Source of the DNA: Zygnema cylindricum
Taxonomy: Eukaryota > Streptophyta > Zygnematophyceae > Zygnematales > Zygnemataceae
DNA length: 64,000 nt
Assembly: GCA_037447655.1 (NCBI GenBank)
Contig: JBBHKE010003220.1
Span: 35,525-99,524, forward strand
Direction of reading: 5' to 3'
The translations under genes were made by a program, and so were the position numbers. Position 1 is the first letter of the stretch. The number at the start of each line of letters is the position of its first letter. Positions 1 to 64,000 of this stretch are shown here, one piece after another. The notes beneath the pieces were generated by a model. The model had not been told where the DNA came from, ran no database searches, and was given only the letters and a program-made list of their open reading frames with translations.

Positions 1-870
1 CCTCCTTCAAGTCTCGAGGGTTTAAAAGGTTGCTTCTAACAGTTAATTAGCTATGTTGTGGCACACTGTTAACCTCTTTTAGTGTAAAGGAATTATTAGA
101 GTAAAGAAACAAATAGTGTTATTAACTCTATTCTGGGTTCAAGGGCTTATCGTCAACAAAGCATTAACGTTAATTTACACATCTAACACTAATCGTTCCC
201 ATAGAGAAGTCATAATAGCTTGTGTTCACATGGAAGTTCACACTATCTTCCCTATCTTTATTATTGGGAATCAAATAGTGTACTTTTCCGCTTCAATGAT
301 GCCGCTATCTGACACTTCTTTTGTACTTTTGTTCTACTCTTATTTTGAACCTATGTTCGAAATTACGTGCAGTTTTGCTACGAAATGATACGTTTCGTAA
401 ATCACAATATTTAAAAACCTAATAAATACGAGTAATTGACAGTAATTACACCGTACTTATGTTAGCTTAAAGGAAAAAAAAGAATTGTTCATTCTATTTT
501 TATGAAGGGTGGTAATTTAGGGTCGTCGTTGTAGTGTTATTAACCCTTACAACAATTCACGGTAAAGTTTTATTCGGGGTAAGTATTTTTTTTTGTTGTT
601 CTTATGCTTGTTGTTCTCTATAATGTCTTCAGGTGACTTACCTTTGTTTTCGCACTACCTCTCTTTTTGGTTTGCTTCGACTAACAAAACAAATAAGAGT
701 TAATTAAAAAAAGTGAAATGGTATATGGGAACAAAAAAAATGGATAGTAAAGACAAATTTGGAAAATTGAACACAAAAGAAAGCTAGCTAAACGGAAAGA
801 GTGTGTGAAAGAAACTAACGAACGAAATGGAAAAAGAAATTAACAACAAACACAAAACCAACAACAAGAT
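1..870. repeat. Interspersed repeat fragment, otherwise no gene seen
   Basis: Positions 1-180 resemble 3,450-3,600: both contain a run beginning AGTGTAAA, then AAAGAAACAAATA and GTTATTAACTCTATT. A third relative lies at about 15,480-15,760. This is therefore a dispersed repeat of unknown class. The rest, to 870, is AT-rich with poly-A and poly-T runs and only short uninformative open frames. I see no gene in it. Confidence 0.4.
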
Positions 871-879
871 CTAACGTCC

Positions 880-1500
880 TAACAAAACCTTACACTTATT
901 GGTCAAGCGGCTCGACATGTTGGGGTGGCAGCTCGTGATGCCGCTAAGGCGAAGGAGCATGATTATGCCCACCGGGACCCTATGGATGACTTTATTCTGA
1001 TGGCGGTCGAGACCTTTAATTGTTTGGGTATTGCGTTGGACGAGTTTCTCCGTATATGTGCTCGACGTGCTTTCGAGCAACGAGGACCTAGGAGCCCTCC
1101 TCCTTTGGTGCTTACTTCTTTTTATCGTCAACGTTTATCTGTGGCTTTATAGCGAGTGCAAGCTTTTATTTTCCTTCAATCGGCTATGGCGGTTATGGAT
1201 CGTCGACGTGTTCCGGAACTCCCTCAACGTGCTCCCCCGGGCTGGGAGGGACTTACGGGGTTGCTTTTAGTAGATATTTAATCGAGTTGGGATTGGGCTT
1301 GAAGCTTTGGTTTTGTTTGTTGCCGTACTTCTCATTTTGGGTTTATATGCTTTTATTTTACTTGCTATTTTTATGTGTTCATGTTGCTATCTTTGTTTTT
1401 TATTGCCATGCTTGTAGTTTTTCAGTTTTGGCCTTGCCACCCCTTTTGTACCCTTAGACTCAGATGGTTTACCATCGTGCTTTTTAATTTATCCTGCCTG
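880..1500 (+). pseudogene. R2-type LINE 3'-end fragment (endonuclease C-terminus and 3' UTR)
   Basis: The plus-strand frame at 901-1,152 encodes a peptide beginning GQAARHVGVAARDAA and containing DYAHRDPMDDF and LDEFLRICARRAFEQRG. It matches, at the protein level, the minus-strand frame at about 7,960-7,710 (SQAARHVGVAAHDAA, DYAHRDVMDGF), so the two are copies of one LINE. The sequence after the stop (to about 1,500, including GACTCAGATGGTTTACCAT) is also shared with 7,290-7,340 in reverse complement and marks the common 3' end. The fragment lacks the reverse transcriptase and is a 5'-truncated dead copy. The family assignment rests on the better-preserved copy at 7,270-8,712. Confidence 0.6.
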
Positions 1501-3430
1501 CTTTACTCAAACAACTCTCAATAGAACTAAAATAACTTTAATGTACATTCCACTAGCTCGGCAAAGGATGCCGAGGGAAGTCAAGGACACGTTGATGGTC
1601 CCAAAAAAGTTTGTACGAACAAATTTCCATAATACATTGGCACCAGTCGCCCCTATTGGAGCGTCAGTTCTTCAAAATTCTACCAAGGGGTCGGCAAGTC
1701 TATTGTCCTCGGTACCCAATCATTATCCTAGTCCAAGAGGACAACCTTCATGGCTCTTTGGGCATGGCGGGCAAGGAGGCTTTGCAGTCGTCCTTGATTG
1801 CCCCTCTAATCTCCATGCATTCCTTTCCTCCATTCCTCCTAGCCTAAGTGAAGGGTGCTCGTGGCAAACCCGTTGTGGCCCCTCTAACCTCACATGATTT
1901 CTTGTCTTATCCCAAGCCTTAGCTCAAAAGTCAAGCGGTTGGCCTGGCCTGGCCTGGCCAAGCATGCAAGCAGAGTTGGATCTACACTGGTACCCTTTTT
2001 CATTTTCATTTTCATTTTCTTTTTCTTATTTTCTTTTTCTCTCTCTTTCTCCTTCTCTTTCTTTGATTGTCTTCATCCCTCCGGCCAGCCCGCCCGCCCG
2101 ACCGACCTCTCTCTCGCTCAACCGTTCTCCCTCCCTCCTTCCCTCCCGTACTATGCATGCCCAAACATGGAGGAAAACATGATGTGCGTCTCTGCCATCG
2201 CGGAAGCGTCGTTCCGCGGGAGGTAGGGTTTGGTCACAAAGCCCTCGTCAATGGTGATATGGTTGTCGCCTTTGAAGCCGTCCTCGATTCGGAAGAGCTT
2301 CGTAAATCATAAGGATGTCGTTTGCCGTGATGGAATGGTTGATCTTGAAGCCATCTGGTGGAGAGGTTGTCGTCAATCATAAGTCCGTCGTCACACCCAC
2401 TCTCTTAAAAAAAAGAGACCTCAACTTTTAGGAAAGTGAATGGAAAAATTGTTGATCTTTTTGTCTTTTTTTGGTTTTTCTTATGAGGCTTAATGTAAAT
2501 AAAGCAACATTATATGCAGTGAGGCATTTTTTGCAAGAGGACAAAGAAAAAATAATATCCGTTCAGTTTTTAAAAGAAAATGGAGATTTCTAATAAGTAG
2601 AAATTTTAGTAAGGGGGAGTGGAGGGAGAGGAAGTGGAGGAGTGGCCAAAACTTTTCATTCTAAACTCATGTTTGTTTGTTACAAAAGAAATGGAATGGT
2701 GAAACGTTTACCTACTCTCCGTTTTTATTAATGTTGTAATCATTATTGTTTTTGTTATTTGTTTTTCTATTGTTTTTTTCAATTCTAGATGGACCTTAAG
2801 CGTTATATTGCGGAAAAATGAGTGTTAAATTATGAGAATTTGGTGTTTTCCAATCGGTTACTGTCTATATATATAACATATTATTCCCATGGAGGAGAGT
2901 TCAATTAGACATTTGACTCTATTTGCAACGTTGTTGTGACTACTACTTTTGTGTTTTACCATTATACTTTTATAATTAGTTCTACTACTTCTTTGGGATG
3001 GGTTGAAGTTATTCTTCTTACTAGTAAATCAATGCCCGTTAAACGGGCACGGATCGTGTCTTGTAATACAGACGTTTCCGTACGGGCGTGCAGATGGACA
3101 ACCAACGTCTATTTAAAGGTTTTCAGAGAGACAACTAAAGGTCTACTATTTGTATAGAGATGGTGCTCATAGGTTTTTTAAGAAATGTGGCTATGTGCAC
3201 CACAATGTTGTGGATGACTTTATTACGATGGTAGTATTATATATATAAAAAACAAATCTCACTATATACTATAATGTATTACTTGTTTTGGAGTTGCTTT
3301 AGATTAATTCCTCCATACTTGTGGTCGAGATTCTTTTGAGAGAGGAGCATCAGGAAGTTTTTCACTCTAACATTATAGCAAGCTTCTACCCTAATTATAT
3401 ATGGTATTGTTGTTATAGATTGTTGACGTG
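1500..3430. other. Intergenic stretch with a pyrimidine-rich block
   Basis: No gene is supported. Positions about 1,997-2,140 are a T/C-rich low-complexity block (repeated TTTTCA, then CCCTCC and CCCGCC runs) that produces overlapping spurious open frames. The frame at 1,541-1,897 has no recognisable domain. The remaining sequence is AT-rich and featureless to the eye. Confidence 0.4.
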
Positions 3431-3439
3431 TTTTGAAAC

Positions 3440-3843
3440 GCCCTCGCGACACTCATTCCTTCGGGTCTGGGGGGTATAAAGGGTTGCTTATACTTCATTA
3501 GTTGTATTGAGGTACACCATAAATCGCTATTAGTGTAAAAAAAATATTGGTGTAAAGAAACAAATAATGTTATTAACTCTATTTTAGGTTCAAAAGCTTA
3601 TACAAGGCTTAGAAGGACCCGTTGGAGAGGGAAGTTGCTAGCCTTGCTTTGTTGTTAAGAAAAAACAGTGATGGCGTGATTGAGCTTTCTAATACATTTG
3701 TTTTGCAATACGAAGAGCAATAAAGACACTATTCCTTGACAATCCTATTGTAATCTGTTTTGCTGTCGTATATAGAACCTTTGTGAAATAGTTTATGACA
3801 AAATCACTGAAAATTTTGACATCCCAACGACAAAACAGATTAG
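3440..3843. repeat. Dispersed repeat, second copy, host of hAT-1
   Basis: This stretch aligns with about 15,480-15,760. Both contain TAATGTTATTAACTCTATTT-like sequence, then GCTTTGTTG, GTGATGGCGTGATTG-like and AAAGACACTATTCC, ending in a CCCAACGACAAAACA-like run. The similarity is interrupted at 3,843, where the hAT-type element begins, and a related flank continues after it. It is a repeat of unknown class. It may be half of a larger DNA transposon, since a TACACC-like terminal motif occurs at about 3,512. Confidence 0.45.
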
Positions 3844-4751
3844 TAGTGTTGTGTATCGGTAAAATATTTATCGCGATAACACCGATACCTATAGTTATCG
3901 GTTATCGAACAGTCAGAGGTCCCGATATATCTGTACTTTCTGTACTTTCTGTCCGGATTACTTTCTGTCCGGTAAACTGAAAGGGAAATTTACAGAAAAT
4001 GTACGGGAAATGTACGGTTTTTTACGGGAAATGTACGGACTTTGAGGAAAAAATAGGTTGCACTTTAGTACTTTCTGGCCGGTTAACTGAACAAAAATTT
4101 TACGGGAACGTACGGCATTTTACCGACAAACTGATGATCATGGAACGGAAAAGGGACGGCGGACACAAAGTACAACGGACGCAAAAGAACATTCTGCGCG
4201 CCGCCGAAATCGAACGGACGACTTTCAATGAGAAAATATGAGTGGACGACCAGTGTGAGCGCCGGCATCCCGGAATGGCTCTTTTGGCGGCTTATGCCAA
4301 AAAAGTTGACGGATTGACACGTGGCAAGTTTCCAGTGGACGCCAAGGAAGAAAGGGACAAAGCCATGGCATCGGATGTGAAAGGTACATCGTTTTAACTG
4401 GAACCGTACTAAAGTCGTACATATCATATGCCGGCTACTGTACTTTCGGCTTGTACAAATGATCTGATTGGTAGGCACCTCAGTCGATAGGGGTTGTGAG
4501 TAGGGCGCGTCGGGGGAATAACACGTACTGTTGAGTGAATTGGCCGTACATTTATCTGTACAGTCCGTACACATGTCGCCGAAAATTATCGATATTGGTG
4601 TTATCGCCGATAATAACCGATAAATATCGGTTATTTATCGGCGATAACACCGATAACGATATATCGTACCAATATATATATATATTTTATCGGCTACCCG
4701 AAATAAGGCCTATATCGGTAGTCGAAAAATCCTTACCGATACACAACACTA
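3844..4751. mobile_element. hAT-type non-autonomous element hAT-1
   Basis: The ends are perfect inverted repeats: TAGTGTTGTGTATCGGTAA at the left and its reverse complement at the right (4,733-4,751). The flanks show a near-perfect 8-bp direct repeat, CAGATTAG at the left and CAGATTAA at the right. An 8-bp target duplication and a TAGTGTTG-like terminus are typical of hAT elements. The interior has TATCGATA-like subterminal palindromes near both ends and GTACGG-rich sequence, and no transposase frame, so it would need an enzyme supplied in trans. The internal block at about 3,940-4,170 resembles 30,980-31,200. Confidence 0.72.
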
Positions 4752-5099
4752 CAGATTAAGACATAACTTCTTTACCCTCCCCTCTTCTTCTTCATTGGCC
4801 ATTCACCCCCACATACCCCCTCTTTGGACACCACTGTTTTTTCTTCTTCCCTTTCCCACGCCCCCCTTTTTGGTCCCTCCTTTCATATCTCCACTTTCTC
4901 TCCTTTGCATCCTTTCCTCCACCCTACCCATGGTTCTATCCCACTACCATTTTCACCATCTATTTCCCATGGTCTCCTTTCTTATTTCCCATTTACTTGT
5001 TCCTCTCCCTCATCAATTCCCACGCATCTCCCTTTCATTCAATGACCATATCCGGCCACGCATCCTCGCCCCTTCTCCCTCTCACACCTCCTCCACCTA

Positions 5100-7005
5100 A
5101 ACCTCGCACACAAGCCTCAACACAGATAGAATGTAGAGGGTGTCATATCCATTTTGCGGTCAGTGTCGGGTACGCCCGGCATACATGGAGTTGTCAACAA
5201 TTCTTAGCCCAGGGCCGGCCATCCTCTAGCACCCTTCCTTCCACTACACTCCCGTCCGGACCTACGAGCAAAGTTTGGGCATTTGTACGCGAGTTAGACG
5301 TGCTCGGAGCTTATGATTTGGAATCCCCCTGTCCCTGATTTCATGGTTGTACTGATTATCGTACAGGACGCCATCCACCTCCCTTTGTCCCGTATATATT
5401 CGGATCCCACGGATGTTGGACTTTGGCACCTCCTTTTCATGTATTCTCTTTGGGTTCTAGTCTTACCAAGCCGTGGAGGTGATAGCCGTGCCCGAGAAAC
5501 TATGGCTCGATGCCGACGATTCCTTCGAGGTAATTGAAGGGCCCTTGACGACGAGCACGAGGATTGAGTTCCGAGTGCTTCTTTCACACCACGTCATACA
5601 TCTTGGACTTCAGATGTGCCATCCTCGTATCGTTATGCGGTTCATTTGGGCCGAGTTGGTGAGCTCTCTCGAGCCGTTCGGGCTTTTCAACTGTTTAATC
5701 TTGTTCCTTGGTCCGCTGCGACTGTCGAGATTCTCTGAGCTCTCCATCCACCGGCTCCCACCCCTCAATCCCCCTCTATTCACACCTTCAAGCCGGCAAA
5801 GTGTTTTCTCGTAGATCGAGACGCTTTAATTAAAGCCCTTACGACTTCTCTACATCCTTTAGCAAGGGGTCCGTTGGGCACTGTTTATGAGTTTTTCACG
5901 ATGTTTTGCCATCGGAATCGGGTGCCCGGAGCTTTGATCTGTTTTTTTGAGTTTGTTCCCTTATTGCGGATGACACTGTCCCCTCTCGTGTTTGTGTCCC
6001 CTCTTGTATTTGTGCCTCTCGTGTTTGTGTCCCCTCTTGTATTTGTGATCTCCTCAGGGCCTCCCGCCTTGTAGCTGTCACCAAACCCAATGGCGGAATC
6101 CGTCCTATTGCAGTGGGCGAAGTATTATACCGACTAGTGGCCTTTGCTATCTTCATCCAACTCCAGCATGCCTTCCACGATTATATCTCTCCTCATCAGT
6201 TCGGATCGGCAACCCGGGGGGTTGTGAGGCCGTGGTCCACGGGATTTGGGCTATGCTGGATGCCCATCTGGATTGGTTAGTCCTCCAAGTCAATGTTTCT
6301 AATGCTTTCAATATAGTGGATTGGAATGCTATTTTTTCGGAGCTTATGGCTGCACCACCTCCCATAGTCCTGATATCTCCTTTTGTGAGGGCCTTTTATT
6401 ATTTGAGCAGTAGCCTTTTTTTTCCCAATGATGGTGATTTGGTCCCACTTTCCTCCACGTTTTGCACTGGTCCGGGCGATCCTCTTCGGGGCCCTTTGTT
6501 TACCCTAGCTCATTACAGGGCACTCCGAGTTTTTGCAGCAACTTACACTTCTTACCTCTTCGTTTCATTTACGCACGACACACATTATTGGTCCTTTAGA
6601 CCAAGTTATACCGGCCTATAATTTTTTCAAGGATCGTTTGGCCGAACTCAATCTTTCTGTCCAGCCCTCTAAGTGTGTTGTTTGGTCCCCTCGTGCTATT
6701 CCTCCTCCTTTCACTCCACCTCCTGGTTTTCAGACTCCTCTTCCATCCAAAGGCATTCGTGTGTTGGGTTGCCCGCTTGGTTCGGATCCATATGTCACAA
6801 AATTCTTGATTCTGCTCTCCAGATAGATTTGTCCCACGTGGATGACCTTCTTAACCTTTCTGATCCCCAAGTGGCTTTTGCTCTTTTGACACGGTGTTTC
6901 CCCCATCGGCCCTCTTACCTTACTCGCACTTCCCAGCCCACCCCTACTTTCGTGTCCTCCCTTTCTAATTTTCTTTTTATGGTTCTGCTTCTAAACTTAA
7001 AATAA
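5100..7005 (+). pseudogene. R2-type LINE, N-terminal zinc finger plus reverse transcriptase, broken
   Basis: The frame at 4,997-5,338 contains CRGCHIHFAVSVGYARHTWSC, a C-x2-C...H-x4-C finger as found at the N-terminus of R2-like LINE proteins. From about 6,060 the reverse transcriptase follows in several frames: KPNGGIRPIAVGEVLYRLVA (fingers), then VNVSNAFNIVDW (motif A, where the usual catalytic Asp is Asn), then GDPLRGPLF (motif B). The YADD region near 6,565-6,590 is split by a frameshift. PSKCVVWSP, GIRVLGCPLGS and DPQVAFALLTRCF follow in further frames. The enzyme would copy the LINE RNA at a nicked target, but frameshifts and the motif A change make this copy dead. Positions 4,752-5,100 upstream are pyrimidine-rich and uninformative. 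Confidence 0.65.
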
Positions 7006-7009
7006 CGAT

Positions 7010-7260
7010 GTTACATGTTGGGTAAAAACGATTTATGTTGAGTAAAAACTTATTTTCCTTCGTTAGGCTTTAGGATGAAACGTGCAAATCCCATTATTAT
7101 CAGTATTATTATCCTTATTTACGGCTCTTCACCATTATTTTACACCATGGTGCTCAAACGACAAAGCACTTTGAGGGAGTGGTTCTTAGAGCTTTACTTT
7201 GTCGTTTTTTCTGATTTTTTTTTTGTCTTTTTCTCTTTTTTTAACCTGATATACTAAGTA
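7010..7260 (-). repeat. Repeat carrying the unoccupied counterpart of the hAT-2 site
   Basis: In reverse complement this segment is colinear with 15,770-15,865 joined to 17,082-17,190, that is, with the flanks of hAT-2 but without the element. Shared landmarks are AAGAACCACT, the AGTGCTTTG run, AATAATGGTGAAGAGCCG, AAGGATAATAA, then GATAATAATGGGATTTG and TTTCATCCTAAAGCC. It thus documents the empty site of that insertion. The repeat class is unknown. Confidence 0.6.
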
Positions 7261-7269
7261 TTCTTGAAT

Positions 7270-8712
7270 AAGAGGCTGACTTTTTTAAAAAGCGCAATGG
7301 TAAACCATCTGAGTCCATGAGAACAAAAGGAAGTAGCATTGCAAAAACTGAAAAACTACATGTAGGGGGAAGAAACAAAAAGCAAAAGCAAGGCAAAAGC
7401 AACGAAAATACAAAAAGATGGCTAGTAAACCGAAAACACCCAAAGAAGCAAAAACCAGCAAACGAAACATCAAAGGACATGTATCAACAAGACCCCAGCA
7501 TAACTAAAAATCTACGAAAGAAAACCACGTAAGTCCCCGAATAACGGAGGAGCACGAAAAGGGAGTTTCGGAACACGTCGACGATCGATAACCGCAATAG
7601 ACGATCAAAGGAGGATAGAAGCCTGCACTCGTTGTAGGGCCACAGATAAACGTTGAGGGTAAAAAGAAGTAAGTACTGTTATGTTGACGATAGAAATAAG
7701 TAAGTATTGTTTCACGGGCTCCCAGGTCCCCGTCGCTCGAACGAGCGCCGACCACAAGCACAGAGGAACTCGTCCAAAGCCCCCCCCAAACAACCAAATA
7801 TCTTGACCGCCATCGGAATGAAGCCATCCATAACATCGCGATGGGCATAATCACGCTCTTTCCTTCTAGCCGCGTCATGGGCGGCCACACCCACATGCCG
7901 AGCTGCTTGGCTGACGATTGTATCCAAGGTAGGGTTTGCCAAAGCAACGTCACCAAATGTACGACGCACACCATCAAGTAATACAAGGTCAATTCGACGC
8001 GAAGGAATAATGTGGGAAACCTCCCGACGAACAAAAATCCCCCCTCGGAAGCGATAGTAGCGATGGTGTCTCGAATCGTGTCGTGCGCCGAAATCAACTC
8101 GCCCCTGTGGGAGCACTGAAGCAAATGGACACCGTCAAGCTCGAGAACGTGGTCACATGAGCAAACAAGAGAGCCAAGCAAAGGTGGGCGAGGGAGGCCA
8201 AGCCGAAACCTAAGGGCCGTGGTGAACTAAGCCGGGGTGAAACGGAGGGTGGATAAAATAGGGATAGGCAATAGCCAAGCTCCGAAACCAGGACCGCCAC
8301 AGGAGAGAAAGCGTGCACGAGAAGAATGCGCCTCGAGAAGCTTGGTCTTTCCTGAACACGCGCAACCGATGTCGTAACAAGAGTGGAAAGGACCGACATG
8401 TTCATGATAGCAGCCGGAGAAAGAGAACGTGATGCATCCAAAAGGGATCGCTGAAAGGTGAGCTCACCTTCCGAAACACGTGGAACAACGAGAGCAATAA
8501 TAGGAGTGTCCCAGCCAAAAAACGAGAGACAATAGTGGAGGCAACAAGGCACCAACTTCCCAAATAGGCAGCTGGAGCAACACGAGCCGTCGATAGTAAA
8601 CCCAAATCGCCAGTTGAGACAGGAAGAGAGGCCTGGATGGATGCGGGCTGCAGGCCCAGACTCGCAATCAAAAGCCCTACGACCTAACAAAGTGTGAAAA
8701 ACGTTCGTGAGG
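7270..8712 (-). pseudogene. R2-type LINE 3' half with restriction-like endonuclease, broken
   Basis: Reading leftwards, several frames encode the C-terminal half of an R2-class LINE protein. VSTGDLGLLSTARVAPAAY lies at about 8,620-8,560. Next comes the zinc-binding block LVCSCDHVLELDGVHLLQC followed by SAHDTIRD (8,170-8,060), and then the endonuclease core RRIDLVLLDGVRRTFGDVAL (about 8,000-7,940). The C-C-H-C block followed by an Asp-containing PD-(D/E)XK-like core is the restriction-like endonuclease that nicks the target in R2-type elements. The 3' end near 7,290 matches 1,500. Frameshifts separate the blocks, so the copy is dead. It faces the plus-strand LINE fragment at 5,100-7,005 tail to tail. 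Confidence 0.65.
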
Positions 8713-9597
8713 TCATTCTAGTCCTTTTACGACATTGTAATGGCGGGCAACTGGAGTCTTTTAGACTTCTACACAACCTAACTTATGGGGTTAGGCGAGA
8801 GCATGGGATATATTTTAGGGCGTTAAGGTTTCCATCAGGCTTAGTTTTTAGGTCTTAAGATTTTTGTAGTGTATATGGCTTTACAGTGAATCCATTGGTG
8901 TCTTTCTAGTCTTATCTTTTTGGTTATTGCGTTTCTTTGTCAGTGTTTCTCTATTGTTTTTTTTCATGTACAGACCACATCAATGCATTTATAAACGATG
9001 TTGATCAACATTTTCGGCCCAGTATTTAGATGGCCGTGAAAACTTTTTGCCATTGCTTTGGGAGTTTTACGTCCGAAAGAGAGCAAATGGGGGTGTTTTT
9101 TTGATAAAACAACATTAACAAAAAATTAAAACACAATAAGATGAATGAAAAAACAATTTTTGTTTTTTGAATATTTTCTGGATATTTTTTTTTTGGTACT
9201 TGTCTCTTTTTTGACAAATTTTACAAAATTTGATTTAATATGCACTTTTATAGAGAAAAAAAAATGACAAAAAAAATGAAAAAATGGTAAAAGTAACATA
9301 CAATTTTTTTTTTGAATATTTGCATTTATAATAACAACTACGAACTTTTCCAAAAAAAAAAACCTTTTCAATCAAAAACATTTTCAGCCTAAAAAAAGGG
9401 ATGAACATTAATATTTTCACATTTTAGGGAATAACACAAAAAAACTTTTAAATCGAGGTTGTCCAATTAGCTTAAAAGTACAACAGCAAGTGCATATTTA
9501 CATCAACTAACCCAAATGTTTTCAGGGTTCATATTTACATCAACTGACCCAAATGTTTTTAGGGTTCATCTTTACATCAACTGACCCAAATGTACAT

Positions 9598-12500
9598 CTA
9601 CAAGAAAGACCACGCTACAACCAACCTGACTCTTACCAGAACTGAAAGATTTTCTGATTTATTGAATTTCATTGGTTTTTTGGTTTTGGTTTTCATTGGT
9701 TTTTGGTTTTGGTTTTTTTGTTTTTGGTTTTGGTTTTTTTGTTTTTGGTTTTTTTTGGTTTTTGATTTTTTTTTTGGTTTTGGTTTTGTTTGGTTTTGGT
9801 TTTTTTGGTTTTTGGTTGGTTTTTTTTGGTTATAGTTTTGTTTGGTTTTGTTTTTTTTTGGGTTTTTTTTTTGTTGTCTAGCACATTCTATAATTTCATA
9901 TATCATTCCCCCAATGGTACATAGACTTCCGAGAGTTGCAATTATCACAACGGCGATGTTCCCAGCCTCGTTGATCAAAGCACCTGCCAAAGAATGCAAA
10001 ATTCAGAACAAGTACACCGGCCATCTCTGTTAGGGTTTGACATTTTCCAGGCACTCAAAAGTACATTTCCTTGTCACAAAGTTCTCCTATTCTCAATCGT
10101 GACATCAATTTTGAAAGGTGTGTTCCTCTAACAAAAGAAATCCAAAGGTTGATGATTAAGTTGAAGAAGTTTTGAGTGCAGAAAAATGTCATACATCTAA
10201 CAGCAATGGGAAGCGTAGAGGTTAAACAAGATGGGTAAATATTAAACAAAAACTGAACCACTCACTGTCCCACTAGGTAAAGACGTCAAACGAGCCTACA
10301 AATTCCAAAATTACAAGAAAGAAACGGAAAAAAAAAACTGAAGACAAATTAAAAAAAAAACAAGTTGTGATTTGACAGTGTGACTAAGGTTTCTTGCGAC
10401 AAAAACAAAAATTTACAGGTGCCATTTATATATGTCTTGATGGTAATAATGCTCAATATAATCGCAGTATTATCTTACTATATTAGAATGTGAAGTGTGT
10501 CCACTGGACAAAAAGCATTTTTCTAAACTGTCTCTCGGTTCAGGCTTTACCTTTAGAAGAAGGTGGAGGCAGTGGTTGAGAAACAGGAGGCGATAAATCA
10601 GGGGCTTGAGGAGGTTGGGAAACAGAAGTCGAGGATTCTGGAGGTGGAAAAGCAAGAGGTGATGTTGATGGATCACTCACTGAAAGAGCCAAAGAGAAAA
10701 GGTTAGAGGATGATTCAAAAACATAGCTTAAAACTTTCAGCTCCAAAATGATATGTTCGTCAATTGCTTCTAGTCTGACTAAGGTGATGTGTTTCTTCGA
10801 TTAAGATTTCATCAGTGTCTTGAACACTGTTCGATAAAAAATAAACTTGCAAAAGCTAATGATTTGCCAAGTCTAAACCCGCATCGAATTTTTTTACTCT
10901 ACTGTTATAATAACATAATAGCATCCCAATTTGAATAATCATCCCATACAGATACTCGCACTTCACCAGAAAAACAAGCCATAATTCGACAATTGAAAAG
11001 TGTCTTTGTGGTAACAATGCTCACTATGAATATTCTGTTAAGCTAAAGCAAAAAAAGCATACAACATTGAACAACAACATTGTACAAGTATCTCTGCAGT
11101 AATAATGCTCACCATAATTTGTGTGCATTATTTTAGAGTATAAAGCGGAATGTGAGTAAACTGTTTGGCAAAAACTGTTTTCCTTGACTGACTTCCATTT
11201 TAGAGGTTACCTTTAGAAGAAGATGGAGGTGGTAGTTCTAAAACAGGAGGCGATAATGTAGGAGCTTGAGGTGGAAGAGGTGGAGGAGGTGGAGGAGGAG
11301 GTGGAGGAGGTGAAGGAGGTGGAGGAGGTGAAGGAGGTGGAGGAGGTGAAGGAGGTGGAGGAGGTAATTTCTTGTGCAAAAAGTATTCTGTGCATACTGA
11401 GCCATATACAGCAGTGTTTTGACATGTTAGTTCTTGATGGTTTGAGTAATCATTCATGCTTTTGAAACATTCACGAAATTGTACATGTAACTTTTTACGG
11501 TTTTTTAAGTTTAGAATCATATTTACTAAGAGTTTCTGGAGCATAGTATGAGTATATGAATATGACAACTGTATACCAGTTCCCTGTCCAAAAACCTGAC
11601 AGTTTTTGTAGAAAAATGGAGCAACTACAAACACTGCGATTCGTCACTTTAAGGGATAAAAAATACGACATCTGTAGGCATAAACTGAAGTCAACTATAC
11701 CACCCATCGTTATTAGAGATCGTGAATTATTAATGTTAAAACTTAGAATTAACGACACTGACTTATGTTTTGCAAACTGGCTTACTGTGGGCAATGCAGT
11801 CAATTCGACAGAAAAAGCAAAAAATTGCATAAACTGGTTAATGAATGACAAGCATTGGGAATTTGAAATGATAAGAGACTTATAAGTGTGTTCCTGAATC
11901 CAGTATTAAAGCAGGAAGTTACTTGACAAATTCCTGCTCTCTTCGTACTCCAGTATGACAGCAGGATGTGACGTGACATACCACTGTTCTCATTCCTGTG
12001 TTACAGCAGGATATGACGTGACGTGACATAACACTGCAGAGTTATTTCAGCAATACAGAAGGGTGTGACGTGACATACCAATGATGTCCTCCTGCAGAAT
12101 GCGAGTCTTTCTCAATGCTCGCTTCTGATTGGCCAGCTTTTGAACTAAGGGCGTATTTGTCCGACATGGCGATTCTGCGGAAAAACCGATGGGACAAAAA
12201 GTAGAATAGCTGACTAAACAGCGTCACAAATAGTGAGGAGAATATGTGCCCGATTCCCTTAAGGTTAGCATATTTTAGGGTTTTATAATTTCTGTTTTTT
12301 TTTTTTTTCTGCTCTACCAGGAGCCAGTTTGCTGCATACCCGTTCTTGAAACTCAGGTATAAGCTTTAACAAAAAGATGAGTTACTGGAGAGGAAAGGAG
12401 GAACTCACCAGCAAGCCACAAATAGAAGTCAAATGCTTCTCTCGATTGCCGATCGGTTTTTGAGTTTGTTTTGAAGTCTCCTGTCGAGATTTTGAACCAG

Positions 12501-12705
12501 CAATGGTATGTTCCTTTACCATTTACAGTGCTATTGAGTATGAACCCTGTGCAACGACAATTTGCGAAGCATTTTTTCTTGCACAAAGTGATTGCTTCCT
12601 CGCGACTTCCGACAAACGAGTACGGACCGTAAATTTTCGAAGATATCGCCCTTTCCAAAATTTTCCGGTATTCGCCATGATGCTTCGCTTGTTCTGTCTT
12701 TCCTG
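9598..12705 (-). CDS. PAN / proline-rich / transmembrane protein, copy 1 (lectin-less), 5' end unresolved
   Basis: Predicted exons on the minus strand: 12,705-12,409, 11,432-11,211, 10,679-10,551 and 9,983-9,598. Donors are GTGAGT, GTAACC and GTAAAG, and every intron is phase 1. Exon A is a PAN/apple domain (LCKKKCFANCRCTGF, then CWFK). Exon B starts as PAN2 (TCQNTAVYGSVCTEYF) and switches directly to a proline run (PPPPPSPPPPP), so PAN2 is cut short and PAN3 and the lectin are absent. Exon C is a second Pro/Ser-rich linker ending SSSKG. Exon D gives a transmembrane helix (about AVVIIATLGSLCTIGGMIY) and then roughly 95 residues rich in K, N, Q, P and T. The frame also stays open leftwards of the PAN exon to about 12,826, giving a hydrophobic leader, but it has no ATG. 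It is probably a cell-surface protein with an extensin-like stalk. Its function is unknown. Confidence 0.55.
9665..9880 (+). repeat. GGTTTTT-type microsatellite translated as a K/N/Q tail on the minus strand
   Basis: Runs of TTTTTGGTTTTGG and variants fill this interval. The corresponding part of copy 2 (near 17,710-17,740) is unique sequence holding a stop codon. Read on the minus strand the array encodes the lysine/asparagine/glutamine-rich tail of the gene at 9,598-12,705. The plus-strand open frames here are rich in F/W/G and are translation artefacts. Confidence 0.7.
11960..12080 (-). promoter_or_regulatory. Intronic cluster of TGACGTGACA motifs (copy 1)
   Basis: TGACGTGACA occurs at 11,969-11,978, as an overlapping double at 12,014-12,028, and at 12,066-12,075, inside the first intron between the PAN1 and PAN2 exons. 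The same cluster is kept in copy 2 (about 22,695-22,800). TGACG is the core recognised by plant TGA-type bZIP factors. An enhancer role is inference. Confidence 0.35.
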
Positions 12706-12825
12706 CTGCAAGAAAAAAAAAGAACAGAAAAACAAACAAACAGAGGAGGAGAAGAGAAATAAGGAAAAACGGACGTACAGGAAGTGGACAAGCTGAGACA
12801 GGCGACGCCCAAATTGTTATTCCCA

Positions 12826-13400
12826 CCTCGTATATATGATTAAAGTACGCAAAAAGTATAGCACGGTACGGTCGCTGAGTGCTGTACTGTACTATGGCGT
12901 ACGCCTTACAGTACTACTGTACTTTGTTCTATCCTTGCCTTAACTTACGAAAGCGCTCATCTCTCGCTTTCTCTCCTCTTTTCCCTCCCCCTCTTACTTC
13001 GCCTCCATCTAGGAAACAACCTTCCACAGAAAATAAAACAACGTACGAAAGCCTAAATCGACAAAAACGATCTCATGAAGACTCCTATCTCTTCAGCTTC
13101 TCGTCCCTCCAATCATCTGCCACGTGGCAGCTGTCCAGTCTGACACGTGGCAGCTTCACAATTGCCACGAGGCAGGTCCACAGTCTCCTGAGAAAGCTCA
13201 AGTTTGCAATCTGACAACTTTACCACGTGGCCGCTCTACAAGTTGCAGCGTGACATCTCAGCAGTTTGACGTGGCAGCTCAACAGTGTGTCACGGTGGCA
13301 GCTCTGCACTTTGCCACGTGGCAGCTCTGCAGTCCACCTCCCATTGGCTGGTGGGAGGAACTCACCAATGTGTGCCACGTGGCGGTCGGAAGCGGAGACA
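12826..13400 (-). promoter_or_regulatory. Upstream region of copy 1 with five CACGTG palindromes
   Basis: CACGTG occurs at 13,121, 13,144, 13,224, 13,315 and 13,376, mostly as CCACGTGGC followed by AGCTC-like sequence. A CCAAT box (minus strand, near 13,342) lies among them. A TATATA-like stretch at about 12,832-12,838 lies just right of the open coding frame. CACGTG is the plant G-box bound by bHLH and bZIP factors. The same block recurs upstream of copies 2 and 3, which supports a conserved promoter. Confidence 0.5.
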
Positions 13401-15480
13401 GCTGTGACGGGAGACAGGAAATGGAAAAAGACAAAGAAAAAAGAAACGCAAAGGAGAGAGGAAAGAAGTCAGCAGAGAGGGATGGATGAACAAGGTGTTG
13501 GAAAGATTGCAAAAGAGTGTCAATTTAAAACATCGCAGGTCCTTCGATTTTCGGCAAAATAAGGAACTTTCTACAAGGCTTGGTGAACAATATGAACTTT
13601 TATGTTTATATTATTTTGTTGCAAGTCACGAGTCTTGCAGCTATGATCTCCGCCACAACAAACGAGTGTCACGAGGATTGCTGTTCAGTGCTTCCATCAT
13701 TATGTTTTTCGTGACGTCACCTAATCCGTTGGTAAAAAAGAGGATGGCGAGCAACAGAAAGGGACGCGAGCCTTGGCTGCGAGAGCGGGAGACCTCCATC
13801 TCCAGCATGAAAATTGGCCCTTGTATGGCGAAGAAGGCGAGGAAAAATTTAGTGCCAAAAGAGATTAGAGCTCTCTAAAGCTAGAAGGAAAGCGTTCTTC
13901 TCTTTAGAAGATGGAATGAAGCTGTGTGGTACAGATTCGGTTGTGAAAGGGGTCACCAACCGCGTTTCTCAAGCACTCACGTGCTCTCAGAATATTCTCG
14001 GAACGCGGGATACAGCGTCCAAAATTCCAAATTCACTGCCAGGTGTCGTAATGTGTCGCGTCGCTTTCCGTACGATGATTCAAATAACGTGGACGAATAA
14101 TGAACCCTGATTGTTTCATCTGTACCTTCTTGTTAGACTTCCATGTGAGAATCGTACTGCTGTTGAAGCTATGTTGCGGTTCAGTTCGGTTCCGGTGAGG
14201 TCATAACAGTTCTAGTCGCTGTTTCGTTTGGCCCTGTACAGTCAAACAGTTATTCAGTGCATAGAAATTTTGTTACCACGCGCGTTCGTAGTGCGGTACA
14301 CAGTTCCGGTGTAATTGTTTTCGTTAGGCGTGTTTTGTACGGCTCCGCGCGCCAGAATGTTTTGAACGGCGCACGTCCGCTTGTGGACCGCGGCGCCTTC
14401 CTGTCTGCTTACCTTATGGTGTGTTTCCATGTGTTAAAGTAAGGGTGTTTTCTTGTCTTTTTCGTTCAAAACAGAGCCTGCAACCAGAAAATCTTTATTA
14501 CAATTTGTGTCATCGTGAAACTCAAAATGTACTAAGGCTTGTCTTCTTGCCCTTTTTTACCCACTACCACGTCACTCCGGCCCATCTTCAAACTTTATCT
14601 AAAAGGACTCGCGAGTCGATTTTATTTAAAGTAACGGTTGAACCACGAATAGGATTGTATTTTTGCGTGTGTAAAATTTAAAAAAATCTCTACAAAAAGA
14701 GGAGTACACAACAAAAAAAAAACATTGTCCGTACCCAACTTGTACGGATGTTTTTTTCTGTACAAGGGTCGTGGAGGGTTCTCGAGCAACAGATGCCATT
14801 TTGCAAAAGCGAAGTCTATGAAGGCGCCTCTCTCTCTCCTTCACACACTATCAGTTTTATATCTCACTTTTTGGAACAAAACACGACAATATTGGTATGC
14901 AATGAAGAGCCTTGGAAAATGATTTTTTTGACTAACTTTGGGCATGTTTTGATGGCAAGTCAAGGGTAAAAAGTTGAAAAAACGAAATTGAGAAGCCATG
15001 GCTAAAAGTTCTTGAATGAATGACGTCGACGTTGTCAAAAGTGAGCATGAAGTCACAATGTCACAAAACCCTGAGCATCTACAATGTCACAAAAAACTAG
15101 GCGTCTACAACTGCCGCTATTTTGTAAACGTCAGAAATTGTCGCGAGTTCTATAGTCGTCTACAATCGTCACAAATTTTACCCTCATCTACAACCATCAC
15201 AGTTTAAAAAACGATTATTATTCGGTGGTTTATTATCATTTGACTCACGATGAAGCTTAAACCTTCACATTTCAGCTGTGTTTATCTTATAATGTTGCTT
15301 TTCCCGCGGATATTTATTTCATTTATTTCTCGAGACACGAAACCAACGTTTTCTTTGCTTGTACTGGCAATCAGCACTACCCATCACCATTACAATAATG
15401 GGAATTTTTAGGTAATGTGAAATTAGAATACATAATACAAATGTACTGTTGGGATATGTGGCAGGCTGTTGTCCACTCTC
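13400..15480. other. Duplicated non-coding flank of copy 1
   Basis: Sequence upstream of the promoter block is shared with copy 2 (13,490-14,130 with 24,440-25,180; 14,640-15,200 with 25,840-26,360). Open frames here are short and shift between the copies (for example 13,486-13,878), so I do not call a gene. Positions 15,200-15,480 hold nothing recognisable. Confidence 0.45.
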
Positions 15481-15865
15481 TTAACTAGTGTTATTAACAC
15501 TATTTTATGATTTTCTATCAAAAAAAGGTATCGACCGAGGTAGAGTTGTTATTTATAATAGGGATGGGTGGTGTAGCATTGCTTTGTTGCAAAGGAAGGA
15601 TAGTGGTGTCATGATTGCGCTTTTTAGTACATTTGTTTCGCAAACCGAAGAACAAAAAAGACACTATTCCATTACGATCATGTTGTATACGATCATATTG
15701 TAATCATCTTTGCTGCTGCATCATGACAAATCCCAACAGCAAAACATAATACAATATGTTCATAATGGAATACCGCCCTAAGAACCACTGCCTCAGAGTG
15801 CTTTGTTGTTCAAGCACGGTGGTGCAAAATATTGGTGAAGAGCCGGAAATAAGGATAATAACAAT
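15480..15865. repeat. Dispersed repeat, left flank of hAT-2
   Basis: Positions 15,480-15,760 match 3,560-3,840. Positions 15,770-15,865 match the reverse complement of about 7,115-7,210. It is therefore a mosaic of two repeats, interrupted by hAT-2 at 15,866. Confidence 0.5.
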
Positions 15866-17073
15866 TAGTGTTGGGTATTGGGTAATTTCGATATTTGATA
15901 TATTTATATTGAATATCGATCGGTCAGGGTCCTCGATATATCTTATCGAGACCATTATAAAATATCGCGACGATTATCGCTATATGTAGTACTTTTTAAA
16001 TTTTTTATTTTATATAATATGTTATTTTACCGAAAAGTAAAAATTATGTGCACCGTGAGACGCCACGTACGACGTGTTTACCCCGTAACTTCACGATAAA
16101 CGCCGCAAAACCGCAAAAAAAATACTGAGGGTAGAATTCCATTAGACGAAAAGTGGTGGACGCCGTACGTTTTGGTACATTGTCGTACAAAGCCGTACCT
16201 TAAATTTTTTTTTTCAGCCGAAACATCGTTACTGGAAAGCTGTCGGGAGGCTCCAAGGATGTAGGCGTAATTCCTGGCCGTTGGATATTTCTCCCTCTCC
16301 CTCTCCCTCTCCCTCTCCCTCTCCCTCTCCCTCTTTGTTTCAACCAAGAAATTTTAGCTTTCTCCATGGATTCCCAAGGGATAGGAGGCAGCATGGGAGG
16401 TTTAGAGGATGATGACACCCAGCTACTTCCAGATATGGAAACTATACACATGGAAAACTCATTAATATATATATATATATATAAATAACCAATATGAATG
16501 TGGAAATATGGGTTACTTGTGGCCACATATTGATTTATATTATATATATTGGAATTGGTATTGGAATTATATTGTATTTTTTGAATGGTAAAAAATGTGG
16601 ATTTTTAATTTTATTGATGTTATAATTAGAAGTGTAATTTCACAAATTTGGAATAGCAGGTAATACTACCAGCTGCAGTAGCACTAGTACTAGCAGCTGC
16701 AGCTAGTACTACCAGCTGCAGCACTAGTACTAGCAGCTGCTGGTAGTACTACCAGCTGCAGCACTAATACTAGCAGCTGCAGCTGGTACTACCAGCTGCA
16801 GTAGCACTAGTACTAGCAGCTGCAGCTAGTACTACCAGCTGCAGCACTAGTACTAGCAGTATCAGCTAGTACTACCAGCTACAGAAGCAGCAGTACTGGC
16901 AGCAGACTACAAAAAAAAAACCTAGAAATTCATTCGATATATCGTGATATATTATATTGGCGATATATTGGCTAAATATCGCGATATTTTGATAATCGAT
17001 ATATCGATTATCGGGTACCTAAAATTTCGGTACATATTGAATATCGGCAAGTGGTCCTCGATACCCAACACTA
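15866..17073. mobile_element. hAT-type non-autonomous element hAT-2 with perfect target duplication
   Basis: Terminal inverted repeats read TAGTGTTGGGTAT at the left and its reverse complement at the right (17,061-17,073). An identical 8-bp direct repeat ATAACAAT flanks the element on both sides (15,858-15,865 and 17,074-17,081). A paralogous empty site lies at about 7,100 on the minus strand. The interior has subterminal ATATCGATAT-like palindromes, a CCCTCT microsatellite (about 16,288-16,334), and a minisatellite of alternating AGCTGCAG and ACTAGTACTAGC blocks (about 16,660-16,905). No transposase is present. Confidence 0.85.
16660..16905. repeat. Palindrome-rich minisatellite inside hAT-2
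   Basis: Units combine CAGCTGCAG with CACTAGTACTAGCAGCTGC and TAGTACTACCAGC. The motifs are themselves self-complementary (CAGCTG, CTGCAG, ACTAGT, AGTACT), so the tract can fold into hairpins. It is confined to hAT-2 and is not seen in hAT-1. Confidence 0.7.
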
Positions 17074-17732
17074 ATAACAATGATAATAATGGGATTTGAA
17101 CGTTTCATCCTGAAGCCTATCAAAGGAAAAATCGTTTTTACTCAACATGTAACGTCATTATTATGAGTTTAGATGCAGAACCATACAGGCGAATTTTACA
17201 TTCTAGTGCATTATATGACATTGTAATGACAGGCCACTGGAATTAGTTTTCCTACACAACCTCACTTAGGGTATTGGGCGAGGGCATGGGATATATTTTA
17301 GGGCGTTTAAGGTTTCCAATCGAGCTTAGTTTTTAGGTTTTAAGATTTTTGGAATCTATGTGGGTTTATAGTGAATCGATTGGTGTGTTTCTATTCTTAT
17401 CCGTTCAGTTATTTGCGTTCCTTTGTCAGTATTTCTCTATTATTTTTGTTCATTACATACCGCATCAATGCATTACATAAAAGTTGTTGATCAACATTTT
17501 CGGCCCAGTAGGGTTTTGGATGCCGTGAAAACTTTATTAGAAAATAATACAAAAGACCTTTTAAATCGCGGTTGTCCAGTCAACTCAAAAGTACAAGACC
17601 AGGTGCATATTTACACACCGAAGTACATCTACACCCAGAAGTACTTCTACGAAAAATACCACACTACAACTAACCTGACTCTAACTACATCATCTGAATT
17701 TGTACTTCTCACATGATTTTCTAATTCATTGG

Positions 17733-20700
17733 TTATCTATTTTGCTGTGTACAGCATACTATAGTTTTATATATCGATCCCACAATGGTACATACACCTG
17801 CTATAATTCCAATTATCAGACCAGCTTGGTTCCCAGCCTCGTCGATCCAAGCACCTGCCAAAGAATGCGAAATTCGAAACAAGTACACCGCCCATCTCCG
17901 TTAGGGTTTGACATTTTCCAGGCACTCAAAAGTACATTTTCTCGTCACAGAGTTCTCCTATTCTCAATCGTGACATCACTTTTGAAAGGTGAGACTGTTC
18001 CTCTAACGAAAGAAATCCGAAGGTTGATAATAAAGATAAAGATGTTTTAAGGGAAGAAAATTGTCATACATCTAACAGCAATGGGAAGCGTAGAGGTTAA
18101 AACAAGATGGTTAAAAATTAATCAAAAACTGAACCATTGACTGTAAACTTGGAAAACAACATTGCAAACGAGCCTACAAATTCCAAAAATATAAGAAATG
18201 AAAAAGAAAAAAAAAACTGAAGAGAAATAAAGAAAAAAAAAAGTGGTGATTTGCCAGTGTGACTAAGGTTTCTTGCGACAAATACAACAATTTACAGGTG
18301 CCATTTCTGTATGTCTTGATGCTAATAATGCTCGATATAATTGCTGTGTTATCTTACTATATTAGAATATGAATTGTTTTCGCTGAACAAAAAATATTTT
18401 TCTAAACTGTCTCTCAGTTTAGGCTTTACCTTTAGAAGAAGATGGAAGTGGTGGTTGAGAAACAGGAGGTGATAAATCAGGAGCTTGAGGAGGTTGGGAA
18501 ACAGAAATCAGGGATTCCGGAGGTGGAAAAGCAAGAGGTGATGTTGATGAATCACTCACTGAAAGAGCCAAACAGAAAAAGTTAAGAGGATGATTCAAAA
18601 ACATAGCTTATAACTTTCAGATCCAAAATGCTAATCCAACTAAGGTGATATGTTCATCAGTGTCTTAAACACTGTTCGATAAAAAATAAACTTGCAAAAG
18701 CTAATGATTTGCCAAGTCCAAACCCGCGTGGAATTTTTTTACTTCACTGTTATAATAACATCATTAGCATCCCAATTTGAAAATCATCCCACACACCATT
18801 GAAGATATTCAACACTTCACCAGAAAAACAAGGCATAATCCAAGTTGAAAAGTGTCTTTATGGTAACAATGCTCACTCTAAATATTCTATTAAACTAACG
18901 CAAAAAAAGCATACAACATTGAACAACAACATTGTACAAGTATCTCTGTAGTAATAATGCTCACCATAATTAGTGTGCATTGTTTTAAAGTATTAAAGGG
19001 GGAATGTGAGTACTTGGCAAAAACTATTTTCCTTGACTGACTTCCATTTTAGAGTTTACCTTTAGAAGAAGATGGAGGTGGTAGTTCTAAAACAGGAGGT
19101 GATGATGTAGGAGCTTGAGGTGGAGGAGGTGCAGGAGGTAAAGGTGAAGGAGGTGAAGGAGGTGGAGGAGGTGAAACCTTGGAACTCACTGAAAGATTCA
19201 AAGGGGAAAAGGTTAGAAACAGCCGAGAATAGATTCGGTTTTTGATCTAAATCGATTAGGTGATGTGTTTCTTCAACTAATGTGCCATAAATGTCAAACA
19301 TGCTTTTTTTTCACAAAAACTGAATTTCAAAATTTAGCTATAACATTGTAGTCGTACTTATGATCATGACAAATCTTAGTATGATATTTCAAAAAGGCAC
19401 ACTTGCAACTGACAGCCAGCCCGGCCACCGAACACTTTAAAAGCCGAAACTTGCGGCTCAGATTCTGGCAAAAATACTTTGATCAAAGGAGTTTTTCATG
19501 ACCAATGCCCAAAAGTTACCTTTCCTATCTTTGATCTCTGACAACTATGTTTGATTCTCCTTTAACATACTTCATGTACAAGGATGACGGCGGTTTGTAC
19601 CATTGTCAACAATTATAACTGTCAAATGTCTGTCTGTTTAACAGTTCACACAAAATTATTTCTTAGTCATCAGAGGGGCCAAGATACTCGTGCTTAATAC
19701 TTGCAGTATTTTAACAATATTAGATAATAAAATCTAATTATTAAAATAGCTGTAAGGGGAAATGGAAGCTAGTCACGTTCTTCGGTATGGCTTTAATACA
19801 ATACCTGTGAAACTGCTTTCAAATCTCCAACTGCCAATCTCATGAGTGTCGTAACAAGAGTCAGTTCCAGCTGAGAATCCCACGTATGCCCCAGTAACTG
19901 TTTGACACGTGGTACATGGAGATGGTCTCACCAACTCGCAAAGTGACTTTTTGTAAGTAAGCAAAGGCGTTGTGGGCTTTGATTCCTCGTTGTTGAGGTA
20001 CACTTGCAAAATTTGACTTGTATCATTATAGTCCACCCATGCATTCTTGGTGGACTGAAAATCATCCAAAATAGCTGTCTTGCTGGATGTCACTGGTGCA
20101 TAAAGAAAGTTTTCACGTATGCCCACGTATCTTCCTTCCGGATCGTAAGTGTTCCTATTGGTGTCAAAAATAATGGTAAGACTACCCGCAACAGGCTGAC
20201 CTGTGTAATCCAGTGCCATTGATTCCCCGCTCCCTCCCAGGTAGGAGAAGTCTACGTTTGAACCAAGAAAGGTGAAGGCAAAGCCATCCCCATGGCAACT
20301 AATATTGTCGTTGTAGATTCTGAAGGAGAATTGCACACTAAATGAAGTTGCTTGACACCCATCAGTGGCACTATCTTGAAGCAATGGGACCAAATCCTTA
20401 TAGAATGCTCGTCCCCCTAGAAAACCACTACCAGTTGTAAGTTGCAGTCGGGAGGAATCGAGGCGAGATGATCCACTTAAGATAAACATTGTAGAATCAT
20501 CAAATTGCAAAAATGAGAACGTCGTGGTACCTGACGGATGACGAAAGTTGACCAAAAGCAAGGAAAATGGATAAGTACACACACATGGGATTGTACAGCC
20601 AGAAAACCAAGGACGTACTCTTTTATAGCTCAACAAACCGTTAGAATGAGTGCAACCATCAGTACTATACCAGATAGAGCTTGGTAGAATTACCATAACT

Positions 20701-23429
20701 ATATGGTCAAAGGAGAAGACTAAACCAGTGGAGTCAACCATAAGTGTATATTAATACATTTTAACTATCACTATGTGTGTGTGTGAGAGGAAGAAGGGGG
20801 TGTAAGCAAGCATAAGGACCTGGATTAATTGCAAAAGCTTAATATTTTTTTTTGCAATATTCTAGCCTAAATTATTTATTATTCATAGCTTTTTACACAA
20901 AAGCGTCAAAATGGAATGCGTGATATTCCCAAACTAAGGACAAAACAGGTAGAATCACAAAAGTACAGACGTGAATCTGTGATTTAGAGTATGTCAAGCC
21001 ATTGGTAAATGGAAAACTTACTTGGAGTTTTCAAGTAGAAATACCCATAGCCAACGTCATTCCAAGACGATCTATCAATTCCCGACTTTATCCAGCATTC
21101 GTTCTCCGTTCCAATCCTAAAGCCCATACAAGCACATAACTCTGTGCACTTCCTTTCACATTCCGAAATGGTCGCATTATAATATGCATAGTCATATCCG
21201 GGAGCATTGATATTGGGGTACTCTGAGTAAAAATACTGAGTAACATTGCACACTTGAGGATCTGCAGTAAAAATGACAAGACAGACAAAATGTTTTAAAG
21301 ATGTTTTTGTCAACAGATGAACAGAGAACCAAACATCATGAAAGAATGTAAGTATAGAAATTGTGCCTTTACCGTATCCAAAAAACCTAAATATTTGCAA
21401 TGGTACAAAACCAGGATACCAGGATCCTGGCAGAAACGAGGATTTGCCCTAGGAGTTGCCCTTAGCAACTTGTGACAAATGAGGAGTTTGATTTCGTGTC
21501 GTTCACTACCCTACTTTGCATTGAAGCAGATGGAGGAGATTACAAGATGGATTACAATCTAATGATGTGATAGAATACAAGAAGCTGATATGCAATGCAA
21601 CTCATATCAAATTTGAAGATACTTGATGCAGTGCATCCAAAGCTGGAATATGATACTCTTGTCAATTTCGAAATCTCCTAAACGCCATTAGTTAAAGAAT
21701 ATTATTCATTAGACAATGGACCCAACTAGGAATAAGCAGTGAATGAACATACAATTGTTGACCATTAATATATGATACTGTATCACAATGCAAAAAACAA
21801 GAACCAATCATCTGCCAAATATAACGTGAATTGGTTGAAGACAAGAACATGTGAAATTGATGAATGAGAAGTTTGGGATAAGAGCCTTACTTGGACGTTT
21901 TACATACAAAATATAAGCAGTGTCTATCGTCAACTTGGATTCCACTTCGATGAAATATTTGAGCCAACACCTGTCAGGCGACAAATTGAAGCCCTTGCAG
22001 TTGCAATCTTTGCCGCATACACCCGCACAGAAGTTCCATGCATCGCCCCGACTGTAATCTGTAACGATATACCCTATGATATCGTTCCCAGGGGAGTCCC
22101 TTTCTCCAAACTCCTGCCAGAAAAAGTATTCTGTGCATACTGAACCATGTACACCAGTGTTTTGACATGTTAGTTCTTGATGGTTTGAGTAATCATTCAT
22201 CTTTTAAAATATTCAAAAAAATGTACATGTAACTTGTACGGTTCTTTTTATTTTTGAATCATATTGACTAAGAGTTTCTGGGGCATAATATGAGTTTAGG
22301 AATGCGACCAATGTATACCAATTCCCTGTACAAAAACCTGACAGTTCTTGTAGAAAAATGGCGAAACTAACAACACTACGGTTCGTAACTTTAAGGAATA
22401 AAAAATACGACATCTGTTGGCAGAAACTGAAGTCAACTACACCGTAGTGAATTATTAACGTTAACACTTAGAATTAACTACACTGACTTATGTTTTGCAA
22501 CCTAGCTTACTGTGGGCAATGCAGTCAATTCGACAGAAAAAGCAAAAAATTGCATAAACTGGTTAATGAATGACACGCATCTGAAATTTGACAGGATTAG
22601 AGACTCATAAGTGTGTTCCCTGAATCCAGTATTAAAGCAAGAAGTTACTTGACAAATTCCTGCTCTGTTCGTACTCCAATATGACAGCAGGATGTGACGT
22701 GACACACCACTGTTCTCATTCGTGTGTTACAGCAGGTTTGAAGTGACGTGACATAGCACTGCAGAGTTATTTCAGCATTACAGAAGGGTGTGACGTGACA
22801 TACCACTGCTGTCCTCCTGCAGAATGCGAGTCTTTCTCGATGCTCGCGTGTGATTGGCCAGCTTTTGAACCAAGGCCCTTCTTATCCGACATGGCGATTC
22901 TGCGGAAAGACCGATGGGACAAAAATTAGAATTGCTGACTGAACAGCGTTACAAATAGTGCGGAGAAAATGTGAGGATAGTATATTTTAGGGTTTGATAA
23001 TTTCTGTTTTTTTTTTTTTTTCTGCTCTTCCAGAAGCTAGTTTGCTGCATACCTGTTCCTAAAACTCAGGTTTAAGCTTTACCAAAAAAATGAGTGACTG
23101 GAAAGGGAAGGAAAGGAGGAACTCACTCGCAAGCCGCCGATAGAAGTCGAATACTTCTCCGAATTTCTGATCGGCTTTTGAGTTTATTTGGAAGTCTCCT
23201 GTCGAGATTTTGAGCCAACAACGGAACGTTCTTTCGCCATTTCCCGCGCCATTGAATATGAACCCCGCGCAGCGACAAATTGCGGAGCATTTATTCTGGC
23301 ACAAAGCGATGGCTGCCTCGCGACTTCCGACAAACGAGTACGGACCGTAATCTTTCGGAGATATCGCCCTTCGGGGAATTGATATTCTCCGGTATTCGCC
23401 ATGATCCTTTGCTTCCCCTGTCTTTCCTG
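17733..23429 (-). CDS. Triple-PAN / legume-lectin / proline-rich / transmembrane protein, copy 2, 5' end unresolved
   Basis: Predicted minus-strand exons: 23,429-23,127; 22,175-21,891; 21,261-21,022; 20,530-19,805; 19,188-19,060; 18,558-18,430; 17,854-17,733. Together they give about 644 codons to a TAA stop. Donors include GTGAGT, GTAAGG, GTAAGT and GTATTG. Acceptors end in CAG except for AAG before PAN2. Every intron is phase 1 and every internal exon is a multiple of three. Order: PAN1 (LCQNKCSAICRCAGF, CWLK), PAN2 (FCAGVCGKDCNCKGF, CWLK), PAN3 (CERKCTELCACMGF, CWIK), legume lectin, two Pro/Ser exons, and a transmembrane exon (AGLIIGIIAGVCTIVGSIY) with a short CCTQQNR tail. There is no kinase. 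It is likely a cell-surface carbohydrate- or protein-binding receptor-like protein. Open sequence to 23,553 gives a hydrophobic leader without ATG. The true start, perhaps an upstream exon, is not found. Confidence 0.65.
19805..20530 (-). other. Exon encoding the legume-type (L-type) lectin domain
   Basis: The exon spans about 242 codons. Landmarks in order are FSFLQFDDSTMF at the start, SFSVQFSFRIYN, the GDGFAFTFLG strand, SGESMALDYTG, the metal-binding loop FDTNRNTYDPEGRYVGI, NAWVDYND, VGFSAGTDS and IGSWRFESS. In classical legume lectins the loop ends HIGI/HVGI with a metal-ligand His. Here it is YVGI, while the Asp, Asn and second Asp are kept, so metal and sugar binding may be altered. 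Extra Cys pairs (for example CTTC) suggest a secreted, disulphide-bonded form. The upstream extension of the open frame to 20,741 is intronic by the splice model. Confidence 0.75.
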
Positions 23430-23559
23430 CTGCAAGAAAAAATAACGAACGAAACACAACAAAACAAGCAATCGAACAGACGCCAAAAAGAGAAATGAGG
23501 ACAAACGGACGTAAGCGAAGAGAGGCAGGCGACGCCCAAATTGTTATTCCCACCTCTTA

Positions 23560-24340
23560 TATATGACTAAAGTACGCAGAAAGTATAGCACGGTACTGTA
23601 CAGTACTCTACTGTCCCCCGAGTACTGTACAGTACACCGTCGATCATATTTAGCGTGTATGTTTTTTTCGCCACAAAACATCTTATCTCCGTACACATTT
23701 GTCCAATTTTCAATTTAAGACCGCCATTCGTAAGCTGAGAATGCAACCTTTCAATCGCAACCGTCAGATCCACAATCCGACATGTATGTACGGAGAAAAG
23801 ATGTTTTAAGAGACAAAAAAAACATACACGCTAAATACAATCGACGGTGTAGCTTACAGCCGTACGCCTTACTGTACTACTTTGTTCTGCCGTACGATCC
23901 GTACATTGACTTATGAAAGCGCAGAACTCCTCCCTCGCTTTCTCTCCTCTCTTCCCTCCCCCTCTTACTTCGCCTCCATCTAGGAAACAACCTTCCACAG
24001 AAAAAATAAAATGTACGAAAGCCTAAAACGACAAAAACGATCTCACGAGGACTCCTCTCTCTTCAGCTCCTCGTCCCTCCCATCATCTGCCACGTGGCAG
24101 CTGTCCAGTTTGACACGTGGCAGCCTCACAATTGCCACGAGACAGGTCCACAGTCTACCGAGAAAGCTCAAGTTTGCAATCTGACAGTTCGCTTTTACCA
24201 CGTGGCCGCTCTGTAATTTGCAGCGTGACATCTCCACAGTTTGCCACGTGACATCTCCGCAGTTTACCACGTGGCAGCTCTGCAGTCCGCCTCCCATTGG
24301 CTGGTGGGAGGAACTCACCAATGTGTGCCACGTGGCGGTC
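23560..24340 (-). promoter_or_regulatory. Upstream region of copy 2 with six CACGTG palindromes, split by a MITE
   Basis: CACGTG occurs at 24,091, 24,114, 24,199, 24,245, 24,268 and 24,329, with a CCAAT box on the minus strand near 24,296. A TATATAAGAGG sequence on the minus strand (about 23,558-23,569) is a good plant TATA match, but it lies at the edge of the open frame. A 219-bp MITE (23,633-23,851) has inserted between the TATA-like box and the G-box cluster, and neither copy 1 nor copy 3 has it there. Confidence 0.5.
23633..23851. mobile_element. Mariner-like MITE (TACACCG family), M1
   Basis: The element runs from TACACCGTCGAT to its exact reverse complement ATCGACGGTGTA, with inverted similarity extending about 60 bp inwards (TTTAGCGTGTATGTTTTTTT and AAACATCTT on each arm). 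Ends CACCG...CGGTG inside a TA dinucleotide fit a TA target duplication, as in Tc1/mariner-type elements. The core (CCAATTTTCAATTTAAGACC) is shared with 30,245-30,300. It has no coding capacity. Confidence 0.75.
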
Positions 24341-25320
24341 GGAAGCGGAGGCAGCTGTGACGGGGAGACAGGAAATCGAAAAAGACAAAGAAAAAAGAAA
24401 GGCAAAGGAGAGAGGAAAGGAGTCAGCAGAGAGGGAAGGAGCACAAGGTGTCGGAAAGATTGCAAAAGAGTGTGCACCTAGCAACGTCGCAGGGCCTTCC
24501 ATTTTCGGCAAAATAAGAAACTTTCCACAAGCCTTGGTGAACAATATGAACTTTTATGTTTCAATTATAAATGTTAACTTTATATTTAATTTATAATCTA
24601 ATTTATTAATTTATATTTACATAAATAATAATATAAATTTATATTATTTTGTTGCAAGTCACGCGTCTTGCAGTGATGCTCTCCGCCGCAACAAACGACT
24701 GTCAGGAGGATTGCTTTTCAGAGCTTCCGTCATTATGCTTCTCGTGACGTCACCTAATCCGTTGGCAAAACCGAGGACGACGAGCGACAGAGCGAGACGC
24801 GACAATTGGCTGCGAGACCGGGCGATCTCCATCTCCAGTATGGGAGTCGGCCCTTGGATGGCGCAGAAGGCGAGGCAGCAGATAGAAGATAGCGCCAAAA
24901 GAGAGCAGCGCTCTCTCTTCTTCTGCGATGCGAGCCACTTTTTGTTCCTCGAATTCCTCCTGCCGCAGTACTGTGGTGGAATGGAAGGAAGCTGTAGTGT
25001 TACAGGTTCGCTCGTGAAAGGGGTCACCAACCGCGTTTCTCAAACACGCATTTGCTCTCGGAATATTCTCGGAACGCGGGATACAGCGTCCAAATTCACT
25101 GCCAGGTGTCGCAATGTTCCGCGTCGCTTTCCGTACGATGATTCAAATAACGTGGACGAATAATGAACCCTGATTGTTTCATCTGTACCTTGTTGTTAGA
25201 ATTCCATGTGAGAATCGTCGGTCTGTTGAAGTTATGTGGTGGTTCAGTTCAGTTGCGGTTCTTTCGACACAAATCTAAGGGAATTTGTTAATCGCAGCGA
25301 CAATTTTTGCTGCGCGTAAG

Positions 25321-25523
25321 TACACCGCCCATCGTTATTAGTGTTGAGTAAAAATTAGTGTTAAAGCGAAATTATAATTAATAGCACTAGTTTAATGCAG
25401 GGTGACGTGGTGGAATTTGGTCCGCTTCCTTAAATAATGCTGTTAACTCTATTTTGTGATTTTCGGCAAAAAAAAGTTGCGACAAAATTAGTGTTTTTAA
25501 CACTAATAACGATGAGCGGTGTA
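25321..25523. mobile_element. Mariner-like MITE (TACACCG family), M2
   Basis: Terminal inverted repeats of about 25 bp: TACACCGCCCATCGTTATTA at the left and the complement of TACACCGCTCATCGTTATTA at the right, one mismatch apart. TA is duplicated at the ends. The element is 203 bp, with no open frame. Confidence 0.8.
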
Positions 25524-26479
25524 GTTGCTTCAGCTTGTCAAAAATTGTACATTTGAAGTACAAATGAGTACAAGTTACGTATTGAGTTTATATTTGACGA
25601 TCAATTTGTCGAACAACACTGAGGGCACTTTCCCATGTGCTAAAGTTACAGTTATTTTGTGTCGTTTTCCTCTATAACTTGGAAAAAAACGAGAAAATTT
25701 GCAGCCGTACCAAAAAATTGAAATTACCACCGTACAAGTTGCGTTAGCTTAAAACTTTAATTGTACTGCAGTTTGTCATCTAGCACGTTTCGACCCACTT
25801 CCGCGTCCTTCCAGCTCTTCTTCAAACTTTGAATAAAATCACCTCGCGAGATGATTTTAAATAAATTTTCAGGACGTGAGCGAATAGGCATATGATTTCG
25901 CACGCGTCGGAGGTTTTTGACAATTTTTGTGCGCGAAGTCCCAAAAAAAAAAAACCCACCGCACGTTTCCAACCTGTGCGTGACTTTTTTCCGTGCGCTT
26001 TTTTCCGTACAGGGGCCGTGGAGGGGTCTCGATCAACGGACGCCATTTTGCAAAAGTGAAGTCTGTGAAAGCGCCTCTCTCTATCTCCCTCTCCCACGAC
26101 CAAGTCCATCTCACAGTTCTTGCAACGAAAACGTCAATAATGGTATCAAATAAAAGATCTATGAAAACGATTTCTTTTGACTATCTTTGGGCGTATTTTG
26201 ATGGCAAGTAGAGTGAGAAAAAATAAAAAATACAATCGGGAAACCATGGCGGAAAAGTTTTAGAATTTGTGACGTTGGCGCTGTCATAGTTGCGCGTGAC
26301 GTGCGTGACGTCATAATGTCACAAACCCTAAACATCTGCAATGCCTCCACGTCGACTGTAACAGCAATAGCGGATCGAACTTGTTTATAAAGGGGTATTT
26401 AGGTGTTATGATTATAGAGTACTAAATTTGGTAGACGCCCGCAAAAGAATCACGCTATTTGGAGTTATATTTTAAAAGT

Positions 26480-26642
26480 TATAAAAATCTGAAAGATATT
26501 CACTATAGGATCGTAACTTGCGTGGCGCTAGTCAATTTAGAACACGTGGTTTACAAAGTCTACGTGATGGAACATCGACTTAATCGACCCGATCTGTAGA
26601 GTTGGCCATACGATTACAGAAACGTATGATGGAACTTCACCC
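26480..26642. mobile_element. Right end of a Harbinger-like element
   Basis: Positions 26,560-26,642 match 27,303-27,320 joined to 28,129-28,188, ending GTATGATGGAACTTCACCC. It is a second copy of the right end of the neighbouring element and abuts it with a single shared TTA. Its left end was not found. Upstream (26,370-26,480) there is nothing recognisable. Confidence 0.5.
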
Positions 26643-26645
26643 TTA

Positions 26646-28188
26646 GGGTGACGTTCCATCATGCGAAAAGTCGCGTAGTTTACAAAAATCGGCGACCCTC
26701 CGTACCAAATCGTACCGTCTATTTTGTTTTTATACGAAAAACAACATTACAGAGAATCTTGCCGATACTCTCCAAAGGTCTTGAAAGTAATACTGGCCGT
26801 CGGATGTTCATCTGTGAGGAGTTCGCTTCATTTTTTTCTGTAACTGTCAACCCACCTCGAGGAGGTGGGTTGGCAGATACAGAAAAAAAAAATCGTGACA
26901 TGGTGGACGATTAGGCTACGTGTCATGATGAAAAACCAACGAAAAGTCTTAAGATTTGTACATGACACGCGGTTTTCAAAATACAACCAAAAACAAAAAC
27001 GAAATTTCCTAACATTCCCTCGTCACGCTATTTTCAATAACTTTTGTTCGTCACACTATTTCTCTCAAAGGACTTTCGTTATGTTCGAAAACTGAAACCC
27101 TAAAAAATGAGTTGCCGTATAGACTGGCATTTGCAAAAAGTATATTTTTTTTGTTGCATAACTACTTCGTACGCAGGTACATGGTACGCAAGTCAAGATT
27201 TGAACATAAGTTTGTCGGTGCTAAAAATCTTAAAGATATTCAATATCGGATCGTAGCTTACGTGGCGCCATTCAATTTAAAACATGTGGCTTACAGACTC
27301 TACGTGATGGAACATCGACTCAAGGTAACATTCCATCAGGCGTTCCCAGTAATCGTACGAACACGTTTACTGGCAGTAATATTTGTAACACCCTTTCATG
27401 AGGTCGTGCCAGTGAATGAGGTGTTAGATTGCGATTGGTACCACGTAGGACCTGTTGAGCCGCCCGGGAATAATTATCATTTCCAAAAGGACAAAATCGC
27501 AGCTGCGTATGTGCACGGGCAGACGCCGATTAAAATATTTAGTATCGTCACGCTAATGTACAATCTGAACGTTCTTAGGGATTGTTGTGGTATCAACGGC
27601 GTCGAAAACCGTTGCAAAATTAAAGTTTGTACAAATGTCCAAGAATGTACCATTTGAACGTGAATCGTTGTATCGCACATTTATGAAGGAGACGTCACAG
27701 GATGTCCTACAACCAAGTTTTTTTTATCGTCGAACAAGCTGGCTATACAACCAAGATTTTTTTTGTCGTCGAACAGGCTGGCTTTGATGTCACACGGTAC
27801 ACTGCATTTGCCACATGTAAGTTTATTGCTTCACGTCTGTCATGGATCGACTCTGACTTTACAAGTGGACCAAAACACGCGTCCAATAATTACAAACTCT
27901 CCTCCCGAGGACAGTTAGAGGAGACTAGCTACGTATTGGAAACACGAAGAGTTTGCTTCGAAAATTGAAAATAGGACGGTGGTATTTTTCTCCAAGAAGT
28001 CTGTAGAATCTCAACGAATTTTTAGTAAACATCTTTTGTAAAAAAAGAAAAAAAGAACAGTAGGGCCTAGTAAGGGTTCTTTCTCCAGTAAAGAACCCCA
28101 CTTTTCGCCTGATGGAAGGTTACCCTCAATCGACCCGGACTATAAAGTTTGCCGTACAATTAGAGAAACGTATGGTGGAACTTCACCC
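26646..28188. mobile_element. PIF/Harbinger-like element, outer
   Basis: The left terminus GGGTGACGTTCCATCATGCG and the complement of the right terminus (GGGTGAAGTTCCACCATACG) agree at 17 of 20 positions. TTA flanks both ends (26,643-26,645 and 28,189-28,191), matching the 3-bp TWA target duplication of PIF/Harbinger elements. It contains a nested relative (27,323-28,125). An open frame at 27,112-27,657 shows no transposase motif that I recognise. Confidence 0.6.
27323..28125. mobile_element. PIF/Harbinger-like element nested in the outer one
   Basis: The left end AGGTAACATTCCATCAGGCG and the complement of the right end (GGGTAACCTTCCATCAGGCG) match at 18 of 20 positions. Both sides carry TCA (27,320-27,322 and 28,126-28,128). 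The uninterrupted paralogue at about 26,575-26,595 reads GACTTAATCGACCC, which gives the pre-insertion site TTA. The interior is non-coding by eye. Confidence 0.65.
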
Positions 28189-28189
28189 T

Positions 28190-28545
28190 TACCCGCAAAA
28201 ATGAAATTTACTGGCGAAGCGTTACATTGAACTTAAATGCAAATTAAAGGACGACGTGATACGGATAAATTAACTCGCACGAAACGAAATAAACTTCGTA
28301 CACGATAATAAAAAGAACCCGCTTAAAAATAATAAAATATCTATGAAACTAAATGAAAATCTCGTAGCGAATCGTAAATAGTGTGGCTTGTGGGTTTTCA
28401 GTTACATAAAAAAATGAATCGCGACACGTAAAACGATCAAGCTACGTGTTTTCACGATGGACAACCAACAAATATTCACAAAATTTGCACATTATATATA
28501 CCTTTCAAAATGCAACCTAAAATATAAAAATAGCCTCGACACACT
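28190..28545. other. AT-rich stretch between Harbinger element and copy 3
   Basis: I see no gene or repeat that I can name. It is AT-rich sequence that ends where similarity to the PAN1 exon begins (about 28,549). Confidence 0.4.
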
Positions 28546-28548
28546 CCT

Positions 28549-28903
28549 TCGTCGCGATTTTGTACCAGCAGTGGTATGTGCTTTCGCCATTTCCCGTACC
28601 ATTAAATATGAACCCCGCGCAGCGACAAATTGCGGAGCATTTCTTCTGGCACAAAGCGATGGCTGCCTCGCGACTTCCGACAAACGAGTACGGACCGTAA
28701 TCTTTCGGAGATATCGCCCTTCGGGGAATTGATATTTTCCGGTATTCGCCATGATGCTTTGCTTCCCCTGTCTTTCCTGCTGCAAGAAAAAATAACGAAC
28801 GAAACACAACAAAACAAGCAATCGAACAGAGGGCAAAAAGAGAAATGAGGACAAACGGACGTAAGCGAAGAGAGGCAGGCGACGCCCAAATTGTTATTCC
28901 CAC
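28549..28903 (-). pseudogene. PAN1 exon of copy 3, truncated
   Basis: The minus-strand sequence matches the leader and PAN1 exon of copy 2 almost exactly (LCQKKCSAICRCAGF, then CWYK) from 28,903 to about 28,549. There it joins unrelated sequence and the frame stops soon after (ATKECVEAIFIF). The donor site and all later exons are missing. The upstream promoter block is retained to about 30,180, so this is a 3'-truncated duplicate that could at most make a short one-domain product. The acceptor before PAN1 would be at 28,779/28,780. Confidence 0.7.
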
Positions 28904-28914
28904 CTCTTATATAT

Positions 28915-29450
28915 CACTAAAGTACGCAGAAAGTATAACACGGTACGGTCACTGAGTACAGTACAGTATTATACAGTACTGGACTACACTATGGCGTACG
29001 CCTTGCCGTACTATTTTCTTTTGCCGTACAATCCTTAAACTTTACGAAATTGCAAAATTCCTCCCTCTCTCGCTTTCTCTCCTCTCTTCCCTCCGCCTCC
29101 TACTCCGCCTCCATCTTGGAAACAACCTTAAAGACAAAAAATAAAAAAAATGGACGAACGCCTAAAACGTCAAAAACGATCTCACGAGGACTCCTATCTC
29201 TTCCGCTTCTCACCCCTCCAATCATCTGCCACGTGGCAGCTGTCCAGTTTGGTACGTGGCAGCCTCACAATTGCCACGAGGCAGGTCCTCAATCGACTGA
29301 GAAAGCTCAAGTTTGCCATGTGACAGTTCAGTTTTACCGCGTGACCGCTCTACAATTTGCAGCATGACATCTCAGCACTTTGCCACGTGGCAGCTCTGCA
29401 GTCCGCCTCCCATTGGCTGGTGGGAGGACTCACCAATGTGTGCCACGTGG
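28915..29450 (-). promoter_or_regulatory. Upstream region of copy 3 with three CACGTG palindromes
   Basis: CACGTG occurs at 29,230, 29,384 and 29,444. A fourth position has decayed to TACGTG (near 29,253). The CCAAT box is retained near 29,410. Fewer intact sites than in copies 1 and 2 fits loss of constraint upstream of a truncated gene. Confidence 0.45.
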
Positions 29451-30187
29451 CGGTCGGAAGCGGAGGCAGCTGTGACTGGGAGACAGGAAATCGAAAAAGA
29501 CAAAGAAAAAAGAAAGGCAAAGGAGAGGGGAAAGGAGTCAGCAGCGAGGGAAGGAGCAGAAGGTGTCGGAAAGATTGCAAAAGAGTGTGCACCTAGCAAT
29601 GTCGCACGCAGGGCCTTCAATTTTCGGCAAAATAATAAACTTTTCACAAGGCTTCTTCGTTAAAAATACGCACGTTTTATGTTTATATTATTATTGTTGA
29701 AGCTACGAGTCTTGAAAGGGATTTAAAACATAACAAATGGCCGATAGGATGATTTTTTTTTCAGTGCTTCCATCATTATGTTTTTTTTGCGAGCTCACGT
29801 GATTTGTTGGCAAGACAGAGGACGGCGAGCGACAGAACGAGACGCGACAATCGGCTGCGAGAATGAGAGATTTCCATATTTAGTGTGGCAGTCGGCGCCT
29901 TGGAAGGCGAAGAAGGCGAGGAGAAAGATGGCGCCAAAAGAGAGTAACGCCCTTTACTTCTGCGTAAAGAGAAGCTGCGTTTTTGTTACCAGAGTTTATG
30001 TCACAGATTCGCTTTTCAGGGGTCACCAACCGTGTTTATTACCGCGTACGCGCTCGCAGAATCAGGGAAAACGAAAACACGGTTTCTTGGAACATGGGAT
30101 TACAGCCAGGCTTTACTGTTTCGCGTTCTTTTCCGTACAATGGTTCACTTAACGTGGACGAATAATGAACCCTGATTGTTTTATCCG

Positions 30188-30376
30188 TACACCGCGTATC
30201 AATATTAGTGTTAATAATTTATACGCCACGTAAATTTTTTTTTTCCGTACACACCTGTCCGATTTTCAATTTGAGACCGCCAATCGGAAGCTGAGATTGT
30301 TACCTTTCAATCGCAGCCGTCAAATATGTGTACGGAAAAAATATGTTTTAAAAGACGAAAAAAACATTGACACTAA
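30188..30376. mobile_element. TACACCG-family MITE, partial (M3)
   Basis: It starts TACACCGCGTATCAATATTA and shares its core with M1 (CCGATTTTCAATTTGAGACC, then CTTTCAATCGCAGCCGTC). The right end stops at ACACTAA without the expected CGGTGTA, and a GGGTGGACTTCCATTATGCG terminus of the Harbinger-like family begins there. The end was probably lost by a second insertion or deletion. Confidence 0.55.
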
Positions 30377-30379
30377 GGG

Positions 30380-31430
30380 TGGACTTCCATTATGCGTCTC
30401 CGCAATTGTTTGGAAAATATTACTGAAGGGCGTGCCTTCCATTAGGTCGCGTTTTGCGTGGCTTATTCTGGTTGGTAACACGTAGGTTAATATTCGATGC
30501 TTAAAATTTTGAAATAATCTTCGAACACAATTGCGTGGTTCACACTTGAAAAATGGGAAAACGGATGTCATGAATTTTGGGATCCGTACCCCAAATTTCA
30601 TAAAATGACAAAAAGTGCGGCGGTGACGGTTGGGGAGGTAGGTTTCCACCGTTTTGGAACGTAGCGGCGGACAAAAGATGCAGTTTTAAGCGTCAAAACT
30701 TGACAGCTGCGGATATCAAACGGCAACTGCCGTCCGCCATTGGACATCATGTTCGGAATGCACTTTTTCGTTTTTGAAGAATTTCGAAACGAAGCGCACG
30801 GACGTGAACCGTACAAGATATGATTCCCTCGCAAACTTATGAACAAAACTAAAGGACCAATCAGAAAAGAGAAGTAGTAATGTAAAAAACATAGTTGTTC
30901 AAATCGCGCGATTTTTTCCTTTTTTCCGATTAAAACGTATAATTCGTGACTTTTGAATAAATCGGAAAAAAACGCGATGTACTTTCTGTCCGGTAAACTG
31001 AACGGATAATTTACAGAAACTGTACGGTATGTACAGTAACTGTACGGTTTTGTACCAAAAAAGTACGGAATTTGACTAAAAGATACGTTGAACTTCGTAG
31101 TACTTGCTGTCCGGTAAACTGAACAGCAATTTAACGGGAAACGTACGAAATTGTAACAAAATTGTACGGACTATGACGAAAAGAGACGGGAACTGTATGG
31201 ACAATGTACAAACTGCGTTATATGTAAAACTCAATTTCTTTTACATGTACGAAATTGTACGCAATAAAATTCATTAACGATTTTAACGATTTTTTCAAAA
31301 GGTTCAATGTGTTTGTTACGTATAATTCGTCGCGATAAATCGTTCGCACGAAACGGCGTGAACAACTATGGTAAAAAAGAAAAAAAAACACCCATGGAAA
31401 AAAAATAGGGTTACCTTTTTCTCACTCCCT
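30380..31430. repeat. Non-coding; GTACGG-rich repeat related to the hAT-1 interior
   Basis: Positions 30,980-31,280 contain TACTTTCTGTCCGGTAAACT followed by many GTACGG and GTACGAAATTGTA motifs, closely resembling 3,940-4,170 inside hAT-1. It may be the remnant of a larger relative of that element. The rest holds no gene that I can support. Confidence 0.4.
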
Positions 31431-31435
31431 GTTGG

Positions 31436-31628
31436 TACACCGCGAATCGTTATTAGTGTCAAAATAACTAATTTAGGTTCTTATAATATTGCTTTTTTTC
31501 CCGAAATATAATTAATTTAGAACGTGGACCATAATCTGCCACGTTTCTCGCACTAAATTAGAATCATTAACACTATTTTTGTTTTTCACTTTTTATAAAC
31601 TTTTACACTAATAACGATTCGCGGTGTA
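31436..31628. mobile_element. Mariner-like MITE (TACACCG family), M4
   Basis: Perfect terminal inverted repeats of at least 24 bp begin TACACCGCGAATCGTTATTA. TA is duplicated at both ends. The element is 193 bp and belongs to the same family as M2. Confidence 0.82.
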
Positions 31629-31655
31629 CTGCTCCTATCCTCCTTTGAAATAAAA

Positions 31656-31659
<4 letters not shown>

Positions 31660-31711
<52 letters not shown>

Positions 31712-31780
31712 TCCCTCTCCCTCTCCCTCTCCCTCTCCCCCTCTCTCTCGCTCTCTCCTCCCCTTCCCCTCTCTTTTTGT
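31660..31780. repeat. CT / CCCTCT microsatellite
   Basis: A run of CT dinucleotides passes into CCCTCT hexamers and then a degenerate CTCTC tail. The hexamer also occurs in hAT-2 at 16,288-16,334. Confidence 0.9.
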
Positions 31781-31789
31781 CTGTTGTAC

Positions 31790-32530
31790 TTTACAAATAG
31801 AACATTAGTGTTGTATTCTTATTTTGGAATTTTGAAAATCTGCCTCGATTCTGCCATTTGGCAGTTTTGAAAGGGACAAGAGTTTCGCAGTTGGCGTATT
31901 CTGATTGGTCAGTAGTTATCACAGGTAAAGACGAAACAATAGACTGTGGAAAAATAAAATCTTTTTTTTTTGGTTATTCGCCTAGGAGAAGAAAGCGTAC
32001 ATATTCGGGCAGCAAAAAAGAAGGGAAATTTTCATCAAAACCAAGAAAATAAAATTTATATAAGTTTCGGTGACGAATTAGCCCTGAGAAAACCTCCGAA
32101 AAAAAAAAAAAAAAAAAATCCTTTCTTTTCCTCGCCCATGGATTCACCGTTGCTTATGTTAAAAAAAACCCTAAAAAAAACTCCACAAACATTTTTTGAA
32201 ATCCATTGTCTCTTAAATGTGCTCAAAATGTGTTATATGTGCAGGTTGCTTTTAAACGGAGATTGGAAACGGGAAAATTTGGAGATTCTTTTTTACGGTC
32301 GTCACTCAAAAAATCGTGACCGCCTTTTGGCTCTTAGCCAAATTCCAATTTCTACGGTACAGTTTTTCCTTTCACTTTTTCAGGGAGATAGAATAACTTA
32401 TAAATTAATGTGTGGATTTCCTTTCCCTTGAGGCAACTTCACATACCGGAAATCGCTAAGCGATATGTTCTGATTCAGATCAAAATCAACACTTATTGTT
32501 GTAAATATGGGCCAAGTCTAGTTTGAAATA
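31790..32530. other. No gene seen
   Basis: Short open frames (31,858-32,052; 31,970-32,431) are driven by poly-A and poly-T tracts and show no domain. Poly-A runs occur near 32,098-32,118. Confidence 0.4.
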
Positions 32531-32554
32531 CCTGACAAAAGTAGTTTTTTCAGT

Positions 32555-32725
32555 TCCATATCATTCTGGTTCAGTTCAGTTTTGGTCCACCAGGTTTAGT
32601 TCAGTTCAGTTTTATTCCATTCAGTTCAATCCAGTTCAGTATTAGCTTAGAAAAGTTCTCTTTTGGCCCATTCGGCAGTCATTTCCATTCAGTTCAGTTC
32701 ATTTCAGTCGCAGTTCTGATGTATA
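32555..32725. repeat. TTCAG-rich minisatellite
   Basis: Repeated TTCAG and GGTTCAGTTCAGTTTT units with variable spacers. No coding potential. Confidence 0.6.
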
Positions 32726-32819
32726 TCACCTTTAGAGTGGACTTATGCAGATCCAAAACATGGAAAAGGACAGACAGGAAAACGGAATTACCGTGTCCCT
32801 ATGTGGGAAGACGGGTGTT

Positions 32820-33665
32820 ATACAAACTAATAACTGTGTTAATACTAATTAAAGTAATACTAATTATACACTAAACCCAATTATACAGACAACTAACCAA
32901 TACTGATTATACAAACTAGTAACAGTAAAACAATAATAATCCATAAACAAACTGTAATAATACTTATTATACAAACTAACTGGACCTATAAGTACTAATG
33001 TTACAGACTTATAACCGTACCAACAGTAATTTATTGCTAATTGTACTAACACTAATTTCATGAACCAATAGTGTCCTAATATTAATTATACAAACAAAAA
33101 ACTGATCTGATATTAATTGTAGAGAGTTATCGGTACTATTAAGTGTGCTAGCACTAATTAAACATACTAAAAACTATATTGATTTCCCTATTGTAAAGAG
33201 TTATCTGTACTAATAATTGTGCTACCACTGATAACACATACTAAAAACTATAGTGATAGAACTATAGTGATACAAATTCTACAGACTAATAAGTGTACTA
33301 TTATTAAAATAAAGATTAATAATTGTGTTATCACTAACTATACAAACATATAGATGTACTAATACTAATTATACATTATTCAAAGTTGGACTACTACTAA
33401 TTATACATTACTAATAATTGTACTAACACTAATTATACAGTATTAGAAGTGCACTAATCCTAATTATATAGACTAATATTTGTGTTCACGCTAATTATAC
33501 ATACTAAAATTTGTTAAGACTAATTAGACAAACTAATAACTGTACTAATATTTATTACACAACCTAACAACTATACAAATACTAATTATACAGACCAAAC
33601 ACTGAGTTAGTATTAATTATACAGACAAATATCTGTAAAAATTCTGATTATATAGTAATTGTCAA
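32820..33665. repeat. Degenerate ~31-bp tandem repeat
   Basis: Variants of ACTAATTATACAAACT followed by AATAACTGTACTAAT recur at about 31-bp spacing through the block, roughly 27 units by eye, with many substitutions and indels. It is a diverged satellite, distinct from the 40-bp array at 35.8 kb. Confidence 0.65.
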
Positions 33666-33669
33666 TCGG

Positions 33670-35250
33670 TCATATTTTTTTGTGTTATTCTAGTGGTTGA
33701 ACGTTGTGACAATTTTTTTCGATCAATTTCGCATTGGATTCCCGAAAATCTTACCCTTCAGTGAAAAACCACTTTCTCTTTTTTTTTCTCTCTCCCTTTC
33801 TCACTCTCTTTCTTTCTCTCTCTCTCGACCTTGTTGAATTTTCAAGTCTCGTGATTGAAATCAATCTTTTCTTGCGATTTCCTTTCTTTCCTTACTCTAT
33901 TTTTATTAAAATTACTCTATATTTGCTAAAGTTAATTCTATTTTAATTTTAAGCTTTTTTGGTTTTTACAGTGTATGGCTATGGAACTAAAGGGGCGTCG
34001 AATTATGGTAAATTGAGTGGCCCCGGGTCCTGTAGAGACGGAGCTTTTTTTTAAAGGAGAAACCGAAGAATATATTCAAAAATTAATAAATTTGAATCCA
34101 ATGGAAAGATTGGGAAAAACTTCCGATATATCTCCCTCTCATCGAGTTTCTTTGTAGTGAGGAGGGAGAATGGGTTAATGCCCAAGTTATTCGGGCCAAT
34201 GGAGGATACTTAAGTTAAAAGAAGTATACGACTTTTTACTGTTACATAAGTCGAAAAAAAGAATACGACTTTTTTTTGGGATAATACTGGTCTACTTTTC
34301 GGGATATTATCGGTCGTCTTTTAGATTCTGTTTTTTTTTTGTGAATTCGTGTATATGTATAGGTTTTCTCGTATTTCACTTTTCAAATTTCTAAAGAGAA
34401 CTTACATTTGTTGCAAAAAAGATGTAATTTGTTTCTGTTGGAATACACTTTTAGTTGTGTAATTAGCGAAACGTACGTTTTTATGTTTACTTTAGTTTTG
34501 TATATAATTTCCAATACGGTACAGCTGTTTCGCGTCTCTTATATGTGTCATAGAACTTCATTCTTAGTGTACGGATACTTTTAACATTGTCGGTTCACAT
34601 TGTAATCATTGCAATTATGCGTCGCATAGTTTAACGAACCGTCGCTTCATCCGTCTCGTCCTTTTCACTAACTACAAACGACGAAGTGTACATTCACCAT
34701 ATTTTTTGTAGATTAATGATTCTTTATCATAGATTCCTCGTACGAAATATTCTTTTTGTCCTCAACTCTGCCGTCCACCGACTTTGTCATTGGCCGTCAC
34801 CAGTTATACCGTTTGGTCCTTTGCGGCCTCGATTCTTTTGTGGACGTCGTGTAATCGGTCCACTCTAAATGTAGAGCTAGACCTAGTACTTAATCTATCT
34901 ATTTTGTACATCAAAATTAACCGATTATAATGAGAAGACATTTTCTCCCCTGTGCTTCTCCTTTTGTATTCTTCTTGTCCCTTTTGTCTTCATCTTTTGC
35001 TTCCACATTCTCCTTTGCCATGATTCTATTCTCTTTCATCTTTGATGTCTTTCTCCGATTTCTCTCTCTTTTGCCCACCATGCCCTTACCTTCTACAAGC
35101 AGCAAGCAAGCAATATTTTTTTCTTTTTAACGATTTGCTGTCTACGGTAGAATAGTCGCTTTTACAATTGTTGTCTACGGTACAATAGTTGCAAGAGTGT
35201 TTTTTTCTTTTTTAAAATTGTTGTCTACGAAACAATAATTGTATACGGTT
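33670..35250. other. No gene seen
   Basis: AT-rich sequence with pyrimidine runs (33,780-33,830) and short open frames without domains (33,734-33,946; 34,930-35,130). Near 35,140-35,240 the motif TTGTTGTCTACG is repeated three times. Confidence 0.4.
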
Positions 35251-35255
35251 TACCG

Positions 35256-35562
35256 CATAGTTCAAAAGTAGGCGAAAGTAGGCCCATACAAAATGCCTAT
35301 TGTATGCAAAACATACAATATGACCTTAAGACCCATATTGTATTCGGACCTATTCGGACCAATTAAAACATTCGGACCAAAAATTGGACCAATTAAAACA
35401 TTCGGACCAAAAAATTGTATTTTACACCGTTAGATTCAAACAATCGGACGGTCGCTGATCAAAGTAGTGATCTAAGAAGATCACATGAAAAGCCCATAAC
35501 ACAACTTACGCTAAAGGCGGCCTACCAAAGGCCTACTAAAAAACGCCTACTTTTGAACTATG
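35256..35562. mobile_element. MITE with 19-bp perfect terminal inverted repeats
   Basis: CATAGTTCAAAAGTAGGCG at 35,256 has an exact reverse complement ending at 35,562. Inverted similarity continues imperfectly (AGTAGGCC on both arms). The element is 307 bp and non-coding. I did not identify a clear target duplication, so the superfamily is open. Confidence 0.7.
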
Positions 35563-35762
35563 GAATACGCTTGCGGCCTACGAAGTAGCTTTGGTTGGAA
35601 GGGTTGTGGTGTTGTGTGGTATCGTACTTCTGGTCCAGCACATGTTTCTGGTTTTTTTGTCCAAATGTTTCCGGTTCTAGACATTTTTTCCGGATATGGA
35701 CAGTTGTCTTAGTTTGGAGAGATGTTTGGCTGAAAGGCGTGTCACGTGTTGTGTACAACAGT

Positions 35763-35799
35763 TCCCTCCCTCCCTCCCTCCCTCCCTCCCTCCCTCCCA
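35763..35799. repeat. CCCT microsatellite
   Basis: About nine CCCT/CTCC units immediately left of the 40-bp satellite array. Confidence 0.9.
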
Positions 35800-38700
35800 G
35801 TTTGTGTAAGTTAGGCATCAATTTATGTTAACGCTACCAGTTTGTGTAAGTTAGATAACAATTCTTGTTATCGCTAATAATTTGCGTAAATTAGGTGACA
35901 ATTCGTGTTACCGCTAACAGTTTGTGTAAATTAGAAAACAATTCTTGTTAGCGCTAAAAAATTGTGTAAGTTGGATAACAATTCTTGTTAGCGCTACAGT
36001 TTGTGTAAGTTAGATAACAATTTTTTTTAGCTCTAACAGTTTGCTTAAATAAGGTAACAACTTATGTTAGCGCAAACAGTTTGTGTAATTTAGATAACAA
36101 TTGCCATTAGAGCTAATAGTTTGTTTCAGTTAGATAACAATTCTTGTTAGTGGTAACAGTTTGTGTAATTTAGCTAACAATTCTTGTTATCGCTAACAGT
36201 TTGTGTAATTTAGATAACAATTCCTGCAAGAGCTAACAGTTTGTGTAAGGTTGGTAACATTTCTTGTAAGCGCTAAAAGTTTGTGAAAGTTAGGTAACAA
36301 TTTATGTTAGCGCAAACAGTTTGAGTAAATTAGGTAACATTTCATGTTAGCGCTAACAGTTTGTGTAAGTTAGATAACAAATCCTGTTATAGCTAACAGT
36401 TTGTGTAAGTTAGGTAAAAATTCTATTTAGCGCTAACAGTTTGTAAAAGTTGGATAAAAATTATTGTTAGCGCTAACAGTTTGTGTAATTTAGATAACAT
36501 TTCCTGTAAGCGCTAAAAGTTTGTGCAAGTGAGGTAACATTTCATGTTAGCGCTAACAGTTTGTGTAAGTTAGATAACAAATCCTGTTATCGCTAACAAT
36601 TTGTGTAAATTAGTGAACAATTCCATTTCGCGCTAACAGTTTGTGTAAGTTGGATAACAATTCCTGTTAGCGCTAACTGTTTGTGTAAGTTAGGTAATAA
36701 TTCGAATAGCTCTGACAGTTTATGTAATGTAGATAACAATTCTTGTTATCTCTAACATTTTGCGTAAATTAGGTATCAATTCGTGTTAACACTAACAGTT
36801 TGTGTCAGTTAGATAACAATTCTTGTTAGATCGCTAACAGTTTGTGTAAGTTGGATAACAATTCCTGTTAGCGATAAAATTTTCTGTTAGTTAGATAAGA
36901 ATTTGTGTTATCGCTAACAATTTGTGTAAGTTAGGTAACAATTTTTGTTAGCGCTAACAGTTTTTGTAAGTTGGATAACAATTTGTGTTAGCGCAAACAG
37001 TTTGTGTAAGTTAGATTACATATCCTGTTAGCGCTAACAGTTTGTGTAATTTAGTTAATTATTTGTAAGCGCTAACAGTTTGTGTTAGTTAGGTAACAAT
37101 TCCTGTTAGCGCTAATAATTTGTGTAACTTAGATAACAATTCTTGTTATCGCTCAGAGTTTGCGTAATTTAGATAACATTTTTTGTTATCCCTAACAGTT
37201 TGCATAAATTAGGTAACAATTATTGTTAGCGCTAACAGTTTATGTCATTTAGATAACTATTCGTGTTACCGCTAACAGTTTGTGTAAATTAGTTAATAAT
37301 TCCATTTAGCGTTAATAGTTTGTGTAAGTTGGATAACAATTCCTGTTAGCGATAAAATTTTCTGTTAGTTAGATAAGAATTTGTGTTATCGCTAACAATT
37401 TGTGTAAGTTAGGTAACAATTTTTGTTAGCGCTAACAGTTTTTGTAAGTTGGATAACAATTTGTGTTAGCGCAAACAGTTTGTGTAAGTTAGATTACATA
37501 TCCTGTTAGCGCTAACAGTTTGTGTAATTTAGTTAATTATTTGTAAGCGCTAACAGTTTGTGTTAGTTAGGTAACAATTCCTGTTAGCGCTAATAATTTG
37601 TGTAACTTAGATAACAATTCTTGTTATCGCTCAGAGTTTGCGTAATTTAGATAACATTTTTTGTTATCCCTAACAGTTTGCATAAATTAGGTAACAATTA
37701 TTGTTAGCGCTAACAGTTTATGTCATTTAGATAACTATTCGTGTTAACGCTAACAGTTTGTGTAAATTAGTTAATAATTCCATTTAGCGTTAATAGTTTG
37801 TGTAAGTTCGATAACAATTCCTGTTAGCGCTAACAGTTTGTGTAAGTTAGGTAACAATTCATCTTAGCTCTAACAGTTTGTGTAATGTAGATAACAATTT
37901 TTGTTATCGCTAACATTTTGCATAAATTAGGTAACTTACACCTGTTATTGCTAACTTGTGTAAGTTAGGTAACAATTCTTGTTAGCGCAAACAGTTTGCG
38001 TAAGTTGGATAACAATTCTTGTTAGCGCTAGAAGTTTATGTAAGTTAGATTATATATCCAGTTAGCGCTAACTGTTTGTGTAAGTTGGATAACAATTTGT
38101 GTAAGTTGGATAATAATTCTTGTTAGCGCTAAAAGATTATGTAAGTTAGATAAAAATTCTTGTTAGCGCTAAAAGATTATGTAAGTTAGATAAAAATTCT
38201 TGTTATCTTTAACATTTTGCGTAAACTAGGTAACAATTCGTGTTAGCGCTAACAGTTTGTGTAAGTTAGATAACAATTCATGTTATCGCTAACAGTTTGT
38301 GTAAGTTAGGTAACAATTCTTGTTATCGCTAACAATTTGTGTAAGTTAGGTAACAAAATCAGTTAGCGCTAACAGTTTGAGTAAGTTGGATAACAATTCG
38401 TGTTAGCGCAAACAGTTTGTGTCAGTTAGATTACATATCCTGCTAGCACCAATAGTTTGTGTAATTTAGTTAACTATTCCTTAAAGCGCTAAAAGTTTGT
38501 GTAAGTTAGGCAACAATTCCTGTTAGCGCTAATAATTTGTGTAACTTAGATAATAATTGTTGTTAGAGCAAATAGTTTGTGTGAGTTAGGTAACAATTTC
38601 TGTTAGCGCTTACAGTTTGTGAAGTTGGATAATAATTCTTGTTAGCGCTAACAGTTTATGTAAGTTAGATAAAAATTAATGTTATCTCTAACATTTTGCG

Positions 38701-40185
38701 TAAATTAGGTAACAATTCGTGTTATCCTTAACAGTTTGCGTAAATTAGGTAACAATTCGTGTTAGCGCTAAAAATTTGTGTAAGTTGGATAACAATTCTT
38801 GTTACCGCTAACTGTTTTTGTAATTTAGATAACAATTTATGATAGCGTAAGAGTTTGTGTATGTTAAATAACAATTTCTGTTAGCGCTAACAGTTTGTGT
38901 AAGTTGGATAATAATTCTTGTCATCGCTAACAATTTGTGTAAGTTGGATAACAATTCGTGTTAGCGCAAACAGTTTGTGTAAGTTAGATTACATATCCTC
39001 TTAGCACTAACAGTTTGTGTAATTTATTTAACTATTCGTGTAAGCGCTAACAGTTTGTGTAGCTAAAATAATAATTGCCGTTAGAGCTAATAGTTTGTGT
39101 GAGTTAGGTAACAATTTTTGTTAGCGCTAACAGTTTGTGTAAGTTGGATAATAATTCCTGTTACCGCTAACTGTTTGTGTAATTTAGATAACAATTTATG
39201 TTAGCGTAAGAGTTTGTGTAAGTTAGGTAACAATTTCTGTTAGCGCTAACAGTTTGTGTAAGTTGGATAATAATTCTTGTTAGCGCTAATAGTTTATGTA
39301 AGTTAGATAAAAATTTCGGCTAGCTCTAATAGTTTGCGTAAATTAGGTAACAATTTATGTTAGCGCTAACAGTTTGTGTATTTTAGATAACAATTGTTGT
39401 TAGAGCTAATTGTTTCTGTGAGTTATGTAACAATTCTTGTTAGCGCTAACAGTTTGTGTAATTTAGATAACAATTCCTGTAAGCGCTAACAGTTTGTGTA
39501 AGTTAGGTAAAAATTCGTGTAAGCGATAACAGTTTGTGCACGTTAGATAACAAATCCAGTTAACGCTATTAGTGAGTGTAAGTTAGGTAATAATTCCTGT
39601 TAGCGCTAACAGTTTGTGTAATTTAGATTACAATTCCTGTTAGCGCTATAAGTTTGTGTAAGTTAGATATCAATTCTTGTTAGCGCTAAAAGTTTGTGTA
39701 ATTTGTATAACAATTCTTGTTAGCAGTAACAGTTTTTTGTAAGTTAGGTAACATTTCCTGTTAGCGCTAATAGTTTGTGTAATGTAGATAACAGTTATTG
39801 TTATCGCTAACATTTTTCGTAAATTAGGTAACAACTCGTGTTAGCACTAACATTTTTTTGTAAGTTAGGTAACATTTCCTATTAGCGCTGACAGTTTGTG
39901 TAAGTTGGATAACAATTCTTGTTAGCGATAAAAGTTTATTTTAGTCAGATAACAATTCTTGACAGTTTGTGTAATTTAGTTAACAATTCCTTTTAGCGCT
40001 AATAATTTGTGTAACTTAGATAACAATTTTTTTTATCGCTAACAGTTTGCGTAAATTAGGTAACAATTCATGTTAGTGCTAACAGTTTGTGTAAGTTAGA
40101 TATCAGTTCTTGTTAGCGCTAACATTTCCAGTAAGTTGGATAACAATTCTTGTTAGCGGTAACATTTTATGTAAGTTAGGTGAGT
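35799..40185. repeat. 40-bp satellite array (about 110 monomers)
   Basis: The monomer is 40 bp and contains CAGTTTGTGTAAGTTAG, then ATAACAATTC, then TTGTTAGCGCTAA. The unit boundary creates the 14-bp palindrome TGTTAGCGCTAACA, and TAACAATTCTTGTTA is a second dyad beside it. Monomers vary by substitutions (GCGCTAA/ATCGCTAA, TTAGATAAC/TTAGGTAAC/TTGGATAAC) and small indels. A 478-bp block is duplicated in tandem (36,841-37,318 and 37,319-37,796). No gene lies inside. The array ends within 60 bp of the truncated gypsy copy A. Confidence 0.95.
36841..37796. repeat. Two tandem copies of a 478-bp higher-order unit within the satellite
   Basis: Diagnostic variants such as GATAAAATTTTCTGTTAG, GTAATTTAGTTAATTATTTG and CGCTCAGAGTTTGCGTAA recur in the same order at a constant 478-bp offset. 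The unit corresponds to about 12 monomers. Near identity of the two blocks against a diverged background implies a recent unequal exchange. Confidence 0.85.
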
Positions 40186-40243
40186 GCGAGCTAGGCAGCA
40201 GAACGCTTAATGACAAGAAAAATAGTCACTAAAACTATCTTGG

Positions 40244-41339
40244 GTCACAAGGAACGGCAGTGCTTCCGAAAGAAATGGAGTTCCTAAAGAGATGATGCAA
40301 TATGCACTGTTCACCGGAGAAGGTGAAACGGCCGTGAATCCTCTCCCGCTGCAGCTTCTTTACCCTTGGGGACGCCGCACCCCGGAGAACCCGGAACGAC
40401 AGCCAACACGTCAAGCCCGATTAACCCCGGGATTATCATCCAATAGCAGAACCAGCAAATGGCAGCCATGGCTGCAGAATTGGCAGCGCTGCGATTAGGA
40501 TCGCCCTCAGGGACTCCCGCTCTGACGGCCGCCCTGAAACTCCACCGGAGAAAGCAGGAATTACTACAGAAGCGGGCGGAGCTTGAACAGGAAACCGCAG
40601 CGGGCGAAGACGATGACGAGGTGATGGGATGGGACATGGAACCTCCGAAAGCACATCACGCACAAACCTTCTTTTCGGGAGCCTGGAATGTCGGTGTGGG
40701 GGACAATCGCAGGCAGCTCCGCTACTCAACCTTGGCGCAACAAAGGGACAGGCAAAAGCTCGCTCCACGAGACCACAACATAAACGCTACTGGACCTCTG
40801 TCCTTCACCCCCAGGGTCGTCATCCTGAAAGACAACATAGGTCTCGGAATCAAATCTATAAACCCACCTCCACCAGCCGCAACGAAACTACCTCCGCGAT
40901 TCGAAAATTACAGGAAAAGCAAAACAAGGAACATGGAGGAACGAGAAAAGGAGGAAGAGACGCGTGACAACCAAGACTGGTTCGAAAAATATTTGGCGGA
41001 ACGCCTGGAGGATAACACGCCAGAAACGCCGCCCGCGCCAGAATCGGACCAAGAAATTGAGGAAGCAGGAGGGGGGGAGAAGCATCAACCGGTGGAACCA
41101 ACAGATTCCTCCAGTTCATCGCCGAAAGTTCAACCTCCTTCCTCCAAACCAGCAGTGATGTTAGTAAGGCATCTAATGCCTTACGCTCTCACTCACGTGA
41201 AAACACTCGCCTCTTCCCTTAACTTGTCGGAGGAAGTTCTCATCCAGGCCCTCGGAGAGGAAATCCATTAGGAGGGGAGAAACACCGAGCCGATCAGGCC
41301 AGATCCGTTTTTTGGTCAGCAGACCCAAAGACCCCTATG
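40244..41339 (+). pseudogene. gag C-terminal part and gag-pro linker, element A
   Basis: The frame opens with the tail of a CCHC knuckle (GHKERQCF), and the open run at 40,459-41,271 follows. That segment is Ala/Gln-rich and helical (MAAMAAELAALRL), then acidic (AGEDDDEVMGWD), then basic. It ends at a TAG created by a 1-nt deletion (CATTAGG here, CATTCAGG in B at about 53,886). After the deletion the same ancestral frame continues as FWSADPKTPM into the protease, so gag and protease were originally one reading frame. This region would supply nucleocapsid function and a spacer. Confidence 0.65.
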
Positions 41340-41900
41340 ATGGATAGGGACGACAAAACGTTATCTGTGGCTCTAATTCTCAACCGGACGGGGAATTTCA
41401 AACTCAACGGATACGGCGGGTATCAAGACGCAGTGGTTGATACAGGAGCACTCCCAAATCTAATCACCTCATCGGCTCTGTAGCAAATGCCTGAAGAACT
41501 CTGACCGGAAATCTTCCCCAGTGACATCTATCTAAGTACTGTTAGCAGTGGGAGCCAACCGGTACACGGAATAATCAAAGCTATGTTAATAGAGTTTGCC
41601 GACGACGCGGGTCAGAAGGTCCGAATTCAGCTTCCCTTCCTGGTGGTGGAAGGTAAGCAGTTTGAGATTTTATTGGGAATGGCCACCTGGACAAGAGTGA
41701 ATATAGGGTTAAGTGTGTGGAAGGAGCAGTTTACTGTTCGGGATCCTGAGGATCCCGAAGGAGTCAAGGTGGTGGTTCCTCTGGATCTATGGAATAGGGG
41801 GAAAGATAATGCTCCCGTCGCAGGATGTTATCTCGTTTATGCTTCTCACACACCCATGGAACTGCTCCCTAGCGCCACCGATATCGCAGACATAATATAG
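41340..41900 (+). pseudogene. Aspartic protease, element A
   Basis: VALILNRTGNFKLNG precedes the catalytic AVVDTGALPNLI (DTG intact at 41,439-41,447). Later motifs are LPFLVVEGKQFEILLG (the ILLG turn) and WTRVNIGLSVW. Two nonsense codons interrupt it (TAG 41,481, TGA 41,502), where B has CAG and CGA. The frame then stays open to TAG 41,898. In active elements the enzyme releases gag and pol proteins from the polyprotein. Confidence 0.75.
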
Positions 41901-41906
41901 CAATTC
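41898..41906 (+). promoter_or_regulatory. In-frame UAG between protease and methyltransferase, candidate readthrough site (A)
   Basis: TAG is followed by CAATTC and then continues in the same frame into the methyltransferase. Element B has the identical TAG-CAATTC at 54,515. Tobamovirus-type readthrough uses UAG followed by CARYYA, and this matches five of those six positions. It could set a Gag-Pro to Pol ratio. Confidence 0.5.
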
Positions 41907-43330
41907 CCTTTTTCCAAGCGGTGGGAAGAAGGATACCAGAACAGATTATTACAAATAACAAAACTTCGGCGGGAAGTGGACAAATCCTTGACAGCTGTTT
42001 TTGTGAAGGAAAAAGAACCTCGGTTGGAATCTTCGGAAGTTCCGCCCGAAAATCAAAAATTCAATCGACAAGTGGTGTCATTATATATCTCGGATTCTGG
42101 ACTTTGGATATTATCTTTATTTTCTGGAATAAGCCCGGACCTCAAAGTTGTCTTGAAGGCTGGGCATAAAGTGGAGTCATATGTGGCCGTGGAAATTTCA
42201 CCGGATGCTCGGGCTGTCAGTGAATACCGACTCCAACAACTCCACCAATTGTACCCCCAGCAACTTCCAGTATCGGCCATCTGCAGATCGCACCGAAGTG
42301 TCCCGCAAAATATAGACAATATCCTTAAGCCACATCTCACTATGCTGGAGCAGGTAGATTTGGTGATTGCAGGATGGCCATGTCAAGGATACTCTCTAGC
42401 CGGGAAAGGCGAGGGACATCAAGATAGCAGAAGTCGAACCTTCTTCCAGATGATCAAATTACTTTCCTGGCTATAGCAATCCCAAGACCAGCCAGTGGGG
42501 TACGTTTTGGAGACTGTCCACCCGGGAGATGATAAGAGAAAACAAGTCGCAAATAGCTGGAATAAAGTCAAGCATATTCTAGGAGCTCCACTTGTTTTCG
42601 ATGCGGCTCAACAGGGATCCAGGGCTCACAGAGTTTGGGCATACTGGACCAATTTGATACCTCTGTCAGTCTTGAACAAGCTCTTACAGAACCACAAAAC
42701 AGATCCCCAAATTACCCTGCAACAAATTTTAAGGACAGGGCGGATGGCTACTCCAGTAACTAAGGCTAATCGTCCCCCGTTCTTCCAGTGCAACCAACCA
42801 TGAGCACCTCGGCGAGCACTGCCAACATTGGTTTCCTTCCCCAATAGCCATGCGTATTGAAAGGGAGCGGCAGAATGATATTTGACAGCAAACGTGGAGT
42901 TTGGACAACGCCAACGGTGGAAGAACGAGAACAAGCCATGGGATTCCAACCAGCCAGAACGGCGGCACCAGGTATATCACACCTCCAGAGGTGTAGCCTA
43001 CTCAAACAAAACATGGATCTAAATGCAATAACATGGTTGATAAAACATTCTTTGGCCTTCTATAGCCTCCAGTCTCCGCAATCGAGGGATCGTTACCTTC
43101 AAGCTCCAAAGTTATTAGCGGTGTAGGCCCACTTACAGCTTGAGGAGCAGAGGGAGGCAAGAAAACAGTTTTTATCATCAAAATTTTCCAGTCCCAGCAT
43201 TTTACCGAAATTAAGGGATTCCTCGTTGGGGGGGAGCGGAGGCTCGGAGAGAGACAGCTTAGCGGAAGTTGTTAGCAGCAACATTCTACAGGGAGGAGTT
43301 GAGGTAGACCCGCAGGTAGGGATGGAATTC
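41901..43330 (+). pseudogene. DNMT3-like cytosine-5 DNA methyltransferase domain, element A
   Basis: Motif I ILSLFSGI and the acidic AVEIS lie at about 42,108-42,200. The catalytic loop VIAGWPCQGYS is at 42,364-42,396, so PCQ is intact. Motif VI has decayed to YVLETVHPG (N of ENV to T). Motif VIII is GSRAHRVWAYWTN, where DNMT3 enzymes have an AHRARYFWGN-like sequence, and EREQAMGFQ is in the C-terminal part. Nonsense codons at 42,474 and 43,124 and a 1-nt deletion near 42,873 break it. It sits between protease and reverse transcriptase, in the same ancestral frame. The function would be 5-methylcytosine transfer from S-adenosylmethionine. Confidence 0.85.
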
Positions 43331-44900
43331 GATATCTCCCGCTGGGGTAGACCCCCATAGGCCTGGGTAGCGGTGGAACCCGGAAAGATGGATTAGACCT
43401 TAGGGGAGTAGTTGGACCCTCAGCAAAAGGCCCAGCTCTCTGACCTGTTGGAGAAGAACAAACAAGTGTTCTCTTGGTCAGATACCGACGTAGGCATCTA
43501 CAAAGGAACCCTTTTTCGAATTGATTTAATAGACGAGACGTCTACAGTTTGGCAGAAGCAGTACCCTCTCAATTTCAAGGAAAAGGAGTTCATCACGGCA
43601 AAGGTACAAACTCTCGTAGAAGCCGGATTGGTTCAATAAAGTACCGGACTCCATGGATTTGCGTCTCCAACCGTTCTTCCACCCAAGAAGGACTCATCTG
43701 GGAAAACGGTAAACTTTTGGATGTGTGGAGATTACCAGATGCTTAACAGGGCAATGTACTTGACCGATACCCAATGCCTACCCCGGAAGAGATTTTTGAC
43801 TCGCTGGCCGGGGCCACCATTTACTCCACACTAGATATGAAGAATGGGTTCCACCACATTGCAATGGAGCCAAAGCACCGGGAAAGGACAGCTTTTTGGG
43901 CAGGGTCCAGGTTGTATGAATGGCTCTACATGCCATTCGGGCTGAAGAATGTGCCAGCCAAATTCCAACGTGCCATGGACGAGGCACTTCGGGGGATTGA
44001 TTCTGCACGGTGCTATATAGACGATGTTATTATCTTCTCGAAGACCTTCGAGGAACACCTGGAGCACATACAGATTGTACTCCGAGCTCTCCAAGCAGCG
44101 GGCTTGAAATGTCACCCGGGTAAGGGAATTTTTGGGGTGCAGAAAATTATTTACCTGGGACACGAAGTTACACCCGGGACAGTGGGTCCCCATATGGTCA
44201 AAGTTGCAGCCCTTGATGCCCTACCCCCTCCTCAGGACGTCTCTGCACTCCGCACATTTTTAGGCCTGGCTAACTATTATCGGAGATTCATCCCTGAATT
44301 TAGCAGCCACGCTCAGCCTCTGAACCAGTTGCTGCGGAAAGACCAGGAGTGGCAGTGGACGGAGGAGCAACAGATTGCCTTCCAGTTCCTCAAGGATTCC
44401 CTGAAGCAACACCCAATGCTCCGAATGCCTGATCACCAAAGACCCTTCCTCCTTTACACTGATTGGAGGCGGTTTGGATTGGGAGCTGTTTTAGCCCAAC
44501 TGGATGATGTTGGTGCCGAATATGTGGTAGCTTATGCCAGTAGGAGTAATAACTGAGCGGAGGGGAATAACAGCAGTTATCACGGGGAATTACTGGCGGC
44601 GGTATGGGCTATCCAACATTTCAGACCATACCTATAGGGAGTCCATTTCACTCTGATCACAGATCACCAGCCTCTTAAGTAGATTTTGAAAAACAGGAAG
44701 CTCACTGGCAAGCGCGCTAGGTGGGTGTTAATACTGCAAGAATATGACTTTGACATAATCTACCGGGCCGGAGAGATTCATGGGAATGCCGACGAACTTA
44801 GCAGAAATCCTGACCCTTCCACTAGAGATTCCACCAGGGCCTGCCATGATGAGGATCCTGAAATCAGTTTGGGACTCATTCGAGCTTCATCTGCCTTTAT
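43331..44900 (+). pseudogene. Reverse transcriptase and RNase H, element A
   Basis: The N-terminal part has PQQKAQLSDLLEKNKQVFSW and LVEAGLVQ (43,412-43,639). The palm is an uninterrupted run from 43,774, with MKNGFHHIAM, FGLKNVPAKFQRAM and the catalytic YIDDVIIFSKT (44,011-44,045). [15 protein letters not shown] is the connection. RNase H has LLYTDW, YASRSN, the TDHQ motif and the Ty3-type HGNADELSRNP. Order and motifs are typical of Ty3/gypsy. Stops at 43,358, 43,394, 43,409, 43,637, 44,554, 44,635 and 44,680 and a 1-nt deletion near 43,755 inactivate it. Confidence 0.85.
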
Positions 44901-46285
44901 TTGGCTTCCTCAATCTGGGGGGGAAATGTCTACTTTCTCTGCAGACGTGGAGGGGCAGGCGCGAATAGGGGCCGGACGGAAAGATATTTGGAACGATCCC
45001 GATGCACTCCAATCTGTCCTACAAGGTTTCCCTCTTCCGCATTTGTCAAGAGTGCAATTATCTCGGGTGCAAACACGAATGGCGGCATACGAGTGGGAAA
45101 GGGGCATCTTAATCCGGAAGTGGGCAAATGGGACGAGGAAAGTGGTCCCTCCCTCGGCCGACCGGGAGACTCTTATAATTAACCTTCACAAGCAGTGTGG
45201 CCATTTTTGGCAAAAACGGACCACCTCCTTGGTCGCAGGATCGTACTGGTGGCACGGGTTGCGGACCCAAGTCAACCGGATTGTGCAGACGTGTTCCTCC
45301 TGTGACCGAGTCAAAGCAGCTTTCGACAAAAAGGGAGGTGCTCAGCTTCATTCCCTTCCCATCATGGGGATGTTTTATCGGTGGTCTCTGGATCTGCTGG
45401 GTCCTCTCCCCTCTAGCAGACGAGGGAACCGCTTTGTGTTGGTAATGATAGAGCATTTTTCCAAGTGGATTGAATTGGTGGTCTTACCCAGGAAGGAGTC
45501 TAAGGCTATTGCGGACGCATTCTTGTAGAGAGTGCTTTCCCAATTGTGGGCCCCAGTCGAAGTTCTGACCGACCAGGGCTCCGAATTTGCGGGAGAATTC
45601 TCCAACTTGTTGGAATTGTTTCTCATAGACCACCGGTTGACCAGCCGAGACCACCCACAAGGCGACGGTTTGGCCGAAAGGTGCGTGCAGACAGTGAAGA
45701 GGTCACTGCGTAAATATGTCGTGGAAGAGGATCTAGGAGAGTGGGATAGAAGGGTGCCTTGGATCGCCATGGGGTACCGATTCAGCCGCCAAGCATCCCT
45801 CCACTCCTACAGTGCATATTTTATTTTGTTCGGACGGCAGCCCATCCTCCGCGGCGCTGCCTCGGCCTTTGCAGTGGTCCTTCCGGAGATGGACAACAAA
45901 AGAACGGTCGAAAAATTAATTGCCGACAGAGCCAAGGTATTTCACCGCGAAATGCCTTTGGCGATGGGGAATCTACAAGCAGCTCAGCACCGAGATCAAC
46001 TCTGGTATTCGCAACGCCGGAGCGGGAATTTTGTCCCGCGGCCACGCTGATTTCTACCTAGGGACTTCGTGTATCGGATGCAACAGAAAAAGGACACTCT
46101 GGACATTTCAGCGGGGAGGGTGATTTTGAAGGTAGTGGAAGTCTCCAATAAGGGGGTCTTTACACTTGAAGGGAAGGATGGGCGGAGGATCAAAGAAAAT
46201 CAAATCAATGTGGCTCCTTGTCACCTCCGGGGATTGGAAGACGAACCTACTTTCCACCTCACCTATTTTGCTGATCCCCCTTTGT
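44901..46285 (+). pseudogene. Integrase, element A
   Basis: The HHCC zinc domain reads LHKQCGHF...CSSC (45,185-45,305). Core acidic residues are in RWSLDLLGPLP, LTDQGSEF and DGLAERC, as expected for the D,D,E triad. TAG at 45,526 (CAA in B) and TGA at 46,048 interrupt it. GDFVYRM-like and RVILKVVEVSN sequences form the C-terminal DNA-binding part. The enzyme would insert cDNA into host DNA. Confidence 0.8.
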
Positions 46286-46446
46286 GCTCCTCCGAATGCC
46301 TCTCATCACCCTCCCAGAATTCTGTACTGGTTTGTGATCGATGCGACCAGTGTTGGCAGCAATCTTGTCTCCCCTCCTCTTCGGACCCTCGTCCTAAACC
46401 CCTCTGCTCTCTGGTTCTGCGGGAACTGCGAATTGGGGGGGTAATT
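46286..46446 (+). pseudogene. PHD-finger-like C-terminus of integrase, element A
   Basis: LCSSEC, then NSVLVCDRCDQCW, then QSCLP give the first Cys pairs of a PHD finger. The ligand His is Gln here (WQQSC) but His in B (WHQSC). A 1-nt insertion near 46,411 shifts the last pair out of frame; in the other frame it reads LWFCGNCEL. PHD fingers read histone H3 tails, so a role in choosing insertion sites would parallel the chromodomain of chromoviruses. This role is inference. Confidence 0.65.
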
Positions 46447-46482
46447 ATTCAACAGTCTTAGTCACAGTTGACTAAGAGGGGG

Positions 46483-46750
46483 GGAAATCAAGGACCCGGC
46501 TCCACCTCTAAGGATTCCCTCCCTTCCCCCGGCCAGGAGGGGAAAGGAGAGGGGGGGAGGAGATATCTTTCTCCCTCCCCAAGCACTCATCCCCACCTTT
46601 GCATGCTTGCTCACAAGAACAAGGCAGGCACCATTTAACACAAGCATGGTTGTGGGGAGCATTCGCATTCTGGGGAAGGGTGTTTACAAGCCTCCAATGC
46701 TAATTACCCGGGCAGTGGGCCCTCCTCTGATGTTTCCGGCACGCTCGATA
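46483..46750 (+). repeat. LTR-tail-like segment between polypurine tract and LTR
   Basis: It starts AAATCAAGGACCCGG directly after the purine run AAGAGGGGGGG and ends near GCACGCTCGA. Copies occur at 59,098-59,365, at 60,196-60,460, and inverted in the solo LTR (50,591 to about 50,880). In the solo LTR and at 60,460 this segment forms the LTR 3' end. Here it lies in front of the LTR start TGTCAAGC. Confidence 0.6.
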
Positions 46751-46752
46751 GC

Positions 46753-47945
46753 TGTCAAGCTCATGTGCTTGACAGGCACCCCTTTTATCTTACCAAGGAT
46801 TCCCAGGCCCTTTTTCCTCTGTACGGTCCTTAAAGTACGGGGAAAAGAGCGCACTCAGCTGAACCAGATTCTTTTATCTTCCTAACTGAACGGAACATAC
46901 ATGATTTTGCGCCTAACGGAGGCCGGACGACAAAGTTACTCCGTTCCAAAGATTCCCATCCTTTTACATGTGACCAGTTGCCAACTGTCCCATTGGGGGC
47001 TACATTGTGGAACGCCACGTAACTTTTGGGATAGTGTGGTAGATTTTGCTGTTGGCTATCAGTAGGACGTTAGTGCAGGTCCACCAGCCGAATAGAGCAT
47101 TTATTAATGTGGGTCAAAGTTCGGCGTTTCACGTCAATTTAGTACTTTGTTCCTCAGGATTGTGTCATAGAAAACCACGTGGCTTCTAATCTAGCCGGAG
47201 ATAGTCGCCTAACTTTTTACCCCGAGTGTAGTACAACCTGTTTTGTCTTATGTCCGGACGATAACAATTCCTGGCCGGTGATTGGCTCCTATTATTGCTT
47301 TGACTTTGGTACTATCGGTAGGACAAACTTGGCTTGTATAAGGCACTTGGGGCCGAAGGAGACAGGTTGCTGTTTCAGTACTGTCTCCTGAGAAAAACTC
47401 TAGAAATTCCAGCAAACTTTCTTGTGGAGAACTTTTGTTTTGCTTATGACTGTGACCCTATTGCCATCTTGGTTTGCATCCGTCCTTTGTGGAAATCGTA
47501 GTCCGGTTGGTTGGTTGGCACCGTCTTTCCTGTTTTGGGCGGTTTGGGGACTGGTGTTTGTTGGAAACCAAGAAGGGTCTTGCCGGTTCCGGGTTGCGGA
47601 AACCGAGGAGTTAAGGAGGCCCTACCTGTTCTAGGGTTTTCAGGGGGAGATTTCGTCTCCTTTTGGTTGTCCACGTTACGTTTTGGGGGTAGGTTGAGCT
47701 CGCTTGCTATTATTCCACATTCTAACTTTATATCTCTATTTTCTAAGGGCAAGGTGATATTGTTAATTCTAAGACAGCAATTTTATATTTCCATCCTTTC
47801 ATTTTTTTGAGTGGAAGCATCTGGGTTCTCTCTTTGGTAGTCCTTTTTGCAGCTCTGGTCGGGTTTCTTCCGGGGTCGATTACCAGAATCTTTTGTACCA
47901 GAATAGTGGATTTTGAGAGGATTTTTGTTAGGCTTCCAACAGATA
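46753..47945 (+). repeat. LTR shared by element A (3') and element B (5')
   Basis: It begins TGTCAAGCTCATGTGC and is colinear with 59,368-60,195 and with the inverted solo LTR. The right limit is uncertain: similarity to the solo LTR fades near 47,945, where an inverted copy of 47,350-47,395 starts (ACAGTACTGAAACA). The usual terminal GCTCGACA is not found here, so I cannot place the LTR end or primer-binding site with certainty. Confidence 0.55.
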
Positions 47946-48049
47946 GTCACAGTACTGAAACAACAACCTGTCTCTTTAGGTTAAAGAGGATAGGTGCTCA
48001 GATCGGAGTACTTTTATAAGGGGATTTAGATCTTCTTCTCCAGTCAGCT

Positions 48050-50590
48050 ATGGGGGGAGGAGAAGTCCAGGATAAGGATCTTCCGGGTGTCAGATCGGAC
48101 GAGCAAGAGAGGCAGGAAGCGGTGGCCCAGGAGGAAGAGTCACAGATGCCCGAGGAAGCACCCCCCTTTGGCTCACCTGTACACGTAGAGCGGTTTCTTA
48201 AGGGAGAGATGCCCCCAGAGGTTGCGGTTGACACTCCTCCTACGCACCGAGAGGGGAGACTCTCTCCTCCACCTCCACCTGTCTTTTCCCCCGAGAACTT
48301 CCCAACGTTGTCCGAGTCAGCCAGAGCTAGGGCTGCGGAGAAGGCGGAGAGGCCGCCCTTATCCCCTAAAAGCCGTAGAAAGGGGTTGGCCCACAAGGAA
48401 GCGGTTCCTGGTCACCTTCCCGAGATCGGGCACTATACCCGATCTAAGGCACCGATAGCAGAAATGTACATGGATCCTAAGATCCTGACCGATCCTACCC
48501 AGCCAGGTCGCAAAGAAATCTCAGCCCTTCATGATCTCTATGAGTTAAAGGTTAATAAGGAGTTGGTGCAGCGGGTGGCCCGGTCAGATCGAGCCAGAGT
48601 GGTACGTCCAGTGGGAGGTGTAGTGGAGATACTCAGCAGTTCATCCGAGAGTGGCTCCCCAACCTCCGTACTAGAGCAACCAGGAGGACCATCAACTTCC
48701 TACCAGCAAACCACCCCATCTCCGGACACCACACCCAACAGGCCAGCTTACGGCAGGGCGGTCCCTCGAACACGAGCCGGGGAAGGGACCAGCAAGCGAG
48801 GGTTACCCGAGCCAAAGAAGGGGTACAGGTTCGATCATCAGGACCGCAAGGGCAGGTTCCCTCCCCGACCTAAAGCAAAACCGTTCTTCCCTTCCGATTC
48901 CACCTCTCCGAGCTCAAAGTCTCCTTCTGCTCCTGTGGTTTCGACCATCAAAGGGGTTGTGGCGTTCTACACCCACCGATCCCGAGGTATCGGGTTTGGG
49001 GATTGCAGATCTCTCAGTGGTGGTGAGCAGTACACAAAAAGTGGTTGACATCTTGCGATCCCAGAGTCAATCTACGGCGGGGGCTGGACCCGTCACCATT
49101 GATTAGGAAGCTCTTGAAGAAGAGAGGAAGAGGGCCCTCGAACAGGTATTGTTCCTCATAAGGGAGGCTAGACGAATATCAGGAGGGATCCTTAGTGGAA
49201 AGGTAGCTCCTCCTAGAGAGACAGGTCCCTCGGCTGAGAGACAACCTACAGTGCAGACAACCCTTACGGAGATGCCAGCTCCCGGGATTTCTTCGGAACT
49301 TAGACCGGAGCCTCCTCTTCAGCGGGAAGGGGGGGAAACAACATGACCTAACAAACAGGGGATGGGTGCAGATTTACCGGATAACGTTGTAGCCGCCTCC
49401 GCTAAGCGTCCTACTGTTGTCTCAGTGGCTGGGTCTTCAACTGCGGAGGCCGTGGTATTATTACAACCCGACCAGAGACAACACATCTCCCTTGGGCTTT
49501 CCACTCCTCCTCCATCTCCACCTCAGGCATCATCTCCTTCGCCTTCTGTTTCTCCGGCTGCTGCAGTCCGTGGGTCACCAGGACCACCTGTCTTACCCTA
49601 CAAGTACAACGTTCCTGCCTACTCTCCTCCCCACCGACGTTCTCCCGATTCCAGCGAAGGAACTCCTCCACCAAAAACCTACAGAAGGCGTACACGGAGA
49701 CAGACACCTTTCCCTCGTAGTCTTCATTCATCTCCCTCCCCTTCTCCACCAATCCCTCAAGGACCACCGGTGATTGAACCTATTCTCCACATTCCCTCGG
49801 TGGAAACAGTTCGCCGAGAGGAACGAGCCTCTCCTGGGTATAGAGGAGCCGGACTTCGGGCAGCTTTTCCCAAGGTGATAAGCTCCTTGTTTCCCAAGGG
49901 CCAACTCCAGAGAGATACACGTCATCTCACTATCCCACCAGTAACCGGAGCTTCCTCAGTGGGGGGGAGTGCCATCTCTCGTCAAGCAGCTCCTTCTACC
50001 GGAGAAGGAGGAGGCTCCGAGCCACCCGACGCGGATCCCGGGGTAATTTCACCGGTTCAGTTTGTCAGCCCCACCGGACCACCCTCTTCTCAGTTCACCA
50101 ACCTTGCAGAGGAGGAAAAAGAAATGGGGGACGCGAGGATCTTTACAGGAGATAGCTCGGGAATCGCTTTCTCTGATTTCGAATTGCTGTGGAAGTCGTT
50201 CACCCAATCTGAAATCAACAAATACAGGGGCGGAGCCATTCCGGATGACTTCGAGACCACGCTTTTCCCCATGATGGTGAACTATCTTGCTGGTGGAGCT
50301 TTGGCAGACTATAAGGAGCGACAACCTCTTGTGATGGCTCCCAGCATCAAAATATCAGACCCTATCCTTGATGAGGCAGTCTTGCAGCCGGAAGCAGACT
50401 TGGCTGCCGCTGCAGCCGCCCCTGTCACCGCCCTCTTCACAGAGGACATGAAACTGCAGGCACAAGGACGAGCCTACGTCGCTCAGCTTCAGGCCATCCA
50501 GGAGGCCAGGGCAGCCACTCGGATGGTTGCAGACCCAACCCCCTATACCACTCTTTTGAATGCCTGGAGACTCCTTTACACCGAGAGGAA
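48050..50590 (+). pseudogene. gag N-terminal and capsid region, element B
   Basis: Two long frames (48,050-49,048 and 49,362-50,590) plus a linking frame at 49,149-49,346 encode a Pro/Ser/Glu-rich N-terminal region (PPPPPVFSPENFPTL, PPPSPPQASSPSPS). A capsid-like segment follows: SDFELLWKSFTQSEINKYRG, MMVNYLAGGALADYKERQPL and PYTTLLNAWRLLYTER. Stops near 49,046, 49,106 and 49,344 and a frame change near 49,000 break it. The capsid frame is cut at 50,590 by the solo LTR and resumes at 52,059 in the same frame. Gag would form the particle shell. Confidence 0.65.
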
Positions 50591-52054
50591 TGTCGAGCGT
50601 GCCAGAGAAACATAAGGGAAGGGCCCGCTGCCCGAAATGGCCGGTCTCGGCGTCCAGCAAAGAACCCACCAATGCGAATGCTTCCCATAATAATGATAAT
50701 GCCCACTGCTGACCTTATCCCTCCCAACAAGAATGCATGCACAGATAGGAGAGGCACAAGGACAGGGAATAGGGATGAGTGCATGGGAAGGCGAAAAGAT
50801 CTCCCCTCCCCCTTACTTTCCCCATTAAGCCGGGGAAAGGGGTTGGGTTCTCGGTAATCGGGTGGGTGCCCCAATTTGTGCTTATTCCACAGGAAGTCTA
50901 TAGCATTCGTTCCCTCAAAACCCACTGTTTCGATGCCAGGAAATTGCAGTTTTACCCCGGGAAGTCCCCCCCAAAGCAAAAGAGACTAAAAGTGAAGACA
51001 CAAATGCACTACCTCGTGGACATATAAAAATAAATATGAATGGTTGTTTCAGATTTAACAATATCACCTTGACCACAGAAATAAAATATAAGATGGAAGA
51101 TATAAAAGATGGCGAAGACAGCTTAACATACCCCGGCAATTTACGATGACAATGGGAGAAAGGCGAAATCTCTCCTGATGGCAGTGTAAATAGCTATGGT
51201 ACTCCTTCAACCCTCGGTGTCCGCAGCTCAGAACCGACTAGACTCTTCTCAGTTTCAAACAGCGAAAAATCCAAAAATCACCCAAAGGGACGGTAGTGCC
51301 AACCACCAGCCCAAACTATGATTCCCAAAATGGACAAATCCAAAACAGAGATGGCAATAGAGTCAAACAACACAAAGATTCTCCAAAAGAAGGTTTGTTG
51401 GAATTTCTGAGGGTTTTCACAGGAGACAGTACTGAAAAGCAATCTGTCTCCTTCGGCCCCAAGCGCCTTATACATCAAAGTTTGTCCAAAATCAGGTCCA
51501 AAAGTCAAACCTACACTATTAGCCAATGAGCGATTAGCAACTGCAATCAAACTGACATAAGACAAAATAATGTGTACTACTCTTGGGGCAAAATGTTGGA
51601 CCTCTGACCACGGCTAGATCCGTGGCCGGAAGTTATTATTTCTTCCACAGTTTTTAAGACAAAGTACTAAAAAGACACGGAAGTGCCAAGCTTTGACTTA
51701 ATGTAATTAATTAACCACTGGTCAGCTGAATCTGAACTGAATTGCTACAGACACCTAACAGCAAAATCTAGATTACACTCCGGAAGTCTACGTGACAATC
51801 CACAATGTACCCTCCACTAGGGCTGGTGGAAGCTAGTACTATGTGACGGAACTGCGATCTTTCAGACGGTAGAACTTTGTCGTCCAGCCTCCGTTAGGCA
51901 CGAAACAAAGTGCGTCTTGTTCAGTAGAGGAAATACTTCAATCCTACCGGCAGGTTGTGCGGGCTTCTCCGAAATCTGAGAATAGTACGGGTCCGAAGGG
52001 TACGGAAATCCTCGGTAATATAGAAGTGTGCTTGAAAAGCACTCGAGCTTGACA
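50591..52054 (-). mobile_element. Solo LTR in reverse orientation inside gag of element B
   Basis: The insert begins TGTCGAGCGTGCC and ends CTTGACA, giving TG...CA ends, and is flanked by the 4-bp repeat GGAA. Removing it with one GGAA restores an open gag frame across the junction (TER then NESAIKEF). In reverse complement it is homologous to 46,753-47,945 followed by the segment also seen at 46,483-46,750. It is more diverged from the other LTRs than they are from each other. The 1,464-bp insert carries no internal domain. Confidence 0.8.
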
Positions 52055-53930
52055 GGAATGAATCTGCTATCAAAGAATTCACGGAATTCCGTTGCCAAAA
52101 TAGTGAAACACCCCAGACTCGTTTTAACAGATTGTCTAGCCTCTGTCAAAAGACCAAACTCTCAACCATTGATCTTCCGGCCATGGCAACCAAATATTTC
52201 ATCGCCATCCGAAATTCGTTCGGACCGACGGGGCAGGCAGCCCTCGATAATTGGATTGCTGGACACGCCATCCAGGACGTCAATCCAACCGCCAAAGAAA
52301 TCTCTCTGGCCGCCATGAAGCTTTATGATCACTTTGTCCACCGCGAGGCCCAGGAAAAAGCGGTAATCAGGAAAACCCGAGGGAACTTTGCACGATTTGC
52401 CGGAGAAATGCCTCCCGAACATGAAGAGTCGGCCGAACTCTTAGCCTTGCGGAATCTCAAGGGGAAACAGGTGGTGGATAGCGGATCCGAACCTGCCATG
52501 GGGGCCGATGACCGTGTCTTCCTCTATAACTGTTTAAACTGTCAACAAACAGGTCATGGATGGAAGCGATGCCCCCGGAAGCTCAAACAGGAATTAGCTC
52601 TTAAGTAGAAGGAATGGGAGAAGGAGAGAGCTGAAAGAACAAAGAGGCAGCAAGAAAGGAAGCAAGGAGGAGTGTCAGACGATAAAACACCGGTGAACAA
52701 AGACAATTACCGGCCGACGCCACGATCTGAGACTGCAAAGATGTCACAAGCCCAATTGCGACAGATAAAACTTCCAAAATTTGATGACGCGCAAATCTCA
52801 AATGAATTGCAGGGCAAATATACCACCGAAGGCTCCAAGTGTGAGGCTTGCGGTTTCATGGGTCATTAGGAAGGGCAGTGCTTCTGAAAGAATGGAGTTC
52901 CTAAAGAGATGATGCAATATGCACTGTTCACCGGAGAAGGTGAAACGGCCGTGAATCCTCTCCCGCTGCAGCTTCTTTACCCTTGGGGACGCCGCACCCC
53001 GGAGAACCCAGAACGACAGCCAACAGGTCAAGCCCGATTAACCCCGAAGGTTATAATCCAACAACAGAGCCAGCAAATGGCATCCATGGCTGCAGAATTG
53101 GCAGCGCTGCGATTAGGATCGCCCTTCAGGACTCCCGCTCCGACGGCCGCCCAAAAACTCCACCGGAGAAAACAGGAATTATTACAGAAGCTGGCGGAGC
53201 TTGAACAGGAAACCGCAGTGGGCGAAGACGATGACGAGGTGATGGGATGGGACTTGGAACCTCCTAAAGCACATCACGCACAGACCTTTCTTTCTGGAGC
53301 CTGGAATGTCGGTGTGGGGGACAATCGCAGGCAGCTCCGCAATACAACCTTGGCGCGGCGAAGGGACAGGCAAAAGCTCGCTCCACGAGACCACAACAGG
53401 AACGCTACTGGACCTCTGTTCTTCACCCCCAGAGCCATCATCTTGAACGACAACATAGGTCTCGGGATAAAATCTAGAAACCCATCTCCACCAGCCGCAA
53501 CAAAACTGCCTCCGGGATTCGAAAATTACAGGACAACGAACACAATGAAGATGGAGGAACAAGCAAAGGAGGAAAAGATGCGTGACAACCAAGACTGGTT
53601 CGAAAATTATTTGGCCGAACGCTAGGAGGATAACAAGCCAAAAACGCCGCCTGCGCTAGAATCCGACCAAGAAATTGAGGAAGTAGAAGGGGGGGAGAAG
53701 AATCAACCGGTGGAACCAATAGATTTCTCCATTTCGGTGCCAAAAATTCAACCTCATTCCTCCAAACCAGGAGTGATGTTAGTAAGGCATCTAATGCCTT
53801 ACGCTCTCACTCACGTGAAAACACTGGCCTCTTCTCATAACTTGTCGGAGGAAGTTCTCATCCAGGCCCTCGGAGAGGAAATCCATTCAGGAGGGGAGAA
53901 ACACCGGGCCAATCAGGCCAGATCCGTTTT
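52055..53930 (+). pseudogene. gag C-terminus (capsid end, two zinc knuckles, linker), element B
   Basis: Capsid continues from NESAIKEFTEF through FNRLSSLCQKTK and AALDNWIAGHAI. The first CCHC knuckle is CLNCQQTGHGWKRC (about 52,531-52,572). A TAG at 52,606 separates it from a basic, Gln-rich stretch. The second knuckle CEACGFMGH is interrupted by TAG at 52,867 (AAG in A) before GQC. The linker from 52,909 matches A (MASMAAELAALRL) and has another TAG at 53,623. A 1-nt deletion near 53,958 shifts out of the protease frame. Two knuckles indicate a nucleocapsid that binds element RNA. Confidence 0.7.
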
Positions 53931-54517
53931 TTGGTCAGCCGACCCAAAGACACCTATGAAAATAGGGACTTCAAAACGTTATCTGTGGCTCTAATTCTCA
54001 ACCGAACGCGGAATTTCAAACTCAACGGATACGGCGGGTATCAAGACGCAGTGGTCGACACAAAAGCACTCCCAAATTTAATCACCACATCGGCTCTACA
54101 GCAAATGCCGAAAGCACTCCGACCGGAAATCTTCCCAGTGACATCTGTCTAAGTACTATTACCAGTGGGAGCCAACCGGTACACGGAATAATCAAAGCTA
54201 TGTTAATAGAGTTTGCTGACGACGCAGGTCAAAAGGTTCGAATTCAACTTCCCTTCTTGGTGGTGGAAGGTAAGCAGTTTGAGATTTTATTGGGAATGGC
54301 CACCTGGACAAGGGTGAATATGGGATTAAGTGTGTGGAAGGAGCAGTTTGCCGTTAGGGATCCTGAGGATCCAGAAGAAGTCAAGGTGGTGGTTCCCTTG
54401 GATCTATGGAATAGGGGGAAAGATAATGCTCCCGTCGCAGGATGGTATCCCGTCTATGCCACACGCACACCCACGAAACTGCTCGCCAGCGCCACCGATA
54501 TCGCAGACATAATATAG
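53931..54517 (+). pseudogene. Aspartic protease with damaged catalytic motif, element B
   Basis: The sequence matches A, but the active site reads AVVDTKALPNLI: the invariant Gly of DTG is Lys (about 54,060). A 1-nt deletion in a C run near 54,132 moves the second half (54,200-54,514, LPFLVVEGKQFEILLG) to another frame. It ends at the same TAG as A. The enzyme cannot be functional in this copy. Confidence 0.75.
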
Positions 54518-54523
54518 CAATTC
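54515..54523 (+). promoter_or_regulatory. In-frame UAG between protease and methyltransferase, candidate readthrough site (B)
   Basis: Identical in position, frame and following hexamer (CAATTC) to the TAG at 41,898 in A. It is the only nonsense codon I find shared by both copies. Confidence 0.5.
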
Positions 54524-55879
54524 CCTATTTCTAAGCGGTGGGAAGAAGAATACCAGAACATATTATTACAAATAACAAAACTTTGGCGGGGAGTGGACAA
54601 ATCCTTGACAATTGATTTTGTGAAGGAAAAAGAACCTCGGTTGGAATCTTCGGAAGTTCCGCCCAAAAATCAAAAATTCAATCGACAAGTGGTGTCATTA
54701 TCTATCCCGGATTCGGGACTCCGGATATTATCCCTATTTTCTGGAATAAGCTCGGACCTCGAAGCTATCTTGAAAGCTGGGCACAAAGTGGAGTCATATG
54801 TGGCCGTGGAAATTTCACCGGATGCTCGGGCCGTCAGTGAATACCGACTACAACAACTCCACCAATTGTATCCCCAGCAACTTCCGGTATCCGCCATCTG
54901 CAGATCCCACCGAAGTGTTCCGCAAAATATAGACCAGATCCTGAAGCCACATCTTGCTATGCTGGAGCGCGTGGATTTGGTGATTGCACGATGGCCATGT
55001 CAAGGATACTCTCTAGCCGGGAAAGGCGAGGGACATCAAGACAGCACAAGTCGAACATTCTTGCAGATGATCAAATTACTTTCCTGGCTGCGACAGTCCC
55101 AACACCAACCAGTGGGGTACGTTTTGGAGAATGTCCACCCCGGAGATGATAAGAGGAAACAAGTCGCAAATAGCTGGATTCAAGTCAAGCACATTCTAGG
55201 AGCTCCACTTGTTTTCGATGCGGCGCAACTGGGATCCAAGACTCACAGAGTACGGGCATACTGGACCAATTTGATACCTCAGTCAGTCTTGAACCAGCTC
55301 TTACAAAACCACCAAACTGATCCCCAGATTACCCTGCAACAAATTTTAGGGCCAGGACGGATGGCCACTCCGGTAACTAAGGCTGATCGTCCTCCGTTCT
55401 TCCAGTGCCACCAACCAGGAGCACCACGGCGAGCACTGCCAACATTGGTTTCCTTCCCCAACAGCCATGCGTATCGAAAGGGAGCGGCCGGAATGATATT
55501 TGACAACAAAAGTGGAGTTTGGACAACGCCAACGGTGAAAGAACGAGAACAAGCCATGGGATTCCAACCGGCCAGTACGGCGGCACCTGGTATTTCAGAC
55601 CTCCAGCGGTGCAGCCTACTCGAACAAAGCATGGATCTAAATGCAATAACTTGGGTGATAAAACATTCTCTGGCCTTCCCTAGCCTACAGTCTCCGCAAT
55701 CGAGGAATCGCTACCTTCAAGCTCCAAAGTTGTTAGCGGTGCAGGCCCACTTGCAGCTTGAGGGGGGGAGGGAGGCAAGAAAACTGTTTTTATCATCAAA
55801 ATTTTCCAGTCCCAGCATTTTACGGAAATTAAGGGATTCCTCAATGGGTGGAGCGGAGGCTTGGAAAGGGATAACTTAG
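54518..55879 (+). CDS. DNMT3-like cytosine-5 DNA methyltransferase domain, element B, open frame
   Basis: An uninterrupted frame of about 453 codons. Motif I RILSLFSGI (about 54,720-54,748), acidic motif II VAVEISPDARA, the catalytic loop VIARWPCQGYSLAGKGEG (PCQ at about 54,994-55,002), SRTFLQMIKLL, motif VI YVLENVHPG (ENV intact, about 55,126-55,140), motif VIII THRVRAYWTNLIP (about 55,243-55,280), then LQQILGPGRMATPVTK and EREQAMGFQPASTA. The order I-IV-VI-VIII-X is canonical, as in DNMT3, not the permuted order of plant DRM, although LSLFSGI and VEIS also recall DRM. No PWWP, ADD or UBA domain is seen. It would use AdoMet to make 5-methylcytosine, perhaps on the element cDNA. The Gly before WPCQ in A is Arg here. 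The end is set by a 1-nt deletion near 55,848. Confidence 0.85.
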   Translation, partial: QFPISKRWEEEYQNILLQITKLWRGVDKSLTIDFVKEKEPRLESSEVPPKNQKFNRQVVSLSIPDSGLRILSLFSGISSDLEAILKAGHKVESYVAVEISPDARAVSEYRLQQLHQLYPQQLPVSAICRSHRSVPQNIDQILKPHLAMLERVDLVIARWPCQGYSLAGKGEGHQDSTSRTFLQMIKLLSWLRQSQHQPVGYVLENVHPGDDKRKQVANSWIQVKHILGAPLVFDAAQLGSKTHRVRAYWTNLIPQSVLNQLLQNHQTDPQITLQQILGPGRMATPVTKADRPPFFQCHQPGAPRRALPTLVSFPNSHAYRKGAAGMIFDNKSGVWTTPTVKEREQAMGFQPASTAAPGISDLQRCSLLEQSMDLNAITWVIKHSLAFPSLQSPQSRNRYLQAPKLLAVQAHLQLEGGREARKLFLSSKFSSPSILRKLRDSSMGGAEAWKGIT

Positions 55880-57501
55880 CGGAAGTTGTTAGCAACAGCA
55901 TTTTAACGGGAGGAGATGAGGTAGACCCGCAGGTAGAGATGGAATTCGATATCTCCCGCTGGGGTAGACCCCGGAGTCCTGGGCAGCGGTGGAACCCGGA
56001 AAGATGGATTGGACCTTAGGGGTGCAGTTAGACCCTCAACAAAAGTCCCAGCTCTCCGACCTGTTGGAGAAGAACAAACAAGTGTTCTCCTGGTCAGATA
56101 CTGACGTAGGCATCTACAAAGGAACCCCTTTCCGAATCGATTTAATAGACGAGACGTCTACTGTTTGGCAGAAGCACTACCCTCTCAGTTTCAAGGAAAA
56201 GGAGTTCATCACTACAAAGGTACAAACTTTGGTAGAAGCAAGATTGGTGCAAGAAAGTTCCGGACTCCATGGATTTGCGTCTCCAACCGTTCTCCCACCC
56301 AAGAAGGACTCATCTGGGAAAACGGTAGACTTTCGGAAATGTGGAGATTACCGGATGCTTAACACGGCAACTTTACCTGAATGATACCCAATGCCTACCC
56401 CGGAAGAGATTTTTGACTCGTTGGCTGGGGCCACCATTTACTCCACACTAGACATGAAGATTCGGTTCCACCAAATCGCGATGGAGCCAAAGCACCGGGG
56501 AAGGACAGCTTTTTGGGCAGGGTCCAGGTTGTATGAATGGCTCTACATGCCATTCGGATTGAAGAATGCGCCAGCCAAATTCCAACGTGCCATAGACGAG
56601 GCACTCCGGGGGATAGACCGTGCACGGTGCTATATCGACGATGTTATTATTTTCTCGAAGACCTTCGATGAACACCTGGAGCACATACAGATAGTACTCC
56701 GAGCTCTCCAAGCAGCGGGCTTGAAATGTCACCCGGGTAAGGGAATTTTTGGGGTGCAAAAAATTATTTACCTGGGACACGAAGTTACACTCGGGACAGT
56801 GGGTCCCCATATGGTCAAAGTTGCAGCCTTTGATGCCCTACCCCCTCCTTAGGACGTCTTTGTACTCCGCACATTTTTAGGCCTGGCTAACTATTATCGG
56901 AGATTCATCCCTGAATTTAGCAGCCACGCTCGGCCTCTGAACCAGTTGCTGCGGAAAGACCAGGAGTGGTAGTGGACAGAGGAGCAACAAATTGCCTTCC
57001 AGTTCCTCAAGGATTCCCTGAAGCAACACCCAGTGCTCCAAATGCTTGATCACCAAAGACCCTTCCTCCTTTACACTGATTGGGAGCCGGTTTGGATTGG
57101 GAGCTGTTGTAGCCCAACTGGATGATGCTGGGGCCGAATATGTGGTAGCTTACGCAAGTAGGAGTAATGACCGAGCGGAGGGGAATTACAACAGCTATCA
57201 CGGGGAATTACTGGCGGCGGTATGGGCCATCCAACACTTCAGACCAGACCTATACGGAGTCCGTTTCACTCTGATCACGGATCACCAAACCCTCAAATGG
57301 ATCATGGAGAACAACAAGCTCACTGGCAAGCTCGCCAGGTGGGTGTTAATACTGCAGGAATATGACTTCGACATAATCCACCGGGCCGGAGAGATTCATG
57401 GGAATGCGGACGGACTTAGCAGAAATCCTGACCCTTCCACTAGAGATTCCACCGGGGCCCGCCATGATGAGGATCCTGAAATCAGTTTGGGAATCAATTG
57501 A
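55880..57501 (+). pseudogene. Reverse transcriptase and RNase H, element B
   Basis: PQQKSQLSDLLEKNKQVFSW, KPxD-like KKDSSGKTVDFRKCGDYRML (55,989-56,384), then LDMKIRFHQIAM, FGLKNAPAKFQRAI and YIDDVIIFSKT (56,629-56,661). RNase H: LLYTDW, TDHQTLKWI, FDIIHRAGEIHGNADGLSR (57,370-57,425). Stops at 56,382 (TGA; CGA in A), 56,850 (TAG; CAG in A) and 56,970 (TAG; CAG in A) and a frameshift near 57,085 break it. The RNase H part is otherwise better preserved than in A. Confidence 0.85.
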
Positions 57502-58896
57502 GCTGTCTCTGCCTTAATTTGGCTTCCTCAATTTGGGGGGGAAATGTCAACTTTCTCTGCAAACGTGGAGGGGCAGGGCGCCAATAGGGGCCGGACGGAA
57601 AGATATTTGGAACGATCTAGAGGCTCTCCCATCTGTCCAACAAGGTTACCCTCTTCAGCATTTGTCAGAAGTGCAATTATCTCGGGTGCAAACACGAACG
57701 GCGGCATACGAGTAGGAAAGGGGCATCTTATTTCGGAAGTGGGCTGATGGGACGAGGAAAGTGGTTCCTCCCCCGGCCGACAGGGAGATTCTCATTTTTA
57801 ACCTTCACAAGCAGTGTGGCCATTTTGGGCAGAAACGGACCACCTCCTTGGTCGCAGGGTCGTACTGGTGGCACGGGTTGCGGACCCAAGTCAATGGGAT
57901 TGTGCAGACGTGTTCCTCTTGTGACCGAGTCAAAGCAACTTTTGACAAAAAAGGAGGTTCTCAGCTTCATTCCCTTCCCATCAAGGGAATGTTTTATCGG
58001 TGGTCTATGGATCTTCTGGGTCCTCTCCCCACTAGCAGACAAGGGAACCGCTTTGTATTGGTAATGATAGAGAATTTTTCTAAGTGGATCGAATTGGTGG
58101 TCTTACCCAGGAAGGAGTCCAGGGCGATTGCGGACGCATTCTTGCAAAGAGTGCTTTCCCAATTTGGGGCCCTGCCGAAGTTCTGACCGACCAGGGCTCC
58201 GAATTTGTGGGAGAATTCTCCAACTTGTTGGAATTGTGCCTCATAGACCACCGGCTGACCAGCCGAGACCACCCACAAGCCGACGGTTTGGCCGAAAGGT
58301 GCGTGTAGATAGTGAAGCGGTCACTGCGTAAATATGCTGTGGAAGAGGATCTAGGAGAGTGGGATAGAAGGGTGCCTTGGATCGCCATGGGGTACCGATT
58401 CAGCCGGCAAGCATCCCTCCACTCCTACAGCCCATATTTCATTTTGTTCGGACGACATCCCATCCTCTCGGCGCTGCCTCGGCCCAAGCAGTGGTCCTTC
58501 CGGAGATGGACAGCAAGGGAACGGTCAAAAAATTGATTGCCGACAGTGCCAAGGTATTTCACCGAGAAATGCCTCTGGCCATGAGGAATTTACAAGCTGC
58601 TCAACACCGAGATCAACTCTGGTATTCGCAAAGCCGGAGCGGGAATTTTGTCCCGCGGCAACGACAATTTCTACCCGGGGATTTCGTGTATCGGATGTAA
58701 CAGAAAAAGGACACTTTAGATATTTCAGGGGAGAGGGTGATTTTGAAGGTAATGGAAGTCTCCAATAAGGGGGTCTTGACAATTGAAGGGAAGGATGGGC
58801 GGAAGATCAAAGAAAATCAGATCAATGTGGCTCCCTGTCACCTCCAGGGATTGGATGACGAACCTACTCGCCACCTTACCTATTTTGCTGATCACC
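57502..58896 (+). pseudogene. Integrase, element B
   Basis: HHCC zinc domain LHKQCGHFGQKRTTS...CSSC (57,801-57,920), RWSMDLLGPLP, LTDQGSEF and DGLAERC as the D,D,E core, then GDFVYRM and the C-terminal basic part. TAG at 57,713 (TGG in A), a 1-nt loss near 58,172, TAG at 58,306 (CAG in A), and TAA at 58,698 (CAA in A) interrupt it. Confidence 0.8.
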
Positions 58897-59060
58897 CTTT
58901 GTGTTCCTCCGAATGCCTCTCATCTTCCTCTTAGAATTCTGTACTGGTCTATGATCGATGCGACCAGTGTTGGCATCAATCTTGTCTCCCCTCCTCTAGG
59001 GACCCTCGTCCTAAACCCCATGCTCTCTGGTTCTGCGGGAACTGCGAATTGGGGGGGTAA
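58897..59060 (+). pseudogene. PHD-finger-like C-terminus of integrase, element B
   Basis: LCSSEC, a TAG at 58,932 (CAG in A), NSVLVYDRCDQCWHQSC and LWFCGNCEL. One ligand Cys of A is Tyr here (VYDRC), but the ligand His and the final C-x2-C with the preceding Trp are intact. Read together with A, the Cys4-His-Cys3 pattern of a PHD finger is complete, with WHQSC and WFCGNC as in canonical PHD domains. Confidence 0.65.
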
Positions 59061-59367
59061 TATTTCAAAGTCTTAGTCACAGTTGACTAAGAGGGGGGGA
59101 AATCAAGGACCCGGCTCCACCTCTAAGGGTTCCCTCCTTTCCCCCGTCCAAGAGGGGGAAAGAGAGGGGGGAGGGGATATCTTTTCGCCCTCCCCAAGCA
59201 CTCATTCCCACTTTTGCATACATGCCCATAGGAACAAGGCGGGCATCATTAGGCACAAGCATGGTTGTGGGGAGCATTCGCATTCTGGGGAAGGTTGTTT
59301 GCAGGACTCCAATGCCAATAACCCGGGCAGTGGGCCCTCCTCCGATGTTTCTGGCACGCTCGACAGC

Positions 59368-60460
59368 TGTCAAGCTCATGTGCTTCACAGGCACCCCTTT
59401 TATCTTACCAAGGATTCCTGGGCCTTTTTCCTCTGTACGGTCATTAAAGTACGGGGAAAGGAGCGCACTCAGCCAGACCAGATCCTTCTATTTTCCTAAC
59501 AGAACGGAACGCACTTTATTTCGCGCCTAGCGGAGGCTGGACGACAAAGTTACTCCGTTCCAAAGATTACCATCTTGTTACATGTGACCAGTTGCCAACT
59601 GTCCCGTTGGGGGCTACATTGTGGAACGCCACGTAACTTTTGGGATAGTCTTGTAAATTTTGCTGTTGGCTATTAGTAGGACGTTAGTTCAGGTCTACCA
59701 GCCGGGTAGAGCATTTATTAATGTGAGTCAAAGTTAGGCGTTTCACGTGAATTTAGAACTTTGTTGCTCATAATTCTGTCATAAAAAAAACCACGTGGCT
59801 TCTAATCTAGCCGAAGATAGTCGCCTAACTTTTTGCCCTGAGTGTAATACAACATGTTTTGTCTTATGTCCGTACGATAAAAATTCCTGGCCGGTGATTA
59901 GCTCCTGGTATTGCTTTGACTTTGGTACTATCGATAGGACAAACTTTGCTTGTATAAGGCACTTGGGGCCGAGGGAGACAGGTTGCTGTTTCAGCACTGT
60001 CTCCTGAGAAAAACCCTAGAAATTCCAGCAAACTTTCTTGTGGAGAACTTTTGTTTTGTTTGTGATTGTAACCCTATTGCCATCTTGGTTTGCATCCTTC
60101 CTTTGTGGAAATCGTAGTCCGGTTGGGTGGTTGGCACCATCTTTCCTGTTTTGGGCAGTTTGGGGACTGGTGTTTGTTGGAAACCAAGAAGGGTCTGAAA
60201 TCAAGGACCCGGCTCCACCTCTAAGGGTTCCCTCCTTTCCCCCGTCTAGGAGGGGGAAGGAGAGGGGGGAGAGGATATCTTTTCGCCCTCCCCAAGCATT
60301 CATCCCCACCTTTGCATACATGCCCATAGGAACAAGACGGGCATCATTGGGCACAAGCATGGTTGTGGGGAGCATTCACATTCTGGGGAAGGTTGTTTGC
60401 AGGACTCCAATGCCAATAACCCGGGTAGTGGGCCCTCCTCCGATGTTTCCGGCACGCTCG
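59368..60460 (+). repeat. 3' LTR of element B, internally shortened
   Basis: It begins TGTCAAGCTCATGTGC and runs colinear with 46,753-47,580. At 60,195 it jumps to the AAATCAAGGACCC segment and ends GGCACGCTCGA, two or three bases short of the CTCGACA end seen in the solo LTR. Compared with the solo LTR the jump looks like an internal deletion of some 360 bp or more. Copia sequence follows at once. Confidence 0.6.
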
Positions 60461-61708
60461 AAAGGAGGGCTTTGTGAATTCTTTCGAATAGTTTCGACTT
60501 CTCCCCTATCCCTCGATTCCGGGTCTATTTCCACCACGTCTTCCACTTCGGTTGGAGTTGGCACTAGGGGTTCCACGGCGGAGTCCTCCTTGATTTTATT
60601 TGTAGCCGCAAGATCATCATCTTCTTGAAAATCTGGATTGTTAGGAAGCTCAAAGTCGTCAGAATTTTTCTTACTCAAATCTGATTTTGACTGTCCTTTA
60701 TGCTTAAAGGGATCTATAGATTTCCCTTCATCCATGGCTACTAGATGCTTTACTAGGATTATATCTTCTCTCTTGAGATCATAGACTCTATATCCTTTTA
60801 CATCTTCATCATATCCTAGCAGATATCTCGGTTTTCTTTTCAGATCCAACTTCCAATTTGATCGATCTATGTCTAGGCTAAACACTTGACTACCAAAAAC
60901 ATTTAAGTTTGAAACATATGGTTTTCGACTGGTCCATCTCTCATAAAGAGTTTGGCCTTTTACTGCCTAGGTAAGAACTCTATTCTTCAGATTTCTGGAG
61001 ATAATTTGCACAGTTCATAGCTTTGACCCAAAATCTCCTTCCTATTTTCTTATCTGAGAACATACTCCTGGCACTATCACTTAGAGTTTTATTTAACCTC
61101 TCGGCTACACCATTCTGCTCCAGATTTTCAAGAACTGTCTTTTGGTGTTGCAATCTATCTTCTCTCAGAAAATCCTCAAACTGATTAGAGGTATACTCTC
61201 CCCCATTCTCACTCCTTACTCTCTTAATAGGGGTTTCATGGAGTTTCTCACTCCATGCCTTATATTTCTTAAAAAACTATAGGGCCTCTGATTTATTTTT
61301 CAAAATATACACTCCAGAGTATCGAGACCAATTGTCAGTGATTGTCATCATAAATCTTTTACGACCGGGTGAGGGCACTTTGGCCGGTCCCCAAATATCA
61401 GTGTGTACCAAATTTAACACTTTTTCCCCTTTGTAAGTGGCTTCCTTTGGGAAGGGTAATATGTGTGCCTCCTTGAGCACAACCACTACAATTAAAACTC
61501 TGAGACCTCCATAAGTCCTCAGAGTAGACAACTTCCAAGAAGCCTCTAGGATAATCTTGACCCCTTTGTGTTTCAGCAAAAATAACTGCCACCGTGGAAG
61601 ACAAAAACTCTGACCACCTGCACCCTTGTGAAGGCAAGACTTCCCTGAGTCGATAGCAAAAAGAATCTCTGAATTTGCTCCCCTGAGCTGTAAGTTATGG
61701 AGGGTCAA
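60461..61708 (-). pseudogene. Ty1/copia integrase remnant
   Basis: Read leftwards: a GAG-pre-integrase-like start (MTLHNLQLRGANSEILF), then LNLVHTDIWGPAKVPSPGRK (first catalytic Asp), RSENGGEYTSNQFEDFL (the usual second Asp is Glu), NGVAERLNKTL (catalytic Glu), and the copia C-terminal signature YLLGYDEDVKGYRVYDLKR (about 60,820-60,765). Several stops and frameshifts are present. The C-terminal end is cut at 60,461 by the LTR of element B, giving a chimeric open frame. It lies downstream of the RT block on this strand, the reverse of copia order, so it is not part of the same intact element. Confidence 0.75.
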
Positions 61709-62556
61709 AGTTGACCTTTTGTACAGAAGCTCTCTGGGAGAGAGGGTCCTATCTCCTAATTTTTCTAAGTCCTATCTCTCTCACAGACTCTATCGACTGA
61801 TGTACGGAACCAATCAGAATACAGTTCCGTACGCAAAAGTACAGCTGCCGGTGTACTTTAGGTACGGACATTGTACGACATGGCCTAAATGTCGACACAT
61901 GTCATATCCGGATTTGGTGCCATAGTCTCCGGAGATTCCACGATCCAATGTTATTTCGCCACGTGTCATTCGATGTGGCGGTGGCCACAAATCGCCGAAA
62001 TCTTCTTCCGCGATCTCGGCGCTAATTACGGCCGTCCGATTAAATCAGGTTTTAATCGTAGCCGTAATAAATACTTGCGCGCCATTCGTTTCAATTAAGA
62101 AATAAATGCGCGGTATTGATTTTCTGTCCGTACCGTAATCCGTACTTTACACATTACCAAACCTATGTATCCCGTAACAAATTACAGTTAAATGATTAAT
62201 CCTACTCATACATGTTTAAATAAATATCAAACTATTTACTGCGTAACACTAGTCCTAGACTTAACGGCTAAGGCTACCGGCTATCTGCTGTCTGCCAGCC
62301 GGTAGGTACAAGGGTCAAATCCTGCGGCCGGCATATATATTTTAGATAAAATAAAATAAACCCAATAACTTATATAAATTTCCCGTAAACCTCTGGATAG
62401 CCTAGGTAGCCATGGCTCTAGCTCCCTTTCCAATTTCTCAGTGACTGCGACAAGTTTGAGAGTTTGGAGAGAGAAGTTAGAGGTAGACTGCCTCGGCTTC
62501 TTTCTATATTTCTATTTAGACATAGAAAATACTAAAATGTACCATTAATTTCTACA
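61709..62556 (-). repeat. Copia 3' LTR start and unassigned sequence
   Basis: On the minus strand the stop codon of the RT-RNase H frame is followed by the purine-rich AAAATAAAGGGAG and then TGTAGAAATTAATGG, a good polypurine tract plus LTR start at 62,556. A TATATAAG-like motif lies near 62,370. The LTR end (CA) was not located. Positions 61,709-62,260 have no recognisable gene. Confidence 0.5.
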
Positions 62557-62569
62557 CTCCCTTTATTTT

Positions 62570-64000
62570 CTAGTCAATCTTTAATTTCAGACCGCACTTC
62601 TCCCTGCAGAAAATTAGCTTAGGGGAAGGCACACGTTTGGTCATCATATCTGCTACCATCTCACTATCTGGTCTGTACTCTAAACTGATTATTTTGTTTT
62701 CTACTTTCTCTCTAACAAAGCCGAGTCTGATGTCCATGTGTTTGGCTTTAAAATGATGTTTAGGATTGGCAGAAATAGCGATTGCTGCCTGATTATCACA
62801 AAATATTTTCTGCACACCACTCTTAAGGTGACCAAACTCACCAAGCAAAGACTTGACCCACATCAATTCTTTTACAACAGAGCAAGAGGCCTTATACTCA
62901 GCCTCCATGGTGGATTGAGCAATAACCTTTTGCTGTTTGCTACTCCAACAGCAAGCCCCATCACCCACATATAATACATATCCAAAAGTGCATCTCCTCA
63001 TCGGAGCATCACCATAACTGGCATCACTCCAAGTAGTGATGTCAGTATTCTCCCCACCCAAATGCAACCATAGATCCCTAGTTCCTATCAAATATCTAAG
63101 GACTCTCTTAGCTGCCTCCCAATCCTTCTTAGTGGGAGCATTTAGACTTCTACTCAGCACTCCTGCAGCTACAGCTAAATCCGGCCGGGTACAATTCATA
63201 AAATAGATTAGACTTCCCACTACTTGCCTGTAAGGAATAGTCTGCATGAACTTCTGTTCTTCAAGAGATAAATCCTCGTCTAAGACTATGACTCCTTCTT
63301 CCTCACTCCCCTCACTTCCCTTTTTCAACTCCATTGGAGTTGTACAACTATTAGCTTTATCCATTTGAAATTTTTCAAGCATGTTCCCTATTGCTTCCTT
63401 TTGAGTCAGTCTTATAATTTTCCTTTTTCGGTCTCTCTCTACTTGAATTCCCAAAATATATTTTGCTTCTCCCATATCCTTCATTTCAAATCTCCCCTTA
63501 AGATCGATTTTCAGTGTTTTAATTTTTTCCATTGATTTACTTAAAACAAGCAAATCATCAACATAAATTGCAATAAATATAAAACCTTCCTCATCTTCGA
63601 AAACATAGATTGAGTGATCTGAGCTGATCCGAATATATCCCAGACCGATAAGAAACTCATCAAGCTTCTTATTCCATTGTCGAGGTGCCTGTTTCAAACC
63701 ATAAAGAGATTTAATCAGCCGGCATACCTTACTCTCCTCTCCTTCCTCCACAAAACCTTCGGGTTGTCGCATGAAGATCTCCTCTTCCAATTCTCCATGC
63801 AAAAAGGCTGTCTTGATGTCCATCTGATGCACTTCCATGTCTTCCGCCGCCGCTAAACTGAGAAGTATCCGGACGGAGGGAAATCTGACCATCGGGGCAA
63901 AGGTTTCCTCGTAGTCAATTCCTTCCTTTTGTGTAAATCCCTTTGCCACCAATCTGGCCTTGTAGCGCTCGATTGTGTTATCTGGGTTCAGTTTTAATTT
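62570..64000 (-). CDS. Ty1/copia reverse transcriptase and RNase H, intact, running off the window
   Basis: The frame is open from the right edge (KLNPDNTIERYKARLVAKGF) to the stop at 62,570. RVT_2 motifs: GIDYEETFAPMVRF, VHQMDIKTAFLHGELEEEIF, GLKQAPRQWNKKLD, the catalytic YVDDLLVLSKS (about 63,560-63,530), then YRQVVGSLIYFMNCTRPDLA. RNase H: WSDASYGDAPMRRCTFGYV, WSSKQQKVIAQSTMEAEYKA, FCDNQAAIAI and HMDIRLGFVREKV. No stops or frameshifts are seen in about 475 codons, so the element is young. Gag, protease and integrase would lie beyond 64,000. It copies element RNA to DNA in a cytoplasmic particle. Confidence 0.9.
   Translation of the reverse strand, partial: KLKLNPDNTIERYKARLVAKGFTQKEGIDYEETFAPMVRFPSVRILLSLAAAEDMEVHQMDIKTAFLHGELEEEIFMRQPEGFVEEGEESKVCRLIKSLYGLKQAPRQWNKKLDEFLIGLGYIRISSDHSIYVFEDEEGFIFIAIYVDDLLVLSKSMEKIKTLKIDLKGRFEMKDMGEAKYILGIQVERDRKRKIIRLTQKEAIGNMLEKFQMDKANSCTTPMELKKGSEGSEEEGVIVLDEDLSLEEQKFMQTIPYRQVVGSLIYFMNCTRPDLAVAAGVLSRSLNAPTKKDWEAAKRVLRYLIGTRDLWLHLGGENTDITTWSDASYGDAPMRRCTFGYVLYVGDGACCWSSKQQKVIAQSTMEAEYKASCSVVKELMWVKSLLGEFGHLKSGVQKIFCDNQAAIAISANPKHHFKAKHMDIRLGFVREKVENKIISLEYRPDSEMVADMMTKRVPSPKLIFCREKCGLKLKID

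Follow-up and report, generated by a model that had tools for sequence, protein, structure and literature searches.

The 64-kb window, meaning the whole stretch of DNA analysed, holds two tandem copies of a Ty3/gypsy element (identity of 91.6% between 40238-47580 in copy 1 and 52856-60196 in copy 2), and in both a C5 cytosine methyltransferase (DNMT) is preceded on its 5' side by a protease-like region and followed on its 3' side by a Ty3/gypsy reverse transcriptase (RT). The domain order of the family is gag, protease region, UAG, DNMT, RT, RNase H, integrase and PHD-like domain, and the RT, RNase H and DDE integrase of a Gypsy Pol are all present. Pfam matched the RT in copy 2 and likewise the integrase; the protease piece of copy 2 matched no Pfam family, and the protease was called from a DTG-type motif in another genomic copy (L032) and a purpose-built profile of our own. 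Homology to other copies in the same genome confirmed that the protease-like region and the RT flank the DNMT. Together with the Pfam and profile results given below, this bears out an earlier note, made from the letters of the window, which placed a DNMT3-like enzyme between protease and RT of a Ty3/gypsy polyprotein. Both copies are decayed, and from their sequences we take neither to be active. A Copia element adjoins the DNMT element, and an Rfam scan of the whole window gave no match at the gathering threshold.

Table 1. Features of the two element copies (window positions).
Feature	Position	Strand	Basis
Protease region, copy 1, frame broken	41071..41897	+	homology
In-frame UAG, copy 1	41898..41900	+	comparison of copies
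DNMT, copy 1, broken	41901..43168	+	Pfam, dN/dS, homology
RT, copy 1, broken	43322..44298	+	homology
RNase H, copy 1, with stops	44341..44880	+	homology, dN/dS set
Integrase, copy 1, with stops	44971..46080	+	homology, dN/dS set
PHD-like C-terminal domain, copy 1	46201..46440	+	homology
Repeat B, copy 1	46484..46751	+	repeat comparison
Repeat A, 5' side of copy 2 (= 3' A of copy 1); start = TGTCAAGC	46752..47580	+	repeat comparison
gag, copy 2, first part	49653..50609	+	80% to L032 gag frame
Nested related element (A, leader, B) inside gag, flanked on each side by GGAATG, approximate ends	50591..52055	-	repeat comparison
gag, copy 2, second part, zinc knuckle	52036..52902	+	76% to L032 gag
Protease region, copy 2, frame broken	53689..54514	+	60-76% to L032, three pieces; no Pfam match
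In-frame UAG then CAATTC, proposed readthrough site, copy 2	54515..54517	+	locus comparison
DNMT3-type C5 cytosine methyltransferase, copy 2, open	54518..55783	+	motifs, Pfam, profiles, homology
Reverse transcriptase, copy 2, with stops	55959..56915	+	Pfam, dN/dS, homology
RNase H, copy 2, frame broken	56958..57495	+	homology
H2C2/DDE integrase, copy 2, frame broken	57590..58697	+	Pfam, homology
PHD-like C-terminal domain, copy 2	58818..59057	+	62.5% to L032 C-terminus
Repeat B, internal, copy 2, after purine tract	59099..59366	+	repeat comparison
Repeat A, 3', copy 2	59367..60196	+	repeat comparison
Repeat B, terminal, copy 2	60197..60464	+	95.15% to internal B

The repeats of copy 2 are split direct repeats in the arrangement A-coding-B-A-B, with one A repeat shared between the tandem copies. 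At two further loci (L034 and L036) A starts abruptly with no B ahead of it, marking A as the 5' start; no A was found at the 5' start of L038. One other 3' end was read (L035), as B-A cut within A; the reads of L037 and L039 missed the element end. The second B repeat is known from the window copy alone. Neither repeat A nor repeat B of the window type was matched in copies L031-L033.

The copy search, run on the host assembly (352.8 Mb, 2,689 contigs), returned 93 scored DNMT matches at 61-100% identity, both window copies included, and 13 of the 93 had no stop inside the matched stretch. In L031 and L032 the DNMT, RT, RNase H, integrase and PHD-like domain lie, unmended, in a single open frame (1,520 and 1,525 codons in the two copies), along which the domains were placed by Pfam on L032 and by our own profiles on both. 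The gag of these two copies is uninterrupted where that of copy 2 holds the nested element. Gag and protease do not share one unbroken frame in either L031 or L032, so the upstream product is a predicted one: the protease-side frame of L032 runs unbroken for 279 codons up to the UAG, that of L031 has one additional upstream stop, and that of L030 has a stop within 60 codons. A second DNMT family of the same genome (L060) has the same domains with no stop between them. Other copies share both the PHD-like end and the in-frame UAG, and these two features, named in the earlier note, are real. Against the Pfam PHD model, whose cut-off is 24 bits, L032 falls short at 17.5 bits and L060 scores 38.1 bits.

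The DNMT frame of copy 2 (54518-55879, 453 codons) is open and contains LSLFSGI, VEIS, WPCQGYS, ENV, HRVRAYWTN and EREQAMGF. The broken copy 1 has the same motif series, as the earlier note had it, with the exception of two strings, which read ETV and HRVWAYWTN there; copy 2 itself has ARWPCQ where the open copies have AGWPCQ. The C5 methyltransferase profile proposed as a check (Pfam DNA_methylase) matched copy 2 (E 5.5e-9) and the first piece of copy 1 (1.7e-9), both above the curated cut-off. In profile comparison DNMT3A scored best (2.8e-23), ahead of DRM (7e-13) and HhaI (1e-9), and by this measure the element's DNMT is closest to DNMT3. The affinity follows from these scores and not, as had been argued, from the motif order: the order I-IV-VI-VIII belongs to unpermuted C5 methyltransferases at large. 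The element's enzyme has this unpermuted order, unlike DRM.

Purifying selection acts on the DNMT, and in open copies it is somewhat weaker than on the RT. Between the window copies, dN/dS of the DNMT was 0.245 in the coding frame, and reading it in either shifted frame raised the ratio to 0.75 or 2.27; dN/dS of the RT was 0.291. Among open copies the DNMT ratio ranged from 0.072 to 0.249 (the 6 of 15 pairs that yielded a ratio); the pair L031-L032 gave 0.137 for DNMT versus 0.098 for RT, and near-saturated pairs gave 0.07-0.08 versus about 0.02. Because of the 93 matches and the contrast between coding and shifted frames, the methyltransferase frame is not a chance one. A one-off insertion of a host gene, or a dead remnant, as the decay of both window copies might suggest, is hardly credible given these matches, the 13 stop-free ones and dN/dS of 0.07-0.25; the domain is common to the family, as the earlier note had supposed.

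The stop ahead of the DNMT is itself conserved. TAG stands directly before the DNMT at 35 of the 38 distinct scorable loci and CAATTC follows its position at 36 of the 38, whereas no other in-frame stop, indexed by codon over the first 424, is shared by more than 3 of 25 loci. UAG CAAUUC is kept across subfamilies, and 6 of the first 8 degenerate conserved codons just after the UAG, a stretch picked after the data were seen, are identical in four subfamilies, compared to 58 of 230 over the DNMT overall. In L032 a single stop is all that separates the protease region from the DNMT, the two being in the same frame. General reassignment of UAG to sense is ruled out because no in-frame stop occurs inside the 1,520- and 1,525-codon frames. 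The plant-virus type I readthrough motif of tobamoviruses is given as UAG CARYYA (PMC5382211); the element's site, predicted from sequence, shares UAG and CAAUU and differs at the sixth base (C here, A there), agreeing at five of six places and thus falling outside the type I motif. Single-sequence folds after the UAG were unremarkable (shuffle z of 0.45 in copy 2 and -1.58 in copy 1). An alignment fold of 11 copies gave a weak hairpin right after CAA, in which every change was a wobble change and one cell was broken, and two small hairpins farther on, with two-sided changes in 5 of 13 predicted pairs.

From this pattern we infer programmed readthrough of the UAG. Most ribosomes would halt there and release the protease-side product, and the few that pass would add DNMT, RT, RNase H, integrase and PHD-like domain; readthrough being minor, small quantities of DNMT would be made together with the RT and would enter the particle with it. 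There it would most likely methylate new double-stranded cDNA before or at integration, with CG as the proposed target by analogy with tested relatives, and the PHD-like domain beside the integrase may recognise histone marks where the element inserts. Taken as a whole, this reading (a multicopy Ty3/gypsy element with A-coding-B-A-B split direct repeats that captured a DNMT3-type enzyme as a functional component of its polyprotein, reads through the UAG and methylates its cDNA) is in our judgement probable.

Self-methylation of cDNA is an unproven part of it. De novo CG methylation by SymbioDIRS-Dnmt3 has been demonstrated in yeast, and no methylation was seen with the Gypsy DNMT of Klebsormidium in the same test, a result its authors judged inconclusive (PMC5890265). 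CpG observed/expected is 0.64-0.70 in the element, 0.61 in the adjacent Copia and 0.89 in the second DNMT family; transitions at CpG are only 1.15-1.72 times as frequent as other G/C transitions, and those at CHG have the higher rate. By these comparisons CpG depletion is non-specific and we rejected it as evidence of self-methylation, and the methylation of cDNA or daughter copies suggested in the earlier note finds no specific CpG signature in the element. The same lack of specificity is compatible with a DNMT that targets host chromatin or RNA, or slows the element to a tolerable level, as raised in PMC5890265; we consider this unlikely, since a DNMT made in one product with RT and integrase would be expected to act on the cDNA or the integration site. 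Somewhat less likely still is that the UAG merely ends the upstream product and the Pol frame is expressed otherwise (spliced or subgenomic mRNA, reinitiation, internal entry). The case for readthrough is a comparative one, its UAG context is one base off the type I motif, and the gag and protease frames of L031 and L032 are broken; against this stand the single in-frame stop between protease region and DNMT in L032, the conservation of nucleotides after the UAG beyond protein need and the stop-free sister family L060. Programmed readthrough is the reading we retain.

Relatives were found in Marchantia, Calypogeia, Sphagnum, Closterium, Chlamydomonas eustigma and metagenomes, and fall into two clades, A and B, that correspond to two DNMT positions. 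In clade B (e.g. P0087-P0093, P0096 and P0054 of Chlamydomonas eustigma) the DNMT sits after RNase H and before the integrase; the clade shares with the window element a homologous DNMT and a Gypsy integrase and, in most longer members, also RT and PHD finger. In some Marchantia and metagenome models the frames begin 5' of the protease and stop short of the RT. One scan of viral contigs with a six-protein alignment gave 21 pattern matches, none confirmed, and nine plasmid records gave weak matches, to bacterial methyltransferases where annotated. As a tentative scenario, DNMT-bearing Gypsy elements may be an old, widespread green-lineage group in which a single DNMT capture was followed by relocation within the polyprotein, giving the two clades, and whose lineages tuned its dose, by a readthrough stop here, a single Gag-Pol frame in L060 and frames ending before the RT in those models. 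If so, the PHD finger beside the integrase would equip the element to read chromatin state as well as write it. Why elements retain a type of enzyme with which their hosts silence them becomes testable in this family through its open copies, its candidate dose-setting recoding signal and a signal-free sister family in the same genome, with relatives in liverworts and moss that include the laboratory model Marchantia polymorpha.

The precedent for methyltransferase-bearing retrotransposons named in the earlier note is real: KnitGypsy-Dnmt3 of Klebsormidium nitens and SymbioDIRS-Dnmt3 of Symbiodinium are already published (de Mendoza et al., 2018; PMC5890265), and beyond that paper and PMC12344493 our full-text searches listed no paper on a DNMT in LTR elements. 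SymbioDIRS-Dnmt3 resembles the window element in its Dnmt3 domain within Pol, split direct repeats and two coexisting domain orders, as described there, but it is a DIRS element with a tyrosine recombinase; the H2C2 and rve (DDE) integrase of the window element sets it outside DIRS. KnitGypsy-Dnmt3, compared by description, is closer: a Gypsy Pol containing a DNMT3-related domain, A-coding-B-A-B repeats and purifying selection agree, and the window element could be the same, already described family in another host. We hold this to be doubtful, since KnitGypsy-Dnmt3 is described from one species, the main text of PMC5890265, figures and supplements aside, mentions neither readthrough nor a PHD finger, and three protein searches returned no named Klebsormidium (K. 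nitens) protein. A stop directly before the DNMT, two positional clades and bryophyte members were not found in our full-text searches of openly available papers. The kind of element is known from KnitGypsy-Dnmt3 and SymbioDIRS-Dnmt3; its layout, with the stop before the DNMT, and its presence in moss and liverworts look new.

The two Ty3/gypsy copies lie in tandem with a spacing of 12.6 kb and an identity of 91.6%, and comparison with other copies from the same genome gave the order gag, protease region, UAG, DNMT, reverse transcriptase (RT), RNase H, integrase and a PHD-like end for copy 2. Both copies are decayed; all stops within the compared domains are private to a single copy, except one that is due to a frame break. 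The earlier note had read the domain between protease and RT as a DNMT3-like cytosine methyltransferase. The C5 methyltransferase profile, Pfam DNA_methylase, matched above its curated cut-off in both copies. Against solved structures, a single DNMT sequence ranked DNMT3A first (E 1e-8), and a 20-member family profile again placed DNMT3A on top (2.8e-23), followed by 3C and 3B, with plant DRM (7e-13) and HhaI (1e-9) lower and DNMT1 absent among the matches listed. Motifs IV, VI and VIII and later conserved blocks are mostly retained in the 20 members. The window piece gave no Pfam match for a protease; this assignment is based on a DTG-type motif in L032, another locus of the assembly, and on a custom profile to which the window piece was itself one of the inputs.

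Features of the window (window coordinates)
Feature	Position	Strand	Remark
Host-like genes	12000-31000	-	legume-lectin domain PF00139 (E 8.6e-33); several weak PAN-like matches; three blocks resembling one another at about 12.5, 23.2 and 28.5 kb
Array of ~40-base repeats	35758-40183		long; immediately upstream of truncated copy 1
Copy 1	from ~40238		5' side truncated
Copy 2	46752-60464		nearly complete
Repeat B	46484-46751; 59099-59366; 60197-60464
Repeat A	46752-47580; 59367-60196
Nested element in gag	50591-52055	-	repeat A at start, repeat B at end, leader between; GGAATG flanks both sides
Ty1/Copia element	60600-64000	-	adjoins copy 2; RVT_2 frame of 476 codons open up to window edge

The family has many copies in the assembly (352.8 Mb, 2,689 contigs). 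All 93 candidates scored out of 2,004 in a protein search matched, giving at least 93 matches at 61-100% identity, both window copies included, and 13 of them have no stop in the matched stretch; in a Pfam search, 123 of 782 candidates were scored and all 123 exceeded the cut-off. Two loci are open 3' of the UAG, L031 for 1,525 codons (domains called by custom profiles) and L032 for 1,520, the latter with DNA_methylase, RVT_1, RNase H, H2C2 and rve over the Pfam cut-offs and a PHD of 17.5 bits, below the cut-off of 24. The protease-side frame of L032 (279 codons) is unbroken up to the UAG and that of L031 has one additional stop; gag and protease share no single unbroken frame in either. In a second DNMT-bearing Gypsy family of the same genome, L060 (G000:C1344:85500-95000; L060 1-9501) has a single frame of 2,395 codons with a weak zinc knuckle, protease (custom profile), DNA_methylase, RVT_1, RNase H, H2C2, rve and PHD (38.1 bits), and runs from protease to DNMT without an intervening stop. 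Its motif IV reads ECQ rather than PCQ, as does that of the Closterium protein P0020.

The UAG recurs across the window family. Among 30 fetched loci, the 25 whose match begins at residue 1 or 2 were scored (it begins later in L019, L020, L022, L024 and L027), and the codon preceding the DNMT was TAG in 22 and TAA in two, the upstream part being rearranged in one. Stop positions are identical within the pairs L007/L009 and L015/L016, which may be duplicates. Adding L031, L032, window copy 1 and ten more loci, all distinct (L040, L041, L042, L047, L050, L052, L053, L057, L058, L059) gave TAG in 35/38 and CAATTC in 36/38; this set leaves out the repeats L045 (= L032) and L051 (= L004), the unscorable L046, L048, L049 and L056, and the second family (L043, L044, L054, L055, L060). 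No other in-frame stop recurs at the same codon index in more than 3 of these 25 loci. The first 30 bases after the UAG are nearly invariant in 11 copies. Of the first eight conserved codons 3' of it that are degenerate, a stretch picked after the data were seen, 6 are identical in four subfamilies, versus 58/230 across the whole DNMT.

Between copies 1 and 2, dN/dS was 0.245 for DNMT, 0.291 for both RT and RNase H, 0.26 for one part of the integrase and 0.45 for another, 0.356 for protease and 0.526 for the gag-like region, and 0.75 and 2.27 in the shifted DNMT frames. Six open DNMT frames, including that of copy 2, gave 0.072-0.249 in six of 15 pairs, the other nine being saturated. Constraint was stronger on RT than on DNMT between L031 and L032 (0.098 versus 0.137), and RT values were 0.021-0.025 in two near-saturated pairs of open copies.

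Three protein searches, two of which limited scoring to the 8,000 candidates with the most words in common, retrieved 102 relatives, with Marchantia polymorpha, Calypogeia fissa, Sphagnum fallax, Closterium sp. and Chlamydomonas eustigma as the named hosts and no named Klebsormidium protein. With six proteins from this genome, custom profiles assigned 55 of 108 to class A (DNMT after protease or before RT) and 30 to class B (after RT/RNase H or before integrase), with 22 unclear and one conflicting. A single branch divides A from B (SH-aLRT 99) in a tree of the 88 proteins with sufficient DNMT length (42 A, 26 B, 20 unlabelled), as it does in another tree of 45 (100/99) and in a tree built on the RT of 19 proteins (9 A, 10 B; 99/96). 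Since RT splits likewise and mean A-B identities are similar (DNMT 0.37, RT 0.35, integrase 0.40), one DNMT capture followed by relocation within the polyprotein is a possible history that fits these trees, which contain neither DNMT-free Gypsy elements nor host DNMT genes. P0007, labelled as a bacterial Candidatus Obscuribacterales MAG, falls within the clade-A side; the label is probably a misplacement through binning error. Several class A models (P0069-P0082) with protease and DNMT frames stop 77-137 residues past the DNMT, before RT; if they are complete, RT lies there in a different frame and DNMT would be produced at the Gag level. Some Marchantia models, P0058, P0060, P0061 and P0066, continue into RT.

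CpG observed/expected was 0.64-0.70 in the window's DNMT family. The L060 family had 0.89 and window 1-35700 had 0.96; Copia gave 0.61 in the adjacent element and 0.22 and 0.82 in two other pieces. CpG depletion is not specific to the DNMT-bearing family. CpG transitions were 1.15-1.72 fold over other G/C transitions, and CHG transitions were equally frequent or more so.

From the repeat positions, copy 2 reads A-coding-B-A-B. Its two B repeats are 95.15% identical and its A repeats (A1, A2) 92.4%, not above the between-copy level (92.0%), so the 5' A may derive from copy 1. Among further copies, the 5' regions of L034 and L036 start abruptly at A without a preceding B, and A was not seen in that of L038; at the 3' side, L035 shows B-A, cut inside A, and the regions of L037 and L039 do not include the element end. 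Neither A nor B of the window type was matched in L031, L032 or L033. The nested element, ~69% related and with a short target duplication, is possibly a non-autonomous derivative.

A full-text literature search returned no description of a UAG before DNMT, of two positional clades or of bryophyte members. DNMT-bearing retrotransposons as such have been known since 2018, and a 2025 survey mentions DNMT3 inside LTR Copia and DIRS elements (PMC12344493). For the Symbiodinium element SymbioDIRS-Dnmt3, de novo CG methylation by the DNMTs was demonstrated in yeast, and for KnitGypsy-Dnmt3 of Klebsormidium nitens the same report gives no methylation in yeast, a result its authors judged inconclusive (PMC5890265). 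Methylation of cDNA was also proposed there (PMC5890265). The type I readthrough site of plant viruses is UAG CARYYA (PMC5382211), whereas the element here has UAG CAAUUC. The repeat layout of copy 2 is like that of KnitGypsy-Dnmt3, A-coding-B-A-B according to its figure legend (PMC5890265).
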